Shown: piece by piece, positions 1-64,000 of the stretch | Position numbering within the stretch: the stretch's first letter is position 1 | Layout: each line of letters opens with the position of its first letter | NCBI RefSeq assembly: GCF_964355755.1 | Contig: NC_092675.1 | Coordinates: 4,870,312 to 4,934,311 of the forward strand | Reading direction: 5' to 3' | Length of the DNA stretch: 64,000 nucleotides | From: Antedon mediterranea | Lineage: Eukaryota > Echinodermata > Crinoidea > Comatulida > Antedonidae | Position numbers and translations under genes: made by a program | The notes under the pieces: model-generated | Databases searched by the model: none | What the model saw: the letters and a program-made list of their open reading frames with translations, nothing else | Told to the model about the DNA's origin: nothing

Positions 1-275
1 TAGCACTCCTAAGAGACCCTCCAATACTGGGTAGTTGCATTAAACTGCTCATGCTCTGGGGTCCCTTAAGCTCTGGTCCCCCTTAAGCTCTGTGCCCCTG
101 GTTTAGCACTCCTAAGAGACCCTCCAACACTGGTTAGTTGCATTGAACTGCTCATGCTCTGGGCCCCCTTAAGCTCTGGGCCCCTAGTTTAGCACTTCTA
201 AGGGGCCCTCCAACACTGGTTAGTTGCATTGAACTGCTCTGGGGTTCCTTCTTAAGCTCTGGGCCCCTGAGTTTA
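1..275. repeat. Satellite fragment, three tandem units of about 86-103 bp
   Basis: Three head-to-tail units start at about 1, 104 and 190, each with TAGCACTCCTAAG followed by a block rich in CTTAAGCTCTGGGCCCC. Unit lengths differ (103, then 86 and about 85) because the CTTAAGCTCTGG sub-block is duplicated in the first unit. The array probably continues upstream of the window. No coding potential is seen, and 276-524 is plain AT-rich intron-like sequence with a short A-run. Confidence 0.8.
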
Positions 276-524
276 GCCAGTGAGCAATCATAGTTGTTAC
301 ACCACTGTCTGGAGTTGAATCATAACACATGAATGATGCATCAGTGTAATATGAAGCTAGGCATAATATAGCCTACAGTTCACCAAAGATCTTCATAGCA
401 CCATATAATAAAAAAAAAAATAGTAGATACGAGGCACCCCATTTATTGTTAAAGCTTGTTATAAATAATAAACATGATATACAATTTGTCTAGTAACAGA
501 AGTGGATTCTTGATTTTATTACAG

Positions 525-3500
525 CATATCAAGTGGCACTTAAAATACCAATAGGAGCATATGACATTAGAGTACAAGAGGTCACTAAAAGCAATCATTT
601 TTTAGGTAAATTAAGTTTTTTTACTCTCTATCTCTTAACATAATTGTTTGCTACTGCATTAAAAATAAATCATTACCGAAACAGTATACAGTAATTAAAA
701 ATAAGATAAATGGTTTTGTCATAACATATTATTAGAATGTTATTGTATTAAGTCTTTATCTTGATATTATCTTAACCGTAGATTAGAGGGAGCTATTCAT
801 TTTCCAATACTAAATCATGATGATGATACCTCCTTGATCTTAAATGTATAAAGAAAGTCATTGAAAGTTTTATAAAGTGATGTAACCAAATTTGTCAGTA
901 GTTTCTCAAAATGTTTTTGCTATGTTTCTATGTTTATATCTCTGAGTGCATGCTCAGGGGGGGGGGGGGGAAATATGGTGTGGGAATTATACTCAGATTG
1001 CATTTACAATATATTTACAAAATTCTAGATTTAGCTTTAATTATAGTGTGAGATTATACTTGAGCTATACAGTATTAAATATCAATCATATAGTTTTCTT
1101 TATTTTAGCCCTAAAAGATGATTTACATAGACGGTATATATTAAACAGTAAGAGCACACAGGGGCCATCATGTGAATTTGTCTATCATAGAGTTAGCTTT
1201 GTGTACATTAATGAAGATGGGCTTGAGATACTTAAAGCACGAGGTCCAATGCGGTCCAACCTAACAGTATTGGTAAGAAAATGTGACATGAATTTAGAAG
1301 ACACATTCTTCTACACAGCAAACAAACAATGGAACCTATAGTACCACACATTTTAAAAACAAGACAGATTTTAAATTTAAAGTAAAGGAATATTTAGCAA
1401 CGTCTCATGAATAAATACATTTTAACTTACTGTAAGACTTTAATATATTTTTTACTTATTATGTTTTATGTCGTATTGTTGAGGGCCCCTTAAAATCAAC
1501 TTCCGCTGGCTGGGTCACTCTCGTGAAATATGGTTGAATAAATAAATAAATAAATAAAGAATGACATGAAATATTATTTTAATAATCAATTTTATACAGT
1601 ATGCTTTTATATGCTATGTTTTATTGTTTTACTGGTTTAATATTTTATTGTTTGTATGTATGTATGTATATAATGGACCCCAATGGAAATAAGCTGGAAT
1701 GATATTTACTGGCTTTTTGGGTTATCCATGGAAGACTACCGTATATACATTACAATTGTTCTTGTTTACCAATTGTAATGTATATTTGTGTACTTCCGAA
1801 TAAATTCAAATCAAATCAAATCAAGAAGAGTCCAGCGCTCTCTTATGCTTTTGTCACATAGCCTGTCACAGTCATGAACAATAACAGCGTGCTAACATTA
1901 CATTAGATAATAAGCATTTAAATTAAATTAAATTAATTTTTGGAAGTGGAGCTTATTGTTACTGGTTCCCTACTGACTCCATTGTTATCCCCCATACACT
2001 ACCATCCCCAACCCAACTTATACTGTACACAAATTATAATATGCAATTAGAAAATTTGCATGACAATTAGAGAGTGAAGAAATCTCTTTAGAAACTTGTA
2101 CTTACGTTTGTGTCATGATTTGTTTTTATTTATAGCTAGGTAAAGGAAGTGACAAAGGACCAATCATTGTTCACTACAGTTACGTGATAAATAGAAACAA
2201 ATTAATAAAACAAATTTCACATAAAACAAAGAATATAGAGAAGAGACTGTATCACTGGAGAGACAAGGGTTGGACTGTATGCAGTAAATCATGCGGAAAT
2301 GGTATGATCATTTATGTAATCAATTCAATTCACATGTGTCATCATTGTTATGCATTGACAATTTAAAGTATATATGTGTCAAACTATTTATCAATTTTAT
2401 CATATTTTATTATGTGATTGTTTACTTTTAACAAGCAAGACACTTCTCGGGCCAGAGTGTTTGACAAAATAAATTGTAATTGAAATGGCTAAAAGATCTT
2501 GTATTGAGAAGATTTGAATTCTGTTCGTCTTATAGTAACAGTCAATCAGTAACATTTATTCAATAATGGTTTACAGTAAGAAAAAATAAAGGATGAATAG
2601 AAAAACTAGACTATTATTAGAATAAGTCTCATCATGACCCTGTACAAAATATACAGTAGGTATCTAAAACAAGAAATCAAAAGAATAAATTGGAGACCCC
2701 CAGAATTACATTGTGAATTATATAGATTATTTAACTTTTTCCACTATTAATGTGTTTTTTTTTTCACCATAGGCACATCAATTAAAATGTTTGACTGCAT
2801 AGAAAATGGTACTGACCGTGTAGTGGACAAGTTTTTTTGTATTTCAAATGGTCATTTTCTCACTCCAGTTAGTAGAGTATGCAATGAACGTGATTGTATT
2901 GTAGCTCAGTAAGTTCTCATGGTTTTTCGCTGGAATAAATAATTCATGAATAACGTCCATGACACAGCCATGGCTAACGATTGTAGCTTGTTTTTAATTG
3001 TGGTGTATTTATTAATTGAAAATAAAATAATTGATGATTTCTGTAGCTTACATTAAAAGGCCATATTCTTAAAAGGTATTGATTGATATATATATTTATA
3101 CTGGGTAACCTCTTCAGTCAAAGACTGGTCTCCCAGAGGGCCCAGTTGGTGATCAGTGGCTGTGATGTACTAATACACCGGGGCAACCCCCTACTCGTCT
3201 CGAAAGATGTACTAGGTTCTTTAAAGTGCACACGAGCTAGATGTGTACACTGGACCTACGGTTTATAGTCCTTATCCGAGAAGACTCGTTCTACCACCAG
3301 AACCATGGAGTGAGTGAGCCTCGAACCCCTGCTGATGTTATGGCTACGTAATTACGGTTCCACTGTCTTAACCGCTCGGCCACTCACTCACTCCACTCAC
3401 TCACACTTTCAGGTATAGAAATTATGATATACTTATAATTCTCTGTACTTTATTGATTATAAAAAAATTCATGCAATTATCCCCAATGCAATAGAGTGTT

Positions 3501-5680
3501 CTATCTGCATCTATTGAAATCAGGCAGGAATCCAGAGAATTTTTTTGAGATACATGTATATATTTGTTTGCTCAACTTTTGCTCAACTGTTCAACTTTTA
3601 ATAAAGGTGGCGTACATACAATTGGAGTGAATGTTCTGAGACATGTGGTCTAAGTAGCTACAAACGTCGCTGGGTTGACTGTGTAATGGAAGAAAACGGA
3701 GTAAACGAAACAGTTCCAATAAGGTTGTGTAAAGGTGAACGGCCTGACATAAGTAAACTTTGCAATGTTTCACTTTGTGTAGGCAAATGGAAAAGAAGTG
3801 AATGGTCTCAAGTAAGAGTTACATCATTTTTAAAAAGATTTCCAAGTAAATATTTTTTGTAGATAATAACAAAGATAATTGACTTAAGTGTACCAATCCG
3901 CCATAAATGCACACTTTGATTATTAATGAGAGTTGGGCTTTATAGGTATCCTAGTCTTACTACAAACTTTTCTTACTTACAACTGATTTTGTTGTTGTAT
4001 AAAATTATAGCTTTAAACTTAACATAGTAGTGGGCTTGCCTCAGAATGTGCTTTCTAGACCCTATGGTATAAACATGATGACATTCCAATGTTTTCAATG
4101 CTTTAATATTCGTTTGTTTTACTAGGCAATAAAATAGTAATAGCAGACCCGCCATGTCAGATTCATTGTTGTAACTTTTTCGATGATTTTCATACATAAA
4201 CATTTGATTACCTCTACTCTTTATCTTAGTGTTCGGTATCATGTGAAAAGGGCGTTCAGACACGTAAAATAACATGCGTAGCACGTGACGGCAAGCCGAA
4301 CCCAGATTATGGTTGTGATATCAAAGACAAAAATCGAAGTACCAAACCTTGTGATATGGGACCATGTGGTGAGTAACTTCTATTACATATTTTGGAACTG
4401 TCAATTTTATATTGAAAGAAGATAGTCAAGGGTCATTGCAAAAAAGTTATCCTCATATTACATACCAAAGCGTAGTACTTGTAATATTTTACAGTTCATA
4501 GTACACACATGAAATAAAGTTGTAAAATATAAGTTTTAACAGTATGATAAGGAAGAATTTATAAAAAGTTGATACAAGGCAATCGTGCTGAATTAGCTCC
4601 ACAAATTAAATACGCATTTCCTCAGTAATTCATAGAAAAGGAAGTCCACCAAAAAAAAACACTGTTTTTTTTGTATTCATTATTCTGTTTTTATCAGATC
4701 AACACAAACATGTGTTACATAGATCAAAATAAAAATAAGATTTTATCATGCTCTCGTATCGTGCACGTTAGCAGGAAGAGCGTTCACATAGAATTGGACA
4801 TCATGATATAAGTATGCTAATGAGGTGCAATGTTGCGTGACAGAGGTCAAACGTTGAGAACATGGTGTGTGACATGGTGCGGTAGCTTGGTTTGTTGTTG
4901 TTTGCGTTGCGCGAGTTCAGTTTTATACAGCAGTTATCCGAAGATTAAAAAGCGAAAGATTGCGATAAAATAAAAAGAATGTATTGCAGCTTGCTTGGTT
5001 GAAAGATGAAGACGTCAAAAAGAATATAACGCGCTGTCAAAATTATTGTTGTTGTTTGAGTCGTCGGCTTCCGGTTGGGTCGATGACCCATACATTACCC
5101 GATTAGCAACCGAGCGCTGATTGGTTGAATTTCGTCTCTTATCATGATAACTTCGTAAGATCATGATAATTAACGTGCTCTCCGAGAGCACGTTAGTCGG
5201 AATTAACGTGATATCCAAGATCACGTTGACGACTTCCTGCAGGTTCACATTGAACATCATGATAAAGAAACTCATGATAATTTCTGAATGTGAACCTAGC
5301 TACTGTTTCGTGTTGTTATAAATATTGTAATTATGATGTATTTTAAGACGAGCAATGTAATTTTCTCCTTGTGGGAACGAATAAAGATTATACTTGATAC
5401 TTGATACTCTATCTATTAATTGTTTTAAAAATGTCTACATTTTTGTTTTCCAGTTTGCAATCCCAAAGCGGGAGGCAAGATTTGCAGCTTAAGAACATAC
5501 CAACAATACTGTAAACTAACCATCTATCGAGAACAATGCTGTTCGACATGTTTAAAACAAAGGCTGCTATTGGAGGATATGATCAAAGCTAGCAAGGTGG
5601 CAAAAACCAATCAGAATGCTTCACAGAAACTTGATAAAGAGGCTAAACGTGCAAAGCAAAATAGAAGAAATACGGGATGA
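525..5680 (+). CDS. ADAMTS-family secreted protein, 3' part (spacer, three TSP1 repeats, PLAC)
   Basis: Seven in-phase exons were read: 525-605, 1109-1272, 2136-2301, 2773-2908, 3607-3811, 4230-4368 and 5454-5680 (stop TGA 5678-5680). The first two encode an ADAMTS spacer start: IPIGAYDIRVQEV matches the family's IPAGARDIRV, and LEILKARGP is the usual spacer motif. Exons 3-6 carry three thrombospondin type 1 repeats with W..C...CG cores (GWTVCSKSCGNG, YNWSECSETCG, SEWSQCSVSC). The last exon encodes a PLAC domain (YCKLTIYREQCCSTC) and a basic tail. Three C-terminal TSP1 repeats plus PLAC resemble ADAMTS2/3/14, but an ADAMTS-like protein without protease is not excluded because the metalloprotease, disintegrin and Cys-rich exons lie outside the window. 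The family acts in extracellular matrix processing. All introns are GT-AG and every junction keeps phase. Confidence 0.9.
1480..1557 (+). mobile_element. LINE-like 3' tail ending in (AAAT)n
   Basis: The segment GGCTGGGTCACTCTCG then GGTTGAATAAATAAATAAA looks like the 3' end of a non-LTR retrotransposon with a simple-repeat tail. It lies in an intron of the ADAMTS gene. No reverse transcriptase sequence is visible, so this is a heavily 5'-truncated fragment at best. Confidence 0.35.
1655..1826 (+). mobile_element. LINE-like 3' end with (AAATC)n tail
   Basis: A GTATGTATGTAT stretch is followed by AATGGACCCCAATGGAAATA, then GGGTTATCC and finally AATAAATTCAAATCAAATCAAATC. This order (3' end text, polyadenylation-like AATAAA, short tandem tail) is typical of truncated CR1/L2-type LINE copies. 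The inner pair CATTACAATTG / CAATTGTAATG could form a hairpin. The family is named from recall of the pattern, not from a search. Confidence 0.4.
3083..3400 (-). mobile_element. tRNA-derived SINE in an ADAMTS intron
   Basis: On the minus strand a tRNA-Ser/Leu-like head carries an A box (TGGCCGAGCGGTTAAG, near 3366-3381) and a B box (GGTTCGAGGCT, near 3317-3327). These are the internal RNA polymerase III promoter boxes. The body has a block ending CACTTTAAAGAACC that I recall as common in marine-invertebrate SINEs and that may be a conserved central domain of the MetaSINE type. The 3' side runs into a TATATA-rich tail near 3083-3100. A 61-codon open frame over this block is a by-product. Confidence 0.7.
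4870..5300. repeat. Hairpin-rich block in the last ADAMTS intron
   Basis: Several short inverted repeats follow one another: AACGTGCTCTCC/GAGAGCACGTT near 5173-5196, AACGTGATATCC/AGATCACGTT near 5204-5226, and AGGTTCACATT near 5240 facing AATGTGAACCT near 5286. ATCATGATAA recurs at least four times. This looks like a foldback DNA element or a degraded composite. An 86-codon minus-strand open frame here has no protein-like features. Confidence 0.5.
5310..5410 (+). mobile_element. LINE-like 3' end with a TTGATAC tail
   Basis: GGGAACGAATAAAGATTATA is followed by three TTGATAC-like units. This is the same layout (AATAAA then short tandem repeats) as the 3' ends of truncated non-LTR elements earlier in this gene. 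It sits just upstream of the final exon's polypyrimidine tract. Confidence 0.35.
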
Positions 5681-7833
5681 AAGATTTCCACCTAGATCTA
5701 CAGTACCATACAAATTCTGAAAGTCAACCATGCAATTACTGTTGAACTTGAAGGTTGACAGTATCTACTATGTTTGTAATTTTTTAAAATTATATTAAAT
5801 AGTAATATCTATGCAACCAATTTCCAACGCACAAATTATTTGCAGTATTGTAGTATTAATTCATTCTATTTAAAAGTATATAATTTTTTAATTTAATCTT
5901 TGCACCTAGTCTACTGTAGGTGCTAGACAGATATTCAGCTTAAAATTCGTAAAACAAAGACATTATTGTTGGTGGCGCTCGTAAAGAAATAAGTATCATT
6001 TATTTTGTGTAGTATATATTCAAGTTTCTTTTTACTTGGATTTAACAAATATAATGAAACAAATAATACTGATTTCAGAGACAATCCTACAAGGTGCTAT
6101 TTAATATGACATTGATATGGCTCAATGATCCTACATGTATTATAATGTATATAAAATTTAATATTTATAACTTAACGTTAAAGTAATGTTAATAGTTTTT
6201 AAGTAAATGTATTAGAATATTGTACAAATAAACCTAAACACTGGGGAATTAGAAGGCTCTGCAATGCGAACAGTGACCCCAATGGATTACTGATGTATAA
6301 GAGCATTTTTTTAAACTGCCAATATCAAATTTATCCTGTTTATCATAATAATAGGTGGTCTTTGGCGCGGATTTGGTTTATTTATTATTAAAAGATCCAG
6401 AAAATTCTTGCTTCAAGGTGTATACCCTTCCATGATTGGTATTAATTAAAGTAAATCAAACATGTTGAAACAGATATTTTTTATTTATTATTACCTTCAG
6501 AAAGGATTTGAACCTGGAGCCTGTGATAAAACTCTACTCATCAGTATCTTAAATTGTACAGAACTTAACATACTGTATCAATACAATATTTTATTAGTGG
6601 AAGTTTTGTTTTCTATTTATGAGATACTGTAAGTAAATTCAAATTATTAAAATAATCATGTTTTGTTTAATATAAAATCATGTCTATTTAAAACAACTAA
6701 ATGGAACACATTGTTAAACCATTATAGTTTGTTTTAAAACACATGATATATGGTGGTATTGTATATAACTTTGTAATAAAATACAAAAAGTAATTAAAGT
6801 TTGTTAGAAATATTTATTAAAGTGAAAATAGTACTAGAACAACATTTTGCACTGAATATTGCACAATTATCTACACTTCTACTACAAAATTTAGCAAATT
6901 ACAAAAATATACATAATTAAATTTTAGAGCAATTAAATCTAGCACATCAAAATCTTTGGTTTCTCAAAGTATTGTATAGTTTGAATACAATGTATGCTAT
7001 TGTTCTGCTACTTTGACCTACAGTATATAGTACTACAGTTATACTTGGTTCCAACTGGCTTTTCAGCTCTAACTCATCTGATCGTTACAAATATATAATA
7101 TTTATTTGCATATCAAGCACAATCTTGTCAGGAGCAAGCAATAAGCATGCCTCAACAAATTAACAAATTGTAAAACATTTTCTGCAGAACACTCTCAATT
7201 TGATTTGATAGGCGGTAGGAGCCTAGAGAATCATTGGATTATACATTTTTATATACATCTGATTGTAAAAATAAACATTTCTTTCTCAACTTGAGCTTAT
7301 TAATATTGTATGGAATTATTTAGCCAATAGAAAAATCTCTGCATATAGATTAAAATTAGAAATATTAAGTAACTGTGCCATAATATGTTATGCTGAATTA
7401 TAATGCAGAATTCATGATTGATTGAAAAAAAAAGCTCTGTCTACATTATAAACATTTATGTGACAAAAAAAGTATGTGCCCATATATGGACATGACGATG
7501 TCATATCAATGGTTTAATGCTTTTAAATTTATATAGCGCAAAATACAAATAGTCTCTATGCGCTGTTTAGCACAAGTGTGAAAATGAAAATGTCTTTATG
7601 ATTAGAAGTTTTAAAATAACTGTAAAATTTAAATTGTTAGAATACAGTTTCATATACCTAACAGTATAACCCTTCCTTTGGGACACTTTTCAAACGATAA
7701 AGAGGAAATGCTTTAAAACTAAGGCCCACCATTATTCCGGGACATCTCTATTTATTAAGGGGACATTTTGTGGGGTTTCGGAAGTGTCTTGTTTATAGGT
7801 GTTCTACTGTGTAGTAAAAGCTCTAGATTTAAG
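5681..7833. other. 3' UTR of the ADAMTS-type gene and AT-rich intergenic DNA
   Basis: No further coding exon is seen. A candidate poly(A) signal AATAAA lies at 6227-6232, with later AATAAA-like sites near 6775. From about 7670 there is a short copy of a dispersed repeat containing GGGGACATTTTG. Related GTGTCCCC-type text recurs near 20346 and 25930. Confidence 0.5.
6227..6232 (+). promoter_or_regulatory. Candidate poly(A) signal of the ADAMTS-type gene
   Basis: AATAAA lies about 550 bases after the stop codon. It is the first canonical hexamer noticed downstream, but the 3' end was not mapped. Confidence 0.4.
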
Positions 7834-8244
7834 CAAAGAACTTATAACACAAGAATCTCCTGTTCTACCGAAGCGCGTAACAATTTCGAAAGGCATTGTG
7901 GGATAGAATAGAGCTAATGGGTGGCGCCATTGTGAGCCATGGATTAGGGCGCCCGCATCAAATTAGAAAGTCAAAATAATAGAGGGGATCTGCTAATACT
8001 CTAGGGGGGATAGAGTAATTGACTGAGGAGTAGGGCGCCCGCATCAAATTAGAAAGTCAAAATCATAGAGGGGATCTGCTAATACTCTAGGGGGGGTAGA
8101 GTAATTGACTTCCTAGTTTGGAGGGGGCGCTGCTCCATGCTGTGAAATGGCGTCGCCCAGTTTGACCTTTTAACCCTGTACTTCCGATACTGTGTTTTGA
8201 ATGCAAATTGAAGAACAGGAGATTCTTGTGTTATAAGTTCTTTG
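7834..8244. mobile_element. Non-autonomous element with perfect 32-bp terminal inverted repeats
   Basis: The 32 bases at 7834-7865 (starting CAAAGAACTTATAACAC) are the exact reverse complement of 8213-8244. A possible GATTTA direct repeat flanks them. The interior holds two tandem units of about 79 bp starting AGGGCGCCCGCATC near 7947 and 8034, with GGGGATCTGCTAATACTCTA in each. There is no transposase open frame, so it is MITE-like. The minisatellite at 8271 starts just outside the right end. Confidence 0.8.
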
Positions 8245-8270
8245 ATTTACGTGTTTATTTAGCTATTTGA

Positions 8271-8465
8271 AAGCATGACCCACCCAAAGCATGACCCACC
8301 CAAAGCATGACCCACCCAAAGCATGACCCACCCAAAGCATGACCCACCCAAAGCATGACCCACCCAAAGCATGACCCACCCAAAGCATGACCCACCCAAA
8401 GCATGACCCACCCAAAGCATGACCCACCCAAAGCATGACCCACCCAAAGCATGACCCACCCAAAT
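8271..8465. repeat. 16-bp minisatellite, about 12 copies
   Basis: AGCATGACCCACCCAA is repeated about 12 times almost without change. Because 16 is not a multiple of three and the unit has no stop on the minus strand, all three minus frames stay open across the array. This gives three overlapping open frames of similar low-complexity text (VGHALGGSCFGW-like). They are a repeat artefact, not genes. Confidence 0.95.
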
Positions 8466-9074
8466 CAACATTGAAAGAGCTGTCGTGCATTATTTACAAG
8501 TAGTCTGGTTCAATGTTTTAACAGTACGTGTAATAAATGATTAAAAACTCACGATGAAGCCTATATACAAAACAAATTAATATGAAAGATGTACGTTTGA
8601 TTACAACATGATTTTTTAATGTATTAAATGCTAATACATTGCAAATAAGGCTATACGTTCTTAATAACATCATACTTGTACACCAGCTCTTGATGAAAGC
8701 ATTTCTGAAAATAAATGTAATAGATATAGTATTATTACCCCGATCGAGTTAACAACAGCACCCTAGTGTGTGTAAACTTCTGAGTTTTGCTAGATAATGT
8801 GAATGGGTATATCAATGCAAAGTTTGAGTAGTGTAAATCAGAAAGAAAAGTGTCCCTGAGAGAATAGACAAAAATATTGAATGTAGACATTATTAATTTG
8901 AGACAGGGTTTTCAAGAAAATGTCTCTATAATAGGGTGTACCTTGGCTGTGAGGATGAAAAACATATTTCCACCCATTCGTTTCAGTGTTCTCTTAATAG
9001 AGATCCAACAGACGGGTTTCTATATATTGTATGTGTTCAATATACAAGAAACACACAAACTTACCATCATTAAA

Positions 9075-12000
9075 TCAATATTGCACTGGTGTTGCTTCAG
9101 GTACTCTCCTGACTTTCATAGAACTTTTTTGTTGCACTGAATTATTATTGTTAGAGGAGTGTTTTGATCTGCCAGATTGAGGAAAAGATCCATTTTGAGA
9201 GATTTGATCATGTGAATTATGTTCACTAAACGACGTCTGAGATCCCCTCCTGTTTTCTGAATGATTCGTGAACCAACGTTGACTACTATACATTGATGGC
9301 ATTTGTCCATCATGGTTCCGGGAACAGTACGAAGATAATATTGCTTGTTCTCTTGGTACGGGTATGCTAACGGTTTTGGCAGCTGCATACGCTGATGATA
9401 TCATTCCGGTGGATGCTGCAGGAAACTGTGAAGGCTTTGGTTTTTTTTCAGTACGAATAAAATTATGTCCTGTGAAACGGTACATAGATGAATACTCTGC
9501 ATCATTTGGCCCTGGGTACCTACAAAGTTGAACAAAGAATTTCAGTCGTTGCTGTGTTTTGATTTCAATTAAGCCATCATGCATAAAAGCTTTAATCTAA
9601 TTTATTTAAAAAAACTTACCAAGGGTTCTGGTACAAATGAGTATGCCTATTCTCATTCGCTCTTCGAAATTCGCCATTCTATAAGTCAATTAAATTATTA
9701 TTATTTTTTATTATTTTAAGTAGTAAATTTTATTAGTTTATATGTATGGGTATTGTTTTTGGGGTCTTTCTCGAGACAAGAAACGTTATTTCTTCTAGAG
9801 AAGACCCTAAGTGATGGTTTATAACCATGTTCATTTAAATACACACCTATGTTATACTGTACAATAATATGCCATTAATGGGCCTGTTTCTGCTGCATAG
9901 AAAATAACCGGTTAAAATCGGTGTGAATAAATTAAAATCAGTGTGAATAAATTAACTCCATTTTCTTAATCTTCTATTACCATTTAACAATAATAATAAA
10001 TATTACTTGAAAATAAAAAGTTTGTTATTACTACAGCAAATAACCTCATAATTGATCACAGTAAATTGTTTGATATCAATAATTTAAAATGCATTATTCA
10101 TAACAGAAAACAATTATGTACTGTACTATCAAATTATTACCTCCGTCAAGGAGGTTATATTTTCACCCCTGTATGTTTGTGTGTTTGTGCGTTTGTGTGT
10201 TTGTGTGTGTGTCTGTGAACAACCTGGAGGCCACAGTTTTTATCCGATTCTCACCAAATTTGGCCATAATAATCTATGCCCCAAAAGCTCGGACGAGTTC
10301 GAATTTGAGGGGAAAAGGTCATAGGTCAAGGTCATAGGTCACAACTAACAAAATACTATTTTACTGCCTAGAGACCGCGGTTTTTATCCGATTCTCACCA
10401 AACTTGGCCACAATGATCAATGACTCATCATATAATTTTGGTTAAATTTGAGCTATCCAATACCAAATTGGCGAGTAAATCATGTTTTACTTTAAATTAA
10501 ATTCATACGCTCTTCCACAAGGTCAACTGTTAGTTATACATACAGACTACAGTATATTAAAACAATGATCTTGAAGTTGAACACGTAGGGCATTTCTTTG
10601 AATTCTTTCCTATCGTCGTTTTGTGGTAATTTACAGCTTTTTTTATGTTTAACAAGCGTACATAATCAATTGCGTCTGCATCATGCCAGACTACAACTTC
10701 CGGTAGTGACGTAATCAGCACATTTTTGGTAATAAAACTTTTTCCCTAAGCTAGGGAATCTTCTGATATCAATATTCATTAGACCGTACTTTAGTTAGTC
10801 AATCAAAATAAATGTATACACAATTTTGCGGCGATGTTACATGTTGCTGAGTTAAAATATACTGTGTTTTACAATAACCAATTTGGTTAGAGTAAAACAC
10901 AATGATATAAAGAATAGGAAACATTTAATAATAATTATGATAAATTACATTTACATAGCAATTTAACACCGTGTTTTACTATAACCAATTTGGTTATAGT
11001 AAAACACAATGATATAGAATAGGAAACATTTAATAATATGATAAATTACATTTACATAGCAATTTATCACTGTGTTTTCTACAACCAATTTGATTAGAGT
11101 AAAACACAATGATATAAAATAGGAAACATTTAATAACATGATAAATGACATTTACATAGCAATTTAGCACTGTGTTTTACTATAACCAATTTGGTTATAG
11201 TAAAACACAATGATAATAGGAAACATTTAATAACATGATAAATGACATTTACATAGCAATTTATCACTGTGTTTTACTATAACCAATTTGGTTATAGTAA
11301 AACACAATGATATAGAATAGGAAACATTTAATAATATGATAAATGACATTTACATAGCAATATAGAATAGGAAACATTTAATAATATGATAAATGACATT
11401 TACATAGCAATTTAGCACTGTGTTTTACTATAACCAATTTGGTTAGAGTAAAACACAATGATAGGGAATAGGAAACATTTAATAATATGATAAATTACAT
11501 TTACATAGCAATTTAGCACTGTGTTTTACTATAACCAATTTGGTTATAGTAAATTCCAAATGGTTTTAATTCAATCAATGATGAAAATTACTACTTGGCC
11601 TACTAGTAAAGTAAATGATGATGTTAATAATGATGTTTATTATCTATTCTTTATCATTGTGTTTTACTCTAATCAAATTGGTTATAGTAAAACACAGTGC
11701 TAAATTGCTATGTAAATGTAATTTATCATGTTATTAAATGTTTCCTATTCTGTATCATTGTGTTTTACTCTAATCAAATTGGTTATAGCAAAGAATATAA
11801 ATAGGTAAAGAATCAACAGTACGCGCTGTTATACATAGAAGGATAGGAAACGCGGACGCTTATTCATGGACGCGTAAGAATCCAGCAGCCGAACGACGGC
11901 GGACTCTAGATATGGTTCCCGTCTAATCCCACGTTTCGATGGATCGTGATGATCTGATGTGTTCTTGCGTCTGTGCTCTACTAATTTTGATATTATTAAT

Positions 12001-14180
12001 ATTTTGATAATCATTTTGATAAATAATCATCGTTTGCATTTTTATAGATATTTACAATAAAAGTTTTACCTTACCCACGCCTGAAGGTGGCGCACTTCTT
12101 CTAGCGAAAAAGAAATGCGCCACCTTCAGGCGTAGGCAAATAGTAACCCGGATGTGGTTTACACCGCCAACGGAACTGTTGTATCTTCTCCTTTTATTAT
12201 CTTTGGTTATAGTAAAACACAGTGCTAAATTACTATGTAAATGTCATTTATCATATTATTAAATGTTTCCTATTCTTTATCATTGTGCTTTACTCTAATC
12301 AAATTGGTTATAGTAAAACACAGTGCTAAATTGCTATGTGGATGTTATTTATCATATTATTAAATGTTTCCTATTCTTTATCATTGCGTTTAATTCTAAC
12401 CAAATTGGTTATAGTAAAACACAGTGATAAATTGCTATGTAAATGTCATTTATCATATTATTAAATGTTTCCTATTCTTTATCATTGTATTTTACTCTAA
12501 CCAAATTGGTTATAATTTATTTCATTTCATTTCAAAAGACATTTAGCTAAATTGCTATGTAAATGTCATTTATCAAATTATTAAATGTTTCCTATTATTT
12601 ATCTGGTTATAATATAGTAAAACACTGTGCTAAATTGCTATTGTATTAAGGACGAGTTCCGAGAAGAAGTATTCAAAGCTACAACCAATCAGAACAGTGT
12701 TAATCAATATAATCCATGGCTACAACCAATCAGAAACGTCCAAATCGCAATAACCCCTAGGATAGAAATTATTGGTCCGAGTAGCCTTTTCAACCAGACG
12801 TTGCGAGGTTTAAAAGTAAAACATGATTTACTCGCCAGTTTGGTATAGTTTATATACCTTTTAATTTTGAATGGTCAGGGTCAAAGATCAAGGTCCAAAA
12901 AAAAAAAGAAATAAAAAAATAATAAAAAAAAATAAAAATCCTCAGCGGGACTTGAACCAGCGATCTCAACTGTGAGAGGCTGGATACATATAACCATTAC
13001 ACCAAACTCTCATCCACAACTTTGTAGTGTGCAGTTAGCCTTTTTACACTTAGAACTAATAAAAAAAAAAAAAAAAAAATATATATATTTTCCGGACACA
13101 TTTTATGTAGGGGAATTTTACAGTAGGCGGAGATTTGTACTCTCGGAGTACCCTCTAGTTTAATTGTTTATATTTTTATGTCTATGTTACTTTCTTCTTT
13201 TGTTATGATGCTGTCTGAAGATTCTGGAATGTGCTACAAAATATTTATGATGATTACTTATAAATATAAGTTCGCTTTCAATCAATTTAAAATATTGGAA
13301 AAAATAAATAGAAGACGATGTTTGTCCTTTTTACCTTTATTTGTTGTCGAGATGATACAGCTCTGTAGTCTTTGTACGGTGGAATCAACCACCCAATTTC
13401 ACCCACCCAACTTGTTTTCGGTCGAGGATGAGGTGTTTTTGGTGAAGCTCTCATAATATATTTAAGTTCGCTTGTACCTTCTGCAGACATAGTTCCAATT
13501 CCAACAAATCGATCGTCTGTTACTACATTAACTTTGTAGTCGCCTATCCCATCTGGACCTGTTGGTATAGGCTTACATTCATTTATATTCAGATATGCAT
13601 TCGTCTGGCTCAAAACACAGAGTAAAAATTAAAATAGCATGACTGCCACCTTGTCCTTGCTTGTATATTTAATAATCTATGACAGAGGTGATCAACTCTC
13701 AACCATACCATTTGAGAGTGTAGGCCTAGGCCTAGCTAGTAGTAATTAACATAAATCTTCTCTCCTCCAGGTGGCCTAACAGTACACCTTCCTACCTACT
13801 AGTTAGGCCTATATAGGCCTAGGCCTACTAGGGCCTAGCTAGGCTAACAATGTATACAAAATACAACTAAAACATAAAAATGTAGCCTACCAGTAGCCAG
13901 TTAGACTGCCTGCATGCTATAGGCCTATGCCCATTCATGCACGGGATATTTAAGAAGTGTAGAAGGCCTAGTGGAGCCTACTAGGCCTAGTTAGAATAGA
14001 TTGGCTAGTAGGGCCAGGCGCGCCTACTATAGGCCTCTAGTTAGTAGTAGTAAGTAGCTTACCGGTAAACAGTACTGCTCCCTTCCCCATCGGATTACTG
14101 CCAGTTGGAGTCTTCCAGGTAGCATCGGAATACGTAGAATTTCTAGTGTAAGATCTTCTTCTAGGTTTTACGTAAGCCAT
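9075..14180 (-). CDS. Uncharacterised 281-aa protein, four exons
   Basis: Exons in transcript order are 14063-14180 (ATG at 14178-14180), 13335-13558, 9620-9678 and 9075-9519. Phases match at every GT-AG junction and total 282 codons. The second acceptor (CCAACAG|GT at 13559) has a weak pyrimidine tract and is the least certain join. The N-terminus is basic (MAYVKPRRRSYTR). The middle has short Trp/Pro/Tyr motifs (ATWKTPTGSNP, KTSWVGEIGW, YQNPWYPGP). The C-terminus is Ser/Asn/Gln-rich and looks disordered, and there is no signal peptide or TM segment. Scattered NPW/GW motifs of this sort recall axonemal microtubule-inner proteins, but I cannot assign a family. The third intron is only about 100 bases, while the second (9679-13334) is packed with transposon DNA. 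Confidence 0.75.
10461..12847. mobile_element. Nested 2.4-kb element with about 37-bp TIRs and mirrored palindrome arrays
   Basis: The left end TACCAAATTGGCGAGTAAAT (10461-10480, continuing to about 10496) is repeated inverted at about 12810-12847 with few changes. Inside, a unit of about 100 bp recurs about seven times (10858-11560). Each unit has a perfect 19-bp palindrome arm (TGTGTTTTACTATAACCAA around a central T) and a GGAAACATTTAATAATATGA spacer. The same unit returns in opposite orientation at about 11655-11790 and 12200-12640. A unique centre (11790-12200) holds a strong hairpin. No transposase is seen. The insertion splits the flanking dispersed repeat. Confidence 0.8.
12072..12137. 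repeat. GC-rich hairpin at the centre of the nested element
   Basis: ACGCCTGAAGGTGGCGCA and its exact complement TGCGCCACCTTCAGGCGT are separated by about 20 bases. It is far richer in GC than its surroundings and is flanked by further GC-rich text from about 11820. Confidence 0.85.
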
Positions 14181-15499
14181 GAGATTACTTCCTAATCATG
14201 CAGATCCTATAAACTAGATACCCCCGGAGATACTCTGGCAGCACACCACTACGTATACACGTGTTTGTTTACATTATAAAAGCGTCCCGTTACCACGGTC
14301 GTTGTTAACCAAATTTGCATAACATCACTGCCAACAAAACGGTACCGGTACGGCATTAGTGGTGCGTTGCTTTTGGTATTATAAATTAATTAATATAGGC
14401 CTAGCAATATTTTATGCAGACTTTTAACTTATTTAAATACATTTTTTGTAACAAAGACTATTTTGTTTTTTACATATTAATTATGGCTTAGGCTAAATGA
14501 CTAGTAAAGGTCGGGTCATAAACTCTAGTGTGATGCAGTTTTCCTGCTTATTGGAGAGAGGCCTATAAAGATCCAGATCCAGATAATTGGAGAATTTCGT
14601 AACAGAGTCCGTCAGATTGTAAACTAATATTGCTGCAAAGTTATTGCATAATAGGCCTATCACTAAAAAGTAATGACGTTGATTCGAATTTGTGCTTAAT
14701 TATTGGCTCAGAGAGTAGCCCTATGCCTAAAATCGAACGTTCGATTGGATTCAATTGAAACGTGAAATTATTTTCAAACGATGAAAATATTATGTTTAGT
14801 AAATTACTTTGTCAATCTTCTGTTACCGGTACTGATTTCCTTGAAAACATTATTAGGCCTATCGCTTTTATTATCGAAATCTATTAATATCAAGCCACAT
14901 CAAAATTATTATCCGATGCACGATTCCATTTATTGTGTGAACCGATCATTCGCAGAGAAGATAAGACAGGCCATAGTTTTGTATTGCCATGTCCACAGCA
15001 TGGTGAACAATTTCCTGCTGCTTTACAAACACAGAAAATTCACAATGGTTAACATAAACAAGTATATAAAACATATAATATAATTGATGTATGCTTTAAT
15101 GAATGTTTTTATTTTTGTTTCTATGTATGATGTAATGTGAATGTTTTGTTTGTTTTGCCATATCTTCTGTCGAGGAAAACAATTTTTCCATGTAGGCCTA
15201 CACATTTTAATATGGAACAAATACAGATTTGATTTGATTGAATTGATAAAAACGTAGAATTGACATGGCATACATAGATAAATAAAACATTATAAAATAA
15301 TCTCATTTTATTTACACACATGTGTTCCTACATTATTATAAAAGATCAAACAAACCAACATCATGGCTTTTATTCATATTGGTGTACCAACTATCAACGG
15401 AGTACATCCATGAAATTATTTCTCCATAAACAATTCTATAAACATAACAAAATATGCCTAATATACGCATAATATATTACATTTTACATACTAAATATA
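14181..15499. other. Intergenic region, rich in TAGGCCTA palindromes on its left side
   Basis: TAGGCCTA-type words occur in dense clusters in the preceding intron (13720-14040) and recur here (for example near 14395, 14650, 14850 and 15195). This stretch holds the upstream side of the 281-aa gene and the 3' side of GPCR copy 1. Part of 15370-15500 is duplicated near 26560-26690. Two open frames of 82-100 codons show no protein-like pattern. Confidence 0.4.
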
Positions 15500-16432
15500 C
15501 TAAACATTGTTTAATGTTAAATGTGTGCTGCCTTGTTCTCCTCTATTTTTACAACATCCAGTCTGAAAAATGTTGATCACTTCAGTTCGGAACTGGGATA
15601 AAGAAATCGTATAAATAAATGGATTAAGAGAAAAATTTAATACCACCAAGTCCACTGCAACATATTTTCTAATCCCTTTACTCACAAAAATATCTCCATA
15701 TAGAAAAACAATAATTGGCACAAAGCACACTATATAGGCCGTGCTCACAGCTATGAACACTTTTAGTGTTTTTACGTGTATGGATGATGTCATTTGATTG
15801 CTTACATTATTTTTCATTTTAACCAATTCGAAAATGATTCTTGTATAAATAAGTACCAGTATTAATATAGTAGATATACATACAACTGGGATTATATTTG
15901 TTGTAATTTTTCTTGCTAACTCTTCCTTTTCCTCTCCATCATCATCATCACATTGGATATTTTGAGTTATAATCTTATATAACATAATTAGCATTGTTGG
16001 ATGACACAGAATACCAAGAATCCAAGCAGACACCATCATGATTACTGTTCGTTTTACTGTGTAATTAGTTTCAAACCAAAATGGCTTTATAATCGCGAAG
16101 TACCTCTCAACCGAAATAAATAATACATTTACACTAGATGCCGTCGAGAGTGTAAACGTCGCACTTTGAAACCATAGAGTAATTCTATTGTAAAAACAAT
16201 CAAAAGGGGAGAAAGGTAATAATGATAATACAAAGAAAAGTAAACATCCTGTCGCATCGATTAATGATTGGTTGAAAATAAACCAGCGTGTAGTTTTACG
16301 AATGAAAACAACTCGATTAATAATGAGAAGTACTACAATATTTACGATGAAACCAAGAACGGACAAGGCACAGCCGATGTTGATCAGTGACTCGACCACG
16401 CCCAAACTCTCTTCTGTAATGTTCGAAGCCAT
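15500..16432 (-). CDS. Rhodopsin-like (class A) GPCR, copy 1, 310 aa, single exon
   Basis: Seven hydrophobic segments carry class A hallmarks: N1.50 in GFIVNIV, D2.50 in SLIDA, an ERY form of DRY (VERYFAIIKP), Trp4.50 in SAWILGI, Pro5.50 in IIPVV, a CFxP form of CWxP and NPFIY for NPxxY. The ATG at 16430-16432 gives a short N-terminus with a glycosylation site (NIT). The frame stays open upstream (MIFAKG... would need a non-ATG start), so this ATG was chosen. The normally conserved Cys at the top of TM3 is Ser here (FQSATF), while copies 2 and 3 have YCATF. The loop-2 Cys (NIQC) is kept. The ligand is unknown. Small lineage-expanded receptors of this type are often chemosensory or peptide receptors, which is only an inference here. 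Confidence 0.9.
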   Translation of the reverse strand: MASNITEESLGVVESLINIGCALSVLGFIVNIVVLLIINRVVFIRKTTRWFIFNQSLIDATGCLLFFVLSLLPFSPFDCFYNRITLWFQSATFTLSTASSVNVLFISVERYFAIIKPFWFETNYTVKRTVIMMVSAWILGILCHPTMLIMLYKIITQNIQCDDDDGEEKEELARKITTNIIPVVCISTILILVLIYTRIIFELVKMKNNVSNQMTSSIHVKTLKVFIAVSTAYIVCFVPIIVFLYGDIFVSKGIRKYVAVDLVVLNFSLNPFIYTISLSQFRTEVINIFQTGCCKNRGEQGSTHLTLNNV

Positions 16433-17843
16433 CGTCAGAGAGTTTCCTTTGGCAAAAATCACATAGGCCTATAGATGCTAGGCTGAAACAACTCAGTCTG
16501 TCCAACACCTCTAACAAAGTTTCTGGCCTCCAACAAGTTGAATACAGTAACGGTGTATGTCTCAAAATCAGATCAACTTGAATTCATGGCATAAAAAAAC
16601 AGAGTCTGGGTATACAAGATAATAGCGCAATGTGCACTCATCAGTCATCCATCCATGATTTAGAAAGTCGAACTTTAAACTTTTCTCAGAAAAAACAGCA
16701 GCAAGAGTAGCAACTGTACATCGAATTATTTTCTGATTCCAATCACCTTTATAGTTTCGAGTGCTTAAAAAATACTGAAGTTCGTCTGCACTCAAGTTTT
16801 ATATCCACTGCAGGAAATAGCCCATCTTCCGAATGGATACAACTATGACCCGGTACCAACACGATTGTAAATTAAAGCATGTCTCAAGCATGTATATTCT
16901 TACAAAACCATCATTGTTCAGACAGAAAACTATTTGGACTGTTTACAAACGTGCTATAAATATTTCCAAGCGACGAAAATATTAACCTTGGTTAAACAAA
17001 AAACTGAATAAGAATACATTGTTATTTCCTTGTAAAAATATTACCGATTTTGATTACCGCAATGATAAGAACATTTTGAGCACGTACTGATATTTGTGAA
17101 TCACAACAAAATGAAACTAACATTCACTATGTTCGCCAACGATTTGGTTGGAATACATTGTCCACTGAGATTTCATAAAAGAGACTCACAAATTGTCCTT
17201 ACAAAAATTTAAATATAAAATTACAAGGGAATGAGTCTGCTGTCAATATTTACCTACAGTTTACCAAAGACACATGGTTGCACATTACTATCAACAAATA
17301 ATGTTAATAACATAATAAGGTAAACTATATTAATATTGAATATTCATGTATGTAGTTCGCAAATCGCTACATAATTATGTATACCGTATACGAATTAAGA
17401 TATTTCAGTTGCATGAGATATTATTGTCTTTTTGAACCAATATCCTGATATTTTGGTGTATCCATGAAATGATTTGCACGTGATGTAGCATAGTAATCCC
17501 AATAGATGACATTGTATACAAATAATAAAACGATAAGAACAAAAAATCATAGTTATTGAATCTAGAAGAATTATACAATAGTTGAAATAGTTTGGACCGT
17601 ACAAAAAATAATATTAAATGACTAAATTAGACATAAAATATGTTTTAAATATACATAAATTGTACCAATAAGATAGTTTCATGAATTGTACCAATAAATG
17701 AAAACAATCTCTCTGTATGATGCATCCCAAACGAATGATAGTGTATCCATGAAAATGACAAGGTGTTATCCATGATATCACATGGTGCTATCCATGGAAT
17801 GACATGGTGTATTCCTGGAATACTATTATGGTAATGTATATCC
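16433..17843. other. GPCR copy 1 upstream flank, nearly identical in copy 2
   Basis: The sequence upstream of the GPCR start (about 16480-17330) matches 21752-22600 almost base for base. It probably contains the 5' UTR and promoter. A 75-codon open frame in both (16568-16795 and 21840-22067) starts at a TTG and shows no domain pattern, so it is not called as a gene. Confidence 0.55.
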
Positions 17844-19192
17844 CTATGGAATAACGTGGTGCTTCAGAGTAATGTGGGCGTGGTGCTCAGGAATAATAAT
17901 ACCAACAGCAGCCAATAATAACATATTGCAGGCTGTGACTATGAACACTATTATCAACACCTACACTCACACCTACACTCATTCTATACATAGTCGTTTT
18001 AGCTTTCTGTTTTTCCTCCTCTGGTAAACTCGAAAACGTAGGCTTTTGTATATTCTATAAGAAGACAGGTACAAAATACTGCAACTATGTGTGTCTAAAC
18101 AAAATCATAACTATAATAAGTCTATACATTTTCAATTGAAAAAGACGCTTACATACCGTGATATAGTAATTCAGATAAGAGTAAATGTAATATTGGTTAA
18201 TTTAGCATCCAGGATGTTGGGAAAGTCCCGGAAAAAATAGAAATTTTGGGTTCTCCCAATACCCCCATGAGACGATTTCGCTTTAAAAAAATTAAGAGGA
18301 GGGTAGGCTCCTCCACATCCATTGTGTATAGATGTATTTTTGAGAGTATAGTATACGCTAACTTTTATTCTGATAGTAGTAGGCCTAATAGAAACAAATT
18401 ATGACACAATACGTTAGATAATTACACCTACGTTGTGTTTAACGGTTTTCACAATAAACAGGATGCCATGTGGACGCCAACTGAGTAACGAGCCAAGCCA
18501 AGCATTGTTGAAATGGCATAGAAAAGCCAAACTCTATCCATTTGAAGTTTGTAGAAAAGGACAATGATGTTGACTGTTTCTGTTATACCTAATCCCTCTA
18601 GTGTTCCTGCAGCAATAATATCAAAACTCCATAGTTGTTCAACTTCCTGTTAATAAAACGAATGCTATTTTTCTTTACAATAAAAAAAAACCCAATGTTT
18701 CGGAACCATCATACCATTTTAAGAAACAAAAATTATCATTTGAGGGCAATGGGTTTCCTTTGAATGTAACTGTTTATTTTGTAATTTTTATAAGCGAAAT
18801 CATCATGTTTTGGCAAAAGTGAATGACTTTCTCTAAAAAAACAACAAAATTACATTATTCAAAATTTAATTTTGTAGGCCTACATCTTTTAGTTTTGTTC
18901 ATAACTTGGGAATCAACGTCTTGCATGATTTACCAGGACCGAACAGCCAAGTTAATAATTTTTCTCCCATTTAATTATGTTTATCATCATTGAAATTAAT
19001 AACATCTTCATCAGGAAAAGATTGAAGTTCTTGCACAATCACATCACAAGGCTTGATATCAATATAGGCATAGGATTGACTATATGTTGTTATTATTAGA
19101 TTAGGCCTATGCCTTACCTTAATACCCTGTTTTGAAGTAGATATCAGACCTTCTTTTTCTTTGGCGACATATTCAGCACTTCTTTGAGGCAT
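17844..19192 (-). pseudogene. Small multi-pass membrane protein, copy 1, frameshifted
   Basis: Three exon equivalents are present: 19118-19192 (ATG at 19190-19192), 18432-18646 and 17844-18054. The first is intact. The second is 215 bases against 213 in copies 2 and 3: it lacks two bases in a Leu-Leu stretch and has gained four a little later, so the frame is broken inside a TM segment. The third is about 10 bases longer because a GTGTAGGTGTGA-type block is duplicated, which also breaks the frame. Splice sites are kept. Read as it stands, copy 1 cannot make the full product. Confidence 0.8.
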
Positions 19193-20345
19193 TTTTGTAT
19201 TTTATAGTTTTTATATTATTATGGCTATTTTAAATTTCTTTAAATACCAACATAAATACCAGCAAAATATACATAATTCTGAGGTAAGAACTTTGTTAAA
19301 TATTAACCATTTACAAATGGACACTCAGTAAAGCCGTTTCTATCAGTAAGATAACATCAACCAACTTTTTGACAGGACAAATTAATTAATTATTAGATTA
19401 ATCTTCGCATGACATCAATTAATAATTTATGAGATTACCAACAAGTATCATTTTAATTAGTCTCAATGATTCTAATAGCAATAGCATAGCGCAATTAACT
19501 TTTACCTCACATCCCTTTACAAAAAACAATTATAGATAAGGAGCACAGACAGTGATTAAAACTAAAACACTAATGAATGGTTGCTAACGTTTATGTTTTG
19601 TGGACCGAATTTCTTATTATTCGTTGAGAAGTCAGTCGTTATATTTGATCACAACTTAATTAGGATTTATGGTAAGAAATTGCTGATTTACATTTACATT
19701 CTAGGCCTTTATTGTTTTTCTACATCCAGTATACTTGAATCGGAAATGTTGGGGGAATGACTTATAGCAATCAATAAAAAAATTAAAATCTTAAGCAACA
19801 TCTTTTTACTCCTTCTTTTGGTATGATAGGATAGACAGATGCCTTTTTCACTCGAGCTGATGTGAATACTGTTCCGGCGAGCTCTCCTATGAGAGCTTCA
19901 AAGTGCTGGAGAACGGAGCGGTGTAAAAGGTTCCTCTGTTTTTCATTTTTTGATTATCTTAGGATATTTTATGGATCGTATTTTGTGTATGTAAAGCGTT
20001 TAGAAACATGGTATTAGACGCTATGTAAGACTACTTTTATTATATTACTATTATGCATCTATAGTTTATTGAATATCACGAGAAATACATTGTGCTTAAA
20101 TCATTTTATTCCAATCTGATTATTAAATTAGACCAAATATCACCAATTGATTTATATGAGCTGTACAGTACACGTGGTTTTCTCGAATCAAAACGAATCA
20201 ATGACGACGGAGCCTATATAATCGCAAAACTTGTTGACTCAATAATGATTATAGCCAGTGTAATTTCAGTGTAATACGTGTAAATAATTCAAAAATTATA
20301 TTGAATAATTCATACTTAATGCACTAATTATAAAATAATAGACAA

Positions 20346-20520
20346 CAAGAACTTCTATTAAGAGGACACCACCGAGACCCCAAAAGAGTGTCCCCTTAGT
20401 AAGGGTGTACCTTGAAAGGGGTTGTTAAAATATACTTCGCCCTTTTCATTTCATGGAAACGTGTCCCCTTAATAGAAGTTTCTCCTGAATATAGGTGTCA
20501 TAAAGGAGGAGTTCTATTGT
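20346..20520. repeat. GTGTCCCC-type inverted repeat block
   Basis: AGAACTTCTATTAAGAGGAC near 20348 is mirrored by CCCCTTAATAGAAGTTTCTC near 20465. The matching place in cassette copy 3 (25930-26010) is shorter, as if the stretch between two GTGTCCCC words had been deleted. Confidence 0.6.
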
Positions 20521-20747
20521 AATATAATCACCAAAGTAATGTTATTGAATCGAATAGTGTATAATGTTGGTAATGGCTTATTCAAGAGTGCTTAATATAT
20601 TTGCAGTTTTTCCGTATTTTATATTTTGTGTGTTATTTACTAAACTCTATGGGCGTACCTCCACGGTAATGCAACTCCACAAGAAAATAAAAGAGGTCGA
20701 ATAGGCCTATTGGTATAATTGTCACTTGATAATTAAGGATAAATATA

Positions 20748-21710
20748 CTAAACATTGCTTGATCTTATTACATTTGTGTTGCCTTGATCGATGTTGCCTT
20801 GTTGATGTTCTCCTATATTTTTACATCCAGTCTGAAAAATGTTGATCACTTCAGTTCGGAACTGGGATAAAGAAATCGTATAAATAAATGGATTAAGAGA
20901 AAAATTCAATACTACCATGTCCACTGCAATAAATTGTCCAATCAAATCTTTCGTTCCAGAAGATTTAACTCCATATAAAAAAACAATAATAGGCACAAAG
21001 CAAACTATATAGGCCGTGCTCACAGCTATGAACACTTTTAGTGTTTGTACTTGTATGGATTGTGTCATTTGATTGCTTACATTATTTTTCATTTTAACCA
21101 ATTCGAAAATGATTCTTGTATAAATAAGTACAAGTATTAATATTGTAGATATACATACAACTGGGATTATATTTGTTGTAAGTGTAATTGCTAACTCTTC
21201 CTTTTTCTCTCCATCACATTGGATATTTTGAGTTATAATCTTATATAATATAATTGGCATTGTTGGATTACACAGAATACCAAGAATCCAAGCAGACAAA
21301 ATCATGATTACTGTTCGTTTTACTGTGTAATTAGTTTCAAACCAAAATGGCTTTATAATCGCAAAGTACCTCTCAACCGAAATAAATAATACATTTACAC
21401 TAGATGCCATCGAGAGTGTAAACGTCGCACAGTACAACCATGTAGTAATTTCATAGTAAATCCCATAGTACAAACAATCAAAAGGGGAGAAAGGTAATAA
21501 TGATAATACAAAGAAAAGTAAACACCCTGTCGCATCGATTAATGATTGGTTGAAAATAAACCAGCGTGTAGTTTTACGAATTAAAACAATGCGATTAATA
21601 ATGAGAAGTACTACAATATTTACGATGAAACCAAGAACGGACAAGGCACAGCCGATGTTGATCAGTGACTCGACCACGCCCAAACTCTCTTCTGTAATGT
21701 TCGAAGCCAT
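20748..21710 (-). CDS. Rhodopsin-like (class A) GPCR, copy 2, 320 aa, single exon
   Basis: The start (ATG 21708-21710) matches copy 1 and the reading frame is intact. It keeps N1.50, D2.50, the TM3 Cys (LYCATF), ERY, Trp4.50, loop-2 Cys (NIQC), Pro5.50, CFxP and NPFIY. Against copy 1 the TM segments and intracellular loops hardly change, including IIFELVKMKNN and the TRWFIFNQS stretch. The differences gather in extracellular loop 1 (an extra YYGIYYEIT-type stretch), loop 2 (fewer Asp), loop 3 (GVKSSGTKDLIGQ in place of GDIFVSKGIRK) and the C-tail. That is what ligand-side diversification would look like. Of the three copies this is the one with every canonical residue, paired with an intact membrane-protein gene. 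Confidence 0.92.
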   Translation of the reverse strand: MASNITEESLGVVESLINIGCALSVLGFIVNIVVLLIINRIVLIRKTTRWFIFNQSLIDATGCLLFFVLSLLPFSPFDCLYYGIYYEITTWLYCATFTLSMASSVNVLFISVERYFAIIKPFWFETNYTVKRTVIMILSAWILGILCNPTMPIILYKIITQNIQCDGEKKEELAITLTTNIIPVVCISTILILVLIYTRIIFELVKMKNNVSNQMTQSIQVQTLKVFIAVSTAYIVCFVPIIVFLYGVKSSGTKDLIGQFIAVDMVVLNFSLNPFIYTISLSQFRTEVINIFQTGCKNIGEHQQGNIDQGNTNVIRSSNV

Positions 21711-23208
21711 TGTCAGAGAGTTTCCTTTGGCAAAAACTACCTATAGATGCTAGACTGAAACAACTCAGTCTGTCCAACACCTCTAACAAAGTTTCTGGCC
21801 TCCAACAAGTTGAATACAGTAACGGTGTATGTCTCAAAATCAGATCAACTTGAATTCATGGCATAAAAAAACAGAGTCTGGGTATACAAGATAATAGCGC
21901 AATGTGCACTCATCAGTCATCCATCCATGATTTAGAAAGTCGAACTTTAAACTTTTCTCAGAAAAAACAGCAGCAAGAGTAGCAACTGTACATCGAATTA
22001 TTTTCTGATTCCAATCACCTTTATAGTTTCGAGTGCTTAAAAAATACTGAAGTTCGTCTGCACTCAAGTTTTATATCCACTGCAGGAAATAGCCCATCTT
22101 CCGAATGGATACAACTATGACCCGGTACCAACACGATTGTAAATTAAAGCATGTCTCAAGCATGTATATTCTTACAAAACCATCATTGTTCAGACAGAAA
22201 ACTATTTGGACTGTTTACAAACGTGCTATAAATATTTCCAAGCGACGAAAATATTAACCTTGGTTTTATAAAACAAAAAACTGAATAATAATACATTGTT
22301 ATTTCCTTGTAAAAATATTACCGATTTTGATTACCGCAATGATAAGAACATTTTGAGCACGTATTGATATTTGTGAATCACAACAAAATTAAACTAACAT
22401 TCACTATGTTTGCCATCGATTTGGTTGGAATACATTGTCCACAAGATTTCATAAAAAAAGACCCACAAATTCTCCTTACAAAAATTTTAATATGAAATTA
22501 CAAGTGAATGAGTCTGCTGTCAATATTTATCTATAGTTTACCAAAGACACATGGTTGCACATTACTATCAACAAATAATGTTAATAACATAATAAGGTAA
22601 ACTATATTTATATTGAATATTCAATTTGAATAGCAAACATTCAAATGTAGTTCCTAAGTCGCTTAATAAATATTCATAGGTATACCGTATACAAATTAAG
22701 ATATTTCAGTTGCATGAGATATTATTGTCTTTTTGAACCAATATCCTGATATGGGAATGATATTTTGGTGTATCCATGAAATGAATGGCACGTGATGTAT
22801 CCATAGTAAATCCCAAAGGATGACATTGTATACAAATATTAAAAAGATAAGAACAACAAATCAATGTGATTAAATCTAAAAGAATTATACAATAGTTGAA
22901 ATAGTTTGAATCGTACAAAGGAAATAGTAATAACAAAATATAACTAAATAATATTAAATGATAACACAATTAGACATAAAATATGTTTTAAATATACATG
23001 TTAAAATATAAGACAGTTTCATAAATTGTACCAATAAATGAAAACAATCTCTCTGTATGATGCATCCCAAAAGAATGACAGTTTATCCATGAAAATGACA
23101 AGGTGCTATCCATGATATCACATGGTGCTATCCATGGAATGACATGGTGTATTCCTGGAATACAATTATGGTAATAATGAAAACATTTCTTCTGGTTTCG
23201 ATTCGTAT

Positions 23209-23276
23209 ATTGATATGTAGTTCTTTGATACGTAAGTTTACATAACTGGTTTACTATCAAAGAACTACATATCAAT
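23209..23276. repeat. 22-bp perfect hairpin, present only in cassette copy 2
   Basis: The 22 bases at 23209-23230 (starting ATTGATATGTAGTTC) are exactly inverted at 23255-23276 with a 24-base loop. The surrounding ATTCCTGGAATAC...ATGGTAAT text is duplicated on both sides. Copy 1 lacks the segment, so it looks like a small recent insertion. Confidence 0.75.
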
Positions 23277-23345
23277 TATGGTAATGTATATCCATATGGA
23301 ATGACATGGTGTATTCCTGGAATACTATTATGGTAATGTATATCC

Positions 23346-24655
23346 CTATGGAATGACATGGGGCTTCAGAGTAATGTGGGTGTGGTGCTCAGGACTAATA
23401 ATACCAACAGCAGCCAATAATAACATATTGCAGACTGTGACTACGAACACCATTATCAACACTGCTACACTCATTCTATACATAGTCGTTTTAGCTTTCT
23501 GTTTTTCCTCCTCTGGTAAACTCGAAAACGTAGGCTTTTGTATATTCTGTAAGAAGATAGCTAGGTACAAAATACTGCAGCTATGTGTGTCTAAACAAAA
23601 TCATAACTATAATAAGTCTATAAATTTTCAATTGAAAAGAAAAGCTTACATACCATGGTATGTTGATTCAGAGAATAGTAAATGTAATATAGGTTAATTT
23701 AGCATCCAGGATGTTGGGAAGATTTTGGGTTCTCTCAATACCACCATTAAAAAAATAAAGGGGAGGTTGAGCGCTTAACAAATAAAGATGGTGGTAGGCT
23801 CCTTCACATCCATTGTGTACAGATGTATTTTTTTTACGCTAACTTTTTCTTCTAATAGTAGTAGTAGACCTAATAGAAACAAATTATGACACTATACGTT
23901 AGATAATTACACCTACGTTGTGTTTAACGGTTTTCATAATAAAAACAACACCCGACGCTAACTGAGTAACGAGCAACAAGCCAAGCATTGTTGAAATGGC
24001 ATAGAAAAGCCAAACTCTATTCATTTGAAGTTTGTAGAAAAGGACAATGATGTTGACTGTTTCTGTTATACCTAATCCCTCTAGTGTTCCTGCAGCAATA
24101 ATATCAAAACTCCATAGTTGTTCAACTTCCTGTTAATAAAACGAATGCTATTTTTCTTTACAATAAAAAAAATGTTTCGGAACCATTATACCATTTTAAG
24201 AAACATTATCATTTGAGGGGAATGGGTTTCGTTTGAATGTAACTGTTTATTTTGTAATTTTTATAAGCGAAATCATCATGTTTTGGCAAAAGTGAATGAC
24301 TTTCTAAAAAAACAACAACATTATATTGTTAAGTTTAATTTTGTACATCTTTTAGTTTTTTTCCTAATTTGGGTATCAACGTCTTTCTTTATTTACCAGT
24401 ACCGAACAGCCAAGTTATTAATTTTCTCCCATAGGCCTATAATTATGTTTATCACCATTGAAGTTAATAACATCTTCATCACGAAAAGATTGAAGTTCTT
24501 GCACAATTCATATCACAATGCTTGATATCAATATAGGCCTACGATTGACTAAATGTTCTTATCATTAAATTATGACTTACCTTAATACCCTGTTTTGGAA
24601 TAGATATCAGACCTTCTTTTTCTTTGGAGACATATTCAGCACTTCTTTGAGGCAT
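23346..24655 (-). CDS. Small multi-pass membrane protein, copy 2, 162 aa, three exons
   Basis: Exons are 24581-24655 (ATG 24653-24655), 23917-24129 and 23346-23546. All joins are phase 0 with GTAAGT or GTAGGT donors. The N-terminus is hydrophilic and charged (AEYVSKEKEGLIS). Exon 2 encodes a moderately hydrophobic stretch (AAGTLEGLGITETVNIIVLF) and a clear TM helix (WLFYAIS then LLLVTQLASG). Exon 3 has a Glu/Lys-rich linker (LPEEEKQKAK) and a final TM helix (VAVLIMVFVV, then CNMLLLAAVGI), ending in a His-rich tail. No family is recognised. It always sits 5' of a GPCR copy in the transcribed direction, so a partnership such as receptor trafficking or a sensory complex is conceivable but untested. 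Confidence 0.85.
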
Positions 24656-26678
24656 GTTTGAATTTTATAGTTTTTATATTGTTAAGTCTATTTTTAATTT
24701 CTTTAAATACCAACATAAATACCAGCAAAATATATATAACGCTGAGCTAAAAACTTTGTTAAATATTAACCATTTATAAATGGACACGACACTCGGCAAA
24801 GCCTTTCCTATCAGTATGCCTACGGTTGGTCCAGTAAGATAACATAAACCAACTTTCTGACAGGACATATTGATTAATTATTAGATTAATCTTCGCATGA
24901 CATCAATTAATAATTTATGAGATTACCAACAAGTATCATTTTAATTAGTCGCAATGATTCTAATAAACTTTTACCTCACATCCCTGTACAAAAAAACAAT
25001 TATAGATAAAGAGCACATTATTAGGCAGTGATTAAAACTAAAACACTATGAATGGTTGTTAACGTTTATGTTTTGTGGACCGAATTTCTTATTATTCATC
25101 GAGAAGTCAGTCGTTATATTTGATCACAACTTAATAAGGACTTATGGTAAGAAATTGCTGATTTACATTTTAGGCCTTTGTTGTTTTTTTACATCCACTA
25201 TACTTGAATCGGAAATGTTGGGGGAATATCAATCGATAAAAAAAATAAAATCTTAAGCAACATCATTTTACTCCTTCGCTAGGTAGGATAGGATAGACAG
25301 ATTCCTTTTTTTTAAACTGTTACTGCTTCAATGTGCTGGAGAACGGAGCGGTGTAAATGGTGCCTCTGCTCTTTTCCATTTTGTTTTGTTTATCTTAGGA
25401 TATTTTATGGATCATTGTTATGTGTAAAGTGCTTAGAAACATTAGTATTATATTAATATTATTCATCTATAATTTAGAATTGAAATTTTACGAGAAATAC
25501 ATTGTGCTTAAATCATTTTAATTCCAATCTAATTGTAATTGCTATATGTACAATTGTTTTTAATTCAAACAATATAGCGTTACTACTATTTGCATACAAC
25601 AGATAACATAAGATATTTAATGTGAAATTACAAATCGTAGTAAAATATAATTTACTAAATACCAAAACCAATAAGTGTTATTTAATTAGACTAAACATCA
25701 CAAATTGATTTATATGATCTGTATACAGTACACGTCGTTTTCCCGAATCCAAACAATGACGGAGCCTATATCTTTGCAAAACTTGTTGACTCAATAATGA
25801 TTATAGCTATAGTGTAATTATGTTTATAGAGAATTACTTCTGGAAGGTTTCAGCGTAATACGTGTAAATAATTCAAAAATTATACTAAATAATTCATACT
25901 TGATGCACTAATTATAAAATAAGTACAATAGACAAGAACTCCTATTAAGAGGACACCACCGGGACCCCAAAAGAGTGTCCCCATATAAAGCAGGCGTTCT
26001 ATTGTAATATAATCACCAAAGTTCACAGTTACAATTTTAATTACATTTACAACAACACCCAACAGTACACCAAAAAGAAGCGATCAGTGCTTGTCAGTTT
26101 AGTGACTATTATTTAAATGCATCTACATGTACATACAACATACAACGAAGTAATGTGTTTATTATAGTTTGAAATTTTTACCTATTTTATATTTGGTGTC
26201 TTATTGCTTATTACTAATTCATTAATTTGTAGACCTGTGTTCGTTCATATTTACAGTGATAATAAAGTAAAAGCTACAAAAGAAAAATCACGTATGGCTG
26301 TACATACACCAGGAACCATGTAAACTCTATGGGCGTACCTCCACGGATAATGCAACTCCACAAGAAAATAAAAGAGGCCTTAAAAGATAATTAAAAAACA
26401 TTTTTAATTTTATAGATAATTTGTTTAATTTATTTCTGAAAAAAGAAAAATTTGTATAATTGTCGCTTAATAATTAAGGATAAATATAAATATACTAAAT
26501 ATTGCTTGATCTTATTACATTTGTGTTGCCTTGTGCGATGTTGCCTTGGACGTTATTCATATTGGTGTACCAACTGCCAAAGGAGTACATGCACATGGAA
26601 TTATTTCTCCATAAACAATTCTATAAACATAACAAAATATGCCTATTTACACATATTACATTTTACATACTAAATATA

Positions 26679-27620
26679 TTAAACATGGTTTAATCTAAAA
26701 TTTGTGCTGCCTTGTTCTCCTGTATTTTTACAACATCCAGCCTGAACAATGTTGATCAATTCAGTTCGGAACTGGGATAAAGAAACCGTATAAATAAATG
26801 GATTAAGAGCAAAATTTAATACTACCAAGTCCACTGCAATATATTGTGCAATAAAATCTTTACTTCCAGAAGATATATCTCCATATAAGAAAACAATAAT
26901 TGGCACAAAGCAAACTATATAGGCCGTGCTCACAGCTATGAACACTTTTAGTGTTTTTACGTGTATGGATGATGTCATTTGATTGCTTACATTATTTTTC
27001 ATTTTAACCAATTCGAAAATGATTCTTGTATAAATAAGTACCAGTATTAATATAGTAGATATACATACAACTGCGATTATATTTATTGTAATTTTAAGTG
27101 CTAACTCTTCCTTTTCCTCTCCATCATAAATAGGCCTACATTGGATATTTTGAGTTATAATCTTATATAATATAATTAGCATTATTGGATTAGACAGAAT
27201 ACCAAGAATCCAAGCAGATACCATCATGATTACAGTTCGTTTTACTGTGTAATTAGTTTCAAACCAAAATGGCTTTATAATCGCGAAGTACCTCTCAACC
27301 GAAATAAATAATACATTTACACTAGATGCCGTCGAGAGTGTAAACGTCGCACAGTAAAACCATAGAGTAATCTCTTAGTACAAACAATCAGAAGGGGAGA
27401 CAGGTAATAATGATAATACAAAGAAAAGTAAACATCCTGTCGCATCGATTAATGATTGGTTGAAAATAAACCAGCGTGTAGTTTTACGAATGAAAACAAC
27501 TCGATTAATAATGAGAAGTGCTACAATATTTACGATGAAACCAAGAACGGACAAGGCACAGCCGATGTTGATCAGTGACTCGACCACGTCCAAACTCGCT
27601 TCTGTAACATTCAAATCCAT
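26679..27620 (-). pseudogene. Rhodopsin-like GPCR, copy 3, with one in-frame stop
   Basis: The ATG lies at 27618-27620 and the frame runs to 26679 without frameshift. A single TAA at 27375-27377 falls in extracellular loop 1, where copy 1 has AAT. Everything after it stays well conserved: TM3 Cys (FYCATF), ERY, NIQC, CFxP and NPFIY. Loss is therefore recent, or the stop is a segregating allele. Loop 2 has its own insertion (RPIYDGEEK). Its partner gene (29125-30384) is intact. Confidence 0.9.
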
Positions 27621-28513
27621 CGTCAGAGAATTTCCTTTGGCAAACAATGAAAGGGGGAGGAAGGTAATAGTAAAAATATTTTCTGAAACGTTCGAAGGTA
27701 AACTCTTATAGATCCAAATCCGAAACGTGACTCATTCAGCCATGTCCAACACTCTGTCCCTGCTAGAACTTTCGACAAATCGGCATATATCTTTTTTCTC
27801 CTTGGGTAGGCCTACATCTATGACCTCAACAGATCAACTTAGAATTCATTGCAGAAACCGTATCAATAGCGCAAATGTTAACTTAATTTAGTCACCTATA
27901 GACTGTAAAGATTTAGAAAGTATATCAAAATACAATTATAATCTACTCCAACACGATTCGTAGGCAACATTCAATTTTCCAATCGCCACACCAAATAAGA
28001 TTTGTATATTTGCTGATTCAGCTTTTATATGCCTTATAGTTTCGAGTTCAGGAAATATAATCATTGTTTTATTTTATTTACACTCAAGGTTTTACCACTG
28101 CAGGAAGTATATCCACTCCTCTATAAACTATTTATAAATCTAGGAAGACGATTTTAAAAAAAAAATTAAAAAAATTGTTAATGTAAAACCAAAACATGTT
28201 TGGCAGATGATAATGAGCACGCGAGTGTTCGAGTATTTCACAACCGTTTTTAAAACAATCAATGTACCTGTAGACCTATTACACGATTCTCAGTGCTCTC
28301 CCCATACAATTTACCCAGTATCTGGCATATTTTGGTAATAGAGGACCTCATTTGTATGTATCACAATGTGGTTCCGTTCCTGTATCTTTTAATGTAAGGT
28401 TAGGCAAAGGTTAGGTTATGGATATAGTTGCAAAAATGTAGAACAGTACCGAGAATCGAGTGTCTATGTTATAATTTGGATACTTTTATCAACCAAGTTT
28501 AGGGAGAGATTTT

Positions 28514-29040
28514 ATTATTACCTCCACCAAGGAGGTTATATTTTCACCCCTGTATGTGTGTGGGTGTGTATGTGAACAGCCTAGAGGCCAAAGTTTTCAT
28601 CCCAATCCGGCCAAATTTTGCCACAATGACTTATGCCCCAAAAGGTCGGACGAGTTCGATTTTGAGGGGAAAAGGTCATAGGTCAAGGTCACAACTAACA
28701 AAAAACTACTTCGCTGCCTAGAGACCACAGTTTTTATTCGATTCTCATCAAACTTAGCCACAATGACCAATGACTCGTCATATAATTGTGGTTATATTTT
28801 GAAGGATCAAAGATCAAGGTCTAAAAAAAAAACCTCAGCGGGAATTGAACCAGCGATCTCAACTGTGAGAGGCTGGACACATAACCATTACACCAAACTC
28901 TCATCCACAACTTAGTCTATTTACACTTAGAACTAATAAAAAAGAAATAAAAAAAATATCTATATTTTCCGGTGACATTTTATGTAGGGGAATTTTACAG
29001 TACTAGGTGGAGGTTTGTACTCTCGGAGTACCCTCTAGTT
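28514..29040 (+). mobile_element. Dispersed CCTCC...GGAGG repeat, uninterrupted copy
   Basis: It starts ATTACCTCCACCAAGGAGG and ends CTCTCGGAGTACCCTCTAG, matching both halves of the split copy at 10136-13161. Inside are GGGGAAAAGGTCATAGGTCA and, on the minus strand near 28850-28905, tRNA-Glu-like A and B boxes (GGTGTAATGGTTA, GGTTCAATTCC). It is inserted between the third GPCR and its membrane-protein neighbour and is absent from cassettes 1 and 2. Confidence 0.75.
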
Positions 29041-29124
29041 TTAAAATTCAATAGGAGTGTTTCAACAGAAGTAAGGCGATGAGTGTGTTTAACACGTCAA
29101 TGTTTATATACATTAAATATTGTA

Positions 29125-30384
29125 TTATGGAATAACGTGGTGTTGGAGAGTAATGTGGGCGTGGTGCTCAGGACTAATAATACCAACAGCAGCCAATAAT
29201 AACATATTGCAGGCTGCGACTATGAACACCATTATCAACACTGCTACACTCATTCTATACATAGTCGTTTTAGCTTTCTGTTTTTCCTCCTCTGGTAAAT
29301 TCGAAAATTTACGCATTCGCATATTCTGTAAGAAGATAGACAAATGCAGTAAATAGTGTGTGGATATCATAATCATTAACTAATAGGTCTACAAATTTTT
29401 AAATAAAAAAACAAACAAAAATAGGCTACATACAGCGGTTAAATAATTACGGTATGTTAATGTAGCGGCTGATCAAGGATGTTGGGAAAGTGCCGGGGAA
29501 AGTGCCGGGAAAAGGTTGGAAGTTCTTTATCATCCCTCACCAAGAGGCATTTCACTTAAAACATAACTTGGGGATATGATGAGAGCCAGCTCAGTCTCTT
29601 CAAATTCATGCATTTCGACGGCAATTGAGCCGGTTCTTTTAATAATTAATAGAAAAACACATTCCATAAATAATATTACACTTACGCTTTGTTTAACGGT
29701 TTTCACAATAAACAGGATACCCGACGCCAACTGAGTAACGAGCAACAAGCCAAGAATTGTTGAAATGGCATAGAAAAGCCAAACTCTATTCATTTGAAGT
29801 TTGTAGAAAAGGACAATGATGTTGACTGTTTCTGTTATACCTAATCCCTCTAGTGTTCCTGCAGCAATAATATCAAAACTCCATAACTGTGCAACTTCCT
29901 GTTAATAAACAAATGCTGTTTTCTTTAAAATGAAATGACCACCGCCCCCACCCCCACCCACTATAAAAAAAAAAGGATCAACGTTTCGGAATAATCATGG
30001 AACCATTTCCAAGATTGATTGATAACAAATAAGAACCACCAACGAAGCAGAAGATGATTATAAGATGTACCATTTGGAAAAAGTATACGAGGCTTGATAA
30101 CATGAACATGAGGCTTGATTCTTGAGATAGTTAAGGGTTGTAGGGTCAATATTGATATATGATAAACAATATCATACACATTGTTATACCTTACTCGAAA
30201 AGAAGAAATATATCGTTTCGAGATGGGCTTCTTTGCAGTAGGCCTACTGCAAATTGAAATCTAAAGGTTGAAGATTGAGCTAATAATAATAGTCATTGTT
30301 TTTATGACTTACCTCAATACCCTGTGTTGGAGTAGATATCAGACCTTCTTTCTCTTCTTCTTTGGCGACATATTCAGCAGGCAT
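29125..30384 (-). CDS. Small multi-pass membrane protein, copy 3, 161 aa, three exons
   Basis: Exons are 30313-30384 (ATG 30382-30384), 29686-29898 and 29125-29325, all phase 0 with GTAAGT donors. The exon 2 and exon 3 lengths equal those of copy 2 (213 and 201), while exon 1 is one codon shorter (MPAEYVAKEEEKEG). The TM pattern is the same: a weak segment, WLFYAISTILGLLLVTQLAS, and a C-terminal helix with VAACNMLLLAAVGI. The LPEEEKQKAK linker is unchanged among copies, which suggests constraint. The family is unknown and localisation to a membrane is inferred from hydrophobicity. Confidence 0.85.
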
Positions 30385-32154
30385 TTTTGTATTTATGGTT
30401 ATGTTATTACAATACTGTCAATTTCAATGCCGACGCTTAAGGCTATACCAGCAGAATATACTAAAACGCATAAGGCTTTGTTAAATATTAACCTTTAAAC
30501 CAAAATGTATAACACTCAATGATTCAATACATAACAGTGTAACAAAATTCCCCATTCTCTACATTGTATCCCCCCCTCCCCCAAATACAAAAACCCCAAA
30601 ACACTTACTATATCAATTAGAAAAGGTGTGGTGAGTTTGGTTGTCAGAAGACGCGTTATAAACTTTTCATTGAAAGGTTGCTAATTAAGCATGAACTAAA
30701 GGCAAACTTTCCACCCTTTTAAAAAAAATTCTCTTATTGGCCATAATTATCTCATCTTAATATTATAGATATTTCATCGAAACGATGGAAATTAGTATAC
30801 TTGAACTCGAGTTACAGTAAACACGTAGCCATCATTACGGGCGGTCTTTCCAGTTTTAGCCTGAACACTTTTTTACTGGACACATCGATAATCATTATAT
30901 TGGAGTCGCATCATATAACATAATAACGTATGCGATTTCCCTATAAGAGGTTCATTAAAATTAGTCTAACGGATTCGATTATTAGCAGCGAGTTCTGCAA
31001 AAATAAACGTTACGTAAAAAAATGATATTTCTTAATGTGCGCTAACATGAGATGCAAGTATACAAAGTGCTAAAATTAACGTTGTCTGCGCAGAATTCTA
31101 TAACATAAGTGACGTCATAAAAATGAAATGATAATACAATTATTCGTCATTCAAGTGGAATCGTTTTTCCATGGTTCAACCATATTGCCTTTTTTCACCT
31201 GCACTTGTTCTTGCGTCAGCGGCGCGTAGCAATTCAAAATCAGGATTGCATCAGTAATCTATTGACATGTTGAAGAAAATTGACAAAGGACAGGCGAGGT
31301 ACGCGCTACTACTTAACTACGCAGAAAGAGACATTCACATTTCAATCATTGGAGGAGCCGATTCAAAAATACAAACTATTGCGCAATGGCGAGGGCAGGT
31401 TTTTTACACGTTTGTAATTGTTTCTAAGTTCATAAAACTAAATCGTATTTATCAAGAACAGAAAGCATAGCAGTGGTAAACGATACTTATTTGGCTACGA
31501 TAGTGCGCATGCGAAAGAGTTTGAAATTTAGTGCTCAGCTCTCCGAGTGACTTCATGAGCATTGTATGACACAAGAAACTGACCCATTATACATTTTAAA
31601 ATATATGTTTTTATTATTACACAAGAAGAATTTCATAAAATTGTGCGTTAAGCCGATTTTCCACTAGGCGAATTTGTTCGCGCGAATCGAAAGCGCCAGC
31701 TTGTACGCATGTGTATTCATGTTTACATCTTCCACATCCTTCTCTACGCATGCGTATTAGCTGACGCCTTCGATTCGCGCGAACAAATTCGCCTAGTGGA
31801 AAATCGGCTTTAAGCTACCCTGCACGGCTCGTGAAGTCAAATACAAAATAGTATATACAGTAAATATTTGGCTAAGTTTAGGGTTTAGAGAACGGCTGTT
31901 ACCAAAAAACGAGAAGATGGAAGTATATTTCTTACAATGACACTACCTAGTGTGTATCACCTAATTATTAAGGATGTAGAACACTGACTTTATTTTTTGG
32001 TTATCTTAGTATTACCCGTATGCAAAGTCACTGAATGCCCATTAATCAAGACTGGAAGGTTGACTACTAATTGTTTCAGTTATCACAAAATCATTTAAAA
32101 AAACATACATTTATACATTATTAAACAATTTTAAAAGAGTACAAAATATTTGTA
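30385..32154. other. Intergenic region between the cassette array and the methyltransferase gene
   Basis: No gene is supported. A 67-codon frame at 31267-31470 has no recognisable motif. The main structure is the long hairpin at 31650-31811. Confidence 0.4.
31650..31811. mobile_element. Foldback MITE with about 41-bp near-perfect terminal inverted repeats
   Basis: AAGCCGATTTTCCACTAGGC at 31650 continues through CGAATTTGTTCGCGCGAATC and is exactly inverted at about 31769-31811. The inner part (GCGCCAGCTTGTACGCATG against TACGCATGCGTATTAGCTGA) folds imperfectly too, so the whole 162 bases can form one hairpin. No coding. Confidence 0.85.
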
Positions 32155-33941
32155 TTAGCATACCCGATAGACAAATGTTTCTGAAGTCTGATCGCCTTCC
32201 TGAATATCAGTATGTCTTTCAATTAATTTCCATTTTCCTTCTTCCTCCACTTGTGCCATGTCGCCTTCTAACTTCCCATCTCTGTAACTGGGCTCAACTG
32301 TGAACCACTTCGTCCGCATATTGATTAAGATGTAGCCCCCTTTATAGGTATAAAATAAACAATTAAAAAAAACTCTAAAAATTATGTTTATTTTCTTGGT
32401 TATATTGTTGTTTTAATGTTTAATTTAATCAAAATATATATTCTCGTCGTTTATGAGATTGAGTAATGATGCCTTGTTGTGTTAACCATACTGTAAGTGG
32501 CGAATTTGTGTCTATGTTTTGGTTGATAAATAAACAATAATTATTTTTATAAAATTGAAGAATTGTTGATTTAATCACAGAATTCATAATTAACTCTAGC
32601 CTATACCTGGTTTTACAACTCGAACAAATTCCGGAAAAACATCCGATTTCAATTGGTTGAGCATAAACCCGCCTGCACATACCAATGCATCATAGTTATC
32701 TACAATGTTTAGATAAGAAGATAAACTTATTTTGTTGAAAAAAAAAATGTTTGAAAAACGTACTGGTCCATCTTAAGCCCCTGCCGTGGATCGACAAGCG
32801 TTTAATGGCATGCTGTAACACATGAATAATGTTGTATGTCATCCACACTTGTGCGCCTGTTACGCCCGATATGGAGGTTATTCTCACATCACATACACCA
32901 AATAAACCGGTCCATACTAGATTATGGTATAGTGATGTGATATAAATGTGACTAAATATTTCTGTACATCAAATTGTATATATTGAAGACACTGTAAATG
33001 TATCAGATTTAATTTACTTGAAAATCTACAGATTTTAGTGACATTTACCATCTTTGATACTCAATTTGTTGTCGCCTCCAAGCCATTCGACATATAGGTT
33101 TTTGTAGATGTTCTTTTTACGAGCCACTTCTATACTTGTTTCACTGCCATCCACTGCATCAATGTTAGTATAACCAGTATCAACCAGCTGATAAGGGCAA
33201 ATCAGACGCTACTTTATCTTTAAAAGTTTTTATTTCTATTTTATTTGTATATGGATGTACTATCCAAAATAATGAAAATGAATGAATGAATGAATACAGT
33301 GGTTTGCCATCAATATTTATACTGGAATAAATTTGTTTCCAATCGGAATTAAAAATGGTCACTGTAAGAATGTACGTAACATAATATAAAAAAATTTGAA
33401 CAATCAGAAATACTGTTTATCATAGTAATAATAATATATTGATTATCCTGGTTAATACTTACACATTCACCTACAAGGCCTGTTCCTGCTGCAACATCAA
33501 ATATCCACGCATCTTTTGACTTAACATATTTTTGAAGAAAAGTTGCAATAATAGAAGGACCAACGTATCCAAAAGATTTCACTGCCTAAAATTAAGATGT
33601 ATTAACTTCATGAGTGTAAAGGTTATCATTTTCGGTTACTTTCAAATGACAACACTTTCATATTAAACACAAAATTAATTCTAAACATACATTTGGAGCA
33701 TGAAACTTACATGAGAGTACATATGTATAATATTTAACCACAAATCGACATACAGAAACTAGTCTGGTATATATATTTAATCTTTAATTTATTCTTTAGT
33801 GAAATGGTATTTATTGAAACTCACTTTATCGTAGAATGGAGCAAAACCGTCATAAAATTGTCCTAGTTTTTCATGTGTATTTACTTCTTCCATTGTTGAT
33901 ACATACTCCTTTATTTCTTTTTTAGACCAATCAGCAGCCAT
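32155..33941 (-). CDS. METTL27-like SAM-dependent methyltransferase, 218 aa, five exons
   Basis: Exons are 33825-33941 (ATG 33939-33941), 33463-33585, 33049-33187, 32607-32699 and 32155-32339. All introns are GT-AG with matching phases, and the stop TAA is at 32155-32157. The protein has a class I Rossmann methyltransferase layout: FYDGFAPFYDK before the domain, motif I DVAAGTGLVG (residues 69-78) for SAM binding, IDAVDGSE for the acidic strand-2 position, YDALVCAGGF and a late VVKPGGYILINMRT strand. The FYD..AP.YD opening and the VKPGG...TRT end are those of METTL27 (WBSCR27), a soluble methyltransferase of unknown substrate. The length is close to the human protein. The start ATG lies in a reasonable context (AACCATGG). 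Confidence 0.88.
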
Positions 33942-36470
33942 GGTTATACCAATAACTATTTGAAAGAAATACAAACAACAGTACATAAATAGGAACAGAT
34001 AAAGACAAAATTCTTTAATTCTATTAATTCTTTCTGATTAATTATCATAACAACATCACATGTTTGCAAAGGATTTATATTGCAAATGAACGCGACACCA
34101 ATAAATCGGCAATATGGATATATCTGTATGGACTTTCTATGGGGAATCATTTTAAAGAGTGTGAGCACGCTCGCATGACTCTGGTGCGTTCCTAACAAAT
34201 GAAGGTGAGAAGAAAGAAAATCAAAATAAACCCAGCAAACCTTTTCTATAGAGACTATAATAATTACCACTTGTAATTACCACTTGTCGACAGTGGAGTG
34301 ACATACTCAAATGAATGAATGTTCAAATTAATTAATTAGTTAGTTTAAAAAAAACACTCAATTGTGTATTGGGCGTGGCTTCAATCTGACGTATTTAATT
34401 GGTCGAGGTTGCAGCATTGCCATGAAAGCCATTTAATGCATCCATGTTTGTTTTAATGATTGTTTGATTCTTGAGTTGACAGTTAATGTTTTGAAGTTAG
34501 TCTCTCTGTAATACACTACAAATAACTCAAATATTATGTTCGCAATGTGATCATATGTTGCCTTAACCATAGAGATATTATAATAATCTCTATGCCGAAT
34601 TTATGTAGCTCAGGCCTAAATAATAGCAAGGCAATCAGATTGCCTTGAGTATAAAAGCGGAAATAAGCATAATCCACAATGGTATGGAAGACGATCCCTG
34701 AATTCGCTCTTGCTTTTGTACTATGGTGTAATTATATTACCATCCTCCATGTTTCTGCTAACATTATCTTTGAATTATAGGTAGGCCTATCGTTTTCTGT
34801 ACGATGTATTTTTAGCTTCTTCTTATGGTTAACTATGTTATTTTCTAAATTTTCTATAAATATGTTATGAACATTATTATGACATTCTGAGATAAAAAGA
34901 TTGAATGAATGTTTCAATAATTATTTTGTTTCTTTGCATATGATATATTTTTGTAATTCTAATTTATTCCTGCAATTTTAAGGAGAGTCATTTTATTTCC
35001 CCTTTTTGGAAAAAACAGTATATTATCAATAAACCATGGAACGCCATGACTAAACCATGAAGAGAGGTGTGTTTCATACGTGGATGCACTGTGTAAATAA
35101 TACAGTTTCAGTAGCCTATAAACAAATGGTACATATACTCTATAATAGAATAAGCTAAAAAAAAAACAATCCAAAAAACATAAACTCAATCAGTGTAATA
35201 TTGTTATATTAAAAAAAACACTTTGTCGATAAATAAGACCGGCTGTGTGTAGGCCTAGAGCCTACTTACTGGAATGAATTAAGCATCCTTACACGTAATA
35301 ATACTTACATTTACAATACTATTACTAACAGTGACGGAAGACAGCGTGTTCGGGGTTCGTATACCAGTCGGCGCTAACACAAATAAATACGTCTAATTCT
35401 TTGTGTTTGCAGATGTATAAATACGTACGTCAGATTAGATCGATGATTTCAAAATACAGTGTTTCAATCGTGATGGAAGAAATTACTGTTTTATAGCAAT
35501 GAAGGCGTAATATTTATAGAAATGAATAAACGGGCTCCGGTCACATTGGTTAATTATGAGGTAGTAGTGATCGTATTCGTAATCATGGTGACTTGCCCTT
35601 TCCAATTGACCTTGGTCTGGGAATGTAGTTCAATGGATAAAACGCTACAGTGCACAATAATAGCCTGCAAACAATGGGTCACAATTAATTTCTTACAGTT
35701 CCCCCATAGCTCCGGTTCAACCAAGCAAAACTGGGATTATGGCCATTTTGTTTGCATTTTATGTCCCACCTGACCACCATATCTGACATGCATCAGTTAT
35801 GTCTATCAGTTTTCTAAATTAAATCAGGGAGATGTAAAATAAATTTATTTTAGTTTTTACCGTCCTCCCTGATATCCGATATATTATATGTATAGTTCTA
35901 CTACGTACTACTGTACTAGGCCAAAAAAAGAGCTTTTCGGCCGTAAAAAAGAGCTTTTCGGCCTTTGCCCGCTTGATAGTTCTCATGTTTTACTATTAAT
36001 AGCCAAGATAAATTGTTAATATCGTCCTCTAATTTATGATAATAATGTATTGGTTACTCTCCTTTAAAACGGAGGAACACTCTCGTAACAAGAGGTTCGA
36101 CCCATAAAAAAATGTTTACAAAATATAATCATACAGTAGTTACAATATACAGATACAAAATATGGTTCACAATTACAAAACATCAAGCAGCAAAAATTCA
36201 TATTAAGGGGTGGAAATTTGTTTCAATATTTCAGTCCCATGTGTGTAATAGCTTTAATTAAAAATGATTTACTATTATTGTAAAAAATGGAGCAAATTGT
36301 TTTATCTTTATAATTCGAACATGTTTTCTTAAAACCTCCTAATATTTCATTTTTTCAACTTAAGCTGGTCCCTTTGAATCTATCTATTGTTAGACTACCT
36401 CGTGTCGACCCTGAGGGAAAGTGCAACAGTTGTTTTCAGAACTACCGCAAACTTTATCCTTATAACAAAT
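33942..36470. other. Upstream region of the METTL27-like gene and intergenic DNA
   Basis: Probable promoter on the minus strand, but no clear TATA or CpG element stands out. Small hairpins occur near 34565-34595 (AGAGATTATAATAATCTCT-like) and 34627-34650 (CAAGGCAATCAGATTGCCTTG). Near 35926-35965 GAGCTTTTCGGCC is repeated twice. Open frames of 60-104 codons have no conserved features. Confidence 0.35.
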
Positions 36471-36880
36471 AAACCAATCATGTTCACTTAATGGAAATAT
36501 ATACTAAAACTGACCAATAACATTAAACTTACTCAACCGTTTGCACCAATCATGTTCACTTAATGGAAATTTATACTAAAACTGACCAATAACATTAAAC
36601 CTACTCAACCGTTTGCACCAATCATGTTCACTTAATGGAAATATATACTAAAACTGACCAATAACATTAAACTTACTCAACCGTTTGCACCAATCATGTT
36701 CACTTAATGGAAATATATACTAAAACTGACCAATAACATTAAACTTACTCAACCGTTTGCACCAATCATGTTCACTTAATGGAAATAGATACTAAAACTG
36801 ACCAATAACATTAAACTTACTCAACCGTTTGCACCAATCATGTTCACTTAATGGAAATATATACTAAAACTGACCCATAA
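36471..36880. repeat. 72-bp satellite array, about 5.7 copies
   Basis: Units begin CCAATCATGTTCACTTAATG at about 36473, 36546, 36618, 36690, 36763 and 36835, and each contains CTCAACCGTTTGCA. Copies differ by only one or two bases, so the array is young. A stray fragment of the unit (ACTTACTCAACCGTTTGCAC) recurs near 37546. Confidence 0.9.
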
Positions 36881-36979
36881 CATTCATTCATTCATTCATC
36901 TTTTATTTCGGAAAAAAAAAATTCTCCATAGCTCAGTAACAAATTAGTGTACATTATTGTAAATATAACAAATATATAT

Positions 36980-37435
36980 ATATTAATTAAATTTCAGTAT
37001 ATCACCGGGCGGTTTAGAATTAATGTTCTTTGCCTGATGTATTTATATATATAAAAGTATCTCTTCGGAGATCCCGCCTCGTGAATAAAAATACTGAAAG
37101 ATGAGGGCGTATCAATTTGATCTCTGTTGCGCGTGCGTACAACTGAGGACTAGTGCTGTTCCGCCGTACACCACGCCGAGAGTGTTAAAGAGTCGCTATC
37201 CAATCGAGTTTGAACAATACTGTACCATGAAAGCCCCAGTGGTCTAATGGTTAGGACATCTGCATATCAAGCAGACGGTCTGAGTTCGAGTCTCGGTTGG
37301 GACGAATTTTTCTCATTCTCACAGATTTCCTCATCTTTATTTTCAAATTAATTAATTAAATTTCAGTATATCACCGGGCGGTTTAGAATTAATGTTCTTT
37401 GCCTGATGTAAGAATTAATGTTCTGTGCCTGATTT

Positions 37436-37440
<5 letters not shown>
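36980..37440. repeat. Duplicated 60-bp block flanking a tRNA-like sequence
   Basis: ATTTCAGTATATCACCGGGC, followed by GGTTTAGAATTAATGTTC, occurs at about 36990 and again at about 37358. Part of it appears a third time near 37411. The tRNA-like sequence lies between the first two. A (TA)n run follows at 37438-37470. Confidence 0.75.
37233..37304 (+). tRNA. tRNA-like sequence, apparent anticodon AUC
   Basis: The 72 bases fold as a cloverleaf. The D-arm region TGGTCTAATGGTTAGGA is a good A box. A perfect 5-bp anticodon stem (TCTGC/GCAGA) closes a 7-base loop ATATCAA whose middle reads ATC. The T arm CTGAG-TTCGAGT-CTCGG is a good B box. The acceptor stem has one C-A mismatch and one G-T pair. 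An A34 anticodon for Asp is unusual, and the body looks more like tRNA-Glu/Asp. It may be a tRNA pseudogene or the head of a SINE, since duplicated blocks flank it. Confidence 0.5.
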
Positions 37441-37466
<26 letters not shown>

Positions 37467-38243
37467 GATATATAAAAAAAAAACCCTACGCCACATAGTC
37501 ACGTGGTTAGAACAATAGCTTCATCTATCTACTATATTAAACTTACTCAACCGTTTGCACCAATTATTTTCATTAAATGTAATTAGCAAATTGTAACAAA
37601 CTAACAGATTATGGTACCTCTAGATTGGGAGTTTAATCAATTTTTTTTTTATTTAAAAAATAAATTATTGTTTTTATTTTTTATAAAAAAAAAATTAATT
37701 TGAAGATGGGACTTTAAATTTGATATATGTATTTTCTTTTATTTCGGCCACTTCAATCAGGTTATTATATATTAATCATTATTATTAATTTGAAAAAAAA
37801 GATGGTATATTAATTACAGTACAGTATATATTACCAGTCCAGTCCTGATAGGAATTTGGAAGTGTTCTAAACATCAATGTTATTAGATTAATTATTGCTA
37901 AATTAAAGAAAAAGATGGTATTCTACTACGATAACAGTTAAATATTATTACCATTTATTTAGAATAAAGCAATCCTATAATAGGTTTCAGGGATCTAACT
38001 TTTTGTGTTTCTTTTAATTGTAATTAGACCATGGAAGAAAAAAATGAATCAGTTTTTAATGAATGGTTCACAATAACTGTATTGACTAACTTTATTCATT
38101 ACCTCGTGTTAAATATTTATCAAATACGATTATAGATCAGAATCACCTGACATTCAATAGATTTCACGTGAGTTTGTTCCTCTTATCAAAGAATATATAT
38201 ATTATTTGCTATATTATTATTCACAACGTCACATAACTACTGC

Positions 38244-38251
38244 TGACGTCA
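38244..38251. promoter_or_regulatory. CRE-like palindrome upstream of the TRIM-NHL gene
   Basis: A full TGACGTCA lies about 560 bases before the start codon. It is the canonical CREB/ATF site, but one 8-mer is weak evidence and an MITE at 62.3 kb carries the same word. Confidence 0.25.
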
Positions 38252-38812
38252 TCACCTGCAGGTACCAACAAAGTAGTACACTACACTACATTCTACACTG
38301 GTAACAATACAATGCAATAGTTAATAATTGTATTATTAATGTTATATTATGTGACAATAAATTAAATCTTGAATAGAGGTCTGATAATATTATAGTAGAA
38401 AAAACTATTGTGTTTACTACTGTAGATAGAGATTTGCTAAAGAACGTTTAGACAAGACAAGTTTATTACTAGGATCAAAGTCAATTTTCTGATAACATGG
38501 TTTTGTTTTGTGTAAATACACTTAGGCCTACGATTAGAAACTAAATATAGATATGATGTTAACTGTATAATCATACTCTAAAGATTATATTGTTCTCAGT
38601 TCCTTTATATTAAACAACGGCACTCCCTTTGAGGCATACGCTTGCTGTTGTTGCTACATCTTCTGCTATTTCTTCACATTTGGACCGGGACCAGAAAGGG
38701 TACCGTAAACTACAGCCTCCGTTCTTGTTATCATTTTTTTGGTATCCTAAATATATACCTCTGTTTGATTCATCAATTAATTTTCAAATAATCAAGTTTA
38801 TTTTACAAGAAT

Positions 38813-40978
38813 ATGGCAAGTATATTTGTTAAAGAACTAGATGACCGTGTACTGGAGTGTGCTATTTGCATGAACAGATTTAATCGACCGAAAACGCTAC
38901 CATGTCTTCATAGTTTTTGCCAGAAATGTTTGAAGGACTGGGTGGAAAAGAACAATCAGTTAAGTTGTCCCACTTGCATGGATAACTTTGAGATTCCTGA
39001 CGGTGGACTTGAAAGTATTCCCCCAAACACCTTTGTGAATAATCTTCTAGAATATGTAGATCACCTCGAAGGCGGTGAACTTATGTGTTCCTATTGTACA
39101 CTTGCTGCTGTTAAGTTTTGCAAAGACTGCTCTCAAAACTTTTGTGCTACATGCGTTAAAAGTCACAGTGAAGTGGACGTTCTCAAATCACATACCTTAT
39201 ATACGGACGATGAACTCAGAAAATTAACACTAGAACAGCGTCAGTTATTGTCAATGCACTGTAAGAATCACACGGATCAATCCCTTAAATTCTATTGTAA
39301 TACTTGTAAAGAAGCTATCTGCGTCGAATGCATTATCATCGAACATAAAACGTGTCACATTACCGATAATGTTGTAAAGATATTAGATGCATTTGAGGTA
39401 TTCAAGAAAACTGCTGCCGAGTTGATCGATGAAGGGGAAAAACGTGAAACTAAAATTCAAGAGGAGAAGCTGAAGAGGAAGAAGAAGGCTGACCAGCTTA
39501 AATTGGAACGTAGCTTTTGCGAACAAAGAATTAATAGATCCGTGGATGAAGCGATTCTTAAACTACAAGAAGAACGCAAACAGCTTATAGATAGTCTTCA
39601 GACGATGTATGATGGTAAGAAAGTCCCCGTTCTTAAAATGATTGATCAATTTGATGCTGCTAGTAATGATTTTGTACATATAAAGCAGCTTGTTCATCTT
39701 TCTGTCAACAATTCAAACCCGGCGACAGCGTTAGACGCAAAAGATCAACTGTTAGACAAACTAAAGAAAACCGTTCATTCGTACCCAACCGTTGAAGAAC
39801 AAGTTAATGGTGCTCTTTTACATTTTGAAGAGACTCAATCTCTCAAGAAAAGTATTGGACATGTTACTGAAACACTTGAAGTACACAAACTTTTTGAAAT
39901 TAGGAAACAGGATGAAAACATCATTGTTACCAAAAACCAACCATTCTTTGTTGAAATAGCCACTCCAATTTTAGAAAAAGTAGAAGACATTTCAGCATAT
40001 CTGATAACGGTATCTGGAAAGCAAGAAACTCCAGTGGTGTTTCAATATCACGAAAACGGAATTTACCGAGCCGAGTGCAGCTGCTCGGAGCTAAGCGAGT
40101 TACATGTCAAATTTAACGATGTTCTTATAAAGGGATCTCCTTCAGTAATCTGTGTAGAGAACGATGGTTTGGTTCGGACAATCCGTGACTTTGAAAACAT
40201 CGAATTTGAAAACCAACACGGCAAAGCTACAGATGTAATGACTGACGATGGATATCTGTTAGTTTCAATGAATAGTCGGGAAGTTCTGAAGTTTGATTCT
40301 AAAACAGGAAAGCATGTAGATACCATTAACATGCCGCCAAAATGCCACGTTTACATGATGTGTAGAGCCAAGGCAGACGGTTTAATAATATACAGTGACA
40401 GTAGAAATAAATGTGTAACGGTATGTGAAAATGACGGCACTACCATACGATCATTTGGAAAAGGTTTCTTAACGTTTGCCGCAGGCCTTGCTTTGGATGA
40501 GTGTACACGTACTCTGTATGTTGTAGATCGTACTGCCCACTGTGTAGTTAAATTCAATTTCGACAACGGGGAGTTTTTAGAAAAAATTATTTCCAATAAT
40601 GAAGGGGAGTTCTACTTCAATAGACCCTACCGTGCAGCCATGCTTGGCAACGGCATTGTCATAACAGATTGTAGAAACAATCGGCTACAGTTGTTAGATA
40701 AGAACACCAATGTTGTAACAGTTCTTGTGAAACATATTGATAATGATATTAATTTAAAGTGTCCACTTGGTCTAGTAGTTGATGACGATGGGAACATTAT
40801 TGTTTCCGGTCACGGAATGTTACAAGTGTTTAATGGTGATGGAGAGTTTGTTAGAAGAATTGATACTGGAAACGACAATCTTAATATACCGTGTGGTCTA
40901 GCGGTTGTATCATACAGACCTAGACGGGTAGCTGTTGCAAATTATGGCAACAGCTGTGTCAAGATATATAATTATTAA
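38813..40978 (+). CDS. TRIM-NHL E3 ubiquitin ligase-like protein, 721 aa, single exon
   Basis: Domains in order: a C3HC4 RING (Cys16, 19, 31, His33, Cys36, 39, 52, 55); B-box 1 (about 92-130, MCSYC...FCKDC); B-box 2 (about 152-190, CKNH...YCNTC...CVEC); a Lys/Glu-rich coiled coil (about 195-320); a filamin-like region (about 370-455); and NHL/beta-propeller repeats to the end (DVMTDDGYLLVS, GLALDECTRTLYVVD, GLVVDDDGNIIVSG). This is the TRIM2/3/45/56/71-type layout. RING-type TRIM proteins transfer ubiquitin, and the NHL propeller binds RNA or protein partners. The ATG was chosen because the RING starts 15 residues later. The gene lacks introns, as in many expanded invertebrate TRIM families, which may reflect retroposition. 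Which vertebrate TRIM it matches best cannot be settled here. Confidence 0.95.
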   Translation: MASIFVKELDDRVLECAICMNRFNRPKTLPCLHSFCQKCLKDWVEKNNQLSCPTCMDNFEIPDGGLESIPPNTFVNNLLEYVDHLEGGELMCSYCTLAAVKFCKDCSQNFCATCVKSHSEVDVLKSHTLYTDDELRKLTLEQRQLLSMHCKNHTDQSLKFYCNTCKEAICVECIIIEHKTCHITDNVVKILDAFEVFKKTAAELIDEGEKRETKIQEEKLKRKKKADQLKLERSFCEQRINRSVDEAILKLQEERKQLIDSLQTMYDGKKVPVLKMIDQFDAASNDFVHIKQLVHLSVNNSNPATALDAKDQLLDKLKKTVHSYPTVEEQVNGALLHFEETQSLKKSIGHVTETLEVHKLFEIRKQDENIIVTKNQPFFVEIATPILEKVEDISAYLITVSGKQETPVVFQYHENGIYRAECSCSELSELHVKFNDVLIKGSPSVICVENDGLVRTIRDFENIEFENQHGKATDVMTDDGYLLVSMNSREVLKFDSKTGKHVDTINMPPKCHVYMMCRAKADGLIIYSDSRNKCVTVCENDGTTIRSFGKGFLTFAAGLALDECTRTLYVVDRTAHCVVKFNFDNGEFLEKIISNNEGEFYFNRPYRAAMLGNGIVITDCRNNRLQLLDKNTNVVTVLVKHIDNDINLKCPLGLVVDDDGNIIVSGHGMLQVFNGDGEFVRRIDTGNDNLNIPCGLAVVSYRPRRVAVANYGNSCVKIYNY

Positions 40979-41611
40979 ACAATGATAATTAATGAAGTTC
41001 AGCATTGTTGCACTATATTTCACAATAACAAACGCAAATCATATTTTAAAGAATATTTTCAGAAATTACATTCATTCTTATTGGCTGTACCACTTATGTA
41101 AATATTATAAGGAATTTCATTATACTGTACCGCCTTTTATATATAGAGCCTACTAATCGGTCACGTGACTTTACGTAGAATAGCAGTAACAAACATTTGA
41201 ACATGACATCAATATATAGGAAATTGTTAGTGTTTGAATTCCGTCATTGGTTGCATCCTGTTAACATTAATGGTGTGTGATGTGATTTGATTTATCTATT
41301 CTTAAACGATGATTATTATTATGAAAACTGACAGTAAACCTCAGATACGTAATTCACGCATAGTTTGAACGTACGTGAAGCTTAGATATGATGTCTCTCT
41401 TCCGTTTAAGCCATTTTGTGTTTTAATATTTTTTTTGTATAACTGAAAATCATTTTAGAATTGGGCAACATATTTAGCACTCAAAAAAGGTAAATCATAA
41501 AAATGATGAGTGTATTAGCCCATTGGACATAACAAAATTCTGGATTATTTTTTCAAAATATATTCACATGAAGACAACCAGAGATTGAATTGCATAGTTA
41601 CTTTTTGATGT

Positions 41612-41617
41612 AAATAA
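41612..41617 (+). promoter_or_regulatory. Candidate poly(A) signal of the TRIM-NHL gene
   Basis: AATAAA followed by a GTGTTG (GU-rich) stretch, about 630 bases after the stop codon. Confidence 0.45.
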
Positions 41618-41696
41618 AGTGTTGCCTAAAATATTGCATTTCGCTTTGTATTAATTCAGTGTGTACAATCCGTGTTTAGGTGTGACTGAGCTCACT

Positions 41697-41765
41697 ATGT
41701 CGATCGGTTGGTCGGTCGGTAAACAATAACTCATACTTGAGCCATGTATATGGCTTTGTTTTCTA
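41697..41765. repeat. Dispersed (GGTC)n-bearing repeat, copy 1
   Basis: TCGGTTGGTCGGTCGGTAAAC followed by text ending AGCCATGTATATGGC. A related block lies at about 58600-58730 and keeps the same order. Confidence 0.6.
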
Positions 41766-42417
41766 CCCTAAGTAAGTTCACGTGACCGAATGTCTTCCTT
41801 GAATTAGTTTTGTGGTGAGGTTGTATTCCTCAAATTATGTTATTGTGTTTTTATCAAGAGACACAATGCTCAAAATATTAATTTACATCCGGTTTCAGTT
41901 TTGTTTATTGGAATTTGTCAGACATACCCGGACTGACAACTGAATAACAATACTATATAGATTTGAACCTGGATTTCTATGACGTAAGCTAAACAATTGT
42001 ATTTAACTTAGCTAGCCTTCACTTCTATTGTTTACATAGTTTGAATGCGAGAGAAGATAAAAAAAAAAAACAAAAAAAAAAAAACGTAATGCAAGTTAAA
42101 TTGTAGGCTGTATCAAATCTTCAAACGTTTTTCTCAAGATGATTCTGAGTACATTGTACAGATTATCCTATATTTATATTTCAAAATACAACCGGTAGCA
42201 TGTTGCGATGAAACGATTAGTCTGAAGCTGTTTACCAAATGTTCTAACATGGTCCGGCATGTTTCTTTTTTAAAAGAAAAATTCTCTCTATCATTTCTAT
42301 TGTAAATAACGTTTCATAAAACAAATCTTATGTTGATAGAAAAACCGGATTGATTTGAGTGATACACTTCCGAAACTAAAATGATCTAACTGCTAACTTC
42401 TTAATATATAATAATGC

Positions 42418-43791
42418 TCAATTTCCATTATCAGTATGTATTTCATCTTTGTTTTGTGTATTTTCGTTATTATTATTTAAACTTTCTGTAGATTTATGGA
42501 ACGCTTCCTCACCATGAGTTACAATTAGATAACCAGTGTCATCTTCACTAATAGCAATACTTGAGCATAGCGTCTCGGTACTTTTCATGCTCCACTCCTC
42601 AATAGTTGTATAATTATGCTCACTTCCATCTTCACTAAGCGTAGGCGATATATTGTGATAAATATCTGAGTCCTCATCGTCCGAATCAACACATAGTGAG
42701 AGATAATAATTAGGCTTAGCAGGGAGTTCAAATAATTCTTTTATGTCAGCGTACATATTATCTGAATCATCACTAGTATCACTGGTTTGGGAAGATACAT
42801 CTTCAATATGATGGTATAACCCCTCATCCTGCTTCTTCTCATCGTCATCATCTTCCGACAGTTCATCTATGGTGGAATACCCACATTCATCTGTTTCTGA
42901 TATTCCAGATTCGTTGTTTACTTCATCTTCTTCACTAGTTGCAACAGTGTCATCAGTAGGCGTATTTGCTCCTTCTTCCAATTGTTCAATTGTCTGCTTT
43001 GACTTCATGTCATGGACATTTTGTTCAGTAACGTTGACATTTATTTCGCTATCATCGTTCACCTGCCCATCATTTGTATTTTCTACCATTATTTCAGTAA
43101 GACATAGACCTGTAAATAATTATAATTTGTCATCATTATATCATATTCATAAGGTAAATGTAATATCATTTGGCAAATAAAATTGTGACCAGGATAGCCC
43201 CCAAAAACCAATTACTCAGAGCATTTCCATGGTAACATGAATTTCTGGGCCGAGTAAGTTGTTTCGTATTATTTAATCAACCAAAAAACTGGCAATTCTT
43301 ATATTTAACATTGTCATATAATCAATAGGTACATATTACTTGAAATGACCTGCATTCAAATGGTTTTAAATAAAACTGAAAGTTATATTTTTTTAGTTTA
43401 AAGTTTAGAATACATACTGTACTGCATGCTTAAATAGGCCTATCTAGGATATTAGTGCTTACCGTCGGTTTGATCCGGTAGGTCATCCGACTCATCTTCA
43501 TGCCTAACCGTTTGTTTAATGGTAGTTCGACGAACACAGCATTTAAACACGCCCAATATCACTGAAATTACTGTTGAAATTAGTACCAATATACCAGTAA
43601 ATGTCGCATAATCTGTACGGGAAACAAGGAAGTAAAATAAATATCGTTGTAATCAAACATTACATACGGAAAAGAGAAGTTTTGTTTTAAAATTATAATC
43701 GAAATAAAAAAATAGATTAAAGATACATAGCATGGGATACATTGAACATTATCGACAATAAGGAAATGTTAATTGGCTACCTACCTGACAT
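42418..43791 (-). CDS. LAT/PAG-like transmembrane adaptor with a multi-tyrosine tail, 282 aa
   Basis: Exons are 43785-43791 (ATG TCA G), 43463-43612 and 42418-43109. Phases join exactly, and a TGA lies in frame just upstream of the ATG. The product has a six-residue outside part (MSDYAT), one TM helix (about residues 7-25, GILVLISTVISVILGVF), then K-C-C-V-R-R: a basic stop-transfer with a Cys pair typical of palmitoylation. About 250 acidic, Ser-rich residues follow. The tail holds spaced tyrosine motifs: YSTI (130), YHHI (151), YADI (172), YYLSL (187/188), YHNI (203), YTTI (219) and YLIV (246), several preceded by Asp/Glu at -3. YHN also fits the Grb2 SH2 form pYxN. This is the plan of vertebrate LAT, PAG, LAX and SIT adaptors. 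Homology is not shown and convergence is possible. Many Ser in acidic runs fit CK2 sites. Confidence 0.82.
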
Positions 43792-44709
43792 TTTTCAATG
43801 AAGAAAAAGTCATTATAAAATGCATAGGCCTACAGCTACACTTTAACACGTTCTTATGTCCATATTGTATTGTTGATAAAGTGAAATAATCGTTATCACC
43901 AGTTAGACGACATTACCTCTTCCGTTTGAACTGTTGTCTAACAATGACCTCACTTAACTTCCGACGTAGACTTTAAACGACAATTCTTTGAACTAGCACT
44001 ATTATTAAATATTCACTCTTCCCTCCACTGGATCTTCCACTCTTTTGTTGTTGTTTTTTCATGTTTTAGGCATGATCTGAAAGGTCACAATTCGCTGCTA
44101 GTTGCATGTTGCGACCGTCGAGCCAACAGTGAAACCTTGAAAAATACTGAACTACAGGCCTATAATACCTCTCCACATAATACAGTACAAAGTTTAATAA
44201 TCATAACAAAAAAAATCGTTTAGCCTACTTGCGATTTAAATTTCTAGACACTATGCAGTAGCAATTAAGCAATGAAACACATTTCATACACAAAAACCAG
44301 TGATACACACATTGTTATTATTCAATGCCAAAGTTTGTAACACTTTTATATTATGTTAAACTGTTGGACATTATAATTAAAAAATACAACAACATAGCAT
44401 TTATACCTACGGCTTATCATCTAGACACTACTCTAATGACAATTATATAACGAAACATATTTTATACACAGATATATTATTTATACACTGTAGGCCTATT
44501 AGTATTTATTCAACGATTAATTTGACTTAAATTTTAATATTTAACAATTTTATTAGGATGATGACAAAAGCTGTAAACGTCTAACATCTAATATATTACC
44601 ATTATGGACATAAACAAGATTAATAATCAGAATTATATTTTTGATAAGGGCATTATTGATTAATTATCATTATTTGTATTTAATATTAATACAGTACTTT
44701 TATATTATC

Positions 44710-47700
44710 TTAACCCAGAAAGCTCTTAGATGGTATCTCCTTATTTCCCTCAACAGCAACAAGTAGAATCATTTCTTTACTTTCAAGAAGTTTAATGAAA
44801 GCATTAGCCACGTCATCAGTTCTGTAAAAAAAAATCGTTATGTATACATTTTAAAGGAAATATAATACTATATATTAGACTGATGATAAACACAAGGAAA
44901 TAATTATTATATTTGAAATATGATAATACGAACTGAAACATCTTACGATAACTTAGGAGTGGCATCTCGTTTTGCACTGACAAATACTTTTTCACTTTCG
45001 TCGTCAACAACGAAGTCCTCTTTAATAAGCCGTGTAGCAACAAGTGATGGACAAAGAACTTTGATAGTGATTCCATTATCTTTACATTGCACTTGTTCCT
45101 GTTGGACATTAATCATAATATAATATAATTTTATATATTTGAAGCAAACTGATATTGTCACAGACCAGGTTGGATATAAACACGTATATTAAGCATTATC
45201 GGCAACAACATGTTTGTATACGTATCCGGACAACTACCCCCTGGACAATGACCACCTGGACAACTACCACCCGGACAATGACCCCCTAGGACAACTACCA
45301 CCCGGACATTTACCCCCTAGGACAACTATCCTATAGGACAACTACCCAATTAACACAACTCCCACCCGGACAACTACCCCCTAGGACAACTACCCCCTAG
45401 GACCACTACCCCCTAGGACAACTACCCTCTAGGACAACTACCCTCCTAGGATAACTGCTATGCCCCTAGGACAACACCCTCTGAACAACCACACTTATAT
45501 CATGACACCTACACCTTATTAGGTTATAATTACGATCTTGTAAAACTTACTGAACTTCAAAACATAGGGAGAGAGATTGATCTTAAATGAAAGCTTTTGA
45601 ATTTTTTAATATGCGTATCGTCAGCAGTTATTTTACATTAAACGAGAATCGATCAATTATTAAAACGTATTCCAATCTTGAAAAATAAATGGGTGGCTTA
45701 TTTTATTCTTGTGTGACATGAAGATGCCGTATATAAATCTAGGAGCATACAGTTTACCTAGCTGCACCAGTCAATCAAACAGTATTTCATTTGAGATCAA
45801 TCTCTCTCCTTATGTTTTGAAGTTCAGTAAGCTTTACAAGATTGTAATTATAACCTAAGGTGTAGGTGTGGTTGTTCAGAGAGTGTTGTTGTTCTAGAGG
45901 GGTAGCATAGCAGTAAGACTAGAGGGTAGTTGTAAGATAGTGGAGCAGCCCTTTTTATCGATACAATTGGCCCGATTTTGTTCTCTCTTTTCTTTTTCAA
46001 AACAAATGTTTTACCGTAAGAGCTTATTTTATGCTGTTTAATGACATTATACGTTTACTACTACAAGTCCAGTAATAATGGAATATTGGGTTGGCTGTTA
46101 CTACTTCATAGAAGAACTTTAATTAATTTGTTTTTTAAATTTTCTCCCCACTCATGAGAAAATATGACAATAAACGTTTTTAGAACCTAAGAACTTAAAA
46201 AAATAAATATCGCTACAGTTATTACAAATCTTAGGTACGTCGATATTTTAATAATTTCACGTCAAATATTGTTAAATGTATAGTGTGGTACAACGCCCTC
46301 GTAGTCATCTCTTCACACACAATTTGATTTTACAATACAATTGGCACCAAAAGAAGCAGCTTGTTAATTTGGTTACCAATCGTAATTGTCCAAAGCTGTA
46401 GTTGTTCCTAGTGGGTAGCTAGAGAGTAGTTTTCCTAGGGGGTAATTGTCCTAGGGGGTAGTTGTCCTAGAGGGTAGTTGTCCTAGAGGGTAGTTGACCT
46501 AGGGGGTAGTTGTCCTAGAGGGTAATTGTCCTACGCGGGTAGTTGTCCGGGGGTTAGTTGTCCTAGGGGGTAGTTGTCCTAAGAGGATAGTTGTCCTAGG
46601 TGGTAGTTGTCCTAGGAAGGTGATTGTCCAAGGGGTTATTGTCCGGGTGGTAGTTGTCCGGGTGGTAGTTGTCCAGGGGGTAGTTGTCCTAGACCCGTTT
46701 GTATATCCTTGTCAAAATAGTCGATCGGAACAATTTTTTGGGAGATTTATTCACTCATTAAACTACTTCATTATCATTATTGATATAGTAATTAAAAATA
46801 ATTGTTTCCAATGCATGTATAATTGCGTAACATCATGAAAGAATGAATACTGAAAGTAACATATGAATCATACCTGTAGTGCCACAGAGAAGGAGCGTAT
46901 CCCGTGTTTAGTAGCAGTGTAGGCTGCCATGTAAGGAACACACCTTAAACCTAAAACAGTTTAAATGTTAACATAATATCCGTCGAATACTAATCCTCTA
47001 GTAACTGGTGTGGGTTTGTATGAAAACACGGTAAAACATCCAATGTATTGTATTACCGAATATTAGTATGGATCACACTTGGAATGAAGAAGGTCTGTGA
47101 AGGATTTGTCGTACTATTTAGGCTAGGCCTATACTCACTTGCAACCGACGACATATTGACAACAGTTCCACCGTTTCCACCATTCCTAGTTCCCATCATA
47201 TCAATTGCTAGGTAAGTTCCATGCATCACACCTTTCTACAAACAAAAATGATTTTAGTCAGTTCAAGTTGTCTTAGGCTTGGTTCCCACTAGAGACGCAA
47301 CGCAAGGACGTCACGCAACGTTAGTGATTTGACCAATCACAAGCGATGGATTATTCTAACTAGCGCTTGTCATTGGTCAACTCGCTTGCGTCTACGTTCT
47401 TGCGTTGTGTCCTAATGGGAACCACGCTTTAGGGAGCATGACAGCTGATTAGTTTGTTGATCAAGGTGAGAGGGATGGACGGGGAGAAGGTTGAGGGGAT
47501 AATGTTGAACATTTTGGAAAGAATGATTTGGAAAGTTGATAATTGTTATTACTCACCAGGTTTACGTCTATCATGAGAGACCAATTAACCTCATTGACAA
47601 TACCTGCATTATTACAGACAATATCCAGTGTGCCAAAATGTGCCTTAGCCTGTTGAAATGCTTCTGTACAAGAAAAATATTTATTTTTCTGGTTATTGAA

Positions 47701-49701
47701 ATGTTCAAAGCATATACAAAACTTGATTGTAGTGGTAAATGCTTCGTATCTCGAGTGGAAAACTCGCCAGCTCCCCATTTATAAACACGGACATCATATA
47801 TATTTTGTTCACATTAATACACTTTCTGGTATATTTGAAGCTACATGGATGTATATTATATATAAACTACACCATACATATCTAAGCTGCGGTACCATGC
47901 ATATTTAAGCTGCGGTACCATGCTGCTGCACCATGCATATTTAAGCTACCGCGCCATGCATTTTTAAGCTGCTGCACCATGCGTATTTAAGCTGCTGCAC
48001 CATGCGTATTTAAGCTGCTGCACCATGCATATTTAGGCTGTTCACCATGTATATTTAAGCTGCTGCATAAACTTGCCTTTCAACAAAGCTTGTGACGTTA
48101 CGTCACATTTGATGGTAATCGATCGTTCATTTCCAAACTTGTCCTTGATTTCGTCTTCCGTTTTTTTCAAATTGGCTTCGTTGATATCTAAAATAGCTAC
48201 TCCCTGAAAACAGTTAGTACCAAATATTCTGTGAATATTTATTACTTATCCACAACAATATTAAATACACGTACATAGGCCTACATCTATTATATAAATG
48301 TTATCTTTATGTTTTAAAATGTATATTTTATTATCAATCTGTAATTGGTGCATTGCAATGTTGGTTGTAAGAATAAAGAATTAATTAATGCCTAAATCGG
48401 ATTTTTTTCCCTCTGTTTGTAGTGCTTTCTGTCTATGTTTAGACATGTTAGAAAATATGAAAGATTAGCTGTACCTGTAGCCGTGAATTGTGCCTTTCCT
48501 TTATATATATACCGGTAATTTTATAAATTATTCATTGATAATTAAATACCTCATATACCATAATTATTATTTCATATTTTCACTTTTAAGGTCTATGTAG
48601 AACATAGAACAAGCAATCTGAAAATGTTATTATTATGTAAAGAGGCCTGCAAAATATATTAATGACTATTTAATTACAATTCAACTACTTGTATACCGTA
48701 TGGTTAGCCGGTTAGTTGATGTGAAAAGAATTCATTATCATGTTTAGCATACGGTTAAGTACTTTAACCACATTTTCAATGTTTAAAATACAGGATATTA
48801 CCGCATACATTGCTGAATAGCAATATTAAAATACTCGTAGACCCTGCTGCACAGAATGGCGTACCGTACTACAGTATAATGCTTGGTTTATAGCATGGAG
48901 TAAACGTTTATAGACAATCGTTTGTTTATTTTGTTTCAACCTTGAATCAGGAATCATTAAGAATTGTTTCAGTTTGTCAGTAAGCAATACCTGTAGGGGC
49001 TTACTTATACAATCTTACCATTTCATTTAAAAGATATTATTTTATTGTCTACATAGCAAAGATTTGACATCAATAATGTAAAAACAATGTGAAACTATCA
49101 ATTAATAAATTCATATTTTGCATTTTCAAGTTCCATTCAGATTATAGGCGCGGCATCCTGACCATTATTGTATTGCAAGTTCATATAAAGATACGGTTAT
49201 TAAACCTGAATTTAATGGTTAGTAGCGGAACAAATAAGAGAATTAAATAAAGGAGGACTGGAAATAAAACTCTATACAATACGGAACATTAAAAGTGTAA
49301 CAAAAGAACGCAATGCCTGAACAAGAGTGTCGAGATTGAAATATAAAATGCAATTAAAACAGTAAAATGGCGTGCCCAATGTTAAGGTTGGTTCACACAA
49401 GACGCAACGCAATGACGTGTAGATAGCTAAATGCAAGCGATAGTTTAAATCCATCGCAATTGTGATTGTTCAAATCACTCGCGTTGCGCTTCTTATGTCC
49501 TTGCGTTGCGTCTCTAGGGGGACCCAAGCATTAAAAAATGTTATGATGTCATAACTACGCACGTAGTAGTGCTGAGATAATGACGTAATCACCTCATTGA
49601 TTATTTACCTTAGCCTGTTCCTCTAACAGTTTGAAAACGATAGCTTTTCCAATGCCATCGGCACCTCCTGTAACAAGCGCTATCTTCCCAGATACTGCCA
49701 T
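44710..49701 (-). CDS. 15-hydroxyprostaglandin dehydrogenase-like SDR, 254 aa, seven exons
   Basis: Exons are 49609-49701 (ATG 49699-49701), 48077-48203, 47557-47663, 47139-47235, 46874-46950, 44947-45098 and 44710-44821. All phases match. Classical short-chain dehydrogenase signatures are TGGADGIG (residues 11-18, NAD binding), NNAG (91-94), Ser138/139 in NMSS, and catalytic Tyr152 and Lys156 in YTATK. LDIVCNNAGIVNEVNW and GTYLAIDMM match 15-PGDH (HPGD), which oxidises the 15-hydroxyl of prostaglandins with NAD+. Length is close to the human 266 aa. Substrate cannot be fixed from sequence, as HPGD-like paralogues differ. The second intron has a GC donor (AAAG|GCAAGT). The introns hold an inverted minisatellite and a 23-bp tandem repeat. 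Confidence 0.9.
45230..46690. repeat. Large inverted minisatellite and foldback inside an SDR intron
   Basis: A left array of GGACAACTACCCCCTAG units (about 45230-45480) is mirrored by CTAGGGGGTAGTTGTCC units (about 46400-46690). Between them, arms of about 110 bp (45475-45595 and 45785-45895, with ACTGAACTTCAAAACAT and its complement) form a second foldback with a loop of about 190 bp. About 450 bp of unrelated AT-rich DNA (45940-46385) separates the inner right arm from the outer right array. Confidence 0.85.
47278..47436. mobile_element. Foldback MITE with GGTTCCCACTAG-type ends, copy A
   Basis: The left end GGTTCCCACTAGAGACGCAA faces a right end that reads GGTTCCCATTAGGACACAAC on the other strand. 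Inside, TTGACCAATCACAAGCG faces a nearly identical inverted copy. It lies in an SDR intron. Confidence 0.7.
47875..48068. repeat. 23-bp minisatellite next to an SDR exon
   Basis: About eight imperfect copies of TTTAAGCTGCTGCACCATGCA(TA) end just nine bases before exon 48077-48203. On the gene's strand this places the array directly after the rare GC donor site. Confidence 0.85.
48210..49600. other. First SDR intron, AT-rich, with one MITE
   Basis: Apart from the foldback element at 49385-49535, nothing beyond AT-rich intron sequence is seen. TAGGCCTAC occurs near 48277. Confidence 0.4.
49385..49535. mobile_element. Foldback MITE with GACGCAACGCAA ends, copy B
   Basis: The left arm contains GGTTCACACAAGACGCAACG. 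The right arm, read on the other strand, gives GGGTCCCCCTAGAGACGCAA, with CAATCACAATTGCGATGG inside. It is the same family as the element at 47278. Confidence 0.7.
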
Positions 49702-50296
49702 GCCTGTTTAGAAAAAACGAAGTTAATAGAATATAGGTGTGTACTGAATCTAATGATTAATCTGAATAAACGAGTGACATACCTTTAAAACAACCGACCC
49801 ACTGATTCACAGGTGTGATTGGCATGTTCCATTTTCCTAATGGGGTTAACACAATTCAGTATAATATAGGCCTATAACTAGTGAAATTGCAAATATTCTG
49901 AGCATTGAGTAAGCCTATGTGTTTAGGACTATAATTGTACAAAAAAAATGTCAACGTGGTTCGTGAGTATACACACAAATATACGCATATATCCATCATA
50001 CTTTCAGGCCTACATAAAACAAATTCAGACCCGCTCAGTAGAAAATTTGGTATAGGAACTTTTACACAAAGGACGCCCTCTATTATTTCAATTATAAAAG
50101 TTATAACTTTCTACGTTTACTCAGAAGTTCCAAAAATCAGATTCATATTGTGGATTACGTAGCCATACATCCATGTTTTAACGCTGGACGAGAACATGAT
50201 GAATTGGTCATTTGATTGGATAATATTCCGAACCTTCAAAAAGAGACAATTACTTTATCTGTAATAAGCATCATCAAACTTAAAAAAGCAACAACA
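49702..50296. other. Divergent intergenic region between the SDR and receptor-like genes
   Basis: The SDR gene starts leftward at 49701 and the receptor-like gene rightward at 50297, so both promoters should lie in these 595 bases. No clear TATA box was identified. A 75-codon frame (49935-50162) has no features. Confidence 0.4.
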
Positions 50297-53200
50297 ATGA
50301 GGTGGTTTCGAGTACTATGTACATTACTTCTTGTACAGCATTGCAATGCCAATGGTTATGGAGGTACGATTGAAGGTTCTGGAGTGTGCGGATGGTGAGT
50401 AACGTGCAAACTTACGTTCGTTGCACTATGCTATTGTAATATAAAGTTGATAGTTAATGTATTGATTTAACCTTTTTGATGCAAAGTAAGGCTGCACCAA
50501 TTTAAATCGATGCATTATTAGTTTATTTTGGCATCTGAACAATTACGATATCTACAAAAAACCCTTACTACAATTGATTAATCTCAAAGTTGATTGGTGT
50601 CCATTGTTGCAAGCAATTGCTAAAATCTACCTCATAAATTGTATTTGCTTTTGTTAATCTTTTCTCTGATTTTGTCATATTAAGTTCAGTATTGTTCTTG
50701 TTCTTATGAAGCTTGCTTTTAAAAGATGAAATAGTAAAAATAAATATTGTTGGGTCAAAACACACGTCACTGTCCCACAATACAACGGCTCGGTTCCTGT
50801 TAACAAAAGTTCCTGTTGGTATACCTACTATTAAACCTTGTTACAATTTTTAAATAAAAGTATAAATATAGCATTAACAATGGTCAAAGATTTAGAAAAT
50901 TAAATATATTTGCATATTATACACATGTTATTCATTACGATGAAAATTAAATTAGTGAAAATTAGTATAATTAAAAGAGGAAATGAATTGCGCATCATAC
51001 ATTTATTTTATTCTTGCATAACCTTCTTTTCGTTCGTAATTTACAACATGCCAACTATGAAATTAGGTAAAACTAAAATGATTTAAAAGTAAACATTAAT
51101 GTGGAATTAGCCTAAAGTTTTCGGTCTACTCTTCAAGAGATATTATTTCGACAGGAAATATTGCTTTTAAGAGGCCATGAGTAATAGGACATGAGGTAAT
51201 ATCCCCAGATCTCCAATGTATTTTATTATTGAATATGGAAACGCACCAGAGCAATAATAGGATAATAACATAATTCGGCCCAAAACAACTCTTAATCATG
51301 CTCGACGCGACCGATTTAATGATGTGCATGTTACGTTGATAAAAGCTGGATTATAAGTAACATTCAAATGTGTTCCATGACTTTTACAGTACAGCATTAT
51401 GTTTCAACTAAACTACCGCACAAAAAAGTACCGCGAGGTACGTATTCTTGGTATTGCATATTTCACTACGGTGTGTGGTGCTTATTTCGTCAGCCAACAC
51501 TTCATTTATAATAATAAGCGATTGATTGAAACATAACAGTGACATTTGTGCAAGCAAGCGTTTTTTTTCGAACGCTAACTATTGATTATTACAGTTTTAT
51601 GTGTACGTCAACTTAGTGTTCGTGTCATATTATTAGGTGTGGTGTAGAAAAGCTCAAAATGTTACTAAAAGATATCATGTTCATAGATTAACTTTACTTT
51701 TCTGAAATCAACTATAGTGTTTTATAGGGCTTTATGACCGTTGCATTTAAGTCCGATATTTATTCAATATTAGATCATTTACGGTATAACCTATTAATTC
51801 TATGGGAATCGTTGATTACGCTACCAATTCAGCTTAAACCATGGTAGACCCATGATAAGATGAATCAGTAACTATTCTTAATTTAAAAGTAAATGTAAAA
51901 ATAAAACTTGGTCCCGCCGGGATCAGAACCCAAGTCCTTCATCAATATGACGGATGCCATACCGACTGAGCAATAAACCCAATATTACTCCCTAGGTAAT
52001 CTCTATTAGTTTATAATTACTTATACTTATGTTTATATATTTAAAATATCTGCCTTTACAACGATTACACACATGCCTGATTAGAATACAGTTTTTTTCT
52101 TCATAAACTTAAAAAATGGAATAAATACTGTTATTAATAAAACTCACGATATCAAGTATTCTTGAATACAACTAACTACTTTAAATGTTATAAAATCGCT
52201 AAATTGCATTTGACACTATGGGATTATATCGATATGTGTTTCGCCTAAAATTTACTATAATTTTCGTTCTCAAATAGGCATAAGAAAAGGTATAACAACA
52301 GTTAATTCTATAATGATATCAGAGAAAAACTGTCCAGCGACGTAATCCTAAAGAAATAGATAATTACGTGTATTAAGTACAAAATCTGCGTAAAATAAAT
52401 CAAATATAACGTCTAAGTAAGTACCTCACCACTTGAATGGCTAGTGTTGCCCGAAAGCTCTACTAGCTTTTCTGGCTGTTTTACTTTATCGTTTTGATTT
52501 AGCTTTTCGATTTTTTTGTTTGTATCTCCATTGAGATCCAGCCTGATACCCACAGCATTGCCATTTTTCAGTAATTTGCCTTTGGAATCAAATCACGATC
52601 CCACCAGAGACATTTTTTCATACAACTAAAAAATACGGAACTTTCGCAAATGAGTTATGCTCGACGCGATTATGAGATCATGTTCAGAATATGAGCACTG
52701 TTTCTATAATTTGACAGTATGATTTATATACAGTATATATATATATATATTTATTTCTATCCTGATAATAATTAGAGTATAATAATAATAATTGCTCCTA
52801 CATTTTTATTCAAATCCTATTTAAATTTGTAAGTTCTTCAAATGTGATTATTTAAAATAAAAAAACGTAGTAAGTGATAAATCGTTTCAAAATAACGCAA
52901 CAATATGTTTTAATATACATTTTAGTGGATTCACATGTGAAGCTTTTCGTGGTAGCGGTGCAACCACGTGCTACATAATGTATCAGAAGGAGGACGGCAT
53001 GTGGCATCAGGAGGAACATTCACTCATCCACGAAGGGTTCTTAGACCAGAGAGAATGCAACACTGGTAGGTAACGGTTAGGCCTATATATTCTATTTTTA
53101 AAAACGTTATTTATTTATGACAATTCGGAGACACGTCTCTCGGGGAAGCCAGATAGTCACATAGTCGTTAAGTGTCTAATTAGGCGCCCCCCTTAAATTC

Positions 53201-56200
53201 GGTATCTTGAATTAATACAGAAAAACAGTAAAAGAAAAAGAAATCAAATCAGTAAATGTGCTTAAAATAATTCGAAAGGTTGATTTTAAATGATAAAATG
53301 GTTTGTGAATCATACAGATTGAGGTAATTTGCTCCGAAGTGAAATAACAGAGGGATAGTATGATGATTTAAATGCGGCCTTTGTGCGAGAAAACGGAATA
53401 AAAAATGTTTCCGGGTGATGGAAACGTACATATATATTCTGATAAAACTAATAATTAGGAAGCTTTCGATTTGCGACGATCTTAAGAGCTTGTTCACATT
53501 AGGCCTATATGTTAATTCATTTGCGCATACATAATAGGATGCTTCCCTTACTTGATCCCTTGAAACAGTTTCCAACTAATGTCTGGTTAATGATCATTGC
53601 GTATGCTTCATTTTTTTCAACAAGGCACCCACTGTGTACGGAGAATGATGGTGTTAGAAAAAGATACGTGCAAATAGTTATTCCATTTTATTGTAGACCT
53701 ATGGTTTGAAGCCTTTTGGACCGAGAATACGATGTTACTGTTATGTTTATCTAATGCTTGCGTACATTAGTTATTCATCCAGGGCAGGCTGGTGGCTGTG
53801 CTATTTTTAGAAATGAGTAAGAATATAAAACGGATTGGTCATAGGCCTAACAGCCAAAACACGACAATTCCGAAGTAAAATTGTACTATAAATCATCGAC
53901 AAGTTTATACTTCGAAGTTGACGATATTCTAGAGTAAATTATAATAAAACTATTGCCATTTCTCGATAAAAACATTATAAAATGCCCTCCAAAATATCCG
54001 ATGTTATTTAGACAACAGTTAGAAAAGATTTTTCGTATTTTAGTGATAAAATTAGAAAACGATAAATACTGTTATATCAACGTCAATGTGTCATGTCAAG
54101 TAACATAGCAGTCAATGCATTAGCTGTTACAATGTGAAACGTAGTTATAACTATGTGAAAGTTATAAGGTGAAACAATTTACAATTATTGTATTATCTGT
54201 ATCAAGTAAAACGTTATATTTTTAATTCTAAATCAAAGCTTATAAGAATACAAACTCTAATTCGGAGCATGCGCAGAGTAATTTCAATCACTTGAGTATA
54301 TTTTCAATACACATTACATGTTGAAAAACACGTGACACATCTAGAGACTAAAGTGACTTAGTAAACGATAATTCTCGGTTCCTGCAATGCTTTCAAATTA
54401 CTCAATGGATAGAAAAAGTAACATCTTTATTTGTTAGTTTTTTTTCTATTCGAAAATAAATCCCTTTTTGTGTTCGGTCAGTGCTAATTTTTGAAGTTAA
54501 AATAAAGCGATCTGTGTAAATAAATGCATACAAATGATAGAATGTCATTAATATAAATGTACCAATGCTATTGTATTTATTTGTGTTTTATTTAGGATTC
54601 CGTCCACACTGCTATATGTTTATTGCATACCCATCCTACTTACAATTGTCATGTGTTGATTCACATAATCTATGTCGACGTGCAAGCGGAGGTATCGCCA
54701 AGATCGACATGAACCACGAACTTTATGACTTCTCCAGTATCTTAGCAAGTAATCTTGTTACTGATTACCAAATAAAGTATTCTTACAAAACCATAGCTGG
54801 TGATCTATGGTACTATAACTCAGTCATACAGAACAAGTGCATGGATGTGCAGTCCTTAAATGTATATGGTGGTAGTGATGTACAGGCATCTAATTGTAGA
54901 GGGACATTCAAACCAGTGAATTCAATCTTGTGTGAAAACGCACGTAAGTATCATGACGAACACAAGCTATGGACGACGGCGCTGTTTCGTTAACTAATGA
55001 AAAAGCAGGGAAGATTGAAATGGTAATTTCAGTCTTCCATGAATGTATGATATACAAATATGTTTGGTTTCCTTGCCATTCATCAATATTACAAAAATAA
55101 ACATTTTTTACCTGCAATTTATTAATTATTATTATCAATAAGATAATTGATTTTAGCCTAACGGTATACACTTATTAAGAAAACTAACAAACAGGTGTAT
55201 TCTAAAAATAGCTACTACATTTGGTAAGGAAACAGTAATATGTAGCATTCAAAGTTACGATGTATTAATGTAATTAAACATTTTGAATCTGTGAAGGTGT
55301 CAAAACTACATTCATGTATTAAATGGCCTTGTAAAAACAAAAACAAAAACGGAAACTCCTATTTTTTGGTCAAATTAGAAATTTGAACTTGACTTCCACA
55401 AATTGTTTCACTTTGAAAAAAAATACAGGTCAGTTATTTAGACCCATGTGATATTGATTTCCAGGTCCATTTATATTCTTTCGTTATTAATTCAATTAGG
55501 TAAAAGTAGTTTGCTACATAACATTGTACAAAGATCAATTACATAGTTTATAGTAATTAAAACAACACTTGCCATTAATTAATTTACCATTTTGCGATAT
55601 CATTGTGATAATGTAATTTTAAACTGGAATATTTAAAAGTGTATCATAATGGTTATAGCTGATTTAAAGGCCATATAGGTAATATAACTTGAATATTACA
55701 TTTCTGCTATTTTTATTCAACTTCAGATTTTTATTTTCATGATATAGCAAAAATTATCCACCATATATCCACCATATTTTTTCACCTTCTAGGGAGTTAC
55801 AAGACATGTTATTACATTAGGTTAAACTACCTAACTACTGAAAAAACGTCTTCCTGGCTTTTATGGCCGAATTTTGCCAAATTTTGTATTTGACCATATT
55901 AAGGAAAATTCGTCATGATTTCTGTTACAAATATTTGATTTATGTATAATTAACCAGATATTATATTTAAAATTCATGCCTGTACCTGAGCTTTAAGGCC
56001 TAACAAACAAAAAAAGATTATTGTGGTAGGTCCTGAATTGTGGATATAATTATAATATTAGATATGTATATGTTACTATTTCTACATTTCAGCTTTACCA
56101 ATAAATTCATATTGTGCTCCACTGACAGCAAAGCCAACAAAGAAGCCCCGATCTCCTACAACAGTCGTACGAAAAGTAACCCAAGCAATGCCAAAAAGAA

Positions 56201-59200
56201 CACCAAGTAGCCCCAATGCACCAACAGCAAATGTGTTTAACAGACCAAACGTCGGTCCAGGCCTGACTCCACCGCCAACTTGGTGGCCTCAAGACGTTAC
56301 CACGAAAAATGCAGTAACAAAATCAAAATTTAAAAAGAAGAAAATGGTAGTGAATCATCAAGAACCTCACAACAAAAAGAAAAAGAAGGGTAATGTAACA
56401 CATATAGTCACTGGTATATTTTTCGTTGGTACAATAGTTATGGTTGGATTCGCTTTACTGATTGGTTGTTTCTTCAGAAGACGACATGATAATCGAACAG
56501 ACATTTTTAAGTGGTGAGTATTTAGAACACCAGAGAGTTATTTAAATAATTAATGTTTTGTAACTATATTAAACTACTGTGGAGTAGCTTTGCGTCAGGA
56601 AATTGACGATTTTCATACCTCTAGACCACCGAGGTATGAACGCCTGTCTAGTGATCTGGAGGTCGTGAGTTCGAGTCTCACCCGAGAATTACTTACGAAT
56701 TCGCAATTATTCTCAAATGTACTTAGTATGAAGTACAAATTACGTCAGAGTAGGGCAAAACATCTGACCAATTAATGTTTTGTTTTCTTTACTTAGATAT
56801 GTTTGTATGATTGTATAAGCCGATGATTCTTATTTTTGTCAAAATAATATTTAAATAAAGGTAGTGTGTCAGATAGGGCGACCTATAAAGTGTCAAAATC
56901 ATGGTATATGTCAAAAGGGCACGGAGGAATTAACAGCTTAATTTCAAGTTTAAAAATTAAGTTTTCTTTTGAAATTGTTCGGCGTTTTAAATTATTAACT
57001 ATTAAATTACGATCTACTTCGAGTTTTACAGTTTTCACTGTCTTTTGAAATATAATAATAATAATTCAAGTGAATCAAACTCATTTGTATAATTTGCATT
57101 ATGGCTAAAAGTTGACATTCGAATTGTATTCCCACCTTTTACAATAGTTGCATTAGATCTGTATGCTGAGGTCAGCTATTTTTTTTACCTTCTTTCATAA
57201 ACAAACATTTGTTTACACATGTTATCTATAAGAGCATAATTCTAAAAGAAGGCTTAATTGCAACATTGTTTGAAGTCATTTTGCGTCCCTGGAAAAACAT
57301 ATTACTATACGTATTATGCTTTTATATTAATTACGGTTATTAATAGAAAACAGCTCATTCGTTGAGTTAATATATTATAATAATGATTAATAGTTTGGGA
57401 ATAGTGTCAATAAACAGTTATAAACTAGACCCACTAAATATGACCTTTGTTAATGCCCCAATGCCCCATAAATGTTCCTTTACTCACGCACTCTTACAAA
57501 CTTAGTTGTTTGTTGACGTCAATCTTTCGGATGTAGGCTATAGACTGCTCTTCTTGTAGTAGTTGGCGTTTCATAGTATTGTGTCAATGCGTGCCTGTCT
57601 CCAAACACGTTATTTCCCGTGATGACGTATAACAATTTTATTCTATTTGGCAGTATTGCCAAGTACCTTGTTTTGTACTATTTGAATATAATATAACCCA
57701 GAAGGATGTGACCGCCAAATGTGTGTGTAAAGGAAACTGGGGGCTTAGCTTTTGTATTCGATTGCGTATTAGTTAAAAAAAGTTTGCTTTAACCTTCCTA
57801 TTCCTAGTTTCATTAATTATTGTTTGATGTTTATAAAGCATTATGAAGTAAAAATACTAAAAACCGTCCCAGTAGAATAGATGATTTAACTGCATCACCA
57901 CATTCGTTATAATTTCCAAGTGGTTGGTACATGTTTGCACATTGACGTCTGCAATTTCCATGTTATCGTACAGATTTTTTGTTCGCAAATATACACCTAC
58001 CAGGTCTACTAATTTTCAGAAAAATCGACATATGGTGACGCTTATCAAAATATCGAGCTATCTTTATCACTATGGACCGGAATTGTCAGAGTAACTACAA
58101 AGGCAAATTCAAACAGACGAGCGGTAACGGTAAGCGGAAAACCATGTAGCTTGTTCCACGTAGAATCTTTATTTATCTTGAGCGTTGTGTAAATGGTCAT
58201 TAGGAATAACATTTTCTATGTTTTAATTGCTTCAATAGATATACAGATTATTATGTGGAACAAGCTACGCGGTTTTCCGCTTACTGCTATCGCTTGTCTG
58301 TGTGAACTGGCTATTATAGGCACTATACGGTACTCTACATTGGGCTAGTGTTTTTTATTGGTTTCCTAACATTGGGATAGTTGGTAGACATAATTCATCA
58401 ATTTTGTTTTAAATACGAATACACTTGTTAAGTTTCCTTTAATTACCAAGTCTCCTTTTAATTCCAAAAAAATTAAATTGTTTATTTGCTTGACTGTATA
58501 CTACAATGAACACGTTTATTTATAAAATATATAGAAATATTTTATTAATGTTAGCTAGCTTTTTTTAGTGACTTTTCTTTCGTTGATGGTTTTTAGTCGC
58601 GTGCAACGCGACTCTACAGCACACTCTATCGGTCGGTTGGTCGGTCGGTCGGATGGTCGGTCGGTAAACACTAATTCAAATTTGAGCACGCGGCTGCAGC
58701 CATGTATATCGCCTTGTTTCTGTTGTTGCCTTTTTTGTATTATAAAAGTTTGAAAGTTAAAAATAAAGCCTCATTTTAATTAACACGAAATAATTAAAAA
58801 ACTTCTAAAAATGATATAACCACATCACATCGTATTTGTAATCAAACATGTAATAATAATGTTAGACTATTTTACAGGTCAAACGCATCGGAGCTTGCAG
58901 ACAGAACCCAGGAATACGAAGAGGTCGATGCTAGGAATGCTGTAAGTGATCATGTAGACGGATATTCAGTTATAAATACAAAAAGATACCAAAACACACG
59001 AATTGATTCAGTCAGTCAGAAACTTAGTCAGGAGGATTGTAGGCGATACAGGTTATCAAAAGCAATGAGCACTGATGTAAAATACGGTGACGATTTAAAA
59101 GAGTTACACTATCAGCAAGATATAATGAAAGCTCAGAATGCGTCGCCTGGCCGCCTACACAAAACACGCGTGCGCAGTTATGACGTAGACCGAACGAGCA

Positions 59201-59442
59201 GTGGAATATCAGTCTGTGGTTCTTCGAGATCATCTGCTCTGTATGAAATCCGTGGTTTGGAATATGATTACGCCTATACAAGCAATAACCATGTATTTAG
59301 AAGTCCTTTTAATCAACAATACATTGGAAACGTCCAAGAACCGTCATATGATTATGCGTACGCGACATCGAAATGGGTGAAGAAAACGAAGAAAAATAGA
59401 CCAAGAAAAAAACGAGTCCACCATTTACATGGTGATATATGA
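50297..59442 (+). CDS. Single-pass receptor-like membrane protein with tyrosine-rich tail, 523 aa, five exons
   Basis: Exons are 50297-50394, 52926-53065, 54596-54943, 56093-56513 and 58878-59442. All introns are GT-AG and the phases agree. A signal peptide (RWFRVLCTLLLVQHCNA) opens the protein. The ectodomain (about 20-205) has about a dozen Cys and no family I recognise. A Pro/Thr/Lys-rich stalk follows, then a TM helix (about 299-323, IVTGIFFVGTIVMVGFALLI) with an RRR stop-transfer. The tail of about 200 residues carries YEEV (a Src-family SH2-type motif) near the membrane, YEIR at 458, and two copies of YDYAY (465-469 and 493-497), then a Lys/Arg-rich end. Tyrosine phosphorylation is inferred. 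The second exon has two overlapping GT donors; only GTAGGT at 53066 keeps the frame. Confidence 0.8.
51908..51980 (-). other. Degenerate tRNA-like sequence
   Basis: The minus strand has TTGCTCAGTCGGTATGGCAT (A-box-like) and GGGTTCTGATCCCGG (B-box-like) at the right spacing. The anticodon arm does not fold cleanly. It is probably a tRNA-derived SINE head or a tRNA pseudogene in the first receptor intron. Confidence 0.45.
56590..56700 (+). other. tRNA-like fragment in the last receptor intron
   Basis: CCTGTCTAGTGATCTGGAGG is followed by GTGAGTTCGAGTCTCACC, a good T-arm/B-box hairpin. The 5' half of a cloverleaf is not convincing, and an inverted pair CATACCTC/GAGGTATG lies just before it. Confidence 0.35.
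58090..58320. mobile_element. Foldback MITE in the last receptor intron
   Basis: GTAAGCGGAAAACCATGTAG through CTTGTTCCAC on the left is mirrored on the right by GTGGAACAAGCTACGCGGTT through CCGCTTAC. Outer parts (AAACAGACGAGCGGTAACGG) also pair. The loop is about 100 bp. Confidence 0.8.
58600..58730. repeat. Dispersed (GGTC)n-bearing repeat, copy 2
   Basis: GTGCAACGCGACTCTACAGC is followed by GGTTGGTCGGTCGGTCGG and AGCCATGTATATCGCC. The order matches the copy at 41697-41765. Confidence 0.6.
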
Positions 59443-60689
59443 CGTTGATGACTTTTACCTGCATTATTGATACTATTCCGTTATTCCGTTCAACTGCAAA
59501 AATGTTTAATATAAATCTTAAAGGAGTGCATGGATTTTAGATCAAAATGGTGCTTAGGTGTTACATATACTTTTGATTGAATAAATTGTAATGTTAAGAA
59601 AATATATATTATATTTTTTTTACAATTTGAGTAGGACACAAATTATTATTATTCTTTTTAAAAAATTATTATTTCATCCATTTCCAAAAACACGATAAAT
59701 AGGTCACCAGCTGTGGCAACAATGCAAAAAAGGGTTCAAAATGTATCATTAAAACTTTTAACGGAAAGTTGAACATGTTATATCATTACTTCTGGTGTCC
59801 TCAATACTAATTATTATTACTATATATGAAGAAAGAACGAGGCTCAGTAAATTGTTTTAACGAATGTTCAACTTTAACAGACAACAAAATAAACATTAAT
59901 ATTGAATGAATACATTTAAAGGATAAATAAATAACGTAAATAAATATTTTATGAAGAAATTGTATTTTGATTATTTTAGCAGTGAACTTAGATTAAGAAC
60001 AATAAATAACTTATGTGCATTTGCGTCAACAACACGCAGTACCTTTCTGCTGGTCGTCACTCTATTCAAACCTGTCAAATGTATATGTGCACGGAGAACA
60101 ACATTTAATTATATACAGTATCTTTAATTTCATTTTCTGGTTTTGGTTCTGATATATTATAAATATGAGTATAAGTATGTAAGTATACTTGATTATTATA
60201 TAGATTATCTATTATTATAATATAAACTACACAGACAGGACATTCTGGCAAAGTATGGTTTTAGTCTTATACGACGAAGCAGCAACAGCAACAACCACTT
60301 ATGCTTGGTTGTGGATATAGCAAGCACACAATAACGGTAACAATAAAAGGAAATGGACGATAGGCCTGAATCAAATGGGGGCCTTGCTTGCTGGAATAAA
60401 ACAAGTGAACCGTCTTTTCTGTTCTAAATTGCGGCAGAAACAGATCGTTGCTCATCGCCTAGACTTCAGCATTAGTTTCAAAATAGAATTGAATAACAGT
60501 TTAGAGTTATAGTGTTCTGTGTTTTATAAAAAAAGCAAATAATTAATTGAATGTTACTTCTCTAGAATAAATATTGTTGAAGGCCTATTCAACTCGGCTC
60601 GTTGGATAAAACAAATCATTGTCATGTTACTGTCTTACTTTTCTTACATAACTTTCCGACTTCTTTCAACACACACATCCTGGTAATAG
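59443..60689. other. 3' flank of the receptor-like gene and upstream of the next gene
   Basis: A candidate poly(A) signal lies at 59580-59585. I looked here for a first exon (signal peptide) of the gene at 60690 and found only a short hydrophobic frame starting at ATG near 60625 (MLLSYFSYITFRLL). It reaches a GT near 60683, but no join to the next acceptor is possible. Confidence 0.35.
59580..59585 (+). promoter_or_regulatory. Candidate poly(A) signal of the receptor-like gene
   Basis: AATAAA, 138 bases after the stop codon, followed by a T-rich stretch. Confidence 0.5.
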
Positions 60690-63600
60690 GCATACACCCA
60701 GCACTACAGCTGTCCCGGGCAAAGAGTCGAATGATAGTATACACGATTGGGTAGGCATCCTTGGAATTGTAATTGCATTGTCTGTAGCCTTAGCTGCCCT
60801 TTACGCTGCAATAAAAAAGAGGTTGGATAAAAGGTATAGTAGTATTTTTACACTATTCACCGTTGATTAACACGATCGCAATTATCACATAACGTCTAAG
60901 TTCTTTGTAACTTGCTATAGTGTGTAGTTTGGTTTCCATATGAAGACAGCGCAATGCCACGCACGTAAATTAATCAATCATGACGCGATAGATCATCTGA
61001 ACTCTCACTTGTGATTGGTTAAGTCACTTGGGCGGCACGACGTGCGTTGCGTCCTAGTGTAAACTAAGCTTATACACCATGTGCAGCTTTTTAGCGTAGT
61101 CAAACGATAGAAGCATGTCGTGAATGAGTTAGAGAGGCATTATTTCTATTTCGACAATAGTCCATTTTTTGTTTTTTTTTATAAAAAAAATTAGGTTTAA
61201 ATGATTACCTAAAACATACGTTTGCGCGTATTAACGTTTAATTTGCTAGTTGTTTTGATATGGAGCTTTCCAATTGCGACAACCAAATGACCAACGTTGA
61301 TAATTTATTGTGTGCAACCGGAGATATTGGGACGTGTTTTCTCACTTCCCACTCAGACACTGGTTTCTAGGTTTGATGATTTCTAGGTCCGGGCGGTGAT
61401 TTTTTTTCCTACATAAGACCTCATGTGAAAGATAGCCGAACTACTCTTCCTAAATATAACTAAACCTAACCCTCTAAATAATCTCTCTCTCACTATAAAG
61501 TAAATGTGATTCGAACCCCATACATTGACATGTAAAGTCCATAGTCTAATCCACTAGACTACACAGACGACTCGACAGAAAGCGTTTGCATAAGCGAATT
61601 GTAGTTACCTCAATTCTTACCTTATGCATATGACTAATGCATATTCATGTTTATTTTGTAACGTTTCACGAGGGGTCTCTAACTTATGTACGAAAAGAAA
61701 TATCGCGTCCGGGCGACGACTGGCGACACATTGATTGACCTGTGACCTTAGGTTGGTATTCGGTCGTCCCAAATCGAAAGCTCCCTTAATAATGTTTAAA
61801 ACAATTGTAATTGGTACGATGTTCTTGTATTTACGAACTAGTGATTACAATGACATGGTGATTAATTATGACGAAGAGGAGGAAGTGGATACCGAATATA
61901 AGCATAGCGCAGGTAAAGACAATTAAAAAAAATTTCCATCGATCTTCTGATAATTAATTTCTTTTCCCGAATACTGTGGCCAGCCGCATCCACAAATTAC
62001 GTCAATATTAAAAGACACTATCCTTGCAATAATGCATATTTTACATAACATGCAGTTTGTAAATTAGATAAAACAAATTCTAGAGATAGGATTACAGAGG
62101 AGACTTATTATATAAACTATGGGAAAATGTTTCCCTTAGCTAGACCCATTTACACTAGGGCGATAACGATCGACGATAAAAAGATAAATATGCATTTTTC
62201 ATACTTAAAACAAAAGAATTTTAAAAAAGTTTTCATGCTAGAACTATAGGATTATCATCTAGGCCTATGCATCTATAATATTTCCACACGTCCAATCAAA
62301 TGACGTCATGATTAGTAAGAGCAATAATATCGTTACAAAACAACGATTTTATTGTTTTATTAATCATGACGTCATTTGATTGGATTTTCAAAAAATATTA
62401 TCTTTATCAAATACAGTATACATGATTATTTTATAGTTCTAGAACGAAAAACTTTTATAATTTCCTTCGTTTTATTCAAGAAGATAATGTTTATCTATTT
62501 ATCGTCGATCGTTATCGCCCTAGTGTAAATGGGCCTTAACGTCGTTTTTAAATCATTTGACCATGACACTTATTGTTTGTATTTTAAAATGGCGATAGTT
62601 AGGAATGCAATGCTTTTAATCAATATACTAATAATAATAAAAACAAATTTTCTGTTGAATTGAAGAATACACAAATGATTACTCGGACATGTACAAGACA
62701 AACTTTGAGGGAGAATACGTGCATTTAAGCCTCCATGATAATGTGGTTACTATCACCACATCGCCTGCAGGTTAGTATTCGTTTATGTTTTCCTGTCTGA
62801 AAAACCCAAACAATTTGTTTTTGAATGCTCCTTCGATTTACATGAGGCTACATAGGCCTAATATAAATAATAAAATAAATACATTTTATTTTCCTGCTCA
62901 GCTTCAACACGAAGAAAAGGAGTCCTGAAGCACACTTGGGGAACTTTTCATTTCGATAAAATACGGTTGCAAATGTTTATTATTAGTGTTAATTAATAAT
63001 AACTTTCAATTTGTGTTAACATATTGTAAAATAATCACTAATATTTATGTATTTTAAGGTGGGCCTATACGATATACTTGATGGATCAATTTAGATTAAT
63101 AAAGATGACATAAAAGATGTTTGATGTTTGAATACACCCTCTATAATAGCCAAGAAGCTACAGTGTGATAGAGGGCTTCCAAGTGTTAACACAAAAACAC
63201 TTTTACAAATGACATTTGGTTGACACTACGAGGCCAAACATTATTGTATTATTTCTGTTATTATTTTGTTATTATGTAACACGACGTGGCTATTCCATCA
63301 TCCCACCACCAGCGTACTGAGAATTCTGTATATTTCTCGTTAATTCTACCAATTGATTTTTTACGTAACATTTAAATAATTAGTTAGATAAAATTATAGA
63401 TAGATTAAAACTATCTATCACAGAATGAAAAACGTAATTCACAAATTAGGAGGAAAACTGAAACTTTCTCAAAACAAGGTTTTATATGGTAAAATCATAC
63501 TTCTTCTTTTCTTCGATTTCTTTTGTTTAGTTTCACAAGATTCTGATGGTAAAAAGGGCAAAAAAGGCAAAAAAATTAAAAAATCGTCTGCGGATGTTAC

Positions 63601-63730
63601 TACCACACCAAATGAAGAGAACGGTAAAAAATACGAGCCGCCGCCATTTGAGTCTGTATATGAATATGGAGTAGTCAATGCTATTTATGATGATGGGATT
63701 TCTGATATTGGCAGATACACGTACACCTAA
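60690..63730 (+). CDS. Single-pass membrane protein with YxxM, YxN and YxxL tail motifs (5' end not found)
   Basis: In-phase exons are 60690-60833, 61842-61912 and 62666-62770, then either 62902-62996 (stop TAA) or 63531-63730 (stop TAA). Both final acceptors fit the same phase. The first exon seen encodes a Ser/Thr-rich piece, a TM helix (VGILGIVIALSVALAALYAA) and KKRLDKR. The next two give a short acidic tail with YNDM and YSDM (PI3-kinase p85-type YxxM), YTN (Grb2-type) and YVHLSL (ITIM-like YxxL). The 63531 end adds a Lys-rich run plus YEYGVV and YDDG; the 62902 end lacks tyrosine. No start codon or signal peptide was found. The first acceptor needs a phase-2 donor, which exon 50297-50394 of the neighbouring gene would supply, but a shared transcript is only a possibility. 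Confidence 0.6.
60925..61075. mobile_element. Foldback MITE with CACTAGGACGCAAC-type end, copy C
   Basis: The right end on the other strand reads TTTACACTAGGACGCAACGC. The left end (GGTTTCCATATGAAGACAGC) is a diverged match, and CAATCA-type words face each other inside. It is related to the elements at 47278 and 49385. Confidence 0.55.
61503..61570 (-). other. Degenerate tRNA-like sequence
   Basis: The minus strand has TAGTCTAGTGGATTAGAC (A-box-like) and GGGGTTCGAATCAC (B-box). An imperfect anticodon stem closes a loop TTTACAT, which would give a UAC (Val) anticodon. One stem mismatch and a poor acceptor suggest a pseudogene or SINE head. Confidence 0.45.
62147..62540. mobile_element. MITE of about 390 bp with long CCCATTTACACTAGGGCGAT ends
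   Basis: CCCATTTACACTAGGGCGAT, continuing into AACGATCGACGATAAA, at the left is inverted at the right end (about 62495-62537). Further in, AATCAAATGACGTCATGATTA is mirrored by TAATCATGACGTCATTTGATT, so the whole element folds back. It sits in an intron of the gene at 60690. Confidence 0.88.
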
Positions 63731-64000
63731 AAATTATGTCTACAATCATGTTTAGTTTTAGCTTGTTTCATAACATAATGTGGGTTTAAAATGTCAGTTG
63801 TTAAATACCATTGAAACTCCAAAGTTTTCAAAATCATGATATGATTGGTTTTTACAGTATATGATCAACTTTTTGTAACTGCACGTTAGAAATTTACAAC
63901 ATTTATTTATTTTACTATTAGTATTATACCTTCCCTTATATTGTATTGTTTGCATGATCCATAATCTTGTTAATGCGGAGTGTTATCGGGTAAGAACCGT
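63731..64000. other. 3' flank at the window edge
   Basis: AT-rich sequence after the last candidate stop. No gene or clear poly(A) hexamer was identified. Confidence 0.4.

Follow-up and report, generated by a model that had tools for sequence, protein, structure and literature searches.

In PAG1 (Cbp), the vertebrate Csk-binding transmembrane adaptor, nine of the ten tyrosines have I, L, V or M at position +3 and none is part of a YxN motif. The binding of Csk by PAG occurs via one such phosphotyrosine (PMC6082945). The PLC-gamma site of LAT is PGYLVV, located within DDYHNPGYLVV and carrying Gly at −1 (PMC8085316), and LAT orthologs have been described from most vertebrates (PMC10079008). The raft transmembrane adaptors (raft TRAPs) LAT, NTAL, LIME and PAG are defined by a juxtamembrane CxxC, while LAX, SIT and TRIM are without palmitoylation cysteines and mainly non-raft (PMC2803307). 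The raft part of the plan is therefore not common to the latter three proteins; a first-pass annotation of the DNA analyzed here had ascribed it to LAT, PAG, LAX and SIT together, which is valid for LAT and PAG but not for LAX and SIT.

This class of scaffold, which organizes lymphocyte receptor signalling, has been described from vertebrates, and among open-licence papers no description of a LAT or PAG adaptor of invertebrates was found. In amphioxus, partners of the SLP-76 complex were found but no LAT-like molecule, and an unknown membrane-bound molecule of the same function was suggested (PMC5431462). The same animal has BbLcLRR, an ITIM-bearing receptor that is phosphorylated by Lck and carries motifs such as DDYATV (PMC8211107).

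Here, we describe a gene of the crinoid Antedon mediterranea, located in a 64,000-nucleotide stretch of DNA (the window) from a genome with a G+C content of about 33%. We put at roughly 55% the probability that the gene is genuine, present in one copy, and encodes a transmembrane adaptor of type III (N-out) acting by the mechanism proposed below.

Gene model and coding evidence

The gene is located on the minus strand and comprises three exons (43791-43785, 43612-43463 and 43109-42418) with GT-AG junctions throughout. Both introns are in phase 1, and the predicted spliced product has 282 residues. Exon 2 (43463..43612) encodes outside residues, a transmembrane (TM) helix, recognized by its hydropathy and the absence of charge, and a juxtamembrane KCCVRR. 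Its acceptor at 43612 is CCCGTACAG/AT (ending CAG/AT), and its donor, after 43463, is G/GTAAGC. Exon 3 (42418..43109), with the acceptor TTTACAG/GT at 43109 and a TGA stop at 42420-42418, encodes the cytoplasmic tail, which is acidic and has seven of its eight tyrosines in Yxx[I/L/V]. A candidate polyadenylation signal (AATAAA, minus strand, 41904..41909), read by eye, is present ∼0.5 kb past the stop. The model is weakest at the proposed exon 1 (43785..43791, minus strand), which codes only for Met-Ser and one further base (seven coding bases, ATGTCAG) before the donor GTAGGT. This donor matches eight of the nine consensus positions, and two out-of-frame ATGs (43825 and 43813) are found ahead of the exon. 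The coordinates, junctions, protein and motifs given in the first-pass annotation were all reproduced from the DNA.

The tail exon scores as coding: its codon log-odds are +51 bits in frame, compared to −40 to +5 in the other frames, and none of 3000 noncoding stretches of the same length reached its score. For the TM exon the score is not decisive because of its shortness, being matched by 5% of noncoding stretches. Synonymous codon choice alone gave no coding signal for this gene, so the coding score mostly reflects amino-acid composition. The length of the tail ORF (233 codons) is only moderately rare: in 60 windows simulated with an order-4 Markov model the longest ORF had a mean of 143 codons, and in one of the 60 it was longer than the tail ORF, at 278 codons.

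A chance open frame or a decaying gene would be consistent with the longer ORF in that one simulated window, with the silent synonymous codon choice and with the lack of a paralog in the genome, but given the log-odds above all noncoding controls, the motif array and splice junctions that are canonical and intact, it would surprise us if the locus were not a functional gene. A second reading concerns the 5′ end. Since a phase-1 acceptor, as in exon 2, is typical after extracellular modules (e.g., Ig or EGF), we tested whether the model overlooks 5′ exons, with exons 2 and 3 closing a receptor that has an ectodomain; the tiny size of exon 1 and the tyrosine tails of receptor-like genes encoded close by on the opposite strand are in line with this. 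Against it, the 1.1 kb upstream contains no candidate ectodomain exon, and beyond this lies a dehydrogenase gene, complete and in the same orientation. Between the dehydrogenase stop and the TM exon, only one minus-strand ORF is longer than 44 residues, and it enters the TM exon in another frame; this interval also has just one good phase-1 donor following an in-frame ATG, the GTAGGT of exon 1. Two other first exons, reading MK at 44281 and MKKQQQKSGRSSGGK at 44017, were rejected, both having a poor donor and no signal peptide. Farther upstream, where frames were judged by coding scores, the best-coding minus-strand frames are dehydrogenase exons, a frame of 57 residues at 52.5 kb and sequence antisense to an exon of the plus strand. 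Any ectodomain would have to be spliced in from past the complete dehydrogenase gene 1.1 kb upstream, and only a single good phase-1 donor follows an ATG; a large ectodomain is therefore unlikely, and we consider the missed receptor improbable.

The dehydrogenase gene is a short-chain type with frames at ∼49680, 48206, 47778, 47220, 45107 and 44823 and a stop near 44711, identified from a Pfam adh_short match on one frame and from coding scores; judged by eye, we take it to be of the 15-hydroxyprostaglandin-dehydrogenase type. One of its introns contains 16-bp minisatellites with the unit GTAGTTGTCCTAGGGG (45228-45456 and 46426-46692, on opposite strands), and inverted copies of the sequence neighbouring them are found around 45500-45900.

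The predicted protein and its relation to LAT and PAG

Under the exon 1 model, the outside segment is MSDYAT, i.e., about six residues. It is followed by a single transmembrane helix, FTGILVLISTVISVILGVF, with no charged residues and a hydropathy (19-residue window) of up to 2.5, and by adjacent cysteines at the inner membrane face, KCCVRR (FKCCVRR in context). The tail of 254 residues, of which 69 are acidic and 13 basic, has tyrosines at 130, 151, 172, 187, 188, 203, 219 and 246 (n = 8). Seven Yxx[I/L/V] motifs, YSTI, YHHI, YADI, YLSL, YHNI, YTTI and YLIV, make up a putative docking array in exon 3 (Tyr130-Val249; 42520..42879, minus strand), with sites spread across 117 residues at spacings of 21, 21, 15-16, 15-16, 16 and 27, and with an acid at most five residues upstream of six of the seven motif tyrosines. 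The spliced product thus contains the six outside residues, the one helix, the juxtamembrane Cys-Cys and the seven tyrosine motifs, one of them a YxN (YHNI), that had been noticed earlier, and the spacings were correct on recomputation. Prolines are very few. A structure prediction for the tail from the single sequence, with no alignment, was mostly unstructured and of low confidence (mean pLDDT 37.6), a result consistent with disorder, though weak evidence for it; the acidic tail is probably disordered.

The motif array is rare by chance. I, L or V at +3 in seven of the eight tail tyrosines was reached by one in 200,000 residue shuffles (six in 200,000 when M and F at +3 were also counted), and I at +3 in five tyrosines by four in 200,000. 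Three or more Csk-type motifs occurred in 133 of 100,000 shuffles.

The short extracellular segment (again dependent on exon 1), the one helix and the long tail with its seven motifs correspond to the TRAP plan. The protein is like PAG1 in its short outside part, single helix, juxtamembrane cysteines and long tail, and in having nearly all tyrosines in YxxI/L/V, several of them of the Csk-binding type. It differs from PAG1 in its one YxN (PAG has none), in its scarcity of prolines, and in having CC (FKCCVRR) instead of the CxxC palmitoylation motif of the raft TRAPs LAT, NTAL, LIME and PAG. With LAT it shares the very short outside segment, the membrane-proximal cysteines and the acidic tail, and two of its sites, a YHN and a GYL[I/V]V, are similar to the DDYHNPGYLVV of LAT. 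However, LAT is proline-rich and has five YxN among ten tyrosines, and where a LAT-type Grb2 scaffold has several YxN sites, the crinoid protein has only YHNI. Since its motif habit is that of PAG (in which YxxI/L/V/M predominates and YxN is absent) rather than that of LAT, it is more likely to act like PAG, by positioning Csk and Src kinases at the membrane, than as a LAT-like Grb2 scaffold. BbLcLRR is similar in being an invertebrate deuterostome membrane protein with tyrosine motifs, but it has a leucine-rich-repeat ectodomain, while the crinoid adaptor is without a visible one.

Sequence comparisons did not support a common descent with LAT and PAG of vertebrates. In pairwise alignments with reference sequences, the score was reached by tail shuffles at a frequency of 0.036 for LAT (3.6%, a weak alignment), 0.296 for PAG1 (30%, a similarity no greater than that due to composition) and 0.482 for LAT2. 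Neither the LAT profile PF15234 nor the PAG profile PF15347 matched the protein up to E 10, and neither matched the genome, in searches that proceed exon-wise and can miss weak matches (PF15234) or were run without a positive control (PF15347). Pfam as a whole gave only chance matches up to E 10, including PH_trem at E 0.012 (under its cut-off), and a PDB sequence search gave zero matches. No paralog was found: a protein search of the crinoid's own genome up to E 10 returned only the gene itself. A DNA match on contig C5 (49 bases, 90%) proved to be AT-rich sequence beside a homeobox exon and was rejected as a paralog. The proposal of a LAT/PAG-style scaffold outside vertebrates has to be divided: the plan stands (helix, cysteines, motif array, SH2 genes), while family membership is not supported by Pfam or by the alignments. 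The LAT/PAG-style architecture is supported as an analogy, and, with no detectable common ancestry, the design has probably arisen independently in this protein or diverged very far.

Candidate SH2 partners, proposed mechanism and rival readings of the tail

At least 53 SH2 exon matches were identified in the genome and typed by comparison with reference SH2 domains. Among them are two Csk-type exons (63-64% identical to the reference), two Grb2-type exons (about 71%) and SHP2 exons (66-79%), as well as exons of the Src, PLC-gamma, p85, Shc, Crk and Syk types, so partners for a PAG- or LAT-like scaffold are encoded in the genome. The two Csk-type exons (C6:3449612 and C6:3441370) are separated by 8 kb and oppositely oriented, at a distance of ∼1.4 Mb from the adaptor gene; Csk is apparently duplicated in this invertebrate genome.

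The DNA contains the gene structure, the helix, the motif array and the partner genes; from these we infer expression, palmitoylation, phosphorylation, binding and the direction of signalling. In the proposed mechanism, the helix, probably together with palmitoylation of the cysteine pair, would keep the acidic, probably disordered tail at the inner side of the plasma membrane. The tail tyrosines, in their acidic contexts, would be phosphorylated by Src- and Syk-type kinases, and the phosphotyrosines would then collect SH2 proteins at the membrane. The assignment of motifs to SH2 domains is a prediction from consensus knowledge: YSTI, YADI and YTTI match the preference of Csk, and YHNI that of Grb2, while TGYLIV, with Gly at −1 as in LAT, may by resemblance be a PLC-gamma or SHP-type site and also has the ITSM form. 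The Csk preference was reportedly determined by Songyang et al. in 1994, a study listed in PMC3514216.

Three neighbouring pairs (Y172/Y188, Y188/Y203 and Y203/Y219) fit the loose form YxxI/L-x6-12-YxxI/L, and for this reason Syk recruitment is a live rival: the protein would be an ITAM-like chain in which a Syk-type kinase docks, by its tandem SH2 domains, on neighbouring YxxI/L pairs phosphorylated at both tyrosines. An x12 spacer is functional in FcgammaRIIA, and on C6, at 0.54 Mb, the genome has a pair of SH2 exons separated by 2 kb, of which the stronger match is nearest to the Syk N-SH2. The likeness to ITAM chains (FcRgamma, DAP12, CD3zeta, FcgammaRIIA) is limited to these pairs, however. 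The tail has no tight ITAM, with zero pairs at x6-8 or x6-9, and it is longer, with more sites, scattered over their 117 residues; ITAM partner chains such as DAP12 and CD3zeta have a charged residue in the helix, whereas the helix of the adaptor has no acidic residue for pairing with a ligand receptor. The ITIM form [I/V/L/S]xYxx[I/L/V] has no match in the protein, and one ITSM form, TGYLIV, is present. We regard the ITAM-like chain as unlikely, though a serious competitor; the earlier claim that the spacing is too wide for classical ITAMs is correct for x6-8, but the dismissal of ITAMs drawn from it is too strong in view of the loose form. The YxxI/L/V repeats of a membrane protein could also be endocytic or lysosomal sorting signals instead of SH2 sites, as YxxI/L/V also serves endocytosis (AP-2) and all seven motifs fit the YxxPhi signal of AP-2 and AP-1. 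Yet such signals are present in one or two copies as a rule, and the seven motifs here, distant from the membrane, set in a tail that is strongly acidic and in six cases preceded at short range by an acid, fit kinase substrates better, which makes this reading quite improbable.

If the SH2-docking adaptor is the correct reading, an invertebrate would combine a PAG/LAT-style adaptor with Src, Csk, Grb2, SHP2, PLC-gamma and Syk-type proteins, and the design would then predate adaptive immunity or have arisen independently of it. A tentative generalization, possible but with the odds somewhat against it, is that deuterostomes outside the chordates possess a transmembrane docking adaptor of their own, with little or no relationship to LAT and PAG, by which modules of Csk, Src, Grb2 and PLC-gamma are brought to the membrane; such an adaptor would correspond to the membrane recruiter sought in amphioxus without success (PMC5431462). 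A defined 282-residue protein is available for testing.

Other genes of the window

Two further genes with tyrosine motifs are located on the plus strand. The receptor-like gene at 54541-59439 has a cysteine-bearing ectodomain exon, C-type-lectin-like by eye and with no Pfam or PDB match, a TM exon (56094-56514) and a tail exon (∼58880-59439) with EYEEV, GYSVI, LYEI and YDYAY. The gene at 60700-63730 encodes a probable single-pass protein, with a TM exon near 60700-60834 and small tyrosine-rich exons containing YNDM, NDYSDMY, YVHLSL, VYEYGVV and YDDGI. These two tyrosine-tailed genes and the adaptor gene, all within 22 kb, may form a signalling neighbourhood.

Nine contigs sum to ∼302 of the 354 Mb of the genome, which suggests eleven chromosomes; feather stars are known to have eleven chromosome pairs. 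Within the window, an intronless RING/B-box/NHL protein (TRIM-NHL type) is encoded on the plus strand by a 728-residue frame (38816-40975). Three near-identical tandem genes for rhodopsin-type GPCRs are found on the minus strand (15503-16468, 20751-21740 and 26682-27731), the third with its reading frame in two pieces, and a DUF4562 exon (PF15123, E 6e-20) is located on the same strand at 13290-13628.
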